Shown in pieces: positions 1 through 64,000 of a stretch of 64,000 bases of DNA. Numbering within the stretch: the first letter of the stretch is position 1; every line of letters begins with the position of its first letter. Below the pieces are notes generated by a model. It was not told the DNA's origin. It did no database searches and was given only the letters and a program-made list of their open reading frames with translations. The DNA comes from Flavipsychrobacter sp. (lineage in GTDB: Bacteria; Bacteroidota; Bacteroidia; Chitinophagales; Chitinophagaceae). The stretch is taken from assembly GCA_031292525.1 (NCBI GenBank), contig JARLGY010000019.1:186001-250000 (forward strand). Direction: 5' to 3'. The position numbers were made by a program, and so were the translations under genes.

Positions 1-38
1 ACATGTACGTTAACCGAGAAAGGATGAAAAAAGTGGGG

Positions 39-1763
39 TTATTCTTTCACCATCTTTATCACCTGCTGCTGTGTGGAGGAAATAGCATGCAAAATGTAAA
101 TACCGGCGGGCAAACTCCCTGGCACAGGTAATGAAATACGTGGATTCCAGCCGGGGTAGAAAGTTTTCGTGGTGGTAATTATTTTCTTTCCGCTAAGGTC
201 TGTGAGTAAAAAATCAACATCACTTTTTGTCTGCACTTTCACTGCCAAACCTATAGTATTAGTAAAGGGATTACCTTCGGCAATCACCCATACAGATGAT
301 GCAGATGATGAATTTGGCGTATCCTTTACATCCAGGATCTGGAAGGCCTTCTGGAAATCAGGAACACCATAGCCAATTTGCGGACCAACATTTGTGTAAT
401 GATCTGCACTGCGATTGATAGCATTGCGGATCATATAAGGTGTAGCAGCACTACCTGCAGCTTGCCAGAGACAGGCAGCCCATCCAGCAAGTTGCGGAGT
501 AGAGAAGGATGTTCCATCTTCTTTCACAACAAGACCTCCTGAGTGGAAAACAGATGTTGCAACGCCCAACAGGCATACATCGGGTTTCACCTGCCCGGCA
601 GCATTGGGACCATAACCGCTAAACGATGGATTTATTCCAGTCAAATCCACTGCGCCTACAGTAATAGCGCTGTCTGCATCGCCAGGAGTTAATATGTAGT
701 GCCCCCAGCCAGGAACGCCGTCACCTTCATTACCAGCTGATGCTACAAACAACATTCCTTTCTTTGTAGCAAAGTTTGCTGCCCTTGCAGTTATGGTACT
801 TTTACCATCAAAGTCTGTTGAGAAATTAAAATTGTAATCTACGTCATCAAACGTATCATAGCCTAACGACACAGAAACCACATCGGCACCAATACTATCT
901 GCCCGTTCTGTACCAGCTACCAGGTTATCCAGTTCTATCGGTTGTTCGCTGTTATCATCTTCGGTAACATAAATTGCATATTGTGCAAGAGGGGCACTGC
1001 CCACATAGCCCGTATCGCTACCTACCCCTCCCGGTTTATAACCTGCAATTGTTGATAAAGAGCTTAACCCATGGGTATCGTAATCAAATACATAACTGGT
1101 ATCTAAAGTAAAGTTATAAGCATCTACAAAACCTCCGGCATACACGAGGCTGTCAAAACCGGGATGCAAATTGGTTGTGGAGTGTACATCTGCATCTATA
1201 AATCCAGCATCTAATACTGCTATTAGTTTTCCCTGGCCCTGGTAGCCATTACCATGCAGATAATCACCATTAACAAGAGCTGTTTGTGGATATGTTTGGC
1301 CGTAATAAGATGAATTAGGTGTGAATGTAGTAAGCTGACCTTGTGCTGTAACAGGACTATACTGTGACCCGCTACTCTTATAATGAAGGAATGTACTATA
1401 GAATGCTACTTGTTTTACCCCAGTTATAAATGGTTTGGAACGCAACGCAGGAATACTACTAGTATCTGTCACTAGTATCACACACATGTTCAACCACTTA
1501 CTAGTCAAATGCAAAATTCCGCTGGTTGCAGTAAGTACACTATCCAGGTAAAGCGGAGAAACGGGCACATCAGTACTATCAATTGCTATTCCCTGGGCAG
1601 CGCGACGATTGAGCGCACGGGTTGAGAGAAACAATGACGGTGTGGTGACTGACGGGCTACCTTTTTTATCAGTAAAAGATACTTGGTAGGCATACTGTTG
1701 CGCAGTAGCAGTTACTCCCAATAGTATTGCGACAAACAAACAAAACACGCTCCGGGAGCACAT
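39..1763 (-). CDS. Secreted S8 (subtilisin-like) serine protease with T9SS sorting domain
   Basis: A 574-residue extracellular serine endopeptidase. Residues 1-21 form a signal peptide ending near TATAQQ. The peptidase domain shows all subtilase landmarks: Asp185 in AVLDAGF, His231 in DTHGLSS, oxyanion Asn345 in SAGNEGDG and the nucleophile Ser419 in DGTSFSTP. The last 85 residues have the short beta-strand pattern and closing LPAGIYILHA and VIKMVKE motifs of a type A T9SS C-terminal sorting domain. The protein is therefore probably exported by Sec, passed through the T9SS and anchored or released at the surface. The spacing between the catalytic motifs is usual for the family. Substrate is unknown. 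It stands 29 bases from the lipoprotein gene read on the same strand and may share a transcript with it. Confidence 0.93.
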   Translation of the reverse strand: MCSRSVFCLFVAILLGVTATAQQYAYQVSFTDKKGSPSVTTPSLFLSTRALNRRAAQGIAIDSTDVPVSPLYLDSVLTATSGILHLTSKWLNMCVILVTDTSSIPALRSKPFITGVKQVAFYSTFLHYKSSGSQYSPVTAQGQLTTFTPNSSYYGQTYPQTALVNGDYLHGNGYQGQGKLIAVLDAGFIDADVHSTTNLHPGFDSLVYAGGFVDAYNFTLDTSYVFDYDTHGLSSLSTIAGYKPGGVGSDTGYVGSAPLAQYAIYVTEDDNSEQPIELDNLVAGTERADSIGADVVSVSLGYDTFDDVDYNFNFSTDFDGKSTITARAANFATKKGMLFVASAGNEGDGVPGWGHYILTPGDADSAITVGAVDLTGINPSFSGYGPNAAGQVKPDVCLLGVATSVFHSGGLVVKEDGTSFSTPQLAGWAACLWQAAGSAATPYMIRNAINRSADHYTNVGPQIGYGVPDFQKAFQILDVKDTPNSSSASSVWVIAEGNPFTNTIGLAVKVQTKSDVDFLLTDLSGKKIITTTKTFYPGWNPRISLPVPGSLPAGIYILHAISSTQQQVIKMVKE

Positions 1764-1792
1764 ACCAATTGCTTTAACTAAAGATACACAAA

Positions 1793-2533
1793 TTAATTAT
1801 GATCTATAGCCTGCATCACCAATGTATAGCCGCCAACACAATTGCCTTTTTTAGCACTGTAGGTGAGATACTTTGTTTCGCGGTATATGAGACCTACATT
1901 ATAAGCATATACTTCCTTAGCATAGCTCTGCAAACTATATGGCACCGCATCTGAATTGGAACCGGTATTGCTGATAGTTTCATTATTTTCCAGAACTGTT
2001 GCAGTATTAGCAAAATTCTCGTAAGAGGTATTATAGCTTGACCCAATGTTCTGATAACTGTAAGACCAGTTATTAAGGAACATATAGTTAGAGTCATTCG
2101 TAGATATAAGACTATTGCCCAACCATGTTTGTGTTGCAGTAACGGGGAAAACTAATTTAATAGTGCGTAAACCACTTTGCACATATTCTAATGTAGAACC
2201 TGTATTGGTAAGATATACAACCCCTTGGGCGGTCCAGGCTGCGGTACTGTTAGGGCGTGTAAACACATCCATAATATAAGACAGGCGGAACTGATTGTCG
2301 CGGAATGTATCTGAAACCGAATACCTCAACTGCGATATTTTCTCGGTGGTTTTACACTTGGCTGGATCGTAGTAAACAGAATCTACATTGTATATCACAT
2401 ACTTGCCGAATTTAGTCGGGAAGTAATTCATTGTAGGGTCTGCTACGGGAGCACTGCTGCTGCTTTTCTTACAATTAACAAAGGCAACACTGCACACTAC
2501 CGATAATAAAGCGAGTAATATCTTTTTATTCAT
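1793..2533 (-). CDS. Predicted lipoprotein of unknown function
   Basis: A 246-residue protein whose N-terminus is a lipoprotein signal: lysines at 3-4, a hydrophobic stretch, and a lipobox ending at Cys21 (AFVNC), followed by a Lys/Ser-rich linker. The KK after the cysteine is unlike typical surface-export tails, so it may face the periplasm; that is inference. The mature part is rich in Tyr, Asn, Ser and Thr and looks like a beta-sandwich, but I recognise no family. It lies immediately upstream of the secreted protease on the same strand, which suggests cotranscription but gives no clear function. Confidence 0.8.
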   Translation of the reverse strand: MNKKILLALLSVVCSVAFVNCKKSSSSAPVADPTMNYFPTKFGKYVIYNVDSVYYDPAKCKTTEKISQLRYSVSDTFRDNQFRLSYIMDVFTRPNSTAAWTAQGVVYLTNTGSTLEYVQSGLRTIKLVFPVTATQTWLGNSLISTNDSNYMFLNNWSYSYQNIGSSYNTSYENFANTATVLENNETISNTGSNSDAVPYSLQSYAKEVYAYNVGLIYRETKYLTYSAKKGNCVGGYTLVMQAIDHN

Positions 2534-2643
2534 AAAACGCAGGAGGCATTATTTTACGTAAATATAATTAAAGAAACGAAATAATTATATTTATTAAAAC
2601 ACTTTTTGGCAGATAAGCAAAAGCTTTCTGATAGTATGTTTTT

Positions 2644-3741
2644 TTAGTTGAATCCTTTCCTGATAATACCACCAGCTATTACATCATCTCCTTCGTAAAA
2701 TACGGCACTTTGCCCTGGAGCAATACTATGTACTGCATGTTCAAAATGCACATTCACAGTATCCCCTTCAGGACGTAAGGTACTTAGTGATCCTGCATCT
2801 TTGTAACGTATTTTGGTTACAGCCTCCATATTATCGGGAATGGATGCATATTTCACCATATTTAACCCACCCACCTGCATATCGCTCTGCTGCAGTTCAT
2901 GTGCATCCCCGAGCACTACAGTATTAGTTTCGGGTATGATCTTAGTTACAAATATAGGGCGGCCCAAAGCTATCTCCAGCCCTTTACGCTGACCTATCGT
3001 ATAAAAAGGATAGCCACGGTGCTTGCCTACTATCTTGCCATCAGTCATCACAAAATTGCCACCTTCTACCTCAGCTTCAAGAGTGGGTATTTGCCTTTTC
3101 AGGAAACCACGATAATCATTATCAGGTACGAAGCATATTTCATAGCTCTCAGCCTTCTTAGCCAGGTCTTTATACCCCATATCATAAGCTATCTGGCGCA
3201 CTTCCGTCTTCAGGTAGTCGCCAAGGGGGTATATACTGCGGCCAAGGCATTCCTGCCCAAGCCCCCAAAGCACATAGCTCTGGTCCTTAGTAAGGTCGCG
3301 GGCTTTAGAGAGCACATAACGGCTATTTTCTTCGCGTACTTTTACATAGTGCCCCGTGGCAATAAACTCACAATCGAGTGCATTGGCGCGCTTTAATAGT
3401 GCGCTCCATTTTATGTGTGTATTGCACAGCACACACGGATTTGGCGTGCGGCCGGCCATATATTCTTCAACAAAATTTTCAATGACATGACCACCAAACT
3501 CCTCCCGGATATCCAGTACATAGTGCGGGAAGCCATGCTCAACTGCAGCCATACGTGCATCGTTAAATGAATCCAGGTTGCAACAACCGGTTTCCTTTTT
3601 ACCGCCTCCAGATGTAGCATAGTCCCAAGTCTTCATGGTTATACCCACTACTTCATACCCCTGGTTGTGCAGCATAAGTGCGCTAATGGTACTATCTATA
3701 CCACCACTCATTGCTACCAGTACCTTACCCATTTTGCTCAT
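2644..3741 (-). CDS. mnmA: tRNA 2-thiouridine(34) synthase MnmA
   Basis: Thiolates U34 in the wobble position of Lys, Glu and Gln tRNAs, using ATP to adenylate the uridine and a persulfide to deliver sulfur. The PP-loop SGGIDST lies at residues 12-18, the catalytic cysteine is Cys103 in NPCVLCN, and the partner cysteine is in YEICFVPD near residue 200. The C-terminal beta-barrel (GQRKGLEIALGRPIFV) is present. The open frame extends 15 codons further upstream to 3786, but the family begins at the short MSK-MGKVLVAMSGG segment, so I start it at 3741; 3732 is equally possible. About 365 residues, normal for the family. Divergent from aroB. Confidence 0.96.
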   Translation of the reverse strand: MSKMGKVLVAMSGGIDSTISALMLHNQGYEVVGITMKTWDYATSGGGKKETGCCNLDSFNDARMAAVEHGFPHYVLDIREEFGGHVIENFVEEYMAGRTPNPCVLCNTHIKWSALLKRANALDCEFIATGHYVKVREENSRYVLSKARDLTKDQSYVLWGLGQECLGRSIYPLGDYLKTEVRQIAYDMGYKDLAKKAESYEICFVPDNDYRGFLKRQIPTLEAEVEGGNFVMTDGKIVGKHRGYPFYTIGQRKGLEIALGRPIFVTKIIPETNTVVLGDAHELQQSDMQVGGLNMVKYASIPDNMEAVTKIRYKDAGSLSTLRPEGDTVNVHFEHAVHSIAPGQSAVFYEGDDVIAGGIIRKGFN

Positions 3742-3899
3742 AAACAACTGTACAGAAACCTGTAAACATGTATTTCCATAATACATTACAGGTTTTCAGG
3801 GTGTAAAGATAAGGATAATGCCGGGATGTAGATTATAGGGTGATTAGTGAAAGTGATGAAAGCAAAAGAGTCTGTATAATCTATAACTTTACACATCAC

Positions 3900-4910
3900 A
3901 TGCAATTATCCAGTCCAAAATACATTTTCCAGCACAGTAGCCCCAAGCTATTGCCGGCAAATTCTATCTTTATTACTGATTCTCATATTCACGAGTTATA
4001 TCCTAATCTCTTCAAAGGCACGCGCACTATAATGTTCCGCCCTGGAGAAGAACACAAAACACAAGAAACCATACAATATATTACAAAAGAATTATTGCAA
4101 TTTGAAGCCCACCGCAAAACTACAATAGTTGGTGTGGGTGGTGGCATTGTTACAGACGTTGCAGGTTATGCCGCCTCTACTTATATGCGTGGATTACCAT
4201 TTGGTTTTATGCCCACTACCCTGCTGGGAATGGTAGATGCAGCAATTGGCGGTAAAAACGGAGTGAATTATGGACTACATAAAAATCTTATAGGGACTAT
4301 TAACCAACCGGACTTCATTATTTTTGATATCGCTTTCCTTAAGACTTTGCCAGATCATGAATGGAGCAACGGGTTTGCAGAAGTGATAAAATACGCCTGT
4401 CTCTTTGATCCAACCTTATTTGACAAACTGAACAGGAATGACATCAGTTATTATCGCAATAACAAAGAAGCACTCAATACACTGATACAAACATGTGTGC
4501 AATGGAAAACCAAAATAGTAAATGAAGATGAGCACGAAAACGGCAATAGAAAGTTGCTGAATTTTGGACATACCGTCGGTCATGCTATAGAAACACTGTA
4601 CCATATGCCACATGGCCAGGCTGTAGCGATAGGCATGATGATAGCCTGCAACATAGCAGAAACAGAGCTGGGAACAGATACATCAATAGGTCAGAAACTG
4701 GCCATATTGCTCACTAAGTATGACCTGCCTGCTACATATGCCTTTGATGTACAGGAAGTAATGAATGTGCTGACCATGGATAAAAAAAGAAATGATACAG
4801 GTATTGAATACATACTCTTGAACAATATTGGCGAAGCTTGCATTACTTTGCTGTCTTTTAGTAGTATAGAACAAGCACTGGTATCCACAAAGAATGGAAG
4901 TAATTATTAA
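3900..4910 (+). CDS. aroB: 3-dehydroquinate synthase
   Basis: Second step of the shikimate pathway: converts DAHP to 3-dehydroquinate with NAD and a divalent metal. The NAD-binding GVGGGIVTDVAGYAAS motif, the MPTTLLGMVDAAIGGKNGVN active-site segment and the metal ligands in the GFAEVIKYA and LNFGHTVGHAIE motifs are all visible. An in-frame ATG exists at 3840, but homology starts at MQLSSPK, so the start at 3900 is preferred, giving 336 residues. The reading frame overlaps aroA by 17 bases, which points to translational coupling in an aroB-aroA-aroC run. Confidence 0.95.
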   Translation: MQLSSPKYIFQHSSPKLLPANSIFITDSHIHELYPNLFKGTRTIMFRPGEEHKTQETIQYITKELLQFEAHRKTTIVGVGGGIVTDVAGYAASTYMRGLPFGFMPTTLLGMVDAAIGGKNGVNYGLHKNLIGTINQPDFIIFDIAFLKTLPDHEWSNGFAEVIKYACLFDPTLFDKLNRNDISYYRNNKEALNTLIQTCVQWKTKIVNEDEHENGNRKLLNFGHTVGHAIETLYHMPHGQAVAIGMMIACNIAETELGTDTSIGQKLAILLTKYDLPATYAFDVQEVMNVLTMDKKRNDTGIEYILLNNIGEACITLLSFSSIEQALVSTKNGSNY

Positions 4911-6165
4911 TCCAGGCCCGATAAGCGGTCCCGTACATGCCCCAGCCTCTAAAAGCCATACCCAGCGGGTATTTGCTGCAGCATTACTGCACCATGGCAA
5001 AACCATCATAAATAATGCAGGTATGTCTGCTGACGAAATTGCGGCGTTAGAGATCATAGCACAACTGGGCGCTACCGTAAATAGACATCCCGGGCATATA
5101 GAAATAATAGGGAACGGTATAAACACAGAGCATGGCTTCATCTCCTGTCATGAAAGTGGATTGGCCGCGCGTTTATTTACACCTATAGCCGCTTTAAGCC
5201 TTAACCCTGTTGAGATTAAAGGATCTGGCAGTCTGCTCAACCGTCCTATGGATACCTTCAATACCATACTGCCGGAATTAGGAGTAAAGTTGCTGCATTT
5301 TAACGGTCACATTCCCTTTACTGTTGCAGGGCCTCTTATACCTGCATCAATAAAAGTAGATGGTTCGCTGAGTTCACAATTCCTGAGTGGGCTTTTGTTT
5401 GCCATTTGTTACAGGGCGAAAGAACCCTTAACCATTGAAGTTGAAAACCTAAAAAGCACTCCCTACATCGACCTCACGCTTGAAGTTTTAAGGCATTTCG
5501 GCAAACATATAACACACGATAGTTACAGATTTTTCCATATCGATCCAACTCTCTTTATATACCAATATGATATACATATTGATGTAGAGGGTGATTGGAG
5601 CAATGCAGCATACTGGCTGGTGGCTGGCGCTATAAATGGGAATATAAAAGTGAAAGGACTTTCTTTACAATCAGTACAAGCAGATAAAGCAATATTGCAA
5701 CTGCTGGCTGATATTAAAGCGCGGATCACCATCAGCGAAGATGAAATAACTGTGCGCACCAGCGACCTGGAACCATTTGAATTTGATGCTACTCATTGCC
5801 CCGACCTTTTTCCTATACTAGCCATACTGGCTGCCTGTTGCGATGGTGACAGCTACATAACCGGTATGCACCGCTTGCACCATAAAGAAAGTAACCGCGC
5901 AGAAAGCGTGGCAGAGATGCTACTTCAATTTGAGGTACCATTTTCCATAGAAGATGATACCTTGTGTATAACAGGTACAAACGGACTTGAGCGCACCACA
6001 ATAGATAGCTATAACGACCATCGCATTGTTATGGCCGCCAGCATCGGCGCTTTACGCGCCAATGGTCCTGTGAATATAACAGGTGCCGAGGCGGTAAATA
6101 AATCTTACCCCCATTTTTTTGAACAGCTATCCGCTTTAGGTGCCCACTGCACCATAAACAAGTAA
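4894..6165 (+). CDS. aroA: 3-phosphoshikimate 1-carboxyvinyltransferase (EPSP synthase)
   Basis: Sixth step of the shikimate pathway: transfers the enolpyruvyl group from PEP to shikimate 3-phosphate. The N-terminal substrate loop appears as APASKSHTQRVFAAALL, the mid-protein motif as DGSLSSQFLSGLLFA, and the C-terminal DHRIVMAASI signature is near residue 373. 423 residues, normal length. The N-terminal glycine-rich motif LHHGKTIINNAG and GLAARLFTPIAAL differ from E. coli class I enzymes, as usual in Bacteroidota. It starts inside the end of aroB and stops 4 bases before aroC, so the three genes form one operon. Confidence 0.95.
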   Translation: MEVIINPGPISGPVHAPASKSHTQRVFAAALLHHGKTIINNAGMSADEIAALEIIAQLGATVNRHPGHIEIIGNGINTEHGFISCHESGLAARLFTPIAALSLNPVEIKGSGSLLNRPMDTFNTILPELGVKLLHFNGHIPFTVAGPLIPASIKVDGSLSSQFLSGLLFAICYRAKEPLTIEVENLKSTPYIDLTLEVLRHFGKHITHDSYRFFHIDPTLFIYQYDIHIDVEGDWSNAAYWLVAGAINGNIKVKGLSLQSVQADKAILQLLADIKARITISEDEITVRTSDLEPFEFDATHCPDLFPILAILAACCDGDSYITGMHRLHHKESNRAESVAEMLLQFEVPFSIEDDTLCITGTNGLERTTIDSYNDHRIVMAASIGALRANGPVNITGAEAVNKSYPHFFEQLSALGAHCTINK

Positions 6166-6169
6166 TAAG

Positions 6170-7141
6170 ATGAATACATTTGGTAACCTATTTCGCATCA
6201 ATTTTTTTGGAGAATCGCATGGCGCGGTTGTTGGTGTTACTATTGACGGCTGCCCTCCCGGCATACCACTGAAGGAAGAAGATATGCTGCCCGACCTGGA
6301 ACGGCGCAAAGCTGGCGCTGCCGGCACCACTCCACGCAAAGAAGAAGATGCACCAAATATTGTAAGCGGTATATTTAAAGGCACAACAACCGGTGCACCT
6401 ATTACTATATTATTCGAAAACAAAAATACGAAGTCAGCAGACTACGAAGCATTAAGGCAAACACCTCGCCCCGGCCATGCCGACTGGGTTCTGGACAAAA
6501 AATTCAGCGGCTATAATGATTACCGTGGAGGCGGCCATTCGTCGGGCCGGCTTACACTTGCTTTGGTGGCGGCAGGTGTAGTTGCTAAAAAAATACTGAG
6601 CGGAATTAAGGTGACCGCTACACTTACAGAAGCCGGCGGCAGCGCGAACATAGATATGGCAATAGCACAAGCAATAGAAGAACAGGATAGTATAGGAGGC
6701 ATTGTTACCTGCAATGTACAGGGCTTACCAGTTGGTATGGGTGAGCCATTTTTTGACTCAGTAGAATCTATGATCAGTCACATCATATTCGCCATACCTG
6801 CAATAAAAGGTATAGAGTTTGGTAGCGGCTTTGCAGCAAGCCATATGAAAGGCAGCATTCATAATGATGCTATTGTAGATGCAGAAGGAACAACAAAAAC
6901 TAATAATGCGGGCGGCATAAACGGGGGAATCACCAATGGCAACGAACTTTATTTTAGAGTAGCGGTTAAACCTACCAGTAGTACACCAAAGGAACAACAC
7001 ACATGGAACACTGAAGAACAGGCTATAACCTCTTTTACGGTTAAAGGCCGCCACGACTTATGTATAGCGCTACGTGTACCAGTTGTAGTGGAAGCTGCAA
7101 CAGCTATTGCGTTGGCCGATTTGATGATGAGAACGAAATAA
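6170..7141 (+). CDS. aroC: Chorismate synthase
   Basis: Last step of the shikimate pathway: removes phosphate from EPSP to make chorismate, with reduced FMN as cofactor. It opens with the family signature GNLFRINFFGESHG and carries the FMN-site segment YRGGGHSSGRLT and a late RHDLCIALRVPVVVEA motif. At 323 residues it is somewhat shorter than the usual 350-370; the shortening appears to be in the mid and C-terminal parts, and no frameshift or stop is seen. It follows aroA by 4 bases, and ends convergently with the MgtC-type gene 12 bases away. Confidence 0.95.
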   Translation: MNTFGNLFRINFFGESHGAVVGVTIDGCPPGIPLKEEDMLPDLERRKAGAAGTTPRKEEDAPNIVSGIFKGTTTGAPITILFENKNTKSADYEALRQTPRPGHADWVLDKKFSGYNDYRGGGHSSGRLTLALVAAGVVAKKILSGIKVTATLTEAGGSANIDMAIAQAIEEQDSIGGIVTCNVQGLPVGMGEPFFDSVESMISHIIFAIPAIKGIEFGSGFAASHMKGSIHNDAIVDAEGTTKTNNAGGINGGITNGNELYFRVAVKPTSSTPKEQHTWNTEEQAITSFTVKGRHDLCIALRVPVVVEAATAIALADLMMRTK

Positions 7142-7152
7142 TAAGAACCGAA

Positions 7153-7788
7153 CTAAAAATCAAACTCGGTTACTGAGCTATCTTTTAGTATGTGCTCAAT
7201 AAATTTGTGGTGATTCTTTTCATTGCCCTGTACCAGCCATGTTCCTGTAATGATATTACCAACTTTGCTTTGGCTTTGTGCTTTAATGGCTAGTTTATAT
7301 TGCTTCAGGCAATGTTCGTATTTGTGCTGCCCATCCATTTCATAAGGATACACTATCTTGTAATTGCGCATCTGATTAAAACGATCTATGCGCTGGTCAA
7401 AAAAAGAAAATACAAAAAGTATAATAAGCACCATCAGGCAAGCCACGGTGGCCATTCCATAAAATCCCGCACCTACTATCATACCCAGAGCTGCTGCAAT
7501 CCAAATAGTAGCTGCAGTTGTTATGCCGTGTACCTTATCATCAGCTTTAAAAATAACTCCGGCACCTAAAAAACCTACCCCAACCACAATATTAGAGGCT
7601 ATCCTGTCTGGTGAAATATCAACACCCAACACCTGCGAAAATGTAGTGAATATGGTGGACCCAATGCATATCAGCATCATGGTTCTGAAACCCGCACTTT
7701 TGGTTCTTAGCTCACGTTCAATACCAATAGCGCCACCTAATACAAGTGCGATACATATTTTTTCGAACAGGTCTAACGGGATGTGCAT
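7153..7788 (-). CDS. MgtC/SapB-family inner-membrane protein
   Basis: A 211-residue protein with an N-terminal membrane domain of about four or five helices. The family core is clear: ALVLGGAIGIERE near residue 14, MLICIGSTIFTTFS, and DRIASNIVVGVGFLGAGVI, which carries the conserved Arg and Gly-rich helix. The C-terminal part (about 140-211) is soluble and ACT-like in outline. Members are linked to magnesium limitation, acid stress and ATP-synthase regulation in pathogens; the role in free-living Bacteroidota is unknown. It is a single gene convergent with aroC. Confidence 0.88.
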   Translation of the reverse strand: MHIPLDLFEKICIALVLGGAIGIERELRTKSAGFRTMMLICIGSTIFTTFSQVLGVDISPDRIASNIVVGVGFLGAGVIFKADDKVHGITTAATIWIAAALGMIVGAGFYGMATVACLMVLIILFVFSFFDQRIDRFNQMRNYKIVYPYEMDGQHKYEHCLKQYKLAIKAQSQSKVGNIITGTWLVQGNEKNHHKFIEHILKDSSVTEFDF

Positions 7789-7851
7789 ATTCTGAATCTT
7801 AAAGAGAATTAAAAGTAATAAAACTGAAGAGAAAATTTATACGGCAGTCAT

Positions 7852-9711
7852 TTACTGGTCTATATTCAGTTGTACATAATCGGGCTGCCTTATAAAATTA
7901 CTATTATAACGGTATTGCAGTTCTGAATTGAGTATTATCTTGAAACCTTTTACCCCGTCGGGTGTAACCGGGTAGTAAAAAGCACGCAACTCTATTGTAC
8001 CAAAAACAAGGTTTTCATTACGGGTACGTACTCCCCCCCCCACTCCACTATACAGTGATACTTTATTAAAAGGTTGCCCACCTGGTTGCAACAACGAAAA
8101 ATCGGCATACGGGAAAGGTGCGAACTGGAAACCCAGCACTTTATACTTAAGATAGAAAGGCGTTTCAAGCTGCAAACTAATACGCCTGCTGCCATACGCA
8201 GAATCTGACAGGAACTCACGGATACCATACGTGTTATCTATTCGTAGCGGCTGTGAAGTGATCTGACGATACAGGCTGCTGTAACTAAACATGATGTACT
8301 GCCTTATCTTGGTTTGCTTTAAAAAGAAAATACGGCTATAAGCCGTGCCGCCTACTAAAAAATTCACATCCTGTATCTGGTTTTGGTAATAATAGGCCCC
8401 AGCTCTAAGATACAACTGCAAAAAATCGCCGTGTTCGGTAGCTATATATCGTTGCGCATTTATACCTGCATAGGGGCGTTCAAGGTTCAATTGCCGTATC
8501 CAGCCACCTGTTACTGAAATATTATATCCATAAGGTAAATCCTCTGTGGTGCCAAACCCATATATGTACTGTGTCTTAAAATAATCCTGTTTAAAGAAAG
8601 TGAGCGTGGACAGCACCCCCATTTTGTTATTAAAAACAGGGTCAAAATGATCAGCTACCTGTTTGGGTACTTGTGTAAAATCGTAATTGAAATACCGTAT
8701 AGCCAGGAAACGACGGTCGCGTATAGTATTGTTGGTTGCCGTCAGCTTTTTTATACCCAGATTATAACCGATCCAGCCATTTATATAACTGTATTTATAC
8801 ACAAAAGACTGACTATCCGGCAAATGATAACTATTATAACTGGCGTTATTACTTAGCGTAACCCCACCTGCAAAACGCGAGTAAGGCGATACCAGCGGTT
8901 TGTCGAGACCGAAGAACTCGCTGGTTTCTTCTACGTGCGTATAGTTATTAATGTTCATCAGGCTATACCCAATTGTAGCGTTCACAAAAGAATTGCCAAT
9001 ATTATCTTTGGTATAAGATGCCCCATAAGCGCCGTTGGGGGTACGGGTATTATCGTCAAGGCCTGTTACGGTTACGCTTTGCCCCATACCGGCAATATTA
9101 TCGTCTATTACCCGTGCATTTATTCGATGTGGTAAATTGGCTGCTCCATCTGCGCTGATGGTAAAAAAGTCTTTTGTAACCACCAATATATCTACCGAAT
9201 CAGGATTGCCCGGAATGTACTTTACCAAAATACGGGCATCATGTATATAGCTCAAGGAACGCAAATAACGTTCATTATCGGCTATAGCGTATGCATTTAC
9301 TGGTGTATTCTCTTTAATAAAAAGGCTGTTCCGTACCACAAAAGCACGTGTATTGGTATGTATGCTATTGGCTATTTTGTTTGAAAAAGTTTCATGGCGT
9401 GTGGCAGTATCATTAAAGGTCCGTTCAAAACCCAATGCTTCAACCTCTATATGCCTTATTATACGCCCTTCGTACGGCAGGTAAGGCGCTTCACTTTTCC
9501 CATTTATGAATATGTCAACTGTACCTGTATCAGGTGTTTTTACAATATTACTTCTTGCCTGCAGAAAAAGGTTATTAATAAATTTACGATTAGATATTTT
9601 CACACTATCCTGCATATACTTGTTTAACCTGCTCATCTGGCCAAAGGCCGTTATGCAGGTCAATACGCAGCAGATTGTAAAAAAAATACTTATCCTCTGT
9701 TGATTAAACAT
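7852..9711 (-). CDS. POTRA-containing outer-membrane beta-barrel protein
   Basis: About 619 residues with a signal peptide (FFTICCVLTCITAFGQ). After a linker, residues about 130-190 read like a single POTRA-type module (NERYLRSLSYIHDARILVKY followed by VDILVVTKDFFTIS). The rest alternates short aromatic-rich strands typical of a 16-strand barrel and ends in NIDQ. This resembles the BamA/TamA (Omp85) superfamily or a Bacteroidota relative, so a role in outer-membrane insertion or transport is plausible but unproven. The frame can start at 9738; 9711 is chosen because it puts the basic residues directly before the hydrophobic signal core. No operon partner. Confidence 0.75.
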   Translation of the reverse strand: MFNQQRISIFFTICCVLTCITAFGQMSRLNKYMQDSVKISNRKFINNLFLQARSNIVKTPDTGTVDIFINGKSEAPYLPYEGRIIRHIEVEALGFERTFNDTATRHETFSNKIANSIHTNTRAFVVRNSLFIKENTPVNAYAIADNERYLRSLSYIHDARILVKYIPGNPDSVDILVVTKDFFTISADGAANLPHRINARVIDDNIAGMGQSVTVTGLDDNTRTPNGAYGASYTKDNIGNSFVNATIGYSLMNINNYTHVEETSEFFGLDKPLVSPYSRFAGGVTLSNNASYNSYHLPDSQSFVYKYSYINGWIGYNLGIKKLTATNNTIRDRRFLAIRYFNYDFTQVPKQVADHFDPVFNNKMGVLSTLTFFKQDYFKTQYIYGFGTTEDLPYGYNISVTGGWIRQLNLERPYAGINAQRYIATEHGDFLQLYLRAGAYYYQNQIQDVNFLVGGTAYSRIFFLKQTKIRQYIMFSYSSLYRQITSQPLRIDNTYGIREFLSDSAYGSRRISLQLETPFYLKYKVLGFQFAPFPYADFSLLQPGGQPFNKVSLYSGVGGGVRTRNENLVFGTIELRAFYYPVTPDGVKGFKIILNSELQYRYNSNFIRQPDYVQLNIDQ

Positions 9712-9878
9712 TTTCCACTTGCTAAACTGGTTGCACATAGACGCAATAGCAGCTAATTGTACAAAATTTTAAATACTACTTATTTTAAGTGCAAAAACTG
9801 TGCGAAGATCAAGACATTATTAAAATTAAAAAATAATAAATAATAATAATTTAGTATAAAAATATCCAATAACATAAA

Positions 9879-10376
9879 TTATAGCTGTTTACTCATCAAC
9901 ATTAACTCTTCTTCATCACCAGGTAACCTTATCATTTTTTCAAACCTAAGACCCAGCCGCTCCAATAATCTTACTGACTTGATATTAGTCGGTAAGGTAA
10001 TTGCTACAACACGAGCCATATTCAATTTTACAGCAAGGTTCATTATTGCTACAGCAGCTTCATAGCCATAGCCTTTTCCCTCATAGTCAGGTAACAGTGC
10101 AAAGCCAATATCCACATCGTCCAGTGCATCTCTTTTTATTAACCCACAAATCCCTATCGGGGTATCGTCAGTTTTCAAACTTACACGCATTAGACCAAAA
10201 CCATCTTCCTGGTAACTGTGTATTGGCCCCTTAATCAGGTAACTGCGCGCATCGTCAATTGTTCTTACACCCCGGTCGCCTATTTGCTGCAGCCAGCCCG
10301 GGCTATTTAAAAGCTGTACAATAAATGTAGCATCATCTTCAGTAAGACGGGTGATGAAAAGATTTTGTGTTTCCAT
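9879..10376 (-). CDS. GNAT-family N-acetyltransferase (RimJ/RimL-like)
   Basis: 165 residues. The N-terminal METQNLFITRLTEDDATFIVQLLN is the usual opening of RimJ/RimL-like acetyltransferases. The acetyl-CoA pyrophosphate-binding loop is DYEGKGYGYEAAVAIM near residue 108, and NIKSVRLLERLGLRFEKMIRLPG is the closing motif. The family transfers acetyl groups to the N-terminus of proteins or to small amines; the substrate cannot be read from sequence. A monocistronic gene preceded by an AT-rich intergenic stretch. Confidence 0.87.
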   Translation of the reverse strand: METQNLFITRLTEDDATFIVQLLNSPGWLQQIGDRGVRTIDDARSYLIKGPIHSYQEDGFGLMRVSLKTDDTPIGICGLIKRDALDDVDIGFALLPDYEGKGYGYEAAVAIMNLAVKLNMARVVAITLPTNIKSVRLLERLGLRFEKMIRLPGDEEELMLMSKQL

Positions 10377-10440
10377 AGAGGTGCCCAGAAAAAACAGTGC
10401 AGTTTACAAAATAAACTGTGCATTGCAATGCAAGCTATTT

Positions 10441-11370
10441 TCATGCTTCTCTATAAATACTCACTGCTGATGTACCATTACTTTTTTTATACGCCCTGTA
10501 CATACCTTCGCTGTTAAATGGCATAGCTATATTTCCATTTTTATCTATTGCTATCAGTCCACCCTCGCCTTGTATTTTCAAAAGCTTTTCATATACAACC
10601 AGGTTACAGGCTTCTTCAAGCGACAGTCCTTTATATTCCATAAGGCACGATATGTCGTAGGCAACCACTGCACGTATAAATAATTCGCCATGCCCCGTGC
10701 ACGATACCCCACAGGTAGCATTATTAGCATAAGTACCGGCACCTATAATGGGGCTATCGCCTACCCGCCCAAATTGTTTATTGGTCATGCCCCCGGTACT
10801 GGTACCTGCAGCAATATTACCCTGCTTATCCAGTGCAACGGCACCAACAGTTCCAAATTTCCTTTCCGTATGGTCCAATTGTACACTGTCCGTTTTTAGA
10901 GCTTCCTGCCACTGATCGTATCTCTGCTGTGTAAAGAAATATGCATCATCTGCAAATGCAATGTTTTGAGTTTTTGCAAAATCTTCTGCCCCCTTTCCAC
11001 ACATCAATACATGTGGACTATCACACATAATGCTTTTAGCCAGTTTTATTGGGTTCATAATATTGCCTACACCAGCAACGGCGCCAGCTTGCAATGTAAG
11101 TCCGTTCATAAGAGATGCATCCATTTCATGCTGGCCGGCATGGTTAAAAACCGCCCCCCTTCCTGCATTATACAAGGGGCAATCTTCTAGTACTACTATC
11201 GCAGCCTCCACAGCTTCCAGGCTGCTACCTCCCTGGGATAATATGTTATAACCTGCATCAATCGCATCAACAAGTCCCTTTTCATATTGTAGCTGAAGGT
11301 CTGGGTTCATGGTACTTCTTAAAATAGTACCGGCGCCCCCATGTATAGCAATAGCAAAAGTTTGTTCCAT
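10441..11370 (-). CDS. Isoaspartyl peptidase / plant-type L-asparaginase
   Basis: About 309 residues of an N-terminal nucleophile (Ntn) hydrolase that cleaves isoaspartyl (beta-Asp) dipeptides and L-asparagine. The proenzyme is expected to cut itself before Thr174 in KFGTVGAVALD, leaving Thr as the nucleophile. The HGGAG motif near residue 10, NAGRGAV near 68 and GDSPIIGAGTYAN near 204 are all present. The frame extends to 11421, but the extra 17 residues are not family-like and I start at MEQTFAIAIHGG. Together with the cyanophycinase at 43.3 kb it would complete breakdown of cyanophycin to Asp and Arg; that link is inference. Confidence 0.92.
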   Translation of the reverse strand: MEQTFAIAIHGGAGTILRSTMNPDLQLQYEKGLVDAIDAGYNILSQGGSSLEAVEAAIVVLEDCPLYNAGRGAVFNHAGQHEMDASLMNGLTLQAGAVAGVGNIMNPIKLAKSIMCDSPHVLMCGKGAEDFAKTQNIAFADDAYFFTQQRYDQWQEALKTDSVQLDHTERKFGTVGAVALDKQGNIAAGTSTGGMTNKQFGRVGDSPIIGAGTYANNATCGVSCTGHGELFIRAVVAYDISCLMEYKGLSLEEACNLVVYEKLLKIQGEGGLIAIDKNGNIAMPFNSEGMYRAYKKSNGTSAVSIYREA

Positions 11371-11535
11371 TTTGTAAATATAGGTAAAGCAGCAGGCTAC
11401 CAGGTAGCATGTGGGAATCAAATAAAAGTTCTTATTTTCTGAATTGACGGCTATTAGGTAAAAGAAAGATATCCAGTCTAAGCATTCTCTTATGTACCTA
11501 TTTGTAAAATTAATCGTGAAAATAAAAAGATGCTA

Positions 11536-11557
11536 TACCTTTGCTTAACGGTGTTAA
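11536..11557 (+). promoter_or_regulatory. TetR-gene promoter -7 element and overlapping TetR operator
   Basis: TACCTTTG at 11536-11543 matches the Bacteroidota -7 consensus TAnnTTTG; no good -33 element is seen. Directly after it, at 11545-11557, is the inverted repeat TTAAC-GGT-GTTAA, and a further half-site TTTAAC follows at 11562-11567, forming a second 6-3-6 palindrome with GTTAAA at 11553-11558. An almost identical site (TTAACAGTGTTAA) precedes the adaptor gene at 12295. A repressor bound here would sit on the transcription start, so autoregulation is likely. Confidence 0.6.
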
Positions 11558-11593
11558 ATACTTTAACCTCGTAAGAAATAGGAGGCCCTATAT

Positions 11594-12193
11594 ATGGGAA
11601 GCAAGGAAAGAATAATACGGCAGAAAGAGGATGTAAAGTGTAAGATACTTACTGCTGCGTGGCAAATAGTGAAGAACGAAGGGTGGCAGTCCTTATCTAT
11701 GCGCAAAATTGCAGATGCCATAGAATATACTGCGCCTATTATATATGGATACTTTGAAAATAAAGAAGCGCTACTTGTAGAGTTTACAGGTAAAGGCTTC
11801 CAGAATTTGGCATGCCACCTGCGGGCGGCAAAAGCTAAGCATAGGCTACCTGCCAAGCAGCTGGAAGCCATGTGGTTTGCCTACTGGAACTTTGCTTTTG
11901 AAGAACAGGAATATTACCAACTTATGTTTGGCGTAGAGGTGAACTGTTGTGAAATGGGTATGAATTATCCTGAAGATGATTTACCAGGGACAATTTTTAG
12001 CGAGGTGATCCAGCAGTTGATTGACAGTAGCAATAATCCTAAAACTGACGTTTGTAAGAAATACTATACTTTTTGGTCCGTAATACATGGCTTGATCTGT
12101 ATCAACATTGTAAGAAAAGGGCAGAGCGATGAATTAAATCAGGAAATTCTTAAAGATGCAATAACTGGTATTATTCGCACCATAACAGGGTAG
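11594..12193 (+). CDS. TetR/AcrR-family transcriptional repressor of the efflux operon
   Basis: 199 residues. Residues about 12-60 are a TetR helix-turn-helix domain (KILTAAWQIVKNEGWQSLSMRKIADAI, then APIIYGYFENKEALLVEF). The C-terminal part is an all-helical ligand-binding domain with an aromatic-rich face (MWFAYWNFAFEEQEYYQLMFGVE), as expected for a multidrug sensor. A GGAGG element lies about 10 bases before the ATG, unusual for this phylum. The gene stands 130 bases upstream of the RND adaptor on the same strand, and palindromic sites with the same core occur before both genes, so it most likely represses itself and the pump. Confidence 0.9.
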   Translation: MGSKERIIRQKEDVKCKILTAAWQIVKNEGWQSLSMRKIADAIEYTAPIIYGYFENKEALLVEFTGKGFQNLACHLRAAKAKHRLPAKQLEAMWFAYWNFAFEEQEYYQLMFGVEVNCCEMGMNYPEDDLPGTIFSEVIQQLIDSSNNPKTDVCKKYYTFWSVIHGLICINIVRKGQSDELNQEILKDAITGIIRTITG

Positions 12194-12293
12194 TTATTTT
12201 CTTATCACTTATTTAGCTTTCCCATACACACCCATCCTTAACCACAACATTTTTGATCTCAAAACTATTTTACAAAAAACTTTTCTCCTAAAA

Positions 12294-12308
12294 TTTAACA
12301 GTGTTAAA
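12294..12308 (+). promoter_or_regulatory. Perfect palindromic operator before the RND efflux genes
   Basis: TTTAACA-G-TGTTAAA is a perfect 15-base palindrome ending 15 bases before the adaptor start codon. Its TTAACRGTGTTAA core differs by one base from the site before the tetR gene. The pairing of one regulator with two near-identical sites makes it the likely TetR operator; binding has not been shown. Confidence 0.65.
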
Positions 12309-12323
12309 CCATTTAATTGCGTT

Positions 12324-13463
12324 ATGAAAAACCTAATATACTTACTATTTGTTGTTGCATTCTATAGCTGTAATTCCTCATCAAGCGGCAGTATGACGCC
12401 ACCTTTACAATCTTTACCTGTAGTGTCTTTACAAACACAAAATGCCACCTTGTACCAGGATTTTAATGCCAGCCTGGAAGGCACTAAGAACATTGATCTG
12501 CGCCCACAGGTAGATGGCTATCTGCAAAAGATATACGTGGATGAAGGGGCACATGTACATAAGGGGCAAATACTCTTCCAGGTAGATGACAAGCCTTACC
12601 AGGAACAATTAAACAATGCAAAGTCTACGCTTTTATCGGCTAAGGCTAATCTTGAAAATGCACAGATCAATGTTGATAAGCTGACACCATTATTGAAAAA
12701 CAACCTGATATCTGATGTGCAGGTGAAAACAGCAAAAGCTGCTTATGACGCGGCAAAGGCAAATGTAGCCCAAGCCGAAGCGATTGTAAACAGCGCTCGT
12801 ATCAACCTGGGATACACTACTATTACGGCCCTTGTTGACGGCTATATAGGTAGGATACCCTATAAGATAGGCAGCCTGGTAAGTCGTACCTCACCTGAGC
12901 CACTTACCGTACTCTCTGAAATACAAAGTGTGTACGCCTATTTCTCTTTAAGCGAAAACGATTTCATACAATTTAAAGAACATTTCCCGGGAAAAACAGT
13001 AGAAGAAAAATTAAAGCAAATGCCACCCGTACAATTGGTTTTGCCTGATAATACCATCTATCCTGAAAGAGGAACAGTAGAAATAGCTGATGGGCAATTT
13101 AACAAGACCATGGGCACTATCAGCTTTCGGGCTATATTCCCTAATGCCAACGGTTTATTACGCTCAGGAAATACCGGCAAAATACGTGTTCCACAAACAG
13201 TTAGCGCCGCACTCATAGTTCCACAAGAAGCTACTTACGAGATACAGGATAAAGTGTTTGTTTTTCTCGTAAACGATAGCAATAAAGTAGCCAGCCAGCC
13301 CATTAATATCACGGGAAGGAAGGGAAATTATTACCTCGTGAACAATGGCGTAAAATCGGGAGATAAAATTGTATACGCCGGCCTCGATCGTTTAAAGGAT
13401 GGTGCAATCATAAAACCCGAAACCTTATCTATGGATAGTCTGCTAAGATCAAACCCACTTTAA
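12324..13463 (+). CDS. RND efflux periplasmic adaptor (membrane fusion protein)
   Basis: 379 residues. A lipoprotein signal ends at Cys16 (VVAFYSC). The family modules follow in order: a lipoyl/barrel-sandwich half-motif (NIDLRPQVDGYLQKIYVDEGAHVHKGQILFQ region, about 55-87), a helical hairpin (about 90-155, Ala-rich coiled coil), the second lipoyl half (NLGYTTITALVDGYIGRIPYKIG) and a beta-barrel and membrane-proximal domain. It links the inner-membrane pump to the outer-membrane channel. First gene of a three-gene efflux operon, 69 bases before the pump gene, with the palindromic operator immediately upstream. Confidence 0.93.
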   Translation: MKNLIYLLFVVAFYSCNSSSSGSMTPPLQSLPVVSLQTQNATLYQDFNASLEGTKNIDLRPQVDGYLQKIYVDEGAHVHKGQILFQVDDKPYQEQLNNAKSTLLSAKANLENAQINVDKLTPLLKNNLISDVQVKTAKAAYDAAKANVAQAEAIVNSARINLGYTTITALVDGYIGRIPYKIGSLVSRTSPEPLTVLSEIQSVYAYFSLSENDFIQFKEHFPGKTVEEKLKQMPPVQLVLPDNTIYPERGTVEIADGQFNKTMGTISFRAIFPNANGLLRSGNTGKIRVPQTVSAALIVPQEATYEIQDKVFVFLVNDSNKVASQPINITGRKGNYYLVNNGVKSGDKIVYAGLDRLKDGAIIKPETLSMDSLLRSNPL

Positions 13464-13532
13464 AAGGCCGTTAGCATACAATAACATTTTCACAAACCGG
13501 CAACTCAAGCTTCCGGCAAAAAAACTCATCTG

Positions 13533-16500
13533 ATGTTTAAGAAATTTATAGAACGACCTGTGTTGTCCACGGTCATATCCATTATATTGCTCCTGCTGGG
13601 CGGTCTTTCATTATACTCGCTGCCCATCACTCTCTTCCCAGATATTGCACCACCTTGTGTGCAGGTAACTGCCAGCTATCCCGGTGCTAATGCAGAGGTG
13701 GTAGCACGGTCTGTTGCCACCCCACTGGAAGAAGCAGTAAACGGTGTTGAGAACATGACCTACATGACCTCAAATTCCAGCAATGATGGTAGCTTTACCT
13801 TGAGTGTATATTTCAAACAAGGGACTAATCCTGATATTGCGGCGGTAAACGTGCAGAACAGGGTATCTAAAGCAACTAGCCAGATACCCCAAGAGGTGAT
13901 ACAGGCAGGTATATCTACCCAAAAGCAGCAAAACAGTATTATTATGTTTGTTGCGCTGTCCAGTACAGATACAGCTTACGATGAAACGTTCCTGCTCAAC
14001 TACATCAAGATAAACCTTATACCGCAACTGCAACGTATACCCGGTGTAGGACAAGCACAACCTTTTGGCACACGCGACTATTCTATGCGTATTTGGCTTA
14101 AACCAGAGCGTCTTGCTGCTTTAAATCTATCACCACAGGATGTAACAAATGCAATAAAAGATCAAAGCCTTGAGGCCGCGCCAGGAAGACTTGGCCAGAA
14201 CAGTACAGAATCTTTTGAGTATGTCTTAAAGTATAAAGGCAAATTGAACAAAAGTGAAGACTATGAAAACATCATTATTAAGGCAAATAGTGATGGATCA
14301 CTCGTACGTCTAAAAGATCTGGCAAGAGTTGAATTTGGGTCTTATACTTATTCATCCAATGGCAAACTCAACGGTGCAGCAACTTCCGGAGTAGCTATCT
14401 TCCAGACAGCAGGGTCTAATGCAAATGACATACTTACTGAGGCCCAAAAACAATTAAAGGAGTTCTCTGCCTCGTTACCTAAAGGTGTACATACCTCGGT
14501 CATGTATAACTCAAAAGAGTTCCTTGATGCCTCTATCAGCCAGGTTACTGAAACGCTATTAGAAGCATTTATCCTGGTATTTATAGTGGTATTCATATTC
14601 CTCCAGGATTTTCGTTCTACGCTTATACCTGCTATAGCAGTACCAGTAGCTATTATTGGTACATTCTTTTTTATGCAATTATTTGGGTTTACCATCAACT
14701 TGCTTACGCTCTTTGCGCTGGTACTGGCAATTGGTATAGTTGTAGATGACGCCATTGTGGTGGTTGAGGCTGTGCATACTAAAATGGAGCATACTAAAAT
14801 GCCGGCAAAGCAAGCCACAATAGCCTCTATGAATGAAATATCGGGGGCTATAATATCTATTACCATGGTCATGGCTGCGGTATTTATACCAGTAGGGTTT
14901 ATGGAGGGGCCTGCGGGTGTCTTCTACCGGCAATTTGCATTCACACTGGCAATTGCCATCATGATATCGGCCTTAAATGCCTTAACATTAAGCCCGGCAC
15001 TATGCGCATTGTTTCTTAAAAATCCCCATGCCGATGGTGCTCCAACCAAAAAATTTGGCAAAAGGTTCTTTGATGCTTTTAATGCAGGATTTACCGCTAT
15101 GACTGGCAGGTACAAACACAGCCTGCAATTCCTCATAAAACGTAAGTGGATCACTATTAGCGGGCTGGCGTTGATAGCTGTAGCAAGCTTTTTCATTATT
15201 AAAAGTACACCTACCGGTTTTATCCCTACAGAAGACCAAGGCTTTGTATTGTATGCTGTTAGTACGCCTCCAGGTAGCTCGTTAGACCGCACACATAAAG
15301 CAATGGCCCAGATAGACAGCATTGTTAAAAACGACCCTGCTACTGACAAACGCTATATTGTGGAAGGTCTTAACTTCATCTCAAATGCCAACGCTTCCCC
15401 TTATGGTGCCGGTTTCATAAGACTTAAACCGTACGGACAACGCGGACCAATAAACGACTTTCAGCAAATTTCAAATAACATATCGCAGAAGGTAAGCCAA
15501 GTGAAGGGCGCTAATGCATTCTTCTTTACATTCCCTACAGTACAAGGCTTTGGTAACGTGAGTGGTTTTGAGTTCATGTTGCAAGATCGCAACAGTGGCT
15601 CTCTTGAGAAATTGGGTACTACAGCAAATAATTTCATACAAGCCCTGATGAAAAGAAAGGAGATAGCTTATGCATTTACAACTTTTGCCACAGGTAATCC
15701 TCAGTACGAAATAGAAATAGATAATGCCAAGGCTAAACAATTAGGTGTTTCAATAAGCGACCTGTTGCAGACATTACAGGTTTATTATGGTAGTAGCTTT
15801 GTTAGCGATTTCAATAGGTTTGGTAAGTACTACCGGGTAATGGCCCAAGCAGATATTGCTTACCGCACCGATGCAGCCTCACTGAACAACATTTATATAA
15901 AAAATACACAAGGCGGTATGGTTCCTGCCAATTCCCTTGTCACACTAAAGAAGGTGTATGGTCCCGAAACGGTAACACGCAACAACCTGTTTAACGCCGT
16001 AACAATTAATGGAGCTCCCAAACCAGGTTATAGTACTGGAGACGCCATACGCGCCATAGAGGAAACTGCACAACAAGAGTTACCAAGAGGATACAAGTAT
16101 GAATGGACAGGTATGACACGCGAAGAAGTGCATTCAGGCTCGCAGATCATCTTCATTTTTATACTCAGCCTCCTATTTGTGTACTTCCTTCTAGCGGCAC
16201 AGTACGAAAGCTATATACTTCCACTGGCTGTTATCTTAACCATACCGTTAGGTGTGTTTGGGGTACTGCTATTCATAAATATGATGAGCATCGAAAATAA
16301 TATTTATGTACAAGTAGGCCTGATCATGCTCATCGGATTGTTATCTAAAAATGCCATACTTATAGTAGAGTATGCAGTGCAGCGCAGGCATGCAGGTATG
16401 GGCTTGGTACAAGCAGCACTGCAAGCAGCAACACTCCGCCTACGCCCTATCCTTATGACATCTTTTGCTTTTATTGTAGGCTTGATACCCCTGATGGGTG

Positions 16501-16724
16501 TACACGGTGCCTCAGCGCTGGGTAACCGTTCTATAGGTACAGGTGCGGTTGGCGGCATGCTTACCGGCGTCATCTTTGGCGTGTTTGCAATACCTGTGCT
16601 GTTTGTCATCTTCCAGCATTTACAGGAAAAAGCCACAGGCAAACCTATTCACCCAGCCCCCGTTGGAGATAAACATTTGCAACCAAACCTTGCCCCCCAG
16701 GCTTCTGACATCGAAAAAAACTAA
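13533..16724 (+). CDS. RND multidrug efflux permease (HAE1/AcrB type)
   Basis: 1063 residues, normal for the family. It shows the N-terminal FIERPVLSTVISIILLLLGGLSLYSLPIT helix, two large periplasmic loops, and twelve expected membrane helices in two repeats. The proton-relay aspartates are Asp405 and Asp406 in GIVVDDAIVVVEAV, and the partner region in the second half is LIMLIGLLSKNAILIVEYAV. It exports lipophilic compounds in exchange for protons, drawing from the periplasm and outer leaflet. The C-terminus has an extra Pro/Gln-rich tail. It lies between adaptor and outer-membrane channel genes, so all three parts of the tripartite pump are encoded together. Confidence 0.96.
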   Translation: MFKKFIERPVLSTVISIILLLLGGLSLYSLPITLFPDIAPPCVQVTASYPGANAEVVARSVATPLEEAVNGVENMTYMTSNSSNDGSFTLSVYFKQGTNPDIAAVNVQNRVSKATSQIPQEVIQAGISTQKQQNSIIMFVALSSTDTAYDETFLLNYIKINLIPQLQRIPGVGQAQPFGTRDYSMRIWLKPERLAALNLSPQDVTNAIKDQSLEAAPGRLGQNSTESFEYVLKYKGKLNKSEDYENIIIKANSDGSLVRLKDLARVEFGSYTYSSNGKLNGAATSGVAIFQTAGSNANDILTEAQKQLKEFSASLPKGVHTSVMYNSKEFLDASISQVTETLLEAFILVFIVVFIFLQDFRSTLIPAIAVPVAIIGTFFFMQLFGFTINLLTLFALVLAIGIVVDDAIVVVEAVHTKMEHTKMPAKQATIASMNEISGAIISITMVMAAVFIPVGFMEGPAGVFYRQFAFTLAIAIMISALNALTLSPALCALFLKNPHADGAPTKKFGKRFFDAFNAGFTAMTGRYKHSLQFLIKRKWITISGLALIAVASFFIIKSTPTGFIPTEDQGFVLYAVSTPPGSSLDRTHKAMAQIDSIVKNDPATDKRYIVEGLNFISNANASPYGAGFIRLKPYGQRGPINDFQQISNNISQKVSQVKGANAFFFTFPTVQGFGNVSGFEFMLQDRNSGSLEKLGTTANNFIQALMKRKEIAYAFTTFATGNPQYEIEIDNAKAKQLGVSISDLLQTLQVYYGSSFVSDFNRFGKYYRVMAQADIAYRTDAASLNNIYIKNTQGGMVPANSLVTLKKVYGPETVTRNNLFNAVTINGAPKPGYSTGDAIRAIEETAQQELPRGYKYEWTGMTREEVHSGSQIIFIFILSLLFVYFLLAAQYESYILPLAVILTIPLGVFGVLLFINMMSIENNIYVQVGLIMLIGLLSKNAILIVEYAVQRRHAGMGLVQAALQAATLRLRPILMTSFAFIVGLIPLMGVHGASALGNRSIGTGAVGGMLTGVIFGVFAIPVLFVIFQHLQEKATGKPIHPAPVGDKHLQPNLAPQASDIEKN

Positions 16725-16744
16725 CCTAATTAAAAAATCTCAGT

Positions 16745-18166
16745 ATGTCATTTATAAAAAACAACTTCCACCAACTATATATAGTACCGTTAGTGCTGCT
16801 TATATGCATGGAATCCTGCAGAATGCAACACGAATACCAACGGCCCGAAGTGCCTTTGCCATCAGCATTTACAGACAATACAGATACCTCAAGTATCGCA
16901 GATCTGAAATGGAGCCAGTTCTTTACCGACCCTACCTTACAGGCTTTGATACAAAAAGGCATACAATATAATTATGATCTGCAAATAGCACTCACTCATA
17001 TAAGTGCTGCAAGGGAGCAAGTAAAGCAAGCAAAAACACTACAGCTACCCCAGGTAGATCTGCAGGCTACCGCGCAGATTGACAGAGCTTCTGATAACAG
17101 CCTTAATGGCATCACGGCTACCGACTTTCTTAACCAATCGTACATCGCTGATTACAATATAAATCTTGGAGTATCGTGGGAAGCAGATGTATGGGGTAAA
17201 CTCCGTATGCAAAAAAAGGCAACTATTGCACAATACTTACAATCAGCAGAGGCTGCACAGGCAATACAAACACGTGTCATCTCAGATATAGCTCAAGGGT
17301 ATTATAACCTGCTGATGCTGGATGAACAATTAACCATAGCTAAGAATAACCTAAGGCTTAGTGATACTACATTCTTGCTGACACGTTTACAAAAAGATGC
17401 GGGTTATGTTACTACTCTTGCGGTACAACAGGCTGAGGCACAACTACAGGCTACTGCAATACTTATACCAGCTCTTGAACAAAGTATTAAAATTCAGGAA
17501 CAAACACTCAGCATCTTAACAGGTTCATTACCCGGCAGTATAGTAAGAGATATACGCCTTAGTGAAGTAAATATTCCTGAAGATCTTTCTACCGGTGTTC
17601 CCGTAGCTATGGTAAGCCGCCGACCTGATGTACATGCAGCAGAGTATGCACTTATAGCTGCCAATAAACAAGTGGGAATAGCTAAAGTCAACATGTATCC
17701 CTCATTAAATTTAACAGCAGAAGGTGGCCTTAATTCATTTAAGGCAAGCAACTGGTTCAATATACCAGGTTCGCTATTTGGTATAGTTACAGGAAGTGTT
17801 ATCCAGCCTGTTTTTGATCATCGTAAATTAAAAACAAAATACAAAGTTGCACAAATACAACGTGAAGAATCAGTTTTGCTATTCAGACAATCGGTACTTA
17901 ATGCAGTTGGCGAGGTAACTAATGCATTGGTAAGGGAAGAAAAGCTAAAAGAACAACAAAAACTTACCGCTTCCCGCGTAGATATTTTACACAAAGCCAC
18001 TTTCAATGCTCAACTATTATTCAGAAGTGATATGGCCACTTACCTGGAAGTGATAACTGCACAGGCAAATGCACTGCAGGCTGATCTTGATCTCGCAAAC
18101 CTGCAAAGACAACGCCTTAATGCATCTGTCGATCTATATCGTGCACTTGGCGGAGGAAGGAGCTAA
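16745..18166 (+). CDS. TolC/NodT-type outer-membrane efflux channel lipoprotein
   Basis: 473 residues. The signal peptide ends with the lipobox cysteine in LICMESC (about residue 24), as in NodT-type channels. Two outer-membrane efflux protein repeats follow, with long amphipathic helices; WEADVWGKLRMQKKATIAQYLQS and GVPVAMVSRRPDVHAAEYALIAANKQVGIA are the two clearest family signatures. It forms the trimeric exit duct for the RND pump encoded 20 bases upstream. The operon ends with a strong hairpin at 18266. Confidence 0.94.
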   Translation: MSFIKNNFHQLYIVPLVLLICMESCRMQHEYQRPEVPLPSAFTDNTDTSSIADLKWSQFFTDPTLQALIQKGIQYNYDLQIALTHISAAREQVKQAKTLQLPQVDLQATAQIDRASDNSLNGITATDFLNQSYIADYNINLGVSWEADVWGKLRMQKKATIAQYLQSAEAAQAIQTRVISDIAQGYYNLLMLDEQLTIAKNNLRLSDTTFLLTRLQKDAGYVTTLAVQQAEAQLQATAILIPALEQSIKIQEQTLSILTGSLPGSIVRDIRLSEVNIPEDLSTGVPVAMVSRRPDVHAAEYALIAANKQVGIAKVNMYPSLNLTAEGGLNSFKASNWFNIPGSLFGIVTGSVIQPVFDHRKLKTKYKVAQIQREESVLLFRQSVLNAVGEVTNALVREEKLKEQQKLTASRVDILHKATFNAQLLFRSDMATYLEVITAQANALQADLDLANLQRQRLNASVDLYRALGGGRS

Positions 18167-18265
18167 TGTCAGAGAGAATTACTTTATGCATCCACCTATA
18201 GTCGATGTATAAACATTGCTCAAACCACTTGCAGCTAACTTTTGCAGTCAATATAATTAAACTAG

Positions 18266-18295
18266 ATAGGCCTTGGATGTAAATCCAAGGCCTAT
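18266..18295. terminator. Hairpin after the efflux operon
   Basis: A perfect 12-base stem (ATAGGCCTTGGA paired with its complement) around a 6-base loop, about 100 bases after the efflux channel gene. There is no strong T-run on the plus strand; a short A/T-rich flank follows on both sides, so it may act on either strand. The small minus-strand frame at 18300 ends right beside it. Confidence 0.6.
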
Positions 18296-18299
18296 AAAA

Positions 18300-18482
18300 T
18301 TATAGGCTAACATTAGCATCACTTAAAGTCTGCAATACTGTTATTTTCACCGTCCCTTGTATTGGGTTCAGAAAAGCAACTCTCTGCCAATTCAGGCGTT
18401 CATTACGTGCCTCATGTGGAGCATCAAAGGGGTAAACATCCGCCCAAACCATATTGGGAAATTGCATAGATAGTGATAACAA
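18300..18482 (-). CDS. Small open frame of doubtful status
   Basis: 60 codons between the efflux operon and the alcohol dehydrogenase, in a 400-base stretch with no other gene. The product (ending ITVLQTLSDANVSL) has normal-looking composition with Trp, Phe and Pro but no recognisable domain, signal or membrane helix. It could be a small protein or the tail of a decayed gene; its stop is 5 bases from a hairpin at 18266-18295 that could serve as its terminator. The rest of 18167-18573 holds only that hairpin and a possible -7 element (TAAGTTTG, 18531-18538) for the alcohol dehydrogenase. Confidence 0.3.
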   Translation of the reverse strand: MLSLSMQFPNMVWADVYPFDAPHEARNERLNWQRVAFLNPIQGTVKITVLQTLSDANVSL

Positions 18483-18573
18483 TCATTTTAAGGCCTGATG
18501 AGCATCATGTATTGGCGCAAACGGAAGAAATAAGTTTGCAACGAACATTATCAATTCACTTTATCATTATTAT

Positions 18574-19608
18574 ATGCTACCTAAAACAATGAAAGCAGCC
18601 GTTCTCCGTGAGTTTGGCGGACCGCTAAGTATTGAAGAAATGCCTGTACGCGAACCTGGCGAAAACCAGATTCTTGTAAAGGTGATTACTTGTGGCGTCT
18701 GCCATACTGATTTGCATGCTTGCCAGGGCGATTGGCCGGTGAAACCTAAAACACCCCTAATTCCTGGGCATGAGGCTGTTGGCTATGTAGTTGCATTGGG
18801 GCGTGGAGTGAAAAATGTAAAGGAAGGTGATATTGTAGGTGTGCCTTGGTTATTTAGCGCCTGTGGTTGTTGTGAATTCTGTATCACCGGCTGGGAAACC
18901 TTATGCGAAGCCCAACAGAATGGTGGCTATAGTGTAGACGGTGGGTATGCCGAATATGTAGTAGCAGATGCTCGCTATGTTGCTCATTTCCCTGCGAATA
19001 TTAATTTCCTGGAAATTGCACCCATTATTTGTGCTGGTGTTACTGTTTATAAGGGTTTAAAAGAAACGGATACCAAACCTGGTGAGTGGGTGGCTATTTC
19101 TGGTATCGGTGGATTAGGTCACCTGGCAGTGCAGTATGCCAAAGCTATGGGTTTGCATGTTGCTGCTATAGACGTATCAGATGATAAACTGGAGCTGGCA
19201 AAAAAACTGGGTGCCGAGTTAACTGTTAATGCCCGGGAACAAGATCCTGGGGCGTTTCTGAAAAAAGAAACAGGTGGTATGCATGGGGTTCTTGTTACTG
19301 CCGTCTCCCCTATTGCATTTAAACAGGGCATTTCAGCTCTAAGGCGTAAAGGCACTATTTCCCTCAATGGCTTGCCACCCGGAAGTTTCGACCTGCCTAT
19401 ATTTGAAACAGTGCTGAACCGTTATACCGTTCGTGGTTCCATTGTTGGAACAAGAAAGGATATGCAGGAAGCTATAGCTTTTGCCGTGGAAGGAAAAGTA
19501 AAAGCAACAGTCCACGCTGCAACTTTGGAGAATATAAATACAGTATTTGACGACATGAAAAAGGGTGAGATAAACGGCCGTATCGTTCTTGAAATTGCCA
19601 AACCCTAA
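18574..19608 (+). CDS. Zinc-dependent alcohol dehydrogenase (AdhP type)
   Basis: 344 residues of a medium-chain dehydrogenase that interconverts primary alcohols and aldehydes with NAD. The catalytic zinc site is Cys-Gly-Val-Cys-His (CGVCHTDLHA, about residue 38) with GHEAVG; the structural zinc has the four-cysteine set in ACGCCEFCITGWETLCE. The Rossmann loop is GIGGLGHLAVQYAKAMG. Full length and well conserved with AdhP/AdhA ethanol dehydrogenases. It lies 45 bases before an aldehyde dehydrogenase on the same strand, so the pair probably oxidises an alcohol to the acid. Confidence 0.92.
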   Translation: MLPKTMKAAVLREFGGPLSIEEMPVREPGENQILVKVITCGVCHTDLHACQGDWPVKPKTPLIPGHEAVGYVVALGRGVKNVKEGDIVGVPWLFSACGCCEFCITGWETLCEAQQNGGYSVDGGYAEYVVADARYVAHFPANINFLEIAPIICAGVTVYKGLKETDTKPGEWVAISGIGGLGHLAVQYAKAMGLHVAAIDVSDDKLELAKKLGAELTVNAREQDPGAFLKKETGGMHGVLVTAVSPIAFKQGISALRRKGTISLNGLPPGSFDLPIFETVLNRYTVRGSIVGTRKDMQEAIAFAVEGKVKATVHAATLENINTVFDDMKKGEINGRIVLEIAKP

Positions 19609-19653
19609 CTTGTTAGTAATTACGTTTTTTTTACATTAAAACATTCCCATACA

Positions 19654-21036
19654 ATGTCCATTCAAACAATTAATCCAAATACCAACCAGGTCGTTCAATC
19701 ATTCGATGAAATGACAGAGAATGCTGTTGATGCAGCAGTAGCCCAGGCCGAAAGTGCATTCAAGAACTGGAGAAAAACCAGTTACGAACAACGTGCCGCT
19801 TTATTGCATAAAGTAGCAAACCTGATGCGCGAGAAAAAAGAATCACTTGCCCGGCTCATTACATTAGAGATGGGCAAACTTATTTCACAAGCAGAAGGTG
19901 AAATCATATTAAGTGCTGATATCATCGATTATTATGCAGCAAATGGGGCTAAGTTCCTTGCAGATAAACCACTTACCCCTCAGTATGGCAAAGCGTTTAT
20001 CCGTTATAGCCCGGTAGGTGTATTGCTCGGTATAGAACCATGGAATTTCCCTTTTTACCAAGTGGCCCGTTTTGCTGCGCCCAATATAATGGTTGGGAAT
20101 ACAGTATTGGTTAAACATGCTTCCATTGTACCTCAGTGCGCGATTGCTATTGAAGATCTATTTAAAGAAGCCGGTGCCCCACATGGGGTTTATACTAATC
20201 TTCTAATATCAGGTAAACGTGCCACAATATTGGTGGCCGATGAAAGGATAAAAGGCGTTTCACTTACAGGTAGCGAGGCCGCAGGAGCAAGTGTTGCATC
20301 TGAAGCTGGAAAAAACTTAAAAAAATCCGTGCTGGAATTAGGCGGTAACGATGCTTTTATTGTGCTTGAAGATGCCGATATTGATAAAGCAGTAGAATGG
20401 GCAGTTGTAGGAAGAATAAATAATAACGGCGAATGCTGCGTAGCCTCTAAACGGATCATAGCAGTAGAGCAGGTTGCTGATGAATTTCTGCAGAAGTTTA
20501 AAGACAAATTATCTAAAATTATAGTTGGCGACCCAATGGATAAGGATACGCAACTGGGCCCTTTAAGCAGCGAAGAAGCAGCTGTGCAACTGGCAGACCA
20601 AGTGAAACGATCAGTGGATGCAGGTGCCAAAGTTGTTTTAGGCGGTAAACGGCCAGATCGCATTGGGGCTTTTATGGAACCTACTATTTTAACAGACCTG
20701 AAGCCAGGAATGGCTGCATATCATGAAGAGTTATTTGGCCCTGTTGCTTCTTTTTACCGCGTAAAGGATGAACAGGCAGCAATAGACCTTGCCAATGATT
20801 CCAATTTCGGATTAGGTGGTTCTGTATTTACCCAGGATATAGAACGGGGCAAGCGTATAGCTGATCAGATAGATACGGGTATGGTATTTATTAATCACCC
20901 CACATGGACACAGGCTGACCTGCCTTTTGGTGGTACAAAACGCTCTGGGTATGGCCGTGAGTTATCTGAGTTGGGTATTGATGAATTTGTAAACAAGAAG
21001 CTTATTCGTACAAGCGAACTTTCTGATCCGTTTTAA
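19654..21036 (+). CDS. NAD(P)-dependent aldehyde dehydrogenase, succinate-semialdehyde dehydrogenase-like
   Basis: 460 residues. The family opening SIQTINPNTNQVVQSFDEM, the cofactor-site GIEPWNFPFYQVARFAAPN and the catalytic base in LELGGNDAF are seen. The catalytic cysteine is Cys262 in NNNGECCVASKR, with a second cysteine next to it at 261. The C-terminal ELFGPVASFYRV and FGGTKRSGYGRELSELGI segments match the GabD/YneI short subgroup of semialdehyde dehydrogenases. Likely cotranscribed with the alcohol dehydrogenase 45 bases upstream. The true substrate is uncertain. Confidence 0.9.
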   Translation: MSIQTINPNTNQVVQSFDEMTENAVDAAVAQAESAFKNWRKTSYEQRAALLHKVANLMREKKESLARLITLEMGKLISQAEGEIILSADIIDYYAANGAKFLADKPLTPQYGKAFIRYSPVGVLLGIEPWNFPFYQVARFAAPNIMVGNTVLVKHASIVPQCAIAIEDLFKEAGAPHGVYTNLLISGKRATILVADERIKGVSLTGSEAAGASVASEAGKNLKKSVLELGGNDAFIVLEDADIDKAVEWAVVGRINNNGECCVASKRIIAVEQVADEFLQKFKDKLSKIIVGDPMDKDTQLGPLSSEEAAVQLADQVKRSVDAGAKVVLGGKRPDRIGAFMEPTILTDLKPGMAAYHEELFGPVASFYRVKDEQAAIDLANDSNFGLGGSVFTQDIERGKRIADQIDTGMVFINHPTWTQADLPFGGTKRSGYGRELSELGIDEFVNKKLIRTSELSDPF

Positions 21037-21057
21037 TTTAATGCGATTGAAATGAAA

Positions 21058-21094
21058 GCTACTGCTGTCTTACACCTAAGGCAGCAGTAGCTTT
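21058..21094 (+). terminator. Terminator after the dehydrogenase pair
   Basis: GCTACTGCTG pairs with CAGCAGTAGC across a loop of about 14 bases, followed by CTTTATG; it lies 20 bases after the aldehyde dehydrogenase stop, in a gap between convergent units. The T-run is short, so efficiency is uncertain. Confidence 0.65.
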
Positions 21095-21209
21095 ATGTAA
21101 AAAAGTAGAACTCCGTTCCAATCACTCAATGAACTGAATTTGTTATAGTCAACCTTTCTATGTTTGCACAAAAAACTCCTGTGAGAATTTGGTATTCCTA
21201 GCCATGTTC

Positions 21210-22187
21210 CTATAACTGCTGGTATTCCCATTTAGGATTTCCTTCAGCCCCTTTGCTATTGTAGTAGCCAACAAAGTGTAGTTTGTAATAACGGCTATCT
21301 GCAGTTTGAATGATATAATTGTAACCAGTATTGATAATGTAACTGCCACCTGTATATGTCTTCCAGTCATAACCAATGGTAGTTATATCCGAAGACCACT
21401 TGTAGCTGCTTACATTACTATATGCTATTTGCGCAAATTGGTCTGTAGTGTCTTTTACTGCCGCAGTATTGTACCTGTTGAGCACACAACCTGTTACTAG
21501 GTATGGCAGCGGCGGGTTGTAGGTATAAAATACGAACAAGTATTGACTAAATACAATGTCCCATGTAGCTTTAGGTGGCTCAACCGATACTTGTGTTAAG
21601 TCTGTAAAAGAAACAAATGAGGAATTGTAGCTACTGTCTTTTTTTATAGACAGCGTTGCTTCTCCACTACCATTTATGGCTGCAAAATGGATGGTATAGT
21701 TGGTATCAGTAACAGATAGTAATTGTAATTTTTCCATTCCTTGCCATGCACCATTTTGATCGTAGCCTTTATCTATTATATAAACAGATCTGTCGGTACG
21801 CCAATCTCCTATCGCAGTGCTATCCATATTGCCAGAAGGTGCATCCCATTTTTTATTAATCGCAAACCCTAATGTATCTGAGTTAGAGACAGACGTAAGA
21901 ACTGTTTTTGTTGTTTTGAATGCGAACATGGCCTTTGATGCATTTAGTGTAATATGGTAACCACTCTGAGATGCTTCGCAACTAATGTCCCATGCGGTCT
22001 TCAGGTTTTGCCCCACAACTGTATTGGTTCTCAGGTTGAAATACACCTGCCATTTGTATGGAGTGCCCATATCTACAGTTGATGTTATTACATTACCCTG
22101 ATCGTGTGCTTTTACCGGTAACTCTTTCTTTTCACAACTCAGTAAGAACACAGCAAGCGAACCTAAAATAAAACAATATGATCTCAC
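21210..22187 (-). CDS. HmuY-like heme-binding lipoprotein, last gene of the heme operon
   Basis: 325 residues. The start is GTG, directly following the TAA of the receptor gene, so translation is probably coupled. The lipobox ends at Cys18 (VFLLSC). The protein has two related halves, each with the HmuY-type core: TAWDISCEASQSG in the first, and ATWDIVFSQYLF, IGYDWKTYTGGSYIIN and RYYKLHFVGYYNSKG in the second. HmuY proteins take heme from host or other proteins and hand it to the TonB receptor. A related protein with a T9SS tail is the first gene of the same operon. Confidence 0.82.
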   Translation of the reverse strand: MRSYCFILGSLAVFLLSCEKKELPVKAHDQGNVITSTVDMGTPYKWQVYFNLRTNTVVGQNLKTAWDISCEASQSGYHITLNASKAMFAFKTTKTVLTSVSNSDTLGFAINKKWDAPSGNMDSTAIGDWRTDRSVYIIDKGYDQNGAWQGMEKLQLLSVTDTNYTIHFAAINGSGEATLSIKKDSSYNSSFVSFTDLTQVSVEPPKATWDIVFSQYLFVFYTYNPPLPYLVTGCVLNRYNTAAVKDTTDQFAQIAYSNVSSYKWSSDITTIGYDWKTYTGGSYIINTGYNYIIQTADSRYYKLHFVGYYNSKGAEGNPKWEYQQL

Positions 22188-24257
22188 TTAGCTTTTTGAA
22201 TTTAAGTTTAAGTCCAGTTTTACAAAATAGTAGCGGCCCGTACTAATGGGTATATTATCGCTCGCAGAAGTGTGTACTGTACCTGCAGCAAATGCAGTAA
22301 CGTTCTGTACATTAAATAGGTTTTTACAGCCAACAGATATATTCAGATATTTTTTGAAAATGTACTTTGATATAGACGCATCAGAGACGCTATAAGGATC
22401 AATAAAAGTCTGTTTAACAGTATTAGTAGCATCTATAGTATAGCCAACAGCTTTACCTGTGTACTTGTAAAAGAAGCTTATACGTATCCCCTCCTTTCGC
22501 AGATCATAATAAATACTGCTCCGTAGCTCTGGTGAATAGCTGTAAGAAGGCGCATGCGCCGATTCTGTTAACTGGTTATAAGTACCAGTATACGACCCAC
22601 CCAGTGAAACATTAAAATGGTTAAAATTTGCTTGCCCATTTACTTGTAGGCCTTCTGTCCTGTACTTACCTATATTGATATAGGTATATTCATTGCCAGA
22701 ACCTTTTTGCGCCAGCGTTATCAGGTTGCGAATATCATTGTAAAACAAGCCGCCCTCTGCTTTGTAGTGAAAACTGTTCAAGCTATTAGTATAAGTAGCT
22801 GTGAGTGTATAGTTATTTGAATTCTCAGCTTTTAGGTTTGGATTGCCCCGAATATCATGATTGACATCTACAAAGTAGAAATAGAGTTCTTGTAAAGATG
22901 GTGCTCTGAATCCTCTTGAATAAGAAGCGCGCAGTTTTAAGTTATCATTGATCTTATACAATGTATTTACAGAGGGGATAAGAGGTGCGTTGTAGTCGGT
23001 ATTATAACTATATCTCAAACCGGGACGGATGGTTAGTGCACCAAATGGTTTGTATTCAGCGCTTGTAAACAGCGCATAGTCGCCCATGTTTTGGAACCCA
23101 GCCTTCATCATAGACCCACTTGCTATTTGTAGATTGATATCGTATCCGGTTTCGTAATTAATTTTCTTGTTCGCGTTGCTAGTGCTAAATGTAGCTCGGG
23201 AACTTAGCTGGTGAAATTTACTGGTATCCTGTTCACCATCAGCATTAGATATACTTTTATTGAGAGTAGTGAGGTCTACATAGTAAGTATTATCAACGTT
23301 TTTGTAGGTGTTGTAAGAAACAAAGAAATCAAGGAACTTATGCTCAGCAATTTCACTTTTCAAGAACATGGTATTGCTTATACGTTGTGTGTGATAATAA
23401 CCATCGAAAGTATTTTCTCCATAAGGTGCAGCCGGATGGCCCCTGTTAATGATCTGTTCCTGAAAATAGCTGCCCGAATAGCTAATAGTTGTTTTGCCAA
23501 TCGTATATGTATATTGTAATCCAGCAAGGTATTGTTCCCTGGGCTTCCACAACTGGTAACGGCTATCATCAGCTGTATGGGCGCTTAAGTCAAATAAAGA
23601 TGGTTTATCACCCGGGTTCCATCCACTGAAAAAATTCCGACCTCCTGATAATATGAGCGTGTGCTTTTTTTTATGAATGCCAAACCTGCCATTTAAGTTA
23701 TAAGTGCCCATGCTCTCATAATATGTAGACATACCAATATTCAACAAACCGCTTTGAGATTTTTTAGTGATCAGGTTTATAGTTCCCGCTAACGCATCGG
23801 TACCATAGCTAACGGCCATAGGGCCTTCTATCACCTCTATCCGGTCTATGTTGTTCAGGTCTATCTGAGACAGATCTATATTGCCATTTTGCCGTCCGAT
23901 AACGGGTACTCCATCTATGAGTATTTTTACATCTTCACCAGAAATGCCTTGCAGGCTCATACCGCTACCTAAGATAGGGTCTTGCGAGAGACGTACATTC
24001 AGTTGATTGGTAAGTACATCACGCAGGTTTTGCGCGCCTATTGCGTCTATTTTTTTACGGTCTATCACCTGCACTTTCTGCACTGCATTATCCTCCGTGT
24101 TAGGTGCGTATTGACCCGTGACGACGACCTCGTCCATAAGGTGCGCATTGGTGGTTTTAAACTCAGGGGTGGTATCTGCTAGTATTTTTTTGTTCTGCGC
24201 CCGGGTATAGAAGCACAAGCAAGTAGCAATACCTGCCAGGATAATTTTAGTTCTCAT
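22188..24257 (-). CDS. TonB-dependent heme receptor (HmuR type)
   Basis: About 689 residues from the start at 24257 (signal peptide ending TRAQN); the frame is open to 24302, overlapping the upstream gene. The plug domain includes DEVVVTGQYAP, a TonB-box-like start, and ISGEDVKILIDGVPVIGR. In the barrel the sequence RGFRAPSLQELY, then a histidine in DVNHD, then GNPNLKAENS, reproduces the FRAP-His-NPNL signature of heme and hemoglobin receptors. No carboxypeptidase-like N-terminal domain. It imports heme across the outer membrane using TonB energy; all inner-membrane partners lie upstream in the operon. Confidence 0.92.
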   Translation of the reverse strand: MRTKIILAGIATCLCFYTRAQNKKILADTTPEFKTTNAHLMDEVVVTGQYAPNTEDNAVQKVQVIDRKKIDAIGAQNLRDVLTNQLNVRLSQDPILGSGMSLQGISGEDVKILIDGVPVIGRQNGNIDLSQIDLNNIDRIEVIEGPMAVSYGTDALAGTINLITKKSQSGLLNIGMSTYYESMGTYNLNGRFGIHKKKHTLILSGGRNFFSGWNPGDKPSLFDLSAHTADDSRYQLWKPREQYLAGLQYTYTIGKTTISYSGSYFQEQIINRGHPAAPYGENTFDGYYHTQRISNTMFLKSEIAEHKFLDFFVSYNTYKNVDNTYYVDLTTLNKSISNADGEQDTSKFHQLSSRATFSTSNANKKINYETGYDINLQIASGSMMKAGFQNMGDYALFTSAEYKPFGALTIRPGLRYSYNTDYNAPLIPSVNTLYKINDNLKLRASYSRGFRAPSLQELYFYFVDVNHDIRGNPNLKAENSNNYTLTATYTNSLNSFHYKAEGGLFYNDIRNLITLAQKGSGNEYTYINIGKYRTEGLQVNGQANFNHFNVSLGGSYTGTYNQLTESAHAPSYSYSPELRSSIYYDLRKEGIRISFFYKYTGKAVGYTIDATNTVKQTFIDPYSVSDASISKYIFKKYLNISVGCKNLFNVQNVTAFAAGTVHTSASDNIPISTGRYYFVKLDLNLNSKS

Positions 24258-24579
24258 TGAAGACAAATAATTGAAGGTGCTGAATACTATTACGGCTACC
24301 AATCAGCAGGTAAAGCAATTCTTTTAATTCGTTTACGCTAAAGATCATTACCACAGATTTTGAGTCAGTAGGTATTTTTATGGCCTTTTGATCAGGGAAA
24401 GGATACAGGTTATGGGCAATATATAAGGCATCTACTGTGTCAATCAATTTATAGAACTGTGCCACTGATAGTGTCAATATCCCAGAACCAAAAGTAATCT
24501 GTATATGATTACAGCTATTACATTGCACTATGTATCCATGCTTATTGGCATTAAGTGTTTTGTAGTTGCACATCACCAT
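24247..24579 (-). CDS. Small conserved-type CxxC protein in the heme operon (DUF6686-like)
   Basis: 110 residues, no signal or membrane segment. The N-terminus has Cys4 and a CNSC pair near residue 20 (VQCNSCNHIQI), suggesting a metal or heme-responsive site; the rest is mixed alpha/beta. It resembles a Bacteroidota family I recall as DUF6686, of unknown function. The gene overlaps hmuS upstream by 7 bases and the receptor downstream by 11 (or more), so it is translated within the operon. A role in intracellular heme or metal handling is inference from position. Confidence 0.7.
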   Translation of the reverse strand: MVMCNYKTLNANKHGYIVQCNSCNHIQITFGSGILTLSVAQFYKLIDTVDALYIAHNLYPFPDQKAIKIPTDSKSVVMIFSVNELKELLYLLIGSRNSIQHLQLFVFNEN

Positions 24580-25595
24580 CCGGCTATTTGATCTATCAAT
24601 GCGGTCCAGCTTTCCAACTCGGGATTCCCTGGTTTACGTTTGCCAAAAAATTGGACGATCATTTCACCCTCCTCGTCAAAAACCTCAAGTGATGTAACAA
24701 TGCCATCCACGCTTGGTTTTCTTACAATAAAGGATTGTTTAATGGAAGATTCCCGTAAATGAAGGTTGAATTCAGGATCAAGCACATTGAACCATGGTCC
24801 CGTTTCCAATAAATTATCTACGGTGCCGGTATGTATCTGAATACAACCCCGATTGGCTACAAATACCATGATAGACACTTGTTGCTCAGATGCTGCCAAC
24901 AACATCTTACGCGTAGTATCTTCAGGTATTTCTTTTACAAAGCCAACGGGTGCCATTCTTAGTGCTTGTGTGCGTTTTAACTTGTACTTCCGCAACAATC
25001 CAAAGAACTCATGTGTATCTTTCAACTGCAGCCAGTCTTGCTGAAAAGCTTCAGCATCTATTTCGATATCCGGTATTTCTGCCTCTGCTGGTGCATATAT
25101 TGTAGTAACAAGGTCAGTCTCTTGTAGAGCTGCTTTATATTTATTGGCTATAGTATGCCATACCGCCACATCAGATTTTTCAGTCAGGTATATTTTATGC
25201 ACTGCCTCACCACTTTTATCAAAAAACTGTAAACTTTTGCGGTCGCCTTCCTGTACTGCAAAACCAAATTTCCAATGCATCATGAACAAGCGCAGGTCGA
25301 TATCCGGGTCAAGTACCAAACCCATATGGCCTTCAAAAGAGACATTGTTATAAACGCCCTTCCTTTCATGCACAGCATCATTATTGCGAGTCAGCGCCAT
25401 TACGTGCCCCATAGTGTGCACTTCTTTAAGCAATTCCTTAAAGTCGCCTTCCAATAGTATGTTTTCCGTGCTAAGCGCCACTAATACGGCTTCGCTGGTA
25501 TGCAGCTGGGTAGCGATATCCCTTATACGGGTTTTAGGATTATTGATCTTTGCCTGTTCAAAACGTTCTCGTATACTTGTTGTAGTTATTTCCAT
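24573..25595 (-). CDS. hmuS: Hemin-degrading/heme-handling factor HmuS (HemS/ChuS family)
   Basis: 340 residues made of two HemS/ChuX-like repeats, the first at about 20-165 (TMGHVMALTRNNDAVHERKGVYN, DIDLRLFMMHWKFGFAV) and the second at about 185-335 (ASEQQVSIMVFVANRGCIQIHTG, NLHLRESSIKQSFIVRKPSVDG). The family binds heme in the cytoplasm and passes it on or breaks it down to release iron. It stands 14 bases after the ATP-binding subunit gene and overlaps the next small gene, so it is a firm member of the operon. Confidence 0.92.
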   Translation of the reverse strand: MEITTTSIRERFEQAKINNPKTRIRDIATQLHTSEAVLVALSTENILLEGDFKELLKEVHTMGHVMALTRNNDAVHERKGVYNNVSFEGHMGLVLDPDIDLRLFMMHWKFGFAVQEGDRKSLQFFDKSGEAVHKIYLTEKSDVAVWHTIANKYKAALQETDLVTTIYAPAEAEIPDIEIDAEAFQQDWLQLKDTHEFFGLLRKYKLKRTQALRMAPVGFVKEIPEDTTRKMLLAASEQQVSIMVFVANRGCIQIHTGTVDNLLETGPWFNVLDPEFNLHLRESSIKQSFIVRKPSVDGIVTSLEVFDEEGEMIVQFFGKRKPGNPELESWTALIDQIAGW

Positions 25596-25609
25596 TGTAT
25601 AGTTTTTAG

Positions 25610-26398
25610 TTAGTTTGCAAATGCCGGTATAATTACCGGGTAGTTGTATAGTGAGTGGGTTAAAACTTTAAGCGGAAAATCATATACAGTACTCAGTACT
25701 TCACTGTTCAGCACCTGCTGGGTATTGCCGCAGCATACCATTATTCCATTTTTTAGCATCAGTATATTATCGGCATACTGCATACCCAGGTTCAGGTCGT
25801 GTAGCACAGCTATTACACAATTGCCTTCTCTGGCAAATTCTTTTGCAAGTTGCAGGGTTGTATGCTGGTGCAATATGTCAAGACTATTTACCGGTTCATC
25901 CATAAACAAGTAGCGTATAGGATGTTTGGCGGTGTAATGTACTTGTGCAAATACCCTTGCAAGATGCACCCTTTGTTGCTCTCCGCCCGATAAGGTGAGG
26001 TAGTTGCGGTGTGCCAGGTGGGTAATGCCTGTTTGGGCCAGCACATTGTTTACCGTCGTATGGTCTGCTTGTTGTGGCGTGTTGGCATAGTGGGGGTACC
26101 GGCCCATCATTACTACTTCATATACCGTAAATGGCAGGTTTAAAGCCGTTTGTTGATGCAGTACCCCTCTGAATTTTGCAAGTTCTGCTGTGGCGTGTTT
26201 ATTTAGATCGATACCGTCCAATATCACATTGCCGGAAGATGCAATGAGTTCTCCACTTAGTATTTTCAATAATGTTGATTTACCAGCGCCGTTACTGCCA
26301 AGTATCACCAATAACTTGCCGGGCAAAGCATCAAAAGAAACCCCCTTCAATATGTACCTGCCATTTACCTGGAAAGATATGTTTGTTGCCTGCATCAT
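25610..26398 (-). CDS. hmuV: Heme ABC transporter ATP-binding protein
   Basis: 262 residues. Walker A GSNGAGKST (about residue 35), Q-loop, signature LSGGEQQRVHLARVFAQ and Walker B LFMDEPVNSLD are all present, as in FecE/HmuV subunits of iron and heme importers. It powers passage of heme through HmuU. It begins one base after the permease stop codon, so the two are translated together. Confidence 0.94.
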   Translation of the reverse strand: MMQATNISFQVNGRYILKGVSFDALPGKLLVILGSNGAGKSTLLKILSGELIASSGNVILDGIDLNKHATAELAKFRGVLHQQTALNLPFTVYEVVMMGRYPHYANTPQQADHTTVNNVLAQTGITHLAHRNYLTLSGGEQQRVHLARVFAQVHYTAKHPIRYLFMDEPVNSLDILHQHTTLQLAKEFAREGNCVIAVLHDLNLGMQYADNILMLKNGIMVCCGNTQQVLNSEVLSTVYDFPLKVLTHSLYNYPVIIPAFAN

Positions 26399-26399
26399 G

Positions 26400-27449
26400 T
26401 TATACCCTTTGAAATTTGCGATCCTTGAGTAGTAGGTATAGAAAAAACGGTGCGCCTATGATAGCAGTTATGATGCCAATAGGAAGCTCTGCCGGGGCAA
26501 ATAATGTACGTGCCAACAGGTCTGCAACAACAACCAGCACTGCGCCAGCCAGCGCCGACAGAATAAGCAGGTAACGATGGTCAGGTCCGGTTATTGCCCT
26601 TATGATATGTGGTACTACAAGCCCTACAAAACCTATAACACCTGTCACAGAGACTGAGGCGCCAACACACAATGCCGTAAGCAGTACAATAATTCGTTTT
26701 GTCCTTTCGGTATCTATACCAAGATGTTGTGCATTTGCCTCGCCCAATGCAAATGCATTTAACGATTTTGACATGGCAGGAAGTACCAGCAAAGGGATGC
26801 ACATAAAAGGTAAAACAGCGGATAATGTACGCCATGTGGCTCCCCCCAGGCTGCCTAGTGCCCAAAAGGTAATGCTGCGCAGTTGTGCATCGTTGGCTGC
26901 AAAAGTAAACATGCCTGTTACCGCACCCGTAATGGCATTTATAGCAATACCAGCCAGCAGCATAGTACTTACAATAGTTTTACCATTTACCTGCGATAGC
27001 TTGTACACGACCAATGTTGCTAAAAAAGCGCCCACAAAAGTAGCCAGAGACAATGCATACATGCTTATAATGTTAGGCAGGTGTGCCAATAAATGATGAC
27101 CACACACAATGAAGACAACAGCCGCTACCGATGCACCCGATGATATTCCTATAAGGGCAGGATCGGCAAGAGGGTTGCGAAACAGCCCTTGTATTGTAGC
27201 TCCGGCAATAGCCAGCGTGGCACCTGTAAGCACAGCCATAAGCACACGGGGCAGACGGATGATGGTTAATACAGCTTCCTGTTCACTTGTAAAGCTTGCG
27301 TGCATAGCCATCCCTGCCTGTTTAGCAAGTATAGCTATGGTTTGCATAGGCGCAATAGTAACAGCGCCCATCCCCACACTCAACAATATAGTTATAAGCA
27401 GGATGGCCAATAATATTACGCTCACCCTATTAGGGTTTTTCTGCTGCAT
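26400..27449 (-). CDS. hmuU: Heme/iron ABC transporter permease (FecCD family)
   Basis: 349 residues with about ten hydrophobic helices. Family marks include RLPRVLMAVLTGATLAIAGATIQGLFRNPLADPALIG near residue 48 and GFVGLVVPHIIRAITGPDHR near residue 265, the latter being the contact region for the ATPase. It imports heme or a ferric complex across the inner membrane. It overlaps the substrate-binding protein gene by 20 bases and is followed at once by hmuV. Confidence 0.94.
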   Translation of the reverse strand: MQQKNPNRVSVILLAILLITILLSVGMGAVTIAPMQTIAILAKQAGMAMHASFTSEQEAVLTIIRLPRVLMAVLTGATLAIAGATIQGLFRNPLADPALIGISSGASVAAVVFIVCGHHLLAHLPNIISMYALSLATFVGAFLATLVVYKLSQVNGKTIVSTMLLAGIAINAITGAVTGMFTFAANDAQLRSITFWALGSLGGATWRTLSAVLPFMCIPLLVLPAMSKSLNAFALGEANAQHLGIDTERTKRIIVLLTALCVGASVSVTGVIGFVGLVVPHIIRAITGPDHRYLLILSALAGAVLVVVADLLARTLFAPAELPIGIITAIIGAPFFLYLLLKDRKFQRV

Positions 27450-28302
27450 TCAGTTTTTTTGAAAGTTCTGCTAGTCCTTTACCCACACGTGGACCAAACC
27501 CTGTAAGCAATTGCCCATCCATTTCTATTATCTTTTTGTTTTTGCCGGCGTTGGTCTGTGCAATGCCCTGCACTTGTAGCAACCCCGGTAACCCACCAAC
27601 ACTTTCAAGTCCTTTATCAAACATCAGTATTACATCAGGGTTAGCCGTTACCAATGCTTCAGAAGTTAATGGCTTATAATCGTCAAATCCTTTTATTGCA
27701 TTCTGGCCACCGGCAAGTACTATCATACTGTTTACAGCATTTTCTTTCCCGGCTACCAACATAGTACCTGCGCCGCGTGCATATATAAATAATACTTTGG
27801 GGCGCGCGCCAAAAATCATCGTACCAACTGTATCCGCGTCAATACCTTTGCAGATAGCAGCAGCTTTGTCGTCGCTTCCCAAACTGTCTGCAACCTGTGC
27901 GATCAACGATTTTGCTCCTGCAATGGAATGGTCCAGGTGAAATAACATTAACCTGATATTAGCAGCCCTTAATTGTTCTTTCAGTTCAGGCTTTATGTTA
28001 TCATCCAATCCAATTACTAGTGTAGGTTTTAATCCCATTATTGCCTCGGCAGACATGTCTCGGTTGTGGCCTACCTTAGGTAGTTTTGTTACCGATTCAG
28101 GGTATGTACTGGTCACATCAACTCCTTGTATTTTACTTTCCAACCCAAGGCTGCAAAGTATTTCTGTAATGGTTCCGTTTAACGATACAATACGGGCGCT
28201 GTTATCGGTTACCCCTATACTGGACGAAGTTGGTTTTTGATTGCATGACAAAGCAAGTATAGCTATGTAGCACATCAGTATAGGATAGAACTGTTTTTTC
28301 AT
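27430..28302 (-). CDS. hmuT: Heme ABC transporter substrate-binding lipoprotein
   Basis: 290 residues. A lipoprotein signal ends at Cys20 (AILALSC). The mature part is a cluster-III (FepB/BtuF/HmuT) fold: RIVSLNGTITEILCSLGLESKIQGVD opens it, KVGHNRDMSAEAIMGLKPTLVIG and GGQNAIKGFDDYKPLTSEALVTANPDVILM follow. It binds heme in the periplasm and delivers it to HmuU. A hairpin at 28319-28347 separates it from the T9SS HmuY-like gene upstream. Confidence 0.92.
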   Translation of the reverse strand: MKKQFYPILMCYIAILALSCNQKPTSSSIGVTDNSARIVSLNGTITEILCSLGLESKIQGVDVTSTYPESVTKLPKVGHNRDMSAEAIMGLKPTLVIGLDDNIKPELKEQLRAANIRLMLFHLDHSIAGAKSLIAQVADSLGSDDKAAAICKGIDADTVGTMIFGARPKVLFIYARGAGTMLVAGKENAVNSMIVLAGGQNAIKGFDDYKPLTSEALVTANPDVILMFDKGLESVGGLPGLLQVQGIAQTNAGKNKKIIEMDGQLLTGFGPRVGKGLAELSKKLNAAEKP

Positions 28303-28318
28303 ATTTTATGTTATGGTA

Positions 28319-28347
28319 AGCCTCCCTTCCTGTGTGGAAAGGAGGCT
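28319..28347 (-). terminator. Hairpin between the T9SS HmuY-like gene and hmuT
   Basis: A 12-base stem with one mismatch (AGCCTCCCTTCC against GGAAAGGAGGCT) around a 5-base loop, in the 58-base gap between the first and second heme genes. There is no strong T-run in the direction of transcription. It may partly terminate or stabilise the upstream message, letting the secreted first protein be made in excess over the transporter; that is inference. Confidence 0.5.
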
Positions 28348-28360
28348 CTATTGAGCTTAT

Positions 28361-29608
28361 TTATTGAACAATTAATTTTTGCTGAAGGTGGGTTCCCGGT
28401 GCTTCTATCTCAACTATATACATGCTTGTATGCAGGGTTGGTAATTGGTATTGGTGTAAGCCCGACGTAGTATCCAGGTTATCTTGGGCTACTAGTTTAC
28501 CGGTCACATCATATACACTTACCATTGCTGAAGGAACATTGGCATCAAAGCTATAAGCAACATGTATGGCCTGTCCATTCGATGGATTAGGATAAAGTGC
28601 AAGACTTGCAGCAGGTGCACCATTTACAGATGGAATGCTTGATGTAGCCAGCTTTTGCTTACTGAAAATGAAGTTGCCAGTTGAGCTGCCATCAAAGCCT
28701 GTAAACATAACCTTCCATATATCTCCGCTCAGTGGTTTCACAAAATACAATAGTGAATCCTGCACAACATAGGCTGTCCCGCTGAAGGTTTTCCAGTTAT
28801 AACCAATACTATTGATTGCAGAGCTAAAATTAGCGGTTGAATAGTCACTGTAAGTGCCTGCATTGGTTATACCGCCCAGTTTAGCTACCTGTACACCATT
28901 GTTAGATAAGACACCCGTTACCGTATATGCCATTGGTATGAATGCCGTATATTGGGTAAACACGAGGTCCCAGTTTACCGTTGCCGGTTCCCGGTCAAGA
29001 GCAGCATTTGTGCGTATTGAAAAATACCCGAAGTTTTTTCCTGTATAAGCTGACTTGTCAAGCGTTGCGCTTTGTAAGTTTGTACCGTCCAGGTTGGCAT
29101 ATTTAAAGGTATATATGCTGCCAGATAATGATTCTATCCATAGTTTCCGGTACGTAGTATCTGCTAGCTTTATGATATAGATGGAATCGCCTGTAACTGC
29201 GTGTGTGGTGATGTTATACAGTCCCCAGTCCAGGTCGTATGGGTTTGTTGGGTTTGTATAATTACCCATTGCACCCAACGCCCACGATGTATCTGAATTG
29301 TAGTGTGCTGTCCATGTACTTAAGCCGGTGGTATCTACTGAGCTCCATCCTGCTATGTCAGCTTTGGGGTATTTCCACAGGGTGGTTCCTATTACTGAAT
29401 TGATCATGATACCGGAGCCGAAACCAGAAACATCAAATGCAATATCCCAGTTTGCCTTGGGGGCTATTCCTTGTTGGTCGTTCTTTAAACTGTACCATAC
29501 TTGGTTTGCATAAAGTGTCCCGATCGATACGGTGTCAGTAATAACCTGCTGTGCATGGGTTTGTGTGAAGGTAGCTGCAAGCAGCGCCGATAGTATTATT
29601 TTTTTCAT
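28361..29608 (-). CDS. Secreted HmuY-like heme-binding protein with T9SS sorting domain
   Basis: 415 residues. Signal peptide 1-19 ending THAQQ. Two HmuY-like halves follow: KANWDIAFDVSGFGSG in the first, and ATVNWDLVFTQYTAF, SIGYNWKTFSGTAYVV and IWKVMFTGFDGSSTGN in the second, matching the lipoprotein at 21210 in order and spacing. Residues about 335-415 are a T9SS type A tail (ALYPNPSNGQAIHVAY, VSVYDVTGKLVAQ, SMYIVEIEA). It is probably a cell-surface or released hemophore. First large gene of the heme operon, 12 bases after a 39-codon small frame. Confidence 0.85.
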   Translation of the reverse strand: MKKIILSALLAATFTQTHAQQVITDTVSIGTLYANQVWYSLKNDQQGIAPKANWDIAFDVSGFGSGIMINSVIGTTLWKYPKADIAGWSSVDTTGLSTWTAHYNSDTSWALGAMGNYTNPTNPYDLDWGLYNITTHAVTGDSIYIIKLADTTYRKLWIESLSGSIYTFKYANLDGTNLQSATLDKSAYTGKNFGYFSIRTNAALDREPATVNWDLVFTQYTAFIPMAYTVTGVLSNNGVQVAKLGGITNAGTYSDYSTANFSSAINSIGYNWKTFSGTAYVVQDSLLYFVKPLSGDIWKVMFTGFDGSSTGNFIFSKQKLATSSIPSVNGAPAASLALYPNPSNGQAIHVAYSFDANVPSAMVSVYDVTGKLVAQDNLDTTSGLHQYQLPTLHTSMYIVEIEAPGTHLQQKLIVQ

Positions 29609-29620
29609 TTCCTATTATGT

Positions 29621-29740
29621 TTAGTTAGTCAGATTCATATTGTTTTGGTGGTGGCCGGCTCCGTCTGCCCCATGCAACTGCTCAGCCTTCTTGCTCCCAG
29701 CTGTATGATTACATGGAAAGCAAAACGGAGGGCACACCAT
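29621..29740 (-). CDS. Candidate 39-residue Cys/His-rich leader peptide of the heme operon
   Basis: An ATG-started frame of 39 codons ends 12 bases before the first heme gene. Its N-terminus is MVCPPFCFPCNHTAG, with cysteines at 3, 7 and 10, a Cys-Pro pair at 3-4 like heme-regulatory motifs, and histidines at 12, 23, 30 and 31 (LHGADGAGHHQ). The stretch is clearly richer in G+C than the DNA on both sides. A perfect palindrome ends 6 bases upstream of the ATG. It may be a heme-sensing leader peptide or a small heme carrier; equally it could be a structured untranslated leader read by chance as a frame. I know no named family. Confidence 0.42.
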   Translation of the reverse strand: MVCPPFCFPCNHTAGSKKAEQLHGADGAGHHQNNMNLTN

Positions 29741-29745
29741 TTGTA

Positions 29746-29769
29746 ATTGCAGTTGTGCACAACTGCAAT
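29746..29769. promoter_or_regulatory. Perfect 24-base palindrome upstream of the heme operon
   Basis: ATTGCAGTTGTG is followed immediately by its exact reverse complement. It ends 6 bases before the small-frame ATG and about 140 bases before the first large heme gene. It could be a dimeric-repressor operator for the heme operon or a transcript hairpin. It does not resemble the classic Fur box. The remaining sequence up to 30103 contains the relic at 29915 and a terminator at 30064; nothing else is recognised. Confidence 0.5.
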
Positions 29770-29914
29770 AGCCTGTTGTTAGTTTAAATTGATTGTATTG
29801 AACCGCAAACTATGCGGCATTGGTTGGAGCAAGAATCTGCTGCAAATGTAATTGTGTGTTGGTAATTGTATTTACACAAACGGGAATAGAATTGTTGCCA
29901 GCGGGAAACCTATA

Positions 29915-30055
29915 ATGGAAAAGATTACGCCCAGCACCATATGGGAAGGCAAGTAGCTGAAAACGGTAAAAATCAAACTGATTCGCGAGGCGTTAAATAT
30001 GATGCCTGTTTTTGAGCGCTACAAAAGCCATCTCAATCGTTTAGACACATTGTAA
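29915..30055 (+). pseudogene. Short coding relic with an in-frame stop
   Basis: From ATG at 29915 the frame reads MEKITPSTIWEGK, then a TAG at 29954, and continues in the same frame for 32 codons (IKLIREALNMMPVFERYKSH) to TAA at 30053, followed at once by a strong terminator. The second part has protein-like composition. It looks like the tail of a decayed gene, but it is too short for a family call and may be chance. Confidence 0.3.
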
Positions 30056-30063
30056 GATTGATT

Positions 30064-30094
30064 AAAAGCCCCGGTCCGGCAGATCGGGGCTTTT
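30064..30094. terminator. Bidirectional rho-independent terminator
   Basis: AAAAGCCCCG pairs with CGGGGCTTTT across an 11-base loop, with an A-run on one side and a T-run on the other, so it works in both directions. It ends 9 bases before the monooxygenase stop codon (minus strand) and follows the relic on the plus strand. Confidence 0.85.
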
Positions 30095-30103
30095 AAATTT
30101 TTA

Positions 30104-31126
30104 TCAGCGCCAACCCAAACCGGGTGCAACATGCTCCAGGATCGATGATAACAAATGTACATTGTAATCAACCCCAAGGGTATTGGGTATCGTTAAAAGC
30201 AGTGTGTCTGCTTCCTGAATGGCTTCGTCTCCTGCTAACTCCTTGATGAGTCGATCGGGTTCGGCCGCATAACTCTTACCAAAGACCGCACGTTTATCGG
30301 CTTCAATATACCCAAAGCTATCAGCACCTTTACCTTGCTGTCCAAAATAATATCTGTCCTGCTCGGTTACCAATGCAAAAATGGAACGACTCACCGAAAC
30401 TCTTGGCGCTTGTGTATGCCCAGCCTTTTTCCAGGCTTCTTTATATAATCTGATTTGTTCAGCTTGCTGGACGTGGAAAGGCTTGCCACTTTCATCAAAC
30501 TTTAGTGTAGAGCTTTGTAAGTTCATTCCATTCTCCGCAGCCCATACAGCGGTAGCGTTAGAGGCAGCTCCCCACCAGATACGTTCCCGAAGTCCTTTGG
30601 CATATGGTTCAAGGCGTAACAAGCCCGGAGGATTTGGAAACATCGGGTTCGGATTGGGCTGTGCAAATCCTATCCCCTTCAGTTTATCCAAAAATTCCAG
30701 AGCCTTCCGACGGCCCATATCTGCGTCACTTTCGTCTTTATTGGGTTCATAACCGAAATAGCGCCAGCCCTCTATCACCTGTTCTGGCGAACCTCGACTG
30801 ATTCCGAGTTGTAACCGTCCGCCAGAAATTAAATCAGCGGCCCCGGCGTCTTCTACCATATATAGTGGGTTTTCGTACCGCATATCGATAACGCCGGTTC
30901 CGATCTCTATTTTACTTGTCTTAGCGCCAATAGCCGCTAGCAAAGGAAAGGGAGATGCTAGCTGGGCTGCAAAGTGATGTACCCGAAAATATGCTCCATC
31001 TAAACCTATTTCCTCCGCGGCAACCGCCAGGTCTATCGACTGAAGCAACGTGTCACCTGCCGTACGGGTTTTATAGGCAGGATGATTGGACCAGTGGCCA
31101 AACGATAAAAATCCAATTTTTTTCAT
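30104..31126 (-). CDS. Luciferase-like (LLM class) flavin-dependent monooxygenase
   Basis: 340 residues in the bacterial luciferase superfamily. Typical pieces are FLSFGHWSNHPAYKTR at the start, DLAVAAEEIGLDGAYFRVHHFA (His-His motif), SPFPLLAAIGAKTSKIEIGTGVIDMRYENPLYM, and SGGRLQLGISRGSPEQVI for flavin phosphate binding. It uses reduced FMN to oxidise an organic substrate that cannot be read from sequence. A single gene close to the left end of the tRNA-Leu island but outside it. Confidence 0.9.
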   Translation of the reverse strand: MKKIGFLSFGHWSNHPAYKTRTAGDTLLQSIDLAVAAEEIGLDGAYFRVHHFAAQLASPFPLLAAIGAKTSKIEIGTGVIDMRYENPLYMVEDAGAADLISGGRLQLGISRGSPEQVIEGWRYFGYEPNKDESDADMGRRKALEFLDKLKGIGFAQPNPNPMFPNPPGLLRLEPYAKGLRERIWWGAASNATAVWAAENGMNLQSSTLKFDESGKPFHVQQAEQIRLYKEAWKKAGHTQAPRVSVSRSIFALVTEQDRYYFGQQGKGADSFGYIEADKRAVFGKSYAAEPDRLIKELAGDEAIQEADTLLLTIPNTLGVDYNVHLLSSILEHVAPGLGWR

Positions 31127-31327
31127 CTGTTACAAAGTTAATGAATAGTAGTTGAGCTAAGCACTCAGATCAGTTTTCCTGTCGTTGATGAAACTAGTCG
31201 AAGGGCGGTCTGTGGCAGGTATTTATGTCCAGGCTCTCCATGGTGGGTCAAGATTTACGGGCAGATGGATACCTCGATCGAGAAGTTAGTATGAACCTTA
31301 AATAGCTACTAACAAAAATTGCACCTA

Positions 31328-31367
31328 TGTTGTACCAAAGATAAAGGCCGCAAATTGCGGCCTTTAT
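31328..31367 (-). terminator. Terminator-like hairpin downstream of the tRNA-Leu fragment, beside a TGTTGTA repeat
   Basis: ATAAAGGCCGCAA at 31341-31353 pairs perfectly with 31355-31367. On the minus strand it lies about 18 bases after the end of the tRNA-Leu 3' fragment, where a tRNA terminator would be; it may be the original terminator of the interrupted tRNA. TGTTGTA at 31328-31334 is part of a 17-base sequence repeated at 31550-31566. Confidence 0.55.
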
Positions 31368-31380
31368 AACTCATTGATTT

Positions 31381-31443
31381 TCAAGTGCCCAGAACAGGAA
31401 TCGAACCTGCACTTCCTTGCGAAAAACCAGATTTTAAGTCTTC
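31381..31443 (-). other. Displaced 3' half of a tRNA-Leu gene (candidate island end)
   Basis: On the minus strand this reads as the anticodon arm (loop CTTAAAA), the variable region, the T arm and the acceptor 3' strand of a leucine tRNA, without any 5' half. It matches the intact tRNA-Leu at 40325-40408 over its whole length with few differences, and 33 bases (31381-31413 and 40320-40352) are identical. This is the form left when an element integrates into the 3' part of a tRNA gene and brings its own replacement 3' end. It cannot be a working tRNA. Confidence 0.75.
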
Positions 31444-31543
31444 GAAAATGTAATTTGACATGGCCTCAAATGCGCTTAAAGTGGCTATTTTACAGGGTTT
31501 TCAAATCGCTGCTGTTCACCTTATTGCAAGCAAAACCGCAATT

Positions 31544-31566
31544 TGTTGTACCTATGTTGTACCAAA
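31544..31566. repeat. Paired TGTTGTA repeats near the left island end
   Basis: TGTTGTA at 31544-31550 and 31555-31561, 11 bases apart, followed by CCAAA. The same arrangement (TGTTGTA, 4 bases, TGTTGTA, 2 bases, AAA) occurs at 40266-40288 at the other island end. One helical turn between copies suggests arm-type sites for a tyrosine integrase; no integrase gene remains. Confidence 0.4.
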
Positions 31567-31594
31567 TTTCATTACTTGAGGACTTCGCATCACT

Positions 31595-31738
31595 TCAATT
31601 TTCGTCGCTCTTGATTTTTTTAACTAGTTTAGAAATAAGCAAGCTATCCTCTAGCAGGCGATTATTATCTGGATGATCACCGCTTAGATTGAAATAGATT
31701 AAGATATAGACGTAACAATCGGTCAGTGATTTGGGCTT
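31595..31738 (-). pseudogene. Possible C-terminal coding relic inside the island end
   Basis: A 47-codon open stretch without ATG that reads like real protein (ILIYFNLSGDHPDNNRLLED, then SLLISKLVKKIKSDEN) and ends at a TGA. It lies between the repeat pair and the end of the Big_2 protein gene. It may be the remnant of an element gene; no family is recognised. The rest of 31127-31768 contains only the att features listed here. Confidence 0.25.
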
Positions 31739-31768
31739 TTACTGGATTTATATATTAATTTGATTAAA

Positions 31769-33907
31769 CTATTTGTTACACTTCACAAGTCGCTCAACTT
31801 TCAGTAAATGCCCGGTCTGGTCATATATTTTAAGCAAGTAGATACCTGATGCGAGTGCAGAAATATCCAAGGTTTTAACACCTTCTTTCCGCATTAATTC
31901 TCTGCCGTCCATGCCACCGACAGACACAGTTACGCGCTTGTCTGAAACAATGGTGACTATGGTAGAAGCAGGATTGGGATAAATGGATACGTCATTATTG
32001 ATAAGTACGTTCTCAATTCCTACACCGGTAATTGTCTTTATCGCGGACGTGCCTGTGCAACCGTTAACATCAGTTACAGTAACGGTGTAGTCTCCGTTGC
32101 TTGTTGCAGTGTAAGACTGTGCTGTCGCGCCTGCAATTGGGACTCCGTTCTTACTCCAGCTGTAGTTCGTAAATGTACCTGTGCTCAAAACAAGTCCCGT
32201 CGCGGTAACTATAGGAACAGGAAGCGCATTCACCGTCACAGTTGCAGTTACTTGGTTACTACATCCTCCACTACCTACTTTGTACGTGATGACGCTGGTA
32301 CCAGCACTGACAGTCGTGAGAATGCCTGTTGTACCGTTGATTGTAGCTACCGAATTATTGGCACTACTCCAGGCTCCCCCAACGGTATTGCTATGCAAAG
32401 TGTCTGGCTTGTTTAGACATGTATTTAGGTTTCCGGTAATAGGAGCCGGTGTTGCAGGTGCGCCAGAATTTACTGTAACTGTGGTGGTGCCAACAGCCGT
32501 GCAACCCATAGAAGAAGCAGTTGTGTTGAAGGAAATGTTAGATGTACCAACCGTTATACCCGTCACAAGTCCATTAGAACTGTTCACTGTGGCTACTGCT
32601 GTATTGCTGCTGCTCCATACTCCGCTGGATGGGACACTCGATAACGTGGTTGTGCCCCTTGGGCATAATGCTAATATACCACTAATCACAGGAATAGGGT
32701 TAGGATATACAACAACAGTACGGGTTGCCTGGCCTACACAGCCGTTAGTAGCTACGGAGTAATAAATTGTCGCTGTACCACCACTACCGTTTACACCGGT
32801 CACTATCCCCGTACTTGCATTACCTATGTTGGCAATGGAACTGGAACTGCTCCAAGTACCACCGGTTGTTGTGGTATTTAGTGTAATTGAACTACCGCCG
32901 CATACCGCTGAAGGCCCTGTAATGGGAGCCACTACAGGTAGTGCATTAACCGTTATCACCAATGTTGCGCTACCAGATGTAGTTGTATAGGTAATCGTCG
33001 TTGAGCCGGCACCTAAACCAGTTACTAACCCTGACGTGCTGTTTACAGTTGCTGCACCTGTATTACTACTTGTATAAGTACCGCCTGAAGGTGCGCCAGA
33101 CACAATGGTTGTCTCATTTGCGCATAGGGAAGTGCTACCGATAACAGTCGTACCAACTGAAGATCCGTTTTTCATACAACGGCAGGGTTGCCCAAATCCA
33201 CGATTCTGTGGATAGTTAGTGATTGTAGGGCCACCGGCATATGTTGCTGTACCAGCATATCCTGCGGCGACAGTCGGTGTTGAAGTCCACAATAAGCCCA
33301 CAGTTCCCGTACCAGTCATACTACCTGTGCTGTAATCACGGAATCCGGCTTCCGAGAGCTTTAGGTGTGATGAAAAGGCCGATGCTGAACTGGTTATATT
33401 TTCGGATGTACTGGCAAAGACACCTGCGTATTCTGCATATGATGGCATATGCCATCCTGTCCCTAATGCCGTGCATGGATCTTTACCGTTTGTCGCAGTG
33501 GCCGTGGTGCCGTTCCATGTATCCGAACCTGTGCCTGCATTCCAGAAATTGAGGTAGAAATTTGACCCTGTCACGCCAGTTGGATTATTAGTAGATGGTG
33601 CTGGTGCAGTTGTGCTTGTTGAGGTCTGGTGTCCATCATCCCAACGACCCCATTGAAAATAGTCGCCATAGGACGCCGGATCGGTTGCTGAAGTAGCCAC
33701 CTGCGTTGACCCTAAATTCTGTCGCAACCAGATATTTCCGTCAACAGTGCGGACAGATGTGAGTGTAACGGAGCTTCCTCTATAAGTGAAGCTGACTGTT
33801 CCTGTATTGCCGGGTGTGAGACCAGGGTCGACTGAGGTCTGAGCTAAACCGGTCAACGTGCTAGCAAGTCCAGCAAATAGGAGTAAATACTTTTTCATAA
33901 GATACAA
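31769..33907 (-). CDS. T9SS surface protein: FISUMP domain, Big_2 repeats and sorting domain
   Basis: 712 residues. Signal peptide to about residue 22. Residues about 40-250 match a FISUMP-type (Fibrobacter succinogenes major paralogous) domain: GNIWLRQNLGSTQVAT, YGDYFQWGRWDDGHQ and DPCTALGTGWHMPSYAEYAG. From about 255 to 590 there are four or five Ig-like Big_2 repeats with the theme GGTYTSSNTGAATVNSTSG-LVTG. A last Ig-like module (YSWSKNGVPIAGATAQSYTA) precedes a T9SS tail (VSIYPNPASTIVTIV ... LASGIYLLKIYD). A likely adhesin or matrix protein. Its final modules closely match those of the 1035-residue protein at the other side of the two-component genes. Confidence 0.88.
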   Translation of the reverse strand: MYLMKKYLLLFAGLASTLTGLAQTSVDPGLTPGNTGTVSFTYRGSSVTLTSVRTVDGNIWLRQNLGSTQVATSATDPASYGDYFQWGRWDDGHQTSTSTTAPAPSTNNPTGVTGSNFYLNFWNAGTGSDTWNGTTATATNGKDPCTALGTGWHMPSYAEYAGVFASTSENITSSASAFSSHLKLSEAGFRDYSTGSMTGTGTVGLLWTSTPTVAAGYAGTATYAGGPTITNYPQNRGFGQPCRCMKNGSSVGTTVIGSTSLCANETTIVSGAPSGGTYTSSNTGAATVNSTSGLVTGLGAGSTTITYTTTSGSATLVITVNALPVVAPITGPSAVCGGSSITLNTTTTGGTWSSSSSIANIGNASTGIVTGVNGSGGTATIYYSVATNGCVGQATRTVVVYPNPIPVISGILALCPRGTTTLSSVPSSGVWSSSNTAVATVNSSNGLVTGITVGTSNISFNTTASSMGCTAVGTTTVTVNSGAPATPAPITGNLNTCLNKPDTLHSNTVGGAWSSANNSVATINGTTGILTTVSAGTSVITYKVGSGGCSNQVTATVTVNALPVPIVTATGLVLSTGTFTNYSWSKNGVPIAGATAQSYTATSNGDYTVTVTDVNGCTGTSAIKTITGVGIENVLINNDVSIYPNPASTIVTIVSDKRVTVSVGGMDGRELMRKEGVKTLDISALASGIYLLKIYDQTGHLLKVERLVKCNK

Positions 33908-34048
33908 ATATGTACTTACAAATGTATCTACCCCTATAAGCGAAAAACAGGGGCAATTGCCCTGAATTTTTAGTAAGTTGGTTAAAAGGGCAGACCGTTT
34001 GAAAAGAAATGGTACATTGGTAATGCTATAATAGAGACTGAATAATTC

Positions 34049-36025
34049 ATGCGAGCATACCAGTTAATAATGCTATTATCATGCTTGATCCTGTACACCC
34101 TTGCGCAGGGACAGGATAATAATACAGCTTTCAGCACCTCGAATTACCTGCCATCTAGGGACACTGCAATTATCAGGAATGCCATGACCATTGCTTTGGA
34201 TATCGAAACTATTTATCCGGACAGTGCTTACATGATATATCAAAGGACTTTTAAAGAAAGTATTGAGCGAAATTTTGACTTCGGTATCGCGAATTCATTG
34301 CGAAGGATGGGAGACCTAAAAGCAAAACGGGAAGATTTTGTAACAGCACGCCTGTTTTATAATAAATCGATCCAGTACTGTATGACTAGGCCTTCTCTGG
34401 GTTTTATGCTCCCCAATCTATTTAATAATGTAGGAATTTCATATCAGAACATCGGTCAATATGAAAATGCAATTGCAGCCTACACTAAGGCATTACAGAC
34501 AAAAGATCAGTATCCTGGCACCACTCTTGAAAAATCTGCTGTCCTTCTAAATCTAAGTGGACCCTTTATATCCTTGAGACAATACAAGAGTGCAAACAGG
34601 TATCTAGATCTTGCAGCGAGCGAAGCATTGAAGCAGAACGACAATAAGCTGTATCAGGAAGCATTAGAAAACAAAGGATGTGTTGCGGGGCTACAAAGGG
34701 ATTATCAAGCCGGTAAAAAATATTTTGAGGAGTCGATTGAAATTTCCGAAAGGTATCATTTTAATAAAAATACTGCTCTTATTAATATTGGCGTTATTGA
34801 TTATCTCCAAAAGGACTATGATACCGCCCTTTCAATACTGCTGAACACTCTATCGAAAACAGATGCCATAAGCAAAACAGATCGAGTAACAGCCCTGAAA
34901 ACTATCGGAGAGCTTTATCTAACAGAGAAGAAGTACGATAAAGCTGAAGGGTATTTATTGCAGGCATTAAAGGAAAGCAGGGGGTTGCATCAGCCTGAAT
35001 ATATTGCAGAATGTAGCGGCTTCTTGGCTAATTTGTACAAGGAAACTGGCAATTTTAAGAAAGCAATTCAATTCCAGGATTCTTATATGCAAATTAAGGA
35101 TAGCCTGAACAGCATCGAAGTTTCGAGGAATGTGAATACACTTGAGATCAACTATCGGACTGCACAGAAAGATAAGACGCTAGCAGAACAGCAACTAACT
35201 ATTGTTAAGCAGCAAAACGGAATGAAAGCGATGGCTTTATGGATACTTGCGATCGGGTCAGCTTTACTTTTGTTATTAATAACATTGTTAGCCGTACGGC
35301 ATATGTATCGCAACAAACAGGTTAAGTTGAATCAGCAGCTTTATCACCAACAACAGGCTGAGATACTGCTTCGACAGCAGAAAGAACTCGAATTGCTGAA
35401 AGCGACTATGGCAGGTGAAGAAAAGGAGCGTGAACGCATTGCCCGTGAACTTCATGATGGGATAGGGGGAATGCTGGCAGCAACTAAAATGAAGGTGAGT
35501 ACCAGACAAACGATGGTTGATCCGGATGTTCATAAGGAGCAGATTTTGGCGATGTTGACTGCCACTGCCGATGAAGTGCGCAAAACAGCTCATAACTTGA
35601 TGCCCGATGTGCTCATAAAAAATGGTCTTGAAAATGCACTGACAATTTATTGTGACGCAATTAGTTCAGCTGGAAATTTACAGTTGGACATTGATTTCCA
35701 GGGAATGCCATACCACTTAAGTAAAGCAGCCGAACTCGTTATTTATCGGATAACACAGGAGCTGATACAGAACGTTATTAAGCATGCCGACGCAACCGTT
35801 ACCGCCGTTCTGATTAAGAAATTAAAAAACAAGTTCAGTGTTATTGTAGAGGATGATGGTGTGGGGTTTAATAACGATATATTACACGAGGGTTTGGGTT
35901 TACAAAACCTACGTTTCCGAGTGCTGGCCCTGCAGGGAAATATTGAAATCAGTTCATCACTGGGGAAAGGCACACTCGTACACATAGACTTTGATATTGA
36001 GCGATTACAAGATAAAATAGCCTAA
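34049..36025 (+). CDS. TPR-containing sensor histidine kinase (HisKA_3 type)
   Basis: 658 residues. N-terminal signal peptide (LIMLLSCLILYTLAQGQ), then about six TPR-like helical repeats to residue 350 (FNNVGISYQNIGQYENAIAAYTKAL), a coiled coil, one membrane helix at about 394-418 (ALWILAIGSALLLLLITLLA) and a second coiled coil. The HisKA_3 box is ERIARELHDGIGGML with the phospho-acceptor His469; the HATPase has EDDGVGFNN and GLGLQNLRFRV. The TPR part would be periplasmic, so it may sense a protein or envelope state. It ends 3 bases before the response regulator and is flanked by two T9SS adhesin genes. Confidence 0.93.
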   Translation: MRAYQLIMLLSCLILYTLAQGQDNNTAFSTSNYLPSRDTAIIRNAMTIALDIETIYPDSAYMIYQRTFKESIERNFDFGIANSLRRMGDLKAKREDFVTARLFYNKSIQYCMTRPSLGFMLPNLFNNVGISYQNIGQYENAIAAYTKALQTKDQYPGTTLEKSAVLLNLSGPFISLRQYKSANRYLDLAASEALKQNDNKLYQEALENKGCVAGLQRDYQAGKKYFEESIEISERYHFNKNTALINIGVIDYLQKDYDTALSILLNTLSKTDAISKTDRVTALKTIGELYLTEKKYDKAEGYLLQALKESRGLHQPEYIAECSGFLANLYKETGNFKKAIQFQDSYMQIKDSLNSIEVSRNVNTLEINYRTAQKDKTLAEQQLTIVKQQNGMKAMALWILAIGSALLLLLITLLAVRHMYRNKQVKLNQQLYHQQQAEILLRQQKELELLKATMAGEEKERERIARELHDGIGGMLAATKMKVSTRQTMVDPDVHKEQILAMLTATADEVRKTAHNLMPDVLIKNGLENALTIYCDAISSAGNLQLDIDFQGMPYHLSKAAELVIYRITQELIQNVIKHADATVTAVLIKKLKNKFSVIVEDDGVGFNNDILHEGLGLQNLRFRVLALQGNIEISSSLGKGTLVHIDFDIERLQDKIA

Positions 36026-36028
36026 TAA

Positions 36029-36667
36029 ATGTTGATTAAAATTGCTTTAGCAGATGATCATCCTATTGTTGTCAACGGATTGATAACAATGCTTTCAGAA
36101 TATAGTGATATTCAGCTTTTCGGCACTTATGCCGACGGAGATGCCCTTCTTGCAGGCTTGAAGTTGGCGCAACCGGACGTCTTGTTGTTGGATATTCAAA
36201 TGCCTGGGAAACAGGGAGATGAACTGGCATCTATTCTGCATAAAATATATCCTGAACTGAAAATTATTGTACTTACCAATTTTGACAGCGTTTTTTATAT
36301 TCAACAAATGCTTCAACGCGGTGTGAAAGGTTACCTTTTAAAGACAACAGATAAAGAAGTATTGATAGCGGCGATTAAAGCTGTTTATAATGGAGGAGAG
36401 TTTATCGACGATGTTTTTAAGAGTAAACTGAGGCACGCGAAGCATAAAGCTGCAGGTAGTATAAAGCTGTCATTTACCAGCCGAGAAAAGGAAGTGCTTC
36501 AATACATTGTTAATGGACTAACTAATCCTGAGATTGCAGAGAAGATTCATTTGAGTGTGCATACTGTAGAAAATTATCGGGACAGCATTCTACTAAAAAT
36601 GGATGTTAGCAATACGGCCGCATTGGTAAAAAAAGCAATTCAGCTTGGGCTTGCAGTATGGGAGTAG
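36029..36667 (+). CDS. LuxR/NarL-family response regulator
   Basis: 212 residues. Receiver domain 1-120 with acidic residues in ADDHP, phospho-acceptor Asp55 in LLLDIQMPG and the conserved Lys in KGYLLKTT. The C-terminal LuxR-type helix-turn-helix starts near 148 (LSFTSREKEVLQYIVNGLTN, then SVHTVENYRDSILLKM). It pairs with the histidine kinase 3 bases upstream. Its targets may be the neighbouring surface-protein genes, which is inference from position. The 285 bases after it hold only a short protein-like stretch on the minus strand (36760-36846). Confidence 0.94.
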   Translation: MLIKIALADDHPIVVNGLITMLSEYSDIQLFGTYADGDALLAGLKLAQPDVLLLDIQMPGKQGDELASILHKIYPELKIIVLTNFDSVFYIQQMLQRGVKGYLLKTTDKEVLIAAIKAVYNGGEFIDDVFKSKLRHAKHKAAGSIKLSFTSREKEVLQYIVNGLTNPEIAEKIHLSVHTVENYRDSILLKMDVSNTAALVKKAIQLGLAVWE

Positions 36668-36952
36668 CAGCGACCTAAACAGATGGGTACTTATTCCATT
36701 GAAGCAATGTGATATCTCTGCTTTTAGAATGCCCATAAACAAACGAGTGCTAAATTAATTCATACAATAATCCAATTGGCATCGTCAATGTTAAAGCCAC
36801 GATTGATAATGAGTTCGTGTGTCGATAGCGTTGACGAGCCAATGGATCAAGAAGTATTACTTTATTAGAGTAAATAAATCTGCAGGAATTGTAAGTATAG
36901 CGGTTTCTATATTACGACCAGGCCTCTTCTTTATGATGAATAACGACTGGAA

Positions 36953-39900
36953 TTACATTGTCTTTACGACTTTCTCAACCTTTATTAATACCCCGTTTAT
37001 ATCCATAAATCGGAGTAGGTATAAACCTGTCGCCAATGAGCTTGTGTTGATAATCGAAGGCTTACCGGCTGTAACATCAGTATGCAGTAACAATTTACCA
37101 TCGACAGTCACTACCGAAACGCTAACTGGTACAGCAGTGCTAATATAAAGCACATCGTTTGCTGGGTTAGGATAGACGGAAATACCATAGGCGGTTGAGA
37201 TCGTGTTAACCCCTACGCCGGTTATTGATTTGATCGCCGAAGTCCCAGTGCATCCATTAGCATCTGTAACAGTAACTGTATAATCTCCATTGCTGGTTGC
37301 TGTATAAGATTGAGCATTTGCACCAGCTATTGGCGTACCACTCGTGCTCCAGCTATAGCTTGCAAATGTGCCGGTGCTCATAGTAAATCCTGTTGTTGTT
37401 ATGCTTGGTACTGGAAGTGCGTTCACGGTAATTGTTGCTGTGGCATTGCTAGTGCAGGTGCCACTTGCGACTGTATAAGTAATAATACTGGTGCCCGGTG
37501 CTACAGTTACAATGATGCCGGATGTAGCATCAATAGTAACCACTGTAGCGGTAGCGCTCGTCCATACACCACCGGTGCTAACACTCTTTAATGTGTCTAT
37601 TGCTCCTAAACAAATAGAGCTAGCACCTGTAATTACGGGTACTACTGGCAATGCATTTACGGTGATTGTTGTTGACGCACTATTGCTGCAAGAGCCACTG
37701 GTAATTGTGTAGGTCATGATACTGGTACCGGGAGCCACAGTTGTAATGATACCGGTCGCGCCGCCTATCGTCGCTACTAATGGGGTTGCACTCGTCCATA
37801 CACCGCCTGTGGTTATGCTATGCAAAGTATCCGCGGCACCCATACAAATATTCGTTGAGCCTGTTACTACAGGTGCGGCAGGCAAAGCATTTACAGTGAC
37901 AGTAGCAGTGCTGGAAGCAGGGCAAGTAGCTGAACCATTATTATAAGTAATCACCGATGTACCTGCTGCAACGCCGTTTACAAGTCCTGATGTACTGTTG
38001 ATCGTAGCGGTAGATGTTGTGCCACTGCTCCAGGTACCGCCTGTTGGCAAGGCCGACAAAGCAGTGCTGCCGCCAGCGCATAGTGCAAGCGTCCCGCTTA
38101 TAACAGGATTGATTGCGGTTCCAACGGTTACCGTAACGGTGGAGTTGTTGGTGCAGCCGTTGGTTGTCACAGTATATGTCACCGTTGCATTCCCCGCAGT
38201 GCCACCTGTAACAACCCCTGAAGATGCAGCGACACCAGCTACAGTAGCATTGCTGGTCGTCCAACTCCCACCGGAAGTAGTATTTGCAAGTGTGATCGTT
38301 CCACCTGGGCAAATTGGGCCATTACCTGTAATAGGTGCGACAGTTGGAATAGGATTAACACTCATGGTGTAATTGGCAGAACCAGATGCCGTGGTATAAG
38401 AAATAGTAACTGTGCCTGCTACTAGGCCGGTGACAACCCCTGTAGTGCTATCAACGGAAGCTACGACAGTACTGCCGCTACCGTAACTGTAACTGTAAGT
38501 TCCACCGCTCGGTGTTCCTGTAAGTGCGGCAGTGGCGCCAATGCAAACAACGTTTGGCCCGGAAAGCGTGACTCCGTTTGAAACTGTAAACTCATAGGCG
38601 CCTGCATCAGGATGCGTGGTGCTTCTCAAAGAATTTGTAATATCAGTAAGGGTGCCCACAGGCGTACCCATATTGTCGATTGTATTTACTGTGGGTATTA
38701 AATTATTAGGTGCCGGTAATGTAAAAGCCGGATTTATATTTTTACTATGGGCATCTTGTGCAGGGCTAGCTGCCTGCCATCCAGCCAGCGAGGTGTAGCC
38801 TGTGCTTCCGTCGGTATATAGGTTGTTTGTACCGGCTGTAGCCATGTAATAATCGTTATAATCCGTTGTTGGGTAAAGTGTGGCCGATGTGCTCCTGTAA
38901 ATAGCACTGCTCGCTGCCGTTCCTGATCTGGTTATATTAATAATATTGTTTTTTATGATAGAGGCCGATCCTGCAGCACTTATCAATATTCCCCTGCTAT
39001 AGCAACCAGTGGAAACAGTATTATCCGTAAGACTAATGGTATTGTGATAGAAGTTAACTGAACCAGTGCTAGCATTTTGCATAGCTATTAAATTGCTGCT
39101 GTAATTATTGATATTGAATACCGCATTGTTTTCTACTAGGGTTGTAATAGTAGGAGTAGTTACCTTTTGGTTGACCGCAATGCCATAGCATGTAGATCCG
39201 TTGAAAGAATTTGAAGCTTGCACATCGAAAAGATTATGCACCTTATTCTTAGTTATAAATGAGGCATTATTGCTACCAGAATAAATACCGTAAGAAGAAG
39301 TTCCTCCACTTGCAGGTACTTGACTACGCGTTGGTCGGGAAATATCGTTACCAGTTACAGTGAGGCTACTATCAAGTGCCGTGTAGATGCCATAGTTGTA
39401 ATAATCTTTAATTGTATTTCCTGAGATGATGTTGCCTGTGTTGTACGTAGTTGTACTGCTGCCATAGACTAAAATGCCATAGTACCCGCCGTAAACAGTA
39501 TTGTTGAGGATCGTATTGTTCGCACCGTTGTTGCCCTCAGTTAATGCTACGGTAGGCGACCCGGAAATAACAATGCCCGCAATTGAACTGCTGGATACGC
39601 TATCAAACATCTTAATGGTAGAATTTCGAATGGTGTCGTACGTGGCACCAGCGGTGAGCAGGATACCCCACGAATTAGATGTCCCCGAATAACCGTTTAC
39701 CACAAGATTATTAATGGTCATGTGGTTTGTACCATTTAGCGTAATACCTGCACAATTCGTAGAGGTACCTGCAAAACTAAGCGTATCGCCATTCCCGTTA
39801 ATAGTAATGGTGTTTGTTGCTGATGTTCCTGTAACTGCGGGGAAAATCACTTGCCCGGAATAAGTGCCCGGGTGCACATTTAATGTTACGGGTCCTGTAA

Positions 39901-40060
39901 CTCCTCCAGCCAATGCTGTCGCTGCATCAGTAAAAGAAGCAAAGTTGGTACCTGCAGTCGCCGAAGCGCTGTTGATAGTATAAACACCAGAAAGCTGGCC
40001 ACGGGCAATACCAGTAGTAGCAAGTGCCAATACAATAAGAAACAATAATTTTCTACTCAT
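36953..40060 (-). CDS. Large T9SS surface protein: beta-helix plus Big_2 repeats
   Basis: 1035 residues. Signal peptide ending near GIARGQ. Residues about 30-490 form a right-handed parallel beta-helix (repeated N-rich turns such as NTILNNTVYGGYYGILVYG and GNIISGNTIKDYYNYGIYTA), a fold common in polysaccharide-binding or -cleaving surface proteins. Residues about 500-930 hold five or more Big_2 Ig-like repeats. The tail has an Ig-like module (YSWSTSGTPIAGANAQSYTA) and a T9SS sorting domain (ISVYPNPANDVLYIST). No catalytic residues of a known lyase are evident. With its partner at 31.8 kb it brackets the two-component genes. Confidence 0.9.
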   Translation of the reverse strand: MSRKLLFLIVLALATTGIARGQLSGVYTINSASATAGTNFASFTDAATALAGGVTGPVTLNVHPGTYSGQVIFPAVTGTSATNTITINGNGDTLSFAGTSTNCAGITLNGTNHMTINNLVVNGYSGTSNSWGILLTAGATYDTIRNSTIKMFDSVSSSSIAGIVISGSPTVALTEGNNGANNTILNNTVYGGYYGILVYGSSTTTYNTGNIISGNTIKDYYNYGIYTALDSSLTVTGNDISRPTRSQVPASGGTSSYGIYSGSNNASFITKNKVHNLFDVQASNSFNGSTCYGIAVNQKVTTPTITTLVENNAVFNINNYSSNLIAMQNASTGSVNFYHNTISLTDNTVSTGCYSRGILISAAGSASIIKNNIINITRSGTAASSAIYRSTSATLYPTTDYNDYYMATAGTNNLYTDGSTGYTSLAGWQAASPAQDAHSKNINPAFTLPAPNNLIPTVNTIDNMGTPVGTLTDITNSLRSTTHPDAGAYEFTVSNGVTLSGPNVVCIGATAALTGTPSGGTYSYSYGSGSTVVASVDSTTGVVTGLVAGTVTISYTTASGSANYTMSVNPIPTVAPITGNGPICPGGTITLANTTSGGSWTTSNATVAGVAASSGVVTGGTAGNATVTYTVTTNGCTNNSTVTVTVGTAINPVISGTLALCAGGSTALSALPTGGTWSSGTTSTATINSTSGLVNGVAAGTSVITYNNGSATCPASSTATVTVNALPAAPVVTGSTNICMGAADTLHSITTGGVWTSATPLVATIGGATGIITTVAPGTSIMTYTITSGSCSNSASTTITVNALPVVPVITGASSICLGAIDTLKSVSTGGVWTSATATVVTIDATSGIIVTVAPGTSIITYTVASGTCTSNATATITVNALPVPSITTTGFTMSTGTFASYSWSTSGTPIAGANAQSYTATSNGDYTVTVTDANGCTGTSAIKSITGVGVNTISTAYGISVYPNPANDVLYISTAVPVSVSVVTVDGKLLLHTDVTAGKPSIINTSSLATGLYLLRFMDINGVLIKVEKVVKTM

Positions 40061-40265
40061 TGTGAATAATTTTTATGTTTCAAATGTAGTGCTCATGATT
40101 GCCTGAAAACAGGGGCAAATGCCCTGAATTTTCCAAACAGTTAGACAACCTAAGCATCTATTCGCAATTATTGGGGATCAAGCGGCATACTGATCCAAGA
40201 ATAAAAAACAAGACAAGAATTAATCAAGAGGTCTTTACTGAATATTTTGGATTAATTATATGAAC

Positions 40266-40288
40266 TGTTGTAGGATTGTTGTAGTAAA
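40266..40288. repeat. Paired TGTTGTA repeats near the right island end
   Basis: TGTTGTA at 40266-40272 and 40277-40283, 11 bases apart, followed after two bases by AAA; this mirrors the pair at 31544-31566. It lies about 40 bases beyond the 3' end of the intact tRNA-Leu. The rest of the 40061-40265 gap shows no feature I recognise. Confidence 0.4.
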
Positions 40289-40293
40289 GAAAA

Positions 40294-40315
40294 AGCCGAT
40301 TCCTAAGAATCGGCT
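40294..40315 (-). terminator. Terminator of tRNA-Leu
   Basis: AGCCGATTC pairs with GAATCGGCT around CTAA; on the minus strand it is followed by a run of Ts and lies 9 bases after the tRNA end. In the island model it came with the element, while the hairpin at 31341 is the older terminator. Confidence 0.75.
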
Positions 40316-40324
40316 CTAATCAAG

Positions 40325-40408
40325 TGCCCAGAACAGGAATCGAACCTGCACTACCTTGCGATAACCAGATTTTGAGTCTAGCGCGTCTACCAATTCCGCC
40401 ATCTGGGC
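40325..40408 (-). tRNA. tRNA-Leu (anticodon CAA)
   Basis: 84 bases on the minus strand. The acceptor stem GCCCAGA pairs with TCTGGGC; the D arm (GGCGGAATTGGTAGACGC), the anticodon loop CTCAAAA giving CAA, a long class II variable arm and the T loop GTTCGATTC are all present. CCA is not encoded. The 3' end is the probable integration point of the adjacent island. Confidence 0.95.
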
Positions 40409-40438
40409 AACGGGCAATTGTACCAGCCTCGCTTTCGC

Positions 40439-40969
40439 TTAGCGGGCTGCAAATCTATCAATTCTTTCCTGAATACGCAACAGGTATTTTTTTCTAAAGT
40501 AGTAATCTTTTATTTTCAGTAGTAATTCTGTTGTTTGTTCACCGCTATCGTAGCGTTGTATCAGTGGGCCTATCTCATTTTGCCAGTCATTCAGGTACCC
40601 GGTTACTGCTTCAATAGCATAGTTGCTGGGCTGGCCACTTTGGGCATTTTCCTCATATTCACTTACAGTCTCGTTTAGGTCCATCATCTCCATAAGAAAT
40701 GCTGGCGGCAAATTATATTTCTCTTCCTCTTCCAGCAGCCCATTCAGTTTCAAAACATAGGCCATTGTCCTGTCAGGGTCGTTAAACGTTTTATAAGCAT
40801 CGTTATTAAGAGCAGCCATGCGTAGGGCTTCCGCACGCTCATGCATCGGCGCCTGGGCAAAACGGTCTGGGTGCCACGTACGGCTTAGTTCATAATACTT
40901 GGCTTTTACCCGCGCAGCTACTGGATTAAAGCTTTGTGGCAAATTGTATAATTCAAAATGATTGGTCAT
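40439..40969 (-). CDS. hscB: Fe-S cluster assembly co-chaperone HscB
   Basis: 176 residues. An N-terminal J domain with the HPD motif at 33-35 (TWHPDRFAQ) and a C-terminal three-helix domain (about 95-176) for binding the scaffold protein. It stimulates the HscA chaperone ATPase during Fe-S cluster transfer from IscU. The genes for its partners are not in the window. It is divergent from the dehydrogenase gene, whose promoter lies over its start codon. Confidence 0.9.
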   Translation of the reverse strand: MTNHFELYNLPQSFNPVAARVKAKYYELSRTWHPDRFAQAPMHERAEALRMAALNNDAYKTFNDPDRTMAYVLKLNGLLEEEEKYNLPPAFLMEMMDLNETVSEYEENAQSGQPSNYAIEAVTGYLNDWQNEIGPLIQRYDSGEQTTELLLKIKDYYFRKKYLLRIQERIDRFAAR

Positions 40970-40991
40970 GCAAACGAGTGCGTTATATTTG
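40961..40991 (+). promoter_or_regulatory. Bacteroidota-type promoter for the lysine/alanine dehydrogenase gene
   Basis: ATTG at 40961-40964, then 19 bases, then TATATTTG at 40984-40991, close to the TTTG-N19-TAnnTTTG consensus. The start codon lies 16 bases later, so the leader is very short. The -33 part overlaps the hscB start codon on the other strand. Confidence 0.6.
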
Positions 40992-41007
40992 GCTAAAATT
41001 AGTAAAG

Positions 41008-42213
41008 ATGCTCCGTATAGGGCTGATAAAAGAAAGAAAATCGCATCCTGATAATCGCGTAGCGCTTACCCCGGCACAGTGCGCCCATATCTGCCGCACT
41101 TTTCAAGATATAGAGATCGTAGCAGAGCCATCTCTCTTACGGTGCTTTACTGATGATGAATACAGGGCAGAGGGCATTCCGGTTACTGAAGATTTATCTC
41201 AATGCAATATACTGCTCGGCGTAAAAGAAGTACCTTCTACGTACCTGCTATATGGAAAAACTTATTTCTTTTTTTCCCACACAAAGAAAAAACAGCCTTA
41301 TAACCGCGAAATGATGCACGCACTCATAAAGCAGCACATACGTATGATAGACTATGAGTGCCTCACCCACCCGGATGAGCAGCGCATTTTGGGCTTTGGC
41401 CTATATGCAGGTATAGTAGGTGCGCACAATGGATTGTTAGCGTATGGCAATAAAACCGGGTCATATTCCCTACCCTCTGCACATCGTATAGGCAGTTACG
41501 ATGGGGTAATTACAGCATACGGCCGTCAAAAACTTCCCAATTTAAAAATTGCTATAACAGGTAGTGGAAAGGTGGCTGCAGGTATAATAGACGTTATGAC
41601 ACGGCTGGATATAGAACCCGTAGAACCGGCAGATTTCCTCACACACCAATACCAATACCCTGTATATACACACTTGAAAGGCGGTGCACTCTATGCGCGT
41701 AAAGACAATGACTTATTTCATAGGGATGATTTTCACGCTAATCCCGAAGCCTATAAATGCCTCTTCACTAATTTTGTCAACCAGACAGACATATTGATGA
41801 ATGGCATTTATTGGGAAGAAGATATTGCCCGCTTATTTGATGCGAAAGATATTCAACGCAACGATTGGCGTATAAGTGTTATTGCAGACATCACATGCGA
41901 TATAAATGGCTCAGTACCCATAAACCAAGGTGCAAGTATTATAGAAGATCCCGTATATGGTATAAATCGCAAAACGTTACAAAAAGCACAGCCTTACCTG
42001 CCATTATCCGAAACTGTTGATGTAATGGCTGTTGATAACCTACCCAACGAGTTACCTCGCGATGCATCTGAATATTTTGGTCTTCACTTCGAAAAATATA
42101 TAATAGAAGAACTCCTCAAAGATCATAGCGATATATTGGCACGTGCCACCATATGCAAGGACGGGCAACTTACTCCTCCCTATACTTACATGGCCGACTA
42201 TGCATATGAATAG
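41008..42213 (+). CDS. NAD-dependent amino-acid dehydrogenase, saccharopine/alanine dehydrogenase-like
   Basis: About 401 residues. The frame is open to 40936 but the family begins at MLRIGLIKERKSHPDNRVALTP, the alanine dehydrogenase/transhydrogenase N-terminal motif. The NAD loop near residue 192 is AITGSGKVAAGIIDVM, close to the usual GxGxxG. The segments YFFFSHTKKKQPYN, DYECLTHPDEQRILGFG and DITCDINGSVP match lysine-forming saccharopine dehydrogenases more than true alanine dehydrogenases. The reaction is probably reductive or oxidative cleavage of an amino-acid adduct, but which one is uncertain. Confidence 0.78.
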   Translation: MLRIGLIKERKSHPDNRVALTPAQCAHICRTFQDIEIVAEPSLLRCFTDDEYRAEGIPVTEDLSQCNILLGVKEVPSTYLLYGKTYFFFSHTKKKQPYNREMMHALIKQHIRMIDYECLTHPDEQRILGFGLYAGIVGAHNGLLAYGNKTGSYSLPSAHRIGSYDGVITAYGRQKLPNLKIAITGSGKVAAGIIDVMTRLDIEPVEPADFLTHQYQYPVYTHLKGGALYARKDNDLFHRDDFHANPEAYKCLFTNFVNQTDILMNGIYWEEDIARLFDAKDIQRNDWRISVIADITCDINGSVPINQGASIIEDPVYGINRKTLQKAQPYLPLSETVDVMAVDNLPNELPRDASEYFGLHFEKYIIEELLKDHSDILARATICKDGQLTPPYTYMADYAYE

Positions 42214-42215
42214 CG

Positions 42216-43130
42216 CTACGCTAGCAGTTGTTTCACGGCCTCATCAATGGTGGGGTATTGAAAGGTGAAACCTGAGCTCAAAATCTTATTTGCGCTTACG
42301 GTGCAGCTTTTCAGTACCTCTACGCTCATTTCACCCAGCATTACCTTCAATGCCGTTTCTGGTACATACACAGGTAACGCAAGCCCTCTTTTGTTGCGCC
42401 CTATCGTCTTCATTAATTCTTTATTAGTTACGGGGTTGGGTGCTACAGCATTGTATATACCCTTGTTCTTTTCATGCTCAAGGTTATAAACTATCATGTG
42501 GCAGAGGTCATCTACATGTATCCAGCTTACCATCTGTTTCCCGGTTCCTAATATCGGCATGGCCCCATAGCGTGTGGGTTTTTCAAATTCCGGGAAAGCA
42601 CCGCTTTCTTTACCCAACACTATTCCAAAACGAAGTATAACAGTACGCATTAGGTCTTGTGCTGCTTTCGCCTCATTTTCCCAACGTTCACAGGTTATGG
42701 ATAAGAAGTCTGTATAATGCAGCTCGTCTTCTTTAAATGGTATCACTCCGGTTCTGTCTGGCCCATAAAAACCCGTTGCCGATGCAGATATTAATACCTT
42801 ACAGTTATGCGCATGTGTTTTTAACTCATGTACAAGATAATGAGTGCCATTAACACGGCTATTTATTATTTCTTCTTTTCTTTTATCGCTCCATCTTTTA
42901 TCAGCAATCCCTGCGCCTGCCAGGTGTACCATGGCGTCTATCGCCTCAAGAGCCCCATGGTCGCACTTTTTATGCTCAGCATCCAATAAGGCATATCTTA
43001 TCTGCTCACTTTGATTTCCCTTTTCAGGGCTGCGGGTAAAAATTATAACTTTATATCCCTTATTAATGAGGATTGAAGTAAGATGTTTACCTATAAATCC
43101 CGTCCCGCCAGTTATACCTATCGTTTTCAT
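42216..43130 (-). CDS. TIGR01777-family NAD-dependent epimerase (YfcH/SulA-like)
   Basis: About 304 residues of a short-chain extended dehydrogenase. The Rossmann motif [13 protein letters not shown] opens the protein, [14 protein letters not shown] and [12 protein letters not shown] follow, and the C-terminal domain ([33 protein letters not shown]) is the DUF1731 signature of this family. Function is not established beyond likely nucleotide-sugar or related epimerase chemistry. Start at 43130 preferred over 43139 because MKTIGITGG is the conserved opening. Confidence 0.87.
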
Positions 43131-43263
43131 GTACGCCAAATCACTTTTCTTGCATTAAAAGTATGCCATATCAGCATGTATAACAGCAATACAGTAAATC
43201 AGTTCAGTTATATTAACGTTATAAAAAATATTGCGGAATGCGTTCTTGTACCAAAATCCTTAG

Positions 43264-44148
43264 CTACTCTTCTTCTGCATGCAATACTATATGGCCATGA
43301 AATTTTCGGGTTGCAACGTCATAATGATCGCCCGAAGACATGATATGTACAATAATATTTTCAACAGATATGGGTTGACTAAGCTCAATATCACCTATAT
43401 TATTATAATCTATCAGCTTCCCATCTACAATGGTTACACTCCCGCTACCTATTGCCTTTAGTTCCGTACCATGGGTCACAACAACACCGGTATCCTCCCC
43501 TAGTCCAATCCCAATGGCACCTGGGTTTGCAGCCACCGCTTGCGCCAGGCGATTAAATCGGCCTCTTTTATCAAAATGCGAGTCAATGATCACATTTGCC
43601 ATCAGCCCTAACCCTGTAGTTAATTTCACTTCTCCTTTAAGGCTGGCCTTTGCTGCGTTGCCTTCATATATCATGGTACCGCTCATAGCCATAGCCCCGG
43701 CACTGGTACCTGCTATTACAAAGTGCTCATCAGTATACCTCTTCTTCATTATCTCTAAAAACTCCGTACCGCCCAAAATAGAGGTAAGCCTTAATTGGTT
43801 ACCCCCTGTTATCATGATGCAATCACACGTTTTCAATTGCTCCAGGTATGCTGGGTTGCTTGCGTCTTCGCGAGTGCGTATCCGTATGTGGCTTATTTTG
43901 TTACATCCCAGCTTACTGAAGGCATCCTTATAGTTATCAAAAACCTCATCAGGGATAGTTGAGGCAGTGGTCAGCACCAGCACTTCTGGCTGCAAATGCT
44001 CATTTTCCTTAACAAGGTGAACAATATTGCTCAGTATGCCCAGTTCAAAAAAACTCAGTTTGTTACGTTCTATTATACCTTTTTCCAGGTCTGTGCCTTT
44101 ATCCTCTGCACCGCCTACAGAAACTAAATAACCTTTCGGATCAGCCAA
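43264..44148 (-). CDS. cphB: Cyanophycinase
   Basis: 294 residues of the S51 peptidase family. The nucleophile is Ser149 in VIAGTSAGAMAMSG; MITGGNQLRL, DSHFDKRGRFNRLAQAV and GIGLGEDTGVVV are further family motifs. It cuts the polymer multi-L-arginyl-poly-L-aspartate into beta-Asp-Arg dipeptides. There is no signal peptide, which fits intracellular storage use, unlike secreted CphE forms. It is divergent from cyanophycin synthetase across a 314-base shared region, so storage and mobilisation are encoded together. Confidence 0.93.
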   Translation of the reverse strand: MADPKGYLVSVGGAEDKGTDLEKGIIERNKLSFFELGILSNIVHLVKENEHLQPEVLVLTTASTIPDEVFDNYKDAFSKLGCNKISHIRIRTREDASNPAYLEQLKTCDCIMITGGNQLRLTSILGGTEFLEIMKKRYTDEHFVIAGTSAGAMAMSGTMIYEGNAAKASLKGEVKLTTGLGLMANVIIDSHFDKRGRFNRLAQAVAANPGAIGIGLGEDTGVVVTHGTELKAIGSGSVTIVDGKLIDYNNIGDIELSQPISVENIIVHIMSSGDHYDVATRKFHGHIVLHAEEE

Positions 44149-44462
44149 ATTAAATAACAGTTTAGTAATGAAAACTTAATCTGCAAAAATATTGTTTTTT
44201 CATTTTGCCCAGCGATTTAATAAAATTTATTAATTTAGGAAGCTTGACAATATAAATGCCTGCAAATGGCGCAAATATTTTTCTTTAATCAACAGCTATA
44301 GTGTTCTTTAAATGCTGTTTTTCTAGGCGTAATATCTGCGAATAGACGCCTGTTGTTTCATTGCTATTCGTTTTTTACTGTATAGAGAAGAGGGAATAGC
44401 CTCGGTGAAAGTTTTTTATAGTTCCATTTTTTTAATACCCCTAAATAAGCAAAGTTGACTAC
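44149..44462. promoter_or_regulatory. Shared region between cyanophycinase and cyanophycin synthetase genes
   Basis: An AT-rich 314-base gap that must contain promoters for both divergent genes. Two hairpins lie in tandem: AACAGC/GCTGTT at 44291-44319 and AGGCGT/ACGCCT at 44325-44351, in what would be the synthetase leader. No clear TAnnTTTG element is seen for either gene. The hairpins might attenuate the synthetase message, but this is speculative. Confidence 0.35.
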
Positions 44463-47096
44463 ATGAAGATTCTGAATATAAAAACCATGAATGGCCCCAA
44501 CTATTGGTCAGCCAAAAGATATAAGCTCATTGTAATGCTTCTGGATCTGGAAGAATTAGAGGAAAAACCCACCGACAAAATCCCAGGTTTCCTCCATCGT
44601 TTAGAAGCTCTTATGCCAAGTCTATATGCTCACCGTTGCTCAGAAGGTGTCGCGGGTGGGTTTTTCACCCGGGTAAAAGAAGGCACCTGGATGGGGCATG
44701 TTATAGAACATATTGCGTTGGAATTGCAAACGCTCGCTGGCATGGATACTGGTTTTGGCAGAACACGTGAGAGCGATAAAAAAGGGGTGTACCACGTCGT
44801 TTTCTCTTATCTGGAGGCCAAAGCAGGTGTGTACACCGCTAATGCAGCAGTTAAAATAGCCGAAGCGTTAATAAATAACGAACCTTACGATCTCAGCTAC
44901 GATATACAGCAACTGAGAGAAATACGCGAAGACGAACGCCTGGGGCCTAGCACAGGCAGCATTGTAGAAGAAGCAGAAAAAAGAAAGATCCCTTTCATAC
45001 GGCTCAACAGGAATTCTTTGGTACAATTAGGCTATGGTGCTAACCAACACCGTATCCAGGCTACTATAGCCAGCACTACCAGCAGTATAGCGGTATCTCT
45101 GGCATGCGATAAAGAGGAAACCAAAAACCTGCTCGAGGCTTCCGAAATACCGGTTCCACGCGGCTGCATCATTTATAATGAAGAAGACTTAAAGGTTGCC
45201 ATAAACAAGATCGGCTACCCATGTGTTACAAAACCTATAGATGGGAACCATGGCAAGGGCGCAACAACCAACATCCGTACCTGGGATGAAGCTGTCGAAG
45301 CACTGGCTGCTGCCAAAAAGTATTCCCGCTCCGTCATCTGCGAAAAATTCATCACTGGTCGCGATTTCAGGGTTCTGGTCATTAATTACAAATTTGTAGC
45401 TGCCGCACTACGCACACCAGCCGCCGTAACTGGTGATGGTTTACATACCATACAGGAGCTCATCGACATTGTTAATAAAGATCCTCGCAGAGGTTATGGT
45501 CACGAAAAAGTACTTACGACCATAAAAATCGATGACTTCACCATGAATATCCTGGGCAAACATGGCTATACACTAGATGGCACTATCCTGCCCAAAGGTG
45601 AAGAATTATGGTTGAAGCCAACTGCCAATTTAAGTACAGGAGGTACAGCTACAGATGTTACAGATCTGGTTCATCCCGCCAATATAATTATGTGCGAACG
45701 CATTGCCCAGATCATAGGCCTGGATATTTGCGGTATTGATATTATGGCCGACAACCTCTCCGAGCCTGTTAGCGAAAACGGTGGCGCTATTCTGGAGGTA
45801 AATGCTGCTCCAGGTTTCAGGATGCACCTCGACCCTACAGAAGGCCTTGCACGGAATGTGGCAGAACCAGTAATTGATATGCTATACCCTCCCGGCACCA
45901 ACGCCAGGATACCTATTATTGCGGTTTCAGGCACTAATGGCAAAACTACCACAACTCGTCTCATTGCCCATATGGTAAAACAAATGGGTTACAAAGTGGG
46001 CTATACTACTACCGACGGTGTTTATATCCAGAACCAGCTCATGGTAAAGGGCGATTGCACAGGCCCCGTATCTGCTGAATTTGTCTTGCGCGACCCCACC
46101 GTCAACTTTGCGGTGCTGGAATGTGCTCGCGGCGGCATTTTACGCGCCGGGTTAGGCTTTCATCATTGCGATGTAGCTGTAGTAACCAATGTGGCTGCAG
46201 ACCACCTGGGGCTTCAAGGTATAGATACTATCGAAAAATTGGCCCGTGTGAAAGCCGTTGCAACCCAAACAGTATGGCCCGATGGCTATGTGGTACTCAA
46301 CGCTGATGATGACCTGGTGTACGCCATGGGCACAGATGTCACTTGCAAAGTTGCATTGTTTTCTATGCACGAAAATAGCGAACGGATCAAAGCCCATACC
46401 GTAAAGGGCGGTTTGGCGGCTGTTTATGAACACGGTTACATTAGCATTTTAAAAGGTGCGTGGAAAATACGTATCGAAAAGGTCACTAATATCCCGCTTA
46501 CTTTTTCAGGCAAGGCAGAGTTTAATATCGCCAATGTATTGGCGGCAACCCTAACAGCCTATGCTCGCGACTTCAAAACAGAAGATATTCGCCAGGCATT
46601 GCAAACATTCATTCCGTCCCCGGCACTTACTCCCGGCCGTATGAATATGTTTCAGTTCAAGCATTTTTCGGTTATGCTCGACTATGCCCATAACACCCAC
46701 GGCATCCAGGCAATTGGTAAATATGTCAATTCTGTCGAGTCGCCCGTAAAAGTCGGCATTATTGCCGGCGTTGGCGACCGTCGAGACGAGGATATCATTT
46801 CAGTTGGCGAGGAGTCTGCCAGGATATTCGATGAGATCATTATCCGGCAAGATAAAAATCTCAGGGGCAGGAGCGAGCAGGAGATCATAGATCTGATCAA
46901 ACAAGGCATTCAAAAAGTAAACCCCAACATGCGTGTCGACGTGATCACAAAAGAAAGCGAGGCTATTGACTTCGCAATTAACAATGCCCAGCCCAACTCC
47001 TTCATTGTCATCATCAGCGATGTTGTGCCCGATGCACTAGACCAGGTGAAACGTTATAAAGACATTGAAGATGGCACATTGGTTATCGAAGCTTAG
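44463..47096 (+). CDS. cphA: Cyanophycin synthetase
   Basis: 877 residues, the usual CphA size. The N-terminus is diagnostic (TMNGPNYWSAKRYKLIVM, DLEELEEKPTDKIPGF). An ATP-grasp domain at about 210-480 adds Asp to the backbone (NGHGKG-type loop GNHGKGATTN, ILEVNAAPGFRMH). A Mur-ligase-like domain from about 490 adds Arg (P-loop SGTNGKTTTTRLI, then DYAHNTHGIQAI). It makes the nitrogen store multi-L-arginyl-poly-L-aspartate from Asp, Arg and ATP without ribosomes. All three parts are intact, so it is probably active. Divergent from cphB. Confidence 0.96.
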   Translation: MKILNIKTMNGPNYWSAKRYKLIVMLLDLEELEEKPTDKIPGFLHRLEALMPSLYAHRCSEGVAGGFFTRVKEGTWMGHVIEHIALELQTLAGMDTGFGRTRESDKKGVYHVVFSYLEAKAGVYTANAAVKIAEALINNEPYDLSYDIQQLREIREDERLGPSTGSIVEEAEKRKIPFIRLNRNSLVQLGYGANQHRIQATIASTTSSIAVSLACDKEETKNLLEASEIPVPRGCIIYNEEDLKVAINKIGYPCVTKPIDGNHGKGATTNIRTWDEAVEALAAAKKYSRSVICEKFITGRDFRVLVINYKFVAAALRTPAAVTGDGLHTIQELIDIVNKDPRRGYGHEKVLTTIKIDDFTMNILGKHGYTLDGTILPKGEELWLKPTANLSTGGTATDVTDLVHPANIIMCERIAQIIGLDICGIDIMADNLSEPVSENGGAILEVNAAPGFRMHLDPTEGLARNVAEPVIDMLYPPGTNARIPIIAVSGTNGKTTTTRLIAHMVKQMGYKVGYTTTDGVYIQNQLMVKGDCTGPVSAEFVLRDPTVNFAVLECARGGILRAGLGFHHCDVAVVTNVAADHLGLQGIDTIEKLARVKAVATQTVWPDGYVVLNADDDLVYAMGTDVTCKVALFSMHENSERIKAHTVKGGLAAVYEHGYISILKGAWKIRIEKVTNIPLTFSGKAEFNIANVLAATLTAYARDFKTEDIRQALQTFIPSPALTPGRMNMFQFKHFSVMLDYAHNTHGIQAIGKYVNSVESPVKVGIIAGVGDRRDEDIISVGEESARIFDEIIIRQDKNLRGRSEQEIIDLIKQGIQKVNPNMRVDVITKESEAIDFAINNAQPNSFIVIISDVVPDALDQVKRYKDIEDGTLVIEA

Positions 47097-47329
47097 ATTT
47101 ATTGAAATAATTTAAAATAATAATTTACATACATACAATACTACATTCGGCAAAATTACCCAAATGAAGTGCCATCACAATTTTTATGTAGATTTGTAAC
47201 ACTTAATTTTTTTTCACAAGCTGCAGTATCATTACAATACTTGAGGAGTAAGAAAGAATACGATATATAATATTCTTTGTGTAATAGAACGATTTTGTAA
47301 AGTACTGCTCAATATAAATATATAACAAA

Positions 47330-48922
47330 ATGGGATGTGGCAGTTGCGGAACTGGCGCAAGCGGCAAACCAGGTGGTTGCAAAAGTAATGGTGGATGTAG
47401 TACTGGCGGTTGCAACCGGCTGAATGTTTTTGACTGGCTTAGCGGATTACCCTTGCACGATGGTGCCAAACCTTACCCCGTAATAGAGGTATCGTTTAAT
47501 AAAGGAAGCAGAAAGGATTTTTATAGGAACAATACACTCCACATACCCGAAAAGGGCGAGTGGATAACAATAGAAGGAGTAAGTGGTATAGATGTAGGAC
47601 AAGTGAGCCTCACGGGCGAACTGGTAAAACTACAGATGAAAAAAGCAAGCGTAGAGGAAAGCTCTGCTATGAAACGCATGCTGCGACCTGCAACCGACGA
47701 AGATCTGAAGGCCTATAATATACAGAAAGAGCGCGAGCAGGAGATACTCGTTCGCTCACGGGCCATAGCACGAAGTGTCAACCTCGATATGAAATTATGC
47801 GAGGTGGAAATGCAGGCTGATGGTAAAAAGGGAACCTTCTTCTACACTGCCGATCAGCGTGTCGATTTCCGCGAACTCATCAAAGTATTGGCTACAGAGT
47901 TCAAACTAAAGGTGGAAATGCGCCAGATCGGCGCACGCCAGGAAAGTGGTAAAGTAGGCGGCATTGGCTCTTGCGGTCGCGAACTGTGTTGCAGTACATG
48001 GCTTACCGATTTTAAATCAGTAAACACTACCGCAGCTCGTTACCAAAACTTGTCTATCAATCAAACCAAATTGTCTGGCCAGTGTGGTAGGCTCAAGTGC
48101 TGCCTCAACTACGAGTTGGACACATATATGGATGCACTCCGTGTGTTCCCGGATCATGCTGAAACTTTACAGCTGGCAAAAGGCAACGCACAACTGCAAA
48201 AAAGAGACATATTCAAGAGCCTTATGTGGTATAGCTTCTCCGATAGCAGCAAGCAATATCCGTTAAGCATAGTACGTGTTAAAGAAATAATGCAGCTCAA
48301 CAAGCAAGGCATCCGGCCCGATGAGTTGCTGCCCGTAGAACTGGAAACCAAAGAAAGCAAAGCGGGTATCAAACCTGATGCAGGGTTCATTAACGATGTG
48401 GGTCAGACTTCTTTGCGTAACCTCGAAAAAGGCAATAAAAAGAAAAAGTCAGGCAACAATCCCAATAGCAGGCCACCTCAGGATGCAGCAGGTCAGTCTG
48501 GCGCTCCACGCACTCGCGAACCTCGTGAGCAAAGAGAACCCCGCGACCAAAGGCCACAACGGGAGCAAAGGCCTGCAGGTGCAGCACGCCCTCAAGGCAA
48601 CCAACCTCAAAAGCAACAGCAACCTAAAGGTCCACAGCAACCTAGGCCAAATCAGCCGCAAAAGCAACAGAAAGCTCCGAATGCTGATGGTACACCTAAC
48701 CAGCAACCACGGCCACAGAAGGCAGAAGCAGCACCTGGCCAGCAGCAACGGCCGCCGCGCCCACAAAATGCTGATGGTACGCCTAACCAGCAACCAAAGC
48801 AACAGCGCCCACCTAACCCGGATGGCACACCAAGCCAGCCCCGCAGCGACCGTGGCCGTAACCGCCGCAACCGACCAGAAGGTGGCCCTAAACCTGCCGG
48901 CGAACCAGCACAATCTGAATAA
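47330..48922 (+). CDS. ricT: RicT (PSP1-domain) protein with long repetitive tail
   Basis: 530 residues. The start is Gly/Cys-rich (MGCGSCGTG, NGGCSTGGC). The PSP1 core runs from about 50 to 300, with the Fe-S cysteines in CGRELCCSTWL and CGRLKCCLNY. The last 160 residues are low complexity, rich in Pro, Gln, Arg and Lys, with a repeated NADGTPNQQP unit (three copies, the last NPDGTPSQP). In Bacillus RicT acts with RicA and RicF in RNase Y-dependent mRNA processing. The tail looks disordered and positively charged, so RNA binding is plausible. A terminator follows. Confidence 0.9.
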   Translation: MGCGSCGTGASGKPGGCKSNGGCSTGGCNRLNVFDWLSGLPLHDGAKPYPVIEVSFNKGSRKDFYRNNTLHIPEKGEWITIEGVSGIDVGQVSLTGELVKLQMKKASVEESSAMKRMLRPATDEDLKAYNIQKEREQEILVRSRAIARSVNLDMKLCEVEMQADGKKGTFFYTADQRVDFRELIKVLATEFKLKVEMRQIGARQESGKVGGIGSCGRELCCSTWLTDFKSVNTTAARYQNLSINQTKLSGQCGRLKCCLNYELDTYMDALRVFPDHAETLQLAKGNAQLQKRDIFKSLMWYSFSDSSKQYPLSIVRVKEIMQLNKQGIRPDELLPVELETKESKAGIKPDAGFINDVGQTSLRNLEKGNKKKKSGNNPNSRPPQDAAGQSGAPRTREPREQREPRDQRPQREQRPAGAARPQGNQPQKQQQPKGPQQPRPNQPQKQQKAPNADGTPNQQPRPQKAEAAPGQQQRPPRPQNADGTPNQQPKQQRPPNPDGTPSQPRSDRGRNRRNRPEGGPKPAGEPAQSE

Positions 48923-48941
48923 ATAAACTATTATAAATAGT

Positions 48942-48979
48942 AAAGAGGTTATCTCGTAAATCCAGGATAACCTCTTTTT
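48942..48979 (+). terminator. Rho-independent terminator of ricT
   Basis: AAAGAGGTTATC pairs exactly with GATAACCTCTTT across 12 bases, followed by TT; it lies 20 bases after the ricT stop and before the convergent murQ gene. A and T runs on both sides let it work in either direction. Confidence 0.85.
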
Positions 48980-49008
48980 CATATCGGGATAGCAGAAAAA
49001 CTATCATT

Positions 49009-49821
49009 TCATTTAAAACTCGCCAACACAGCCGCTAAATCATTATTATACCTCCTCAGTAGCACTTTACTTTCCTCTGCTGTAAGCTTGGTTTTACCCA
49101 TTATGATGCGTATCGCTCTATCAGTCAGCTTGCTATTGGTCACGGCCATATGGGTCATCGTGTTTCCCTCTACCCTGCCGGTCTTTATCATGGCCGTTGT
49201 TGTTACCATGTTCAGCACCATCTTCTGTGCAGTACCAGCCTTCATGCGGGTGCTGCCGGTCACAAATTCAGGTCCGGTTAGTACCTCTACCTTATAGTCA
49301 CTGTTTGCAGCCACCTCGCTATCCGGGCTACATACAATACAGCCTGTCGTTATTCCCTGCTCCCTGCAGGCATGCAACGCGTATTGCACATAAGGGGTTC
49401 GCCCACTTGCTGCAATTCCCACTACTATATCTTTAGCGTTTACATTATATACTATAAGGTCTTTATACCCTTGTTCGGTATCATCCTCTGCCCCTTCTAC
49501 CGCTGTCCGTATCGCTGTGTCGCCACCAGCTATAATGCCAACCACCATACCTTGTGGCACACCAAATGTGGGTACACATTCACTGGCATCCAGTATGCCG
49601 AGCCGTCCACTGGTTCCTGCACCTATATAAAAAAGCCGTCCCCCGTTATTAAATACAGAAATCACTTTCTCCGTAAGCAACACTATCTGTGGCAGTGCAT
49701 GCGCTACAGCCGTAGCCACGGTATTATCTTCGCTATTAATAGCAAGCAATAGCGCATCAGTACTCATTTGCTCCAGGCTATTATATTTCGAGTCCTCTTC
49801 AGTTAGTGGTATAAGCGACAT
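49009..49821 (-). CDS. murQ: N-acetylmuramic acid 6-phosphate etherase
   Basis: 270 residues. Cleaves the lactyl ether of MurNAc 6-phosphate to GlcNAc 6-phosphate and lactate in cell-wall recycling. The SIS-domain sugar-phosphate site GAGTSGRLGILDASECVPTF, the catalytic glutamate region AVEGAEDDTEQG and the C-terminal TGSTRMKAGTAQKM are all conserved. Slightly shorter than the roughly 300-residue E. coli enzyme. It lies 15 bases from the methyltransferase gene upstream and may share its transcript. Confidence 0.94.
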   Translation of the reverse strand: MSLIPLTEEDSKYNSLEQMSTDALLLAINSEDNTVATAVAHALPQIVLLTEKVISVFNNGGRLFYIGAGTSGRLGILDASECVPTFGVPQGMVVGIIAGGDTAIRTAVEGAEDDTEQGYKDLIVYNVNAKDIVVGIAASGRTPYVQYALHACREQGITTGCIVCSPDSEVAANSDYKVEVLTGPEFVTGSTRMKAGTAQKMVLNMVTTTAMIKTGRVEGNTMTHMAVTNSKLTDRAIRIIMGKTKLTAEESKVLLRRYNNDLAAVLASFK

Positions 49822-49836
49822 TATAGTTAAATCACG

Positions 49837-50667
49837 TTAGTCAATAGTTTTAGATATTTTCGTCCCCCACACCCTGAATATACGGGGCAGGCTTATGATA
49901 GTACTGTCATCATTTGTAAATCTTTCCAGCTCTAACAACATTTTTGCTATGCTTTCCTCGGTTGCAATACCCTGCTCCATTAAAGTGTTCTTTATTTTAT
50001 CCAGCGTAAGGTATGCCATCCATTTTCCCTTGCCAGTATTAAAAGTGGGTTGTATCACATCAAACCTTATATTCTCTATTCCTGCTGCTTTAAACAACCC
50101 AGGCAACCTTGCTCCTATCTCTGCATCGTGTCCATTATTTCTGGCTGCCTCGGTGAAGTAGGCAACATAATCATCAAAAGCATTACACGCCGGGTAGCAA
50201 AAGTGACCACTAAAATGTATATCCTCCACTATTATCTTACCACCCGGTTGCACACTCTGCACCATCTTCTTTAGCACCTTTATGGGGTCTTGCAAATGCG
50301 ACAATAAAAAGCGGGAATACACAATATCAAATTCATTATTATAGTCAATATCATATGCACTCACCGCATGGAAGTCAATATTATTCGTACCGGTAGCCAT
50401 GGCATCCTGCTGGTCAAGTGCTATTATTTCACTGTCAAAATCTATAGCGGTTACACTACCCTTAGGGCCCACAATGCTCGCGGTCATCATGGCCACATTA
50501 CCCCCGCCACATCCCACATCCAATAAATGCATACCTGGCAATAAACCTTCAGCTTCCAGCAAAGCCCTTGTATAAGGATATAATACTTCTGCAAGTACAT
50601 TCAGGCGGCTTTTCCCAGCCTGTCCACCATCTATTATATAATTGCCCTGCTTCTTCAACATTTCCAT
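49837..50667 (-). CDS. Class I SAM-dependent methyltransferase
   Basis: 276 residues. The SAM-binding motif I is LLDVGCGGGNVAMM near residue 48; AIDFDSE (motif acidic end), FDIVYSRFLLSHL and GGKIIVEDIHF follow. The fold is that of UbiE/ArsM-like enzymes acting on small molecules. The substrate cannot be read; the cysteine-containing YPACNAFDDY segment is variable in the family. Upstream of murQ on the same strand. Confidence 0.85.
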   Translation of the reverse strand: MEMLKKQGNYIIDGGQAGKSRLNVLAEVLYPYTRALLEAEGLLPGMHLLDVGCGGGNVAMMTASIVGPKGSVTAIDFDSEIIALDQQDAMATGTNNIDFHAVSAYDIDYNNEFDIVYSRFLLSHLQDPIKVLKKMVQSVQPGGKIIVEDIHFSGHFCYPACNAFDDYVAYFTEAARNNGHDAEIGARLPGLFKAAGIENIRFDVIQPTFNTGKGKWMAYLTLDKIKNTLMEQGIATEESIAKMLLELERFTNDDSTIISLPRIFRVWGTKISKTID

Positions 50668-50737
50668 ATAAGTATCCCGCGAAAATACAGGTAATTTTAT
50701 AGCTAAGTTTATTGCAGATCACTATACGTATAGTAAA

Positions 50738-50857
50738 ATGAATCTTTCCAATTCTATCATAGAAAATCTGATAACCCATGGAAATATGAAAAACTTTACG
50801 CTTAATAACAATGAATATGCTGCTTTAAATAAAAGCCTTTGGCAGCTAAATAAATAA
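50738..50857 (+). CDS. Possible 39-residue small protein
   Basis: An ATG-started frame of 39 codons in the 346-base gap before rpsL (start MNLSNSIIENLITHG, end SLWQLNK). The composition is Asn-rich, as AT-rich DNA would give by chance, and no motif is seen. No family is known. The rest of the gap (50858-51013) holds the rpsL promoter. Confidence 0.22.
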   Translation: MNLSNSIIENLITHGNMKNFTLNNNEYAALNKSLWQLNK

Positions 50858-50950
50858 AGCATACTTTCGCGCTCTCAAACACTGCCAGGGTACCAGCAGT
50901 TATTAAAATATAATTACGCAGATTCACATTCAATAATTATTTGAATTTTT

Positions 50951-50981
50951 TTTGTTAGTTTAATAACTAATGTTACCTTTG
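50951..50981 (+). promoter_or_regulatory. Bacteroidota-type promoter of the ribosomal-protein operon
   Basis: TTTG at 50951-50954, exactly 19 bases, then TACCTTTG at 50974-50981: a full match to the phylum consensus for the housekeeping sigma factor. The rpsL start codon follows 32 bases later with no Shine-Dalgarno sequence. Confidence 0.8.
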
Positions 50982-51013
50982 CACTCCATTAATTTTTTAT
51001 TAACGGTAAGCAA

Positions 51014-51418
51014 ATGCCTACAATACAACAACTAGTACGTAAAGGTCGTCAGCAAATAAGGGCTAAGTCAAAGTCAAGGGCTTTGGACGCATGTCCGCAA
51101 CGTCGTGGTGTGTGTACCCGCGTATACACAACAACGCCTAAAAAACCAAACTCAGCGCTTCGTAAAGTGGCTAAGGTTCGCCTTACCAACAAGCTTGAAG
51201 TCATTGCATACATCCCGGGTGAAGGTCACAACCTTCAGGAGCACTCTATAGTGCTTATTCGTGGTGGTCGTGTTAAGGATCTTCCGGGGGTACGTTATCA
51301 TATAGTGCGTGGCGCACTGGATACTGCGGGTGTAAAAGACCGTAAACAGAGCCGCTCTAAGTATGGTACCAAGAAAGCCAAAAAAGGTGCAGCAGCGCCA
51401 GCAGCAAAGAAAAAATAA
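51014..51418 (+). CDS. rpsL: 30S ribosomal protein S12
   Basis: 134 residues, an interface protein of the decoding centre. The highly conserved [19 protein letters not shown] and [17 protein letters not shown] segments are intact. The lysines that change in streptomycin resistance (in KPNSALRK and RVKDLPG) are the wild-type residues. The C-terminus is a Lys/Ala-rich tail. First gene of a two-gene unit with rpsG, 35 bases apart, behind a strong promoter. Confidence 0.98.
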
Positions 51419-51453
51419 TTATTAATAAAAGATATTAAAGTCATTCGTTACCG

Positions 51454-51921
51454 ATGAGAAAGGCACAAGCTAAAAAATTACCATTAGCACCAGATCCTAA
51501 GTTCAACGACAAGAACGTAACCCGTTTTGTTAACTGCCTTATGTGGGGTGGTAATAAAACTATAGTTCTGGGTCTGTTCTACGATGCGCTGGATAAAGTA
51601 GGCACTATTACCAGTGAAGCAGGTTATGATGTGTGGAAACGCGCATTAGCCAATATTACTCCTGCAGTTGAGGTTCGTAGCCGCCGTATTGGTGGTGCTA
51701 CCTTCCAGATACCTAGCGAAGTACGCCCTGATCGCAAAATATCACTCAGCATGAAATGGCTGATTCGTTTTGCACGTGACAGGAATGGTAAAACTATGGC
51801 CGACAAGCTTGCTGCAGAAATCGTAGCAGCAGCAAAAGGTGAAGGTGGTGCTTTCAAGAAAAAAGAAGACACACACCGTATGGCCGAAGCTAACAAAGCG
51901 TTCAGTCACTTCAAGATCTAA
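51454..51921 (+). CDS. rpsG: 30S ribosomal protein S7
   Basis: 155 residues; binds the 3' domain of 16S rRNA and starts assembly of the head. [16 protein letters not shown] at the start, and [20 protein letters not shown] and [17 protein letters not shown] near the end, are the expected motifs. In many bacteria fusA follows, but here a strong terminator comes next and then recA, so the str operon is cut short after rpsG. Confidence 0.98.
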
Positions 51922-51946
51922 CCACATTTTATTGCCATATTCTTTC

Positions 51947-51971
51947 AAAAGCCGCTCCCAGAGCGGCTTTT
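51947..51971 (+). terminator. Terminator of rpsL-rpsG
   Basis: AAAAGCCGCTC pairs with GAGCGGCTTTT around a 3-base loop, ending in a T-run; it lies 25 bases after the rpsG stop. It separates the ribosomal operon from recA. Confidence 0.9.
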
Positions 51972-52033
51972 CTGTTTACCAAAAATGTGGATATCTTGTC
52001 ACCCACCCTATGCATGGGCACAACGGATAGCTG

Positions 52034-52041
52034 TATATTTG
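52034..52041 (+). promoter_or_regulatory. Likely -7 element of the recA promoter
   Basis: TATATTTG fits the TAnnTTTG consensus and lies 44 bases before the recA start. The -33 position has no clear TTTG, as expected for a promoter that may need or be held by another factor. No LexA-type SOS box is obvious. Confidence 0.45.
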
Positions 52042-52085
52042 CTTATTAGATCGAGAAATATAAATAGAAATATAAATAATAGACA

Positions 52086-53084
52086 ATGGCAGCAGACGAC
52101 AAATTAAAAGTGCTTAAACTGGCGCTTGATAAGATCGAGAAGGATTATGGAAAGGGATCAGTGATGATGCTTGGCGACAAGCAAAGGGAAAAAATGGACG
52201 TTATCAGCACTGGCTCCCTGGGCCTCGATGTAGCCTTGGGTGTGGGTGGTCTGCCTCGTGGCCGCGTTATTGAGATATACGGTCCGGAATCTTCCGGTAA
52301 AACAACTATAGCCATACATACCATGGCAGAAGCGCAGAAAAAAGGTGGTATCTGCGCCATAATAGATGCTGAGCACGCTTTCGATAGTAACTATGCCCGT
52401 AAGCTGGGTGTAGATGTAGACAATCTCATCATCTCTCAGCCCGACTATGGCGAGCAGGCGCTCGAAATTGCAGATCGTCTTATTTCCTCTGGCGCAGTTG
52501 ACGTAGTGGTTATTGATTCCGTTGCCGCCTTAGTACCTAAGGCCGAGTTAGAAGGTGAAATGGGCGAAAGTAAAATGGGCTTGCAAGCCAGGCTTATGAG
52601 CCAGGCATTGCGTAAACTCACTGCTACTATCTCGCGTACAGGCTGTTGCTGCATATTCATCAACCAGCTCCGAGAAAAAATAGGTGTTATGTTCGGTAAC
52701 CCCGAAACGACTACCGGTGGTAATGCACTTAAATTTTACTCATCAGTAAGGTTAGATATCCGCCGCGTAAGCCAGATCAAAGATGGTGATGTTGCCAGCG
52801 GTAATCGCACACGCGTAAAAGTGGTAAAAAATAAGGTCGCTCCCCCGTTCCGCCAGGTCGAGTTCGATATCATATTTGGCGAGGGCATCAGCAAAGTAGG
52901 CGAAGTGATTGATATGGGCGTAGAACTGGCCATCCTCCAGAAAAGCGGTTCATGGTTCAGCTATGGCGATAGCAAAATAGGACAAGGTCGCGATGCAGTA
53001 AAAACCTTCCTCAATGACAATCCTGAAGTAATGGAAGAAATAGAACAGCGCATCCGGGTAGCCCTTGAACCTGCTGTAAATTAA
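52086..53084 (+). CDS. recA: Recombinase A
   Basis: 332 residues. ATP-dependent strand exchange and activation of the SOS response. Walker A is GPESSGKTT near residue 66; the conserved core ([38 protein letters not shown]) is intact. It is about 15-20 residues shorter than E. coli RecA, mostly in the acidic C-terminal tail, which has only a short EEIEQRI region left. A single gene with its own hairpin terminator. Confidence 0.98.
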
Positions 53085-53114
53085 GAATAACAGGTAATGA
53101 TCAATATATCTTTT

Positions 53115-53141
53115 AAGGGGCGGGATCTATTCTCGCCTCTT
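53115..53141 (+). terminator. Hairpin after recA
   Basis: AAGGGGCGGGA pairs with TCTCGCCTCTT (two G-T pairs) across a 5-base loop, followed by ATATTTTG. It lies 30 bases after the recA stop. Confidence 0.6.
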
Positions 53142-53165
53142 ATATTTTGCCTGGATTACCTACAA

Positions 53166-53444
53166 TCGGGCATTTCATTTTTTCACAGATCATCGGGCAT
53201 TTCCGCCTAAATCCGCCACCACAAAGCACTTCACCTGAAAAGACAAATGCCAGGTATCGGGCATTTTCGGGCATTCGACTGGAACCATATACGGTCAAAA
53301 ACAAATCGTGTCCATCTTTCAAACCCCTAAACCTATTTAACACAAAAAATCGGGCATTTCACCCAAACCCCTTGCCCACCAAACATTACAGCCGAAAATA
53401 AAATGTCCGGCATCAGGCATTTTTGGGCAAAAAATCGGGCATTT
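53166..53444. repeat. Cluster of short TCGGGCATTT repeats between recA and the TonB receptor
   Basis: Five exact copies of TCGGGCATTT begin at 53166, 53193, 53257, 53350 and 53435, and near-copies at 53267 (TCGGGCATTC) and 53413 (TCAGGCATTT). Some lie opposite AAATGCC or AAAATGTCC and would form small hairpins. The last copy runs into the stop codon of the minus-strand receptor gene. This is not a CRISPR array: spacing is irregular and the unit is 10 bases. No gene is supported in the 358-base gap; minus-strand frames there only reflect the repeats. Confidence 0.7.
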
Positions 53445-55809
53445 AAAACTTGAAATTGTACGTAATACTCGGTATAATAGGAAAGATGGACACCTCTATC
53501 GCCTGCAACTTTATCCCACCCGGACTATTCACCGTGCCCGTCTGGTTCACGTATAGGAAGTAGGGATTGTGCCGGTCATATACATTGTAGATACTGAACG
53601 CCCAACTCCCCTCCCATTTCTTGGGCTTCGCATGCTGTGGGGTATAAACAGCTGAAACATCAAGGCGATCATAAGGAAAAAGCCTGAAACCATTCAATGT
53701 CCCATTTTGCTGAACCAGGTTATTATTTATAAAATAGAAAGAGCTGGGCAAAGTAATAGTGGTCCCCGAGCCAAACACAAACACAGAGGAGAAGGTCCAT
53801 TTCTTACTGTACTGATAAGAGCCAACTATAGATATGTCATGCCGTTGGTCGTACTTCGCCGGGAAGGTTTGTCCATTATTAAGCGCCGGGAAGGTGAGGT
53901 TTGTATAAGCCAGGGTGTACCCTATCCAGCCTGTAAACTTGCCCTGCGTCTTGTTAATAAAGAACTCAGCCCCATAGGCCTTTCCACTGCCAAATACATA
54001 CTCCTGTTCAGGGTCTATTAGCGAGTTAGGGGTGTATCCTTCCTTGTATTGTATCTGGTTCTGCAGGTCTTTATAATAGATCTCTACAGAGGTTTCCAGC
54101 TTATTATCCAGAAAGTTACAGAAGTAACCTATAGAATACTGCCAGGCTAGTTCTGGTTGTACTATATAAGTACTCGGCACCCATACATCAGTAGGTAGTG
54201 TAGTACCGTTATCGCTCAGCAGGTGTATATATTGGTAGGTTTTAGCTATGCTTGCCTTTATGCTCGATGCGTCGTTTAGCTCAAAGCGTAGGTTTAGCCT
54301 TGGTTCCCAGCCACCATAGCTCTTCACAAGTTGTCCACTGCTATAGGCGGTACTATCGGTCTTTACGCCATTTAGGTTATACAAGTATCTTGTATATGGC
54401 CCCACTTGCCCAAACCATGAATAGCGTATACCCGCATTCACCCGTAGCCACGGCGTCAGGTCAAAATCATCCATTACATAAGCACCAGCTTCATGGGCGT
54501 ATTTTATCAAGGCATTATTAGGTCGCAATACCGTAGTATCTACCTCACCCGATACCTGGTTGGGAGTAAACGTGTGGTATATATAGTTGAACCCTGCCTT
54601 AAAATGATGATGAAAAGTGGTGTAGTAATCCAGGTCGCTCTTAGCATTATAATCCTTTATTCCGGACGATAACTTTATAGCAAACAAGTTCTGGCTAAAG
54701 CTGGAAGCGAAATTGTAGTCGTTATAAATAACAGAAGTGTTCACAAATATCTTATCACTGAACAGGTGGTTCCAGCGCAGCGTAGCTGTCTTGTTACCCC
54801 ATGGTATATCGGCCTTAAAAGTGCCTGTGGAATTTTCGTAATTGAACTTATCCAGCCCTATGTAGCCGCTCAGGAACACTTTATCCTTATCAGAAAACGT
54901 ATAGTTCGCCTTCAGGTTAAGATCATAAAAATAGTATCCGCTGCCAGCAAGGTTCCCTTTTAGAAAGGGTTTGGTGAGCACATCTATATACGTACGCCTT
55001 CCCGCCAACAGAAATGAGCCTTTATTCTTCTTCAGCGGCCCTTCCAGCGTCAATCTGGATGCGATTAGCCCAATCCCCCCTTCTGCATGAAACTCCTTAT
55101 TATTACCGTCTTTCATCGTCACATCTACTACAGATGATAGGCGCCCACCATAATTCGCAGGAGCTCCACCCTTTATCAGTGTCACATCTTTTACAGCATC
55201 TGAGTTAAAAACAGAAAAGAAACCAAATAAATGACCAGTATTATAAACAACAGCCTCATCCAGCAAAACCAGGTTTTGGTCAGGTCCACCGCCACGCACA
55301 TAAAAACCTGCGTTACCCTCCCCTGCCGATTGTACGCCTGGCAGCAATTGCAGCGTCTTCAATATATCCACTTCACCAAACAGCACAGGCAAGGTCTTTA
55401 TCCGTTCTATAGACAGCTTTGTGGTACCCATCTCCGTATTCTTCACGTTCTCATCCTTCCTCGCGGATATCTCAATTTCTTTGATGATGTTCTGGTTCGC
55501 AAGGTCCACGTTCAGGGTCTTGCTATCCACCATTTCCAGCTTTTCGGTATGGGTAGTAAAACCAACGTAAGTAAAGTCAACAGTATAGGTAGCAGCAGGC
55601 ACAGAAATGGAGTAGAATCCATACCCATTGGTCTGTGTGGCTTGGTTAACTTCTTTAAAAAATATGGTTGCACCTATCAGCGATTCCCCGGTTGCGCCGT
55701 CGTGTACATAGCCACTCAATGTCACCTTTTTTTGTGCATAGGCACTGGTGGCAAGCATTAATATAAAACTTATTAACAAGGGCAGCCGTCCACAAAACCG
55801 GATATACAT
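53443..55809 (-). CDS. TonB-dependent receptor with carboxypeptidase-like N-terminal domain
   Basis: 788 residues. Signal peptide (LLISFILMLATSAYAQ), then a CarboxypepD_reg-like domain at about 28-115 (VTLSGYVHDGATGESLIGATI), a plug (about 130-230: VLFGEVDILKTLQLLPGVQSAGEGNAGFYVRGGGPDQNLVLLDEAVV) and a beta-barrel ending in YNFKF. The RGGGPDQN plug motif is typical of the large Bacteroidota receptor set for unknown substrates; no SusD partner follows, so it is not a standard Sus pair. It is 9 bases after a DUF3347 lipoprotein gene, probably cotranscribed. Confidence 0.93.
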   Translation of the reverse strand: MYIRFCGRLPLLISFILMLATSAYAQKKVTLSGYVHDGATGESLIGATIFFKEVNQATQTNGYGFYSISVPAATYTVDFTYVGFTTHTEKLEMVDSKTLNVDLANQNIIKEIEISARKDENVKNTEMGTTKLSIERIKTLPVLFGEVDILKTLQLLPGVQSAGEGNAGFYVRGGGPDQNLVLLDEAVVYNTGHLFGFFSVFNSDAVKDVTLIKGGAPANYGGRLSSVVDVTMKDGNNKEFHAEGGIGLIASRLTLEGPLKKNKGSFLLAGRRTYIDVLTKPFLKGNLAGSGYYFYDLNLKANYTFSDKDKVFLSGYIGLDKFNYENSTGTFKADIPWGNKTATLRWNHLFSDKIFVNTSVIYNDYNFASSFSQNLFAIKLSSGIKDYNAKSDLDYYTTFHHHFKAGFNYIYHTFTPNQVSGEVDTTVLRPNNALIKYAHEAGAYVMDDFDLTPWLRVNAGIRYSWFGQVGPYTRYLYNLNGVKTDSTAYSSGQLVKSYGGWEPRLNLRFELNDASSIKASIAKTYQYIHLLSDNGTTLPTDVWVPSTYIVQPELAWQYSIGYFCNFLDNKLETSVEIYYKDLQNQIQYKEGYTPNSLIDPEQEYVFGSGKAYGAEFFINKTQGKFTGWIGYTLAYTNLTFPALNNGQTFPAKYDQRHDISIVGSYQYSKKWTFSSVFVFGSGTTITLPSSFYFINNNLVQQNGTLNGFRLFPYDRLDVSAVYTPQHAKPKKWEGSWAFSIYNVYDRHNPYFLYVNQTGTVNSPGGIKLQAIEVSIFPIIPSITYNFKF

Positions 55810-55818
55810 CTCTAATTT

Positions 55819-56409
55819 CTATTTTAAAGAATCCTCAACATCCCCACATTCCAGCATCTTCTTTCCAAAATAAGGGTTCTTTATCTCACTCTCATCGCTC
55901 AACCAGTTAGCGCCTTTTTCATTCAGCGCCATAGGGCAATGCTCTAGGTACACATGGGCATTCTTCAGTTGCACCTTTTGCAACAGCACAAAAAATGCAT
56001 CCGATAGTTTGCTGAAAGGCACACGCTGCTCTTCACAAGTTGCATCTTTGCTGCCCGTTATAGCCTTTGCTGTCATTAATACGGTATCAGTGTATGGTAA
56101 AAGTTGCTGTTGTATTTTATCTTTTTGCAATAAGGCCTTCAGGCTATCTGCAGCAACTACCAGTTGTTGTGCAGAGCTGTCCACGTGGCGAGCATTGATG
56201 GCTACTAATGCGTTCTTCACGTCATAGTATTTGCTCACTACTTCAAGCAAGATCTGTGTGCCATTGTCATTAAGTTCACTAACAGGCGGTTTGGGGGCAA
56301 CAGTGGCTGTTTTGTTCAGCGTATCACCTGTAGGTGCTGTTTTATTAGAAGTATTGTTACATGCCGCTAGGCTAATTGCACATGCCAGGAACAGATATAT
56401 GAAGCGCAT
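55819..56409 (-). CDS. DUF3347-domain lipoprotein
   Basis: 196 residues. Lipobox ending at Cys17 (AISLAAC), then a Thr/Lys-rich linker and a DUF3347 helical domain from about 50 (QILLEVVSKYYDVKNALVAINARHVDSSA). The conserved HCPMAL segment near residue 160 and NPYFGKKMLECGDV at the end match this family, which often occurs beside copper or heavy-metal efflux proteins and may bind metal. The Cys, His and Met in HCPMA are the likely ligands. Upstream of the TonB receptor on the same strand, so the pair may handle a metal complex. Confidence 0.85.
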   Translation of the reverse strand: MRFIYLFLACAISLAACNNTSNKTAPTGDTLNKTATVAPKPPVSELNDNGTQILLEVVSKYYDVKNALVAINARHVDSSAQQLVVAADSLKALLQKDKIQQQLLPYTDTVLMTAKAITGSKDATCEEQRVPFSKLSDAFFVLLQKVQLKNAHVYLEHCPMALNEKGANWLSDESEIKNPYFGKKMLECGDVEDSLK

Positions 56410-56482
56410 AAATAAAAAAAATTTGTTGCAAAAATACAGGAACGTATCATGCTAAACACAAGGAACGTAATTTTGTTGCATC

Positions 56483-58438
56483 ATGTTGATCTCATTACAA
56501 AATTTATCATTTTCATTTGGCTCACGGCCAATACTTGAAGATGCAAGCTGGCAGATAGGTACAGGCGAAAGAATAGGACTCGTAGGCAGCAACGGAGCAG
56601 GAAAATCTACCATTCTAAGATTAATGACCGGAGCCTATACGCCCGAGTCCGGTGTCATAAATAAGCCCAAGGACGTTACATTAGGCTTCTTTAACCAGGA
56701 TCTTTTAAGTTTTTCTACCGATGATAGCATATTAAAGGTAGGCATGCAAGCCTTCGAAAGGGCACATGAAATTGAAAAGTTGATGGAACGCATCCTTCAT
56801 GATCTGGAAACTAAACCCGATGATGAAAAGCTCCTCGACGACTATAGCCATGCCCTGCACGATTTTGAAGTGGCAGGAGGCTATGAAATGGAACACCGTA
56901 CGGCAGAAGTATTAGAAGGCCTCGGTTTCTCAACAACAGACTTACAGCGTCCTTACAATACATATAGCGGTGGTTGGCGCATGCGTGTGCTGCTGGCAAA
57001 AATGATGCTGCAACAGCCCGAGTTACTCCTGCTCGATGAACCTACCAACCACTTGGACTTGCCGTCTATTGAGTGGCTGGAGCGTTACTTGATAGGATAT
57101 CCCGGCAGTGTGGTTATCGTGTCGCATGATCGTTACTTCCTCGATCGCATGGTAACTAAGATTGTTGAAGTGTGGCAGCGCGATCTGTATCAATACAGTG
57201 GTAACTATACTTTCTTCCAGAAAGAAAAGATAGAGCGTATGGATATGCAGCAACGCGAGTTTGAAAACCAACAGAACTACATACGCCAGCAAGAGCGCTT
57301 TATTGAGCGTTTTAAAGCCAAGGCATCTAAGGCTGCTCAAGCTCAGAGTGCTATGAAACGGTTGGACAAACTGGATAAGATAGAATCACCCGATTCATCA
57401 ATGCCGACCATGAACATCAATTTTGACGTCGCAAAGATTCCTGGCAAGGTGGTTTGTACACTTACAGGCATCGATAAAAATTTTGGCGAGCTCAGCATAC
57501 TTGATAGTGCAAATGCAGAAATAGAACGCGGTGATAAAATAGCATTGATAGGAGCAAACGGAAAGGGTAAATCTACCTTATTACGTATAATAGCTGGTGT
57601 TGAAACTTTTGATGGTGAGCGTAAATGGGGGCATAATGTAGAAGAAAGCTTCTATGCACAGCATCAGCTAGAATCTCTGAATGTAGAATTTGAGATCCTG
57701 GAAGAATTAAAACAATGCCGCAGTGGCAAAACTGAATTGGAACTAAGGCAACTCCTCGGTTGCTTCCTGTTCAGTGGCGACGATGTATTTAAGAAAATAA
57801 AAGTACTCAGCGGGGGCGAAAAGGCACGTGTTGCATTGGCTAAAACCATCGCAGCAAAGGGCAATTTCCTGATGCTCGATGAGCCTACCAACCACTTGGA
57901 TATGCAGAGTGTAGAGATGCTCATAGAGGCGCTCAACAAATATACCGGCACTCTTATTCTTGTTTCTCACGATAGGTACTTCATCAGTAGAACTGCAAAC
58001 AAAATATGGAGCATAGAAGGTGGCGAAATAAAAGAATTTGTAGGCAGTTACGATGAGTGGGTTGTATATCAGCAAGATAAACTGAAGCGTGAACAAGCAG
58101 CTGCCAGCGAACCTGCGGCAGTTGCCAAACCTAAACCTGTCGAAAAAAAAGAAACCAAACCGGTACCGGTAAATGACGCTGAAATAAAGAACCTTAAAAA
58201 GGAACATCAAAAACAGCAGCGCATGTTTGAACAACTGGAAGCAGACATGAACAAGGCCACTAAGGAGAAAGCGGAATTGGAAGCTAAACTTGCCGATCCG
58301 TCCCTTTATACGGATAGGGATAAGTTTGCAAAATTGGATGAACAATACCGTAAGCACGTTGTGAAAGTAGATGAACTGACAAAAGCTTATGACAAGGTTT
58401 TTGAACAGATACTGGCCCTCGAACAGCAGCTTTCTTAA
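56483..58438 (+). CDS. ABC-F family ATPase
   Basis: 651 residues, two ABC domains without membrane helices. First domain: Walker A GSNGAGKST, signature YSGGWRMRVLLAKMM and Walker B LLLLDEPTNHLDL. Second: GANGKGKST, LSGGEKARVALAKTI and MLDEPTNHLDM. The linker between them contains a long coiled coil (RQQERFIERFKAKASKAAQAQ) and the C-terminus has another coiled coil after a Lys/Pro linker (KPKPVEKKETKPVPV). ABC-F proteins act on the ribosome, in translation rescue or antibiotic protection. It resembles the Uup/YdiF-type group more than a dedicated resistance protein. Confidence 0.94.
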   Translation: MLISLQNLSFSFGSRPILEDASWQIGTGERIGLVGSNGAGKSTILRLMTGAYTPESGVINKPKDVTLGFFNQDLLSFSTDDSILKVGMQAFERAHEIEKLMERILHDLETKPDDEKLLDDYSHALHDFEVAGGYEMEHRTAEVLEGLGFSTTDLQRPYNTYSGGWRMRVLLAKMMLQQPELLLLDEPTNHLDLPSIEWLERYLIGYPGSVVIVSHDRYFLDRMVTKIVEVWQRDLYQYSGNYTFFQKEKIERMDMQQREFENQQNYIRQQERFIERFKAKASKAAQAQSAMKRLDKLDKIESPDSSMPTMNINFDVAKIPGKVVCTLTGIDKNFGELSILDSANAEIERGDKIALIGANGKGKSTLLRIIAGVETFDGERKWGHNVEESFYAQHQLESLNVEFEILEELKQCRSGKTELELRQLLGCFLFSGDDVFKKIKVLSGGEKARVALAKTIAAKGNFLMLDEPTNHLDMQSVEMLIEALNKYTGTLILVSHDRYFISRTANKIWSIEGGEIKEFVGSYDEWVVYQQDKLKREQAAASEPAAVAKPKPVEKKETKPVPVNDAEIKNLKKEHQKQQRMFEQLEADMNKATKEKAELEAKLADPSLYTDRDKFAKLDEQYRKHVVKVDELTKAYDKVFEQILALEQQLS

Positions 58439-58475
58439 ACATGCTTAATAAGTTACGCACAGCTTATAGAATGTA

Positions 58476-58506
58476 TTGCTTATGTGTCATACCCTATGTA
58501 CCTTTA
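58476..58506 (+). promoter_or_regulatory. Probable promoter of the YajQ-family gene
   Basis: TTG at 58476-58478 and TACCTTTA at 58499-58506, 20 bases apart, close to the Bacteroidota consensus, 28 bases before the start codon. Confidence 0.5.
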
Positions 58507-58534
58507 GTAAGAATTTGTAACAAATCAATATAGT

Positions 58535-59026
58535 ATGCCCTCTTTTGACATCGCAAGCAAGGTTGACTTGCAAACTTTAGATAACGCAATAAACATAGCT
58601 AAAAAGGAAATTGACAATCGTTTTGACTTCAAAGGAAAGCACATTGTGCTCGACCTGAACAAGAAAGATATGATACTCACCCTTGAAGTGGAAAGCGATA
58701 TGCAGCTGCAGCAGGTGCAGGACGTTGTAATTACCAAAGCTATGCGCCAGGGACTTGAGGCTAGCAGTTTCGACCTCACCAAAGAACCTAGTGGCATGGG
58801 TAAGTTCATGAAGAAGAATGTCCCCATAAAGCATGGAATAGATAAGGATTTTGCAAAGAAAATAGTGAAACTGATAAAAGATAGCGGCCTTAAAGTACAG
58901 GCAGCCATCATGGACGATATAATACGTGTAACAGCTAAAAAAATTGATGACCTGCAAGACGTAATTCAGCTTTGCCGTTCATCAAATCTGGAACAACCAC
59001 TGCAGTTTATAAACATGAAATCTTAG
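58535..59026 (+). CDS. YajQ-family nucleotide-binding protein
   Basis: 163 residues with the two-domain YajQ fold. The opening PSFDIASKVDLQTLDNAINIAKKEIDNRFDFKG and the mid-part EPSGMGKFMKKNVPIKHGID are diagnostic. Some members bind cyclic di-GMP and act with transcription factors; whether this one does is unknown. A single gene with its own terminator at 59055. Confidence 0.92.
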   Translation: MPSFDIASKVDLQTLDNAINIAKKEIDNRFDFKGKHIVLDLNKKDMILTLEVESDMQLQQVQDVVITKAMRQGLEASSFDLTKEPSGMGKFMKKNVPIKHGIDKDFAKKIVKLIKDSGLKVQAAIMDDIIRVTAKKIDDLQDVIQLCRSSNLEQPLQFINMKS

Positions 59027-59054
59027 GGTGCAGAAAGTATAAATGTATCCGTTA

Positions 59055-59096
59055 AAGAAAACGCCCGACTATAAAAATATAGACCGGGCGTTTCTT
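59055..59096. terminator. Terminator between the YajQ gene and rfbC
   Basis: AAACGCCCG pairs with CGGGCGTTT, with an inner CTATA/TATAG stem, and A and T runs outside. It serves the convergent genes on both sides. Confidence 0.85.
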
Positions 59097-59109
59097 ATTT
59101 AATTTGGTT

Positions 59110-59661
59110 TTAGAACTGATTATTAGAATCTTTTAATAGCGGTTGTGCCATATCTTTTTCAGAAATTATGGCCAGGTTCATATCTACCTTCCAATCTATA
59201 TTCAATGCAGTATCTGCATAATATACACCGCCTTCTGTGCTCTTATCATATAGATTATCGCATTTATAGAAAACTTCCGCTGTATCCGTAAGCACAGAAT
59301 AGCCATGAGCAAAACCTCTAGGCACCAGGAACTGTAATTTGTTTTCAGCTGTAAGTTCCACGCCATACCATTGGCCATATGTTTTGCTGTTTTTGCGTAT
59401 ATCCACAACAACGTCCCATATGCCACCCTCCAGCACGCGTAATAGCTTAGTTTGTGCAGTAGGGTTATTTTGGTAATGCAGACCACGAAGAACGTTCTTT
59501 ACAGATCGTGCCTGGTTATCCTGCACAAAGTTGGTTGCAAAAGAAGTTGCCTGCTCAAAAACCAGCTTATTGTAGCTTTCAAAAAAGTACCCTCTGTCGT
59601 CTTTGTGCACTTTGGGCTCCAGTATCAGTAGCCCTTCCAGCGGGGTGGTATGTACGATCAT
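59110..59661 (-). CDS. rfbC: dTDP-4-dehydrorhamnose 3,5-epimerase
   Basis: 183 residues of a cupin-fold epimerase that inverts C3 and C5 of dTDP-4-keto-6-deoxyglucose on the way to dTDP-rhamnose. The start LEGLLILEPKVHKDDRGYFFESYN, the base histidine in LRGLHYQNN, VVDIRKNSKTYGQW and PRGFAHGYSVL are the family marks. The start codon overlaps the stop of the aminotransferase gene (TAATG), so the two are coupled. The genes for the other rhamnose steps are not in the window. Confidence 0.94.
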   Translation of the reverse strand: MIVHTTPLEGLLILEPKVHKDDRGYFFESYNKLVFEQATSFATNFVQDNQARSVKNVLRGLHYQNNPTAQTKLLRVLEGGIWDVVVDIRKNSKTYGQWYGVELTAENKLQFLVPRGFAHGYSVLTDTAEVFYKCDNLYDKSTEGGVYYADTALNIDWKVDMNLAIISEKDMAQPLLKDSNNQF

Positions 59662-60797
59662 TACGACAGTTGGTTTATTATTTCCAGGAAATTTTGTGTA
59701 ATGAATGCAAGGTCTTCCTCCTTAAATTCAGTATGTATAGGCAGTGATATCACGCAATCCTGTAGCATATCTGTTACCGGTAGTTGATATTGATCGCTGC
59801 CAAATTCTTTCAGCATATTTTGCTTATGGCATGGTACAGGGTAGTAAATCATGGATGGTATTCCCCTTTCCGCTAGCTTTTTCTGCACTTCGTCCCTGCT
59901 TACATTTTTAAGTTGCAAGGTATATTGATGAAACACATGATAAGAATAAGGGGCTCTGTATGGTGTTACAATATTAGAATTAACGCTAAATGCAGCATCA
60001 TAATAGTCCGCAACCGCACGGCGTGCTGCACAATACTCATCCAGACGTTTTAGTTTGGCGCGCAATACCACCGCTTGTATAGTATCCAGGCGGCTATTCA
60101 CGCCTACCACTTCGTGGTAATAACGCTCCTTTTGGCCATGGTTAGCTACCATCCTCAGCTTTTCAGCCAGTTCATCATCGTTAGTAAACATAGCCCCACC
60201 ATCACCGTAGCAGCCTAGGTTTTTAGACGGGAAGAAGGAAGTGCAACCTACTATACCCATTGTTCCTGTTTTTACAGTCTCGCCGCTAGAGAAGGTGTAG
60301 GTACCGCCAATTGCTTGGGCATTATCTTCTATTACAGGTATATTATGTTCCTTTGCCAGTGCAAGCAACGGCTCCATATTGGCGCTCTGCCCATATAGAT
60401 GCACTGGTATTATCGCCTTGGTATTGGGTGTTATAGCATTCTTTACTGCATCTATATTCATTGTAAATGTGTCCGCATCCACATCCACAAATACCGGCTT
60501 CAGGTGCAGCAAGGCTACAACTTCCACCGTTGCTATATAAGTGTACGATGCCGTTATTACCTCATCGCCTGGCTTTAACCCAAGTGCCATAAGGGCTATC
60601 TGCAGCGCATCTGTACCATTAGCACAAGGTATCACATGTTTTACACCCAGGTAGGCAGCTAACTCCTTGGCAAAGTGCTGCACATCTGGTCCATTAATAA
60701 AGGCAGCGCTTTCCAGTACTTGGCTTATGCCTGCATCCACTTCAGCTTTTATTTTTTGGTATTGACTTTTAAGGTCAACCATTTGCAAATTCCGCAT
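59661..60797 (-). CDS. DegT/DnrJ/EryC1-family sugar aminotransferase
   Basis: 378 residues of a PLP-dependent aminotransferase for nucleotide sugars. The cofactor lysine is in SFFPSKNLGCYGDGG, with EDNAQAIGGTY and NGTDALQIALMALGLKPGDEV as further family motifs. It adds an amino group to a keto sugar. Directly before rfbC in a coupled pair, which suggests a dTDP-amino-sugar (for example a 3-amino-6-deoxyhexose) for the cell-surface polysaccharide. Substrate uncertain. Confidence 0.92.
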   Translation of the reverse strand: MRNLQMVDLKSQYQKIKAEVDAGISQVLESAAFINGPDVQHFAKELAAYLGVKHVIPCANGTDALQIALMALGLKPGDEVITASYTYIATVEVVALLHLKPVFVDVDADTFTMNIDAVKNAITPNTKAIIPVHLYGQSANMEPLLALAKEHNIPVIEDNAQAIGGTYTFSSGETVKTGTMGIVGCTSFFPSKNLGCYGDGGAMFTNDDELAEKLRMVANHGQKERYYHEVVGVNSRLDTIQAVVLRAKLKRLDEYCAARRAVADYYDAAFSVNSNIVTPYRAPYSYHVFHQYTLQLKNVSRDEVQKKLAERGIPSMIYYPVPCHKQNMLKEFGSDQYQLPVTDMLQDCVISLPIHTEFKEEDLAFITQNFLEIINQLS

Positions 60798-60942
60798 CTC
60801 TTAATTTTAATGTTTGCAAACCTACGTCATACCCTGCATTCATCAAAGCTTTGCATATTGTTTAACACCACAAAAAGACACCTTGCCAATCGTTAAGTGG
60901 TATTATTTGCTAACTTCACCGCTATAATTTGTCTATAAAATA

Positions 60943-61713
60943 ATGAAGTCTGTTTTCATTGCCCTTTTTATATGCCTGTTAGGCACAAGCTATGCTGCCC
61001 TTGCGCAGCAAGATGATCTGTTTGGTACAGTAAAAGTTGCTGAAACACATAAGGGCTGGATCATCGGTGCAAATGGAAATTTTGATATTCCTGCTGCAGA
61101 TATGGCGAAGGAATTCGGGCTCAGCACCCGCATTGGTCCGTCTGTTTTATATAAAACCAAAGACAACTGGATGTTTGGTGTAAAGGCCGACTTCATTTTT
61201 GGTGCCCAAGTCCACCCCGATTCATTTATGATCAATTTAAAGGACAAATACGGCGAATTCATTACAGAAGGTGGTGCCCGTGTTACAATCCCTACAAATG
61301 AGCGTGGGTATATGATAGGGTTACAGGCCGGAAAAATAGTAAACACATCAAAAAACAGCAAGGATAATGGAATATTATTCATGACAACTGTGGGTTTCAT
61401 TCAGCATAAAATCCAGATCAATAATCCTGATGGTGTTCCAGCCCTCAATACTACATACCAAAAAGGGTATGACAGACTTACAAATGGTTTATTTATTGAG
61501 GAAAGTATTGAATATTCTTATTTTGCAAAAAGTGGTTTGCTCAACTTTCACATAGGCCCAGATATAATGTTGGCTTCTACGCAGGACCGTCGGGATTATT
61601 TGTTTGATGTGATGCGTCCTGATACCAAGCAACGGTTGGACGTATTGTTTGGCATACGTGGTGGTTGGTATTTTTGCATCTTTAAACGCAAAAGCGAAGA
61701 CATACTCTTTTAA
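60943..61713 (+). CDS. Outer-membrane beta-barrel protein of unknown function
   Basis: 256 residues with a signal peptide ending near AALAQQ and alternating short beta-strands throughout. Repeated motifs like GLQAGKIVN, YMIGLQ and FGIRGGWYF fit a small outer-membrane barrel with an aromatic belt. I see no catalytic motif. A stand-alone gene, convergent with the Fur-family gene and overlapping its stop region by 4 bases. Confidence 0.7.
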   Translation: MKSVFIALFICLLGTSYAALAQQDDLFGTVKVAETHKGWIIGANGNFDIPAADMAKEFGLSTRIGPSVLYKTKDNWMFGVKADFIFGAQVHPDSFMINLKDKYGEFITEGGARVTIPTNERGYMIGLQAGKIVNTSKNSKDNGILFMTTVGFIQHKIQINNPDGVPALNTTYQKGYDRLTNGLFIEESIEYSYFAKSGLLNFHIGPDIMLASTQDRRDYLFDVMRPDTKQRLDVLFGIRGGWYFCIFKRKSEDILF

Positions 61714-62117
61714 TTACAACCACTGCACAACCCATAAATAATAGTACTCTGCCCGGTAGCCGTAAACCCCTTAGGCAGGCTTACTGTAGCTATAGGCAGG
61801 TTATCCATGCAATACATTTTATGGCAGGCGGTACAGTTAAAATGCAAATGGTTATCGTTATGGTGATGTGTGGTGCAGTTATGTTTACATAAAGCAAATC
61901 GCGTCACACCATCAAGATCTATCACCTTATGTACTAGCCCCACTTCCTCAAAGTCATTAAGAATACGGTAGAGGGTTATGCGATCTATTTTTCCAAGCAT
62001 CGGCTCCAGTTCCATATGGCTGAGCGCTAATCCATCAGGCTGCAATATATCCAGCACCTTCACACGTGAGGTCGTTACTTTTAGCCCTTTATCCTTTATT
62101 TCCTGTGCAGCATTCAT
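61710..62117 (-). CDS. Fur-family transcriptional regulator (Zur-like)
   Basis: 135 residues. Winged-helix domain at about 10-75 (RVKVLDILQPDGLALSHMELEPM, DRITLYRILNDFEEVGLVHKV), then a dimerisation domain with His-rich THHHNDNHLHFNC and structural-zinc cysteines CTAC and CSGC. Metal-dependent repressor of iron, zinc or other metal genes. Divergent from a MerC-like gene with two inverted repeats in between, which are its likely binding sites. Zinc as the signal is inference. Confidence 0.9.
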   Translation of the reverse strand: MNAAQEIKDKGLKVTTSRVKVLDILQPDGLALSHMELEPMLGKIDRITLYRILNDFEEVGLVHKVIDLDGVTRFALCKHNCTTHHHNDNHLHFNCTACHKMYCMDNLPIATVSLPKGFTATGQSTIIYGLCSGCN

Positions 62118-62147
62118 AATCCTGATACAAAGATAAGGAATATAGAT

Positions 62148-62188
62148 GCAACAGTGTTGCTTTATGCTTACATTTGCAACTCTGTTGC
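62148..62188. promoter_or_regulatory. Two inverted repeats between the Fur-family and merC-like genes
   Basis: GCAACA-G-TGTTGC at 62148-62160 and GCAAC-TCT-GTTGC at 62176-62188 share the same GCAAC/GTTGC half-sites. TACATTTG at 62169-62176, a -7-type element for the MerC gene, lies between them. A dimer bound to both would cover this promoter. They are the probable sites of the neighbouring Fur-family repressor. Confidence 0.6.
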
Positions 62189-62195
62189 ATAAAGA

Positions 62196-62606
62196 ATGTC
62201 ATCGCATAAACATATAATAGGATCAGATCGCTTAGGAATTGCCAGTGCTGTATTGTGCATGATACATTGCATGATAGTACCTTTGGCTTTTGTACTTAAG
62301 GTATGGTGGAGTAATCATACCGTTTACATCCTACCATCATGGTGGGGTATGCTCGACTATTTTTTTCTTGTCATAAGTTTCATTGCCGTCTTCCACTCTT
62401 CATCTCATGCTCTATCGAGGAACATCAAAGTGTCTTTTTGGTTCTTTTGGGCAGTGCTTACAACTGCAATTATTTTTGAGGATGCAATCCACTGGCTTGC
62501 ATATGTAGCCTCAGCGGGTCTCATAACTACCCACCTTATTAATTTAAGAATGCAACGGTCTTTAAAAAAAGCAAGAATTGCCCGGTCATTTGCGCCAAAC
62601 GTCTAA
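62196..62606 (+). CDS. MerC-domain membrane protein
   Basis: 136 residues with about four membrane helices. The CMIHCMIVP motif near residue 21 is the MerC metal-binding pair, and GSDRLGIASAVLC precedes it. MerC proteins take up mercuric or related metal ions; members next to Fur-family genes without a mer operon may instead transport zinc or another metal. Divergent from the regulator, with paired operator-like repeats between them. Confidence 0.85.
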   Translation: MSSHKHIIGSDRLGIASAVLCMIHCMIVPLAFVLKVWWSNHTVYILPSWWGMLDYFFLVISFIAVFHSSSHALSRNIKVSFWFFWAVLTTAIIFEDAIHWLAYVASAGLITTHLINLRMQRSLKKARIARSFAPNV

Positions 62607-63160
62607 TTAAGCACAGCTGGTGTTCCCAAAAATGGATCCGGGTTTTTCAATGCCTGATATCCCGACAAACTGCTGGCATACCATGTCCATACCAATAATG
62701 GCAAATATGCCCAAGCCAGTTTTTTATCAGCTTTTAATGCGGTAAAAAAGCTGGCAGTGGCAAATGTAGCATCTGCTTGTGTCCATACCTCGGCCAACAC
62801 AGGACTACCTTTTTTGAAATATACATATCCAAATGAGAAGAAATCTGCCCATATCAGTGCCTGCAATATCAATAGCTTATTCCTGTCCTTCATTTGTTCG
62901 TCATTCAATATCTGCAACAGCCCCCATATTAAAAAGGCGTTATTAAATGTCCATGCCGGACCAAATAGCCATCTTGGAGGTGCCCAGGGTGCTTGTTTTT
63001 CTTTTACTTCATATATTTCTTTACTACGCTTTTTTGTTCCTGCAGACAAAGCTCCAACAACAGATACAATGATCAACGCAATAGCGCCTTGCCACCAAGG
63101 GTATTTTTTTTTAGATTGGGGCGCGTGTATAACTACATCTTTAACCATAGTGGTGCTCAT
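62603..63160 (-). CDS. TspO/MBR-family membrane protein
   Basis: 185 residues with about five helices. The Trp/Pro-rich PWAPPRWLFGPAWTFNN is the TspO signature and LPLLVWTWYASSLSGYQAL the end of the family domain. Members bind tetrapyrroles and cholesterol-like ligands and modulate stress responses. Overlaps the MerC-like gene tail by 4 bases in convergent orientation. An Arg/Lys-rich N-terminal segment (VKDVVIHAPQSKKK) precedes the first helix. Confidence 0.88.
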   Translation of the reverse strand: MSTTMVKDVVIHAPQSKKKYPWWQGAIALIIVSVVGALSAGTKKRSKEIYEVKEKQAPWAPPRWLFGPAWTFNNAFLIWGLLQILNDEQMKDRNKLLILQALIWADFFSFGYVYFKKGSPVLAEVWTQADATFATASFFTALKADKKLAWAYLPLLVWTWYASSLSGYQALKNPDPFLGTPAVLN

Positions 63161-63295
63161 ACATAAGACTTTTTATACTCAACCTGCATAAATCCAATGC
63201 CACCGCCCACGTAAAATATCCATACATTCATTACTTGTTATACCACTCACTCTATTTCTTCCGCGTTTAGCATAAAGCCCTTACTTTTACACCGT

Positions 63296-64000
63296 ATGTA
63301 TCCCGATTTTCAGATTTTATTTGAACACCTTTTTGGCACAGCTATGCCCGACTGGTTAAGTATTTTTAAAACATTTGGTTTTGTCGTTATGCTGTCGTTT
63401 GTTGGCGCGGCATGGACCACCAGCAGCGAACTGAAACGTAAAGAAAAACAAGGCTTTCTAAGCCCTGAATATATAAAGGTTTTGGTAGGCAGGCATGCCA
63501 CGTTCTACGATTTTTTATGGTCGGCATTGGGGGGCTTCCTTATCGGGTTTAAAGTAGGTGGACTTTTTGGTCATTTTCATGATGTAGCTCCAAATCCATT
63601 GGGGTATCTTTTTTCAGTAGAAGGCACACCCCTTTGGGGCGTAGTAGTAGGTCTGGTGCTAGGTTATCTTAAATATGCCGAAGTAAAAAAGCAAGCGCTA
63701 CCAGAACCTCAAACGAAAACAATGTTAATGCACCCATATCAGCTCATGTTCGAGATCGTTTTGATTGCGGCGGCAGGCGGTTTTGCAGGGGCCAAGATTT
63801 TTAACGCATTTGAAACGTGGGACGACTTTCTACGAGACCCCATAGGCAGTATTTTTAGCAGCAGTGGCCTTACCTTTTACGGTGGCCTTATCGTAGCTAC
63901 TATCGCCCTATATTATTATACCCGCAAACACAAAATACCATTTCAATATATGTGCGATGCTGCTGCACCGGGCCTTATGCTGGCTTATGGAGTAGGCCGC
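63296..64000 (+). CDS. lgt: Prolipoprotein diacylglyceryl transferase (cut by the window end)
   Basis: At least 235 codons from ATG at 63296, still open at 64000. The start MYPDFQILFEHLFGTAMPDW and the long first cytoplasmic loop are those of Bacteroidota Lgt proteins. GLTFYGGLIVATI stands where classical Lgt has HGG, and the segment APGLMLAYGVGR at the end is the start of the GR(I/V)GCF motif region. The enzyme attaches diacylglycerol to the cysteine of lipoprotein precursors, which are numerous here. The C-terminal cysteine-bearing part is beyond the window. Confidence 0.85.
   Translation, partial: MYPDFQILFEHLFGTAMPDWLSIFKTFGFVVMLSFVGAAWTTSSELKRKEKQGFLSPEYIKVLVGRHATFYDFLWSALGGFLIGFKVGGLFGHFHDVAPNPLGYLFSVEGTPLWGVVVGLVLGYLKYAEVKKQALPEPQTKTMLMHPYQLMFEIVLIAAAGGFAGAKIFNAFETWDDFLRDPIGSIFSSSGLTFYGGLIVATIALYYYTRKHKIPFQYMCDAAAPGLMLAYGVGR

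Follow-up and report, generated by a model that had tools for sequence, protein, structure and literature searches.

Gene content and organization of the locus

ARAGORN predicts a single tRNA gene, tRNA-Leu(CAA), in the 64-kb window, that is, the whole stretch of DNA analysed here, and BLASTN detects a displaced 3' half of the same gene 8.9 kb away (Table 1). Both had been noticed in a preliminary description of the locus, which placed them on the minus strand about 9 kb apart with coordinates that proved accurate to 1-4 bases; the 33-base identical stretch reported there was recovered as the longest exact run common to the two copies (AGTGCAGGTTCGATTCCTGTTCTGGGCACTTGA). Each copy is followed by a terminator-like hairpin with an accompanying T-run. 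The hairpin after the displaced half, which had also been described before, is indeed present and is similar to the tail that follows the intact tRNA at an element-bearing site in a relative (L160).

Four genes lie between the two copies, encoding a two-component system and two secreted Ig-like proteins. Neither an integrase nor a relaxase or phage gene was detected in the 9 kb by Pfam analysis of the four genes. A tblastn search with ten integrases of the family likewise gave no match with an E value below 0.2 in the stretch, in agreement with the earlier statement that no integrase remains. The gene for the 712-aa Ig-like protein occupies the place of the integrase in intact elements. A PADLOC search of the four genes gave only weak matches, between the DNA-binding part of the response regulator and CARF models, which were taken to reflect a shared helix-turn-helix.

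Table 1. Features at the tRNA-Leu(CAA) locus. Positions refer to the window; the arm designations of the repeats are putative.
Feature	Position	Strand	Evidence and remarks
Worn P' arm repeat GTACAACATAGGTGCAAT	31318-31335	-	Pattern with 2 mismatches; after the terminator of the displaced half
Terminator-like hairpin behind the displaced half	31344-31366	-	Sequence
Displaced 3' half of tRNA-Leu(CAA), tRNA nt 30-85	31385-31441	-	BLASTN, 93% identity, E 7e-18
P arm repeat GTACAACATAGGTACAAC (GTACAAC type)	31545-31562	-	Exact match; 121 bp before the displaced half
712-aa Ig-like protein with T9SS sorting tail	31769-33907	-	Pfam Por_Secre_tail, Big_2
TPR histidine kinase	34049-36025	+	Pfam HisKA_3, HATPase_c
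Response regulator with LuxR-type DNA-binding domain	36029-36667	+	Pfam Response_reg, GerE
1035-aa Ig-like protein with T9SS sorting tail	36953-40060	-	Pfam Por_Secre_tail and Ig-like model
P' arm repeat CTACAACAATCCTACAAC, 11-bp period	40267-40284	-	Exact pattern match
Terminator-like hairpin behind the intact tRNA	40295-40314	-	Sequence
Intact tRNA-Leu(CAA)	40324-40408	-	ARAGORN; attachment site

An hscB-like gene (40439-40969) is located upstream of the tRNA, and this arrangement is kept in most of 80 related loci and in several genera of the family. The downstream side, in contrast, shows little conservation from one genus to another, as is typical of an insertion site. On the left flank, gene order is not conserved among the relatives, and the segment corresponding to positions 21210-29608 of the window sits elsewhere in one of them (G028). 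A luciferase-like monooxygenase gene in this flank (30104-31126) has copies that are 88-89% identical in G028 and in the congener G001, in different surroundings, and looks horizontally moved; by comparison, identity to G028 is only 59% for the hscB neighbour.

Paired repeats at the ends of the 9-kb stretch

In many relatives, tRNA-Leu is followed, usually 37-65 nt past its 3' end, by a word of 6-9 bases that occurs twice with a period of 11 or 12. The words seen include TTGCACT, TTTGCCAG, TTTGCAAAC, TTTGCACC, GGTACAAC, CTACAAC and others. Judging from their position, we consider these repeat pairs to be putative arm-type sites of the elements' integrases. If the inner pair were instead an operator for the integrase gene, the outer pair, behind the tRNA, would be left unexplained.

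With up to 2 mismatches allowed, the arm pattern has four matches in the 64-kb window, compared to 0.08 expected; three of these matches mark the ends of the 9-kb feature. The repeat behind the intact tRNA is of the CTACAAC type and is shared with the tRNA-Leu of one relative (G066, locus L170). The repeat before the displaced half is of the GTACAAC type; the exact pair occurs behind the intact tRNA-Leu at five related loci (L145, L148, L154, L160 and L165), and in three genomes (G061, G062 and G063) it recurs with the same 121-bp spacing, each time near an integrase gene. Furthermore, 53-54 of the 103 bases between this inner pair and the displaced half are identical, in an ungapped comparison, to the corresponding bases of G061-G063; the maximum in 2000 shuffles was 46, and none of 3000 random stretches of the window reached the observed value. 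The worn repeat is located 50 nt behind the tRNA half, a position matched at L145, L148, L154 and L160.

Given this worn repeat, the tail that follows the displaced half appears to be the terminal part of an element inserted earlier and is probably not chromosomal. The preliminary description had taken it for the original tail of the tRNA, a view that does not fit the presence of an element's arm repeat there.

Complete elements and displaced tRNA halves in related genomes

In G061, G062 and G063, identical GTACAAC pairs bracket elements of 42-57 kb. The inner pair precedes the displaced half by exactly 121 bp, and a 400-aa integrase, with the domains Arm-DNA-bind_5, Phage_int_SAM_5 and Phage_integrase, begins about 60 bp behind the inner pair. 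The 25-kb element of G066 carries the CTACAAC type at both ends; beyond its inner pair, the sequence resembles the beginning of an opposite-strand integrase gene, as in G061-G063. Complete elements have one repeat word at both ends, whereas in the window a GTACAAC-type P arm stands at the displaced half and CTACAAC, rather than the same word, is found behind the intact tRNA. An arm on both sides of the displaced half is also present in G001 (L085), where both are of one word, and in G030 (L090), where the two words differ; tandem insertions, each pushing the earlier 3' half outward, would produce this picture.

Six further displaced halves of tRNA-Leu were identified, located at C65:112133 in the genome under study (G000), C4:10300 and C24:9702 in G001, C10:102167 in G028, C11:65145 in G030, and C10:570 in G004. 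All six begin at tRNA nt 30-32, in the anticodon loop, as does the half in the window, and those in L085, L086 and L090 adjoin tyrosine integrase genes (Phage_int_SAM_5, Phage_integrase). The constant start at the anticodon stem-loop fits the trace left by an anticodon-loop integrase and suggests that the crossover occurs in this loop. Because the displaced half in the window starts at the nucleotide typical of integrase-bearing elements and the arm repeats survive, site-specific insertion is supported. The earlier interpretation of the locus as a tRNA-Leu island holds in this respect and with regard to the loss of the integrase, but not as a single clean island, given that the repeat words differ between the ends.

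The same features bear on the proposal that the pair goes back to a gene duplication or to a former tandem array of tRNA-Leu. The sequence identity of the copies (93%) speaks for such an origin, but the fragment has no 5' half, starts at the same nucleotide as the integrase-made halves elsewhere and is flanked by arm repeats on both sides, which makes this origin highly improbable.

Several additional observations concern this tRNA and its repeats. The other displaced half in the genome under study (C65:112133-112194; L087 9143-9195) is associated with TTGCACT-type repeats, and most of its neighboring genes match those next to the displaced half in C24 of the congener at 98-100% identity, indicating that they were recently shared. 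At L135 (4338-4655), the last 41 bases of an intact tRNA-Leu are repeated twice more behind it, within 240 bases and each time with a terminator, a leftover of repeated insertion and loss. A 51.7-kb viral contig (IMGVR_UViG_3300048834_001057; L243, L244) carries the GTACAACATAGGTACAAC pair, once beside an integrase gene, and no tRNA-Leu half, so that this arm type is presumably used there at another target; the CTACAAC repeat had no match among the viral contigs. In G072, a GTACAAC pair (L236 2605-2622 and 18959-18976) brackets about 16 kb beside an apparent 3' half of another tRNA, which reads like tRNA-Phe, so that one arm type appears to be used with different tRNA targets.

Sequence divergence of the two halves and the empty site

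The preliminary description took the differences between the halves, together with the missing integrase, as a sign that the insertion is old or was a non-autonomous cassette. As far as age is concerned, this reading of the differences is only partly sustained. The change of CTCAAAA to CTTAAAA and an additional T look like decay. In contrast, variable-arm variants such as TTTTCGCAAGGAAG are present in working tRNAs of relatives, so part of the mismatch is not due to ageing.

A comparison of an occupied with an empty site, made between G061 and L141 and hence outside the genus of the window, points in the same direction. In L141 the tRNA is uninterrupted, and the gene that immediately follows it shares 73% identity with the gene behind the displaced half in G061; this half and the L141 tRNA share the variable-arm variant TTTCAGCAATGGAG and a similar terminator, whereas the rebuilt tRNA of G061 has another variant. 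Differences between halves, accordingly, need not mean age. The gene next to the displaced half in G061 has a homolog in G062 and G063 that is located 17-22 kb beyond the displaced half, a placement that also fits layered insertion. The conserved downstream neighbor of tRNA-Leu in the relatives was searched for in the genome under study and was not found there; in the sole congener, G001, whose genome is 69% complete, the contig stops 1.3 kb past the tRNA.

Origin of the four genes

A search of 196 other genomes of the family, including the congener, gave no match to the histidine kinase at E<=1e-100. The tetranucleotide usage of the 9 kb deviates from that of the rest of the window by 0.201, compared to at most 0.151 for the other 8.9-kb segments tested, and the part comprising the kinase and the regulator, taken alone, deviates by 0.283, compared to at most 0.258; the deviation may come partly from the repetitive Ser/Thr-rich proteins. 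By G+C content, there is no difference between the stretch and its surroundings (0.433 and 0.426, respectively). The tetranucleotide usage and the kinase without a match in the family support, but do not prove, the view that the cargo came in from outside.

These data weigh on the alternative that the four are ordinary chromosomal genes, bracketed by two att relics through rearrangement or deletion. This account differs from the one that we favor, a composite remnant of successive insertions, solely in the origin of the four genes. It would be in keeping with the intactness of these genes, their normal G+C content, the membership of the cargo in protein families that are common in this group of genomes, and the variable gene order left of the site, but sits poorly with the atypical tetranucleotide usage and with a kinase that lacks a close counterpart even in the congener. 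We consider it rather unlikely.

A probable composite remnant of successive insertions

The explanation that best accounts for the locus, to which we assign a probability of about 0.78, is that elements with tyrosine integrases were inserted successively at tRNA-Leu(CAA) and that a deletion then removed the integrase or integrases, leaving the 9 kb as a composite remnant. Under this scenario, the elements would insert one after another at the anticodon loop. The attP of each element would contain the 3' half of the tRNA together with a terminator, so that each insertion would rebuild the tRNA and push the prior 3' half outward; the hairpin behind the intact tRNA would, then, have been supplied by an inserted element. 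Each element would carry arm-type direct repeats, with one word at both ends and the inner repeat beside the integrase gene.

The order in the window can be read as tRNA, CTACAAC-type P' arm, 9 kb of cargo, GTACAAC-type P arm, displaced half, and another GTACAAC-type P' arm. In the simplest history, two or three elements would have inserted in tandem, and a deletion would then have fused the front part of one, of the CTACAAC type, to the rear part of another, of the GTACAAC type, with the loss of the integrase or integrases; the four genes, which probably arrived with one of the elements, would have been left fixed in place. Points that weigh against this account are the lack of any integrase, relaxase or phage gene in the 9 kb, the unremarkable G+C content, the comparison with an empty site only outside the genus, and the failure to find the usual downstream neighbor of the tRNA in the genome under study.

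The preliminary description offered as an alternative a single non-autonomous 9-kb cassette, which would have been inserted once by an integrase acting in trans. Arm-type repeats at both ends and a tRNA pair in the right order and orientation are what such a cassette would leave behind. The repeat words at the ends differ, however, unlike those of complete elements, and an arm is present also on the outer side of the displaced half, so that a cassette of this kind appears quite improbable. The same two observations, namely, the two repeat types at the ends and the arms on both sides of the displaced half, favor the composite remnant over a single island.

A more general possibility, which we regard as doubtful, is that the paired repeats next to the tRNA constitute a readable code of integrase types. 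If so, the lost integrases of integrase-less islands in Bacteroidota could be assigned and the layers of insertion read in order, with the window as a three-layer example.

Comparison with known systems

The ICE, IME and prophage classes are defined by conjugation, relaxase or phage structural genes, and the 9-kb stretch contains only the four cargo genes. The worn tRNA island is still recognizable because the arm repeats, and the constant spacing between them and the tRNA half, outlast the integrase. Otherwise, such sites would be overlooked by annotators, given that island finders such as Islander need an integrase. Moreover, tRNA-Leu(CAA) behind hscB emerges as a recurrent insertion site across the family, with tandem layering.

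NBU1 of Bacteroides is, like the elements discussed here, a Bacteroidota element with a Leu-tRNA target. The passages on NBU1 in PMC8138268 describe its insertion at the 3' end of the gene (citing Shoemaker 1996) and place it with the IntCTnDOT subgroup of tyrosine recombinases. Compared to NBU1 as described there, the displaced half in the window starts at the anticodon loop, and no mobilization or integrase gene is left.

The closest counterparts are the elements of G061-G063 (42-57 kb) and G066 (25 kb), which resemble the window in target, arm repeats and spacing but have kept the integrase (apparently so in G066) and carry arms of the same word at both ends. Their sampled cargo is different, consisting of GmrSD and MmeI-type restriction genes, an efflux transporter and, in G066, a TrwC relaxase.

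Among the tRNA islands collected by Islander, 2083 were counted as anticodon-centered, and tandem arrays are known (PMC4383910). The window shares with these islands an intact tRNA with a displaced 3' end fragment downstream in the same orientation, a length (8.9 kb) within the range of 2-200 kb and the anticodon-centered class. It differs in that it contains no integrase gene, on account of which the Islander filter would reject it, and in the unlike arm words at the ends. The 9-kb stretch is a degraded representative of an already known class of islands, and its recognition by the arm repeats is the useful part.
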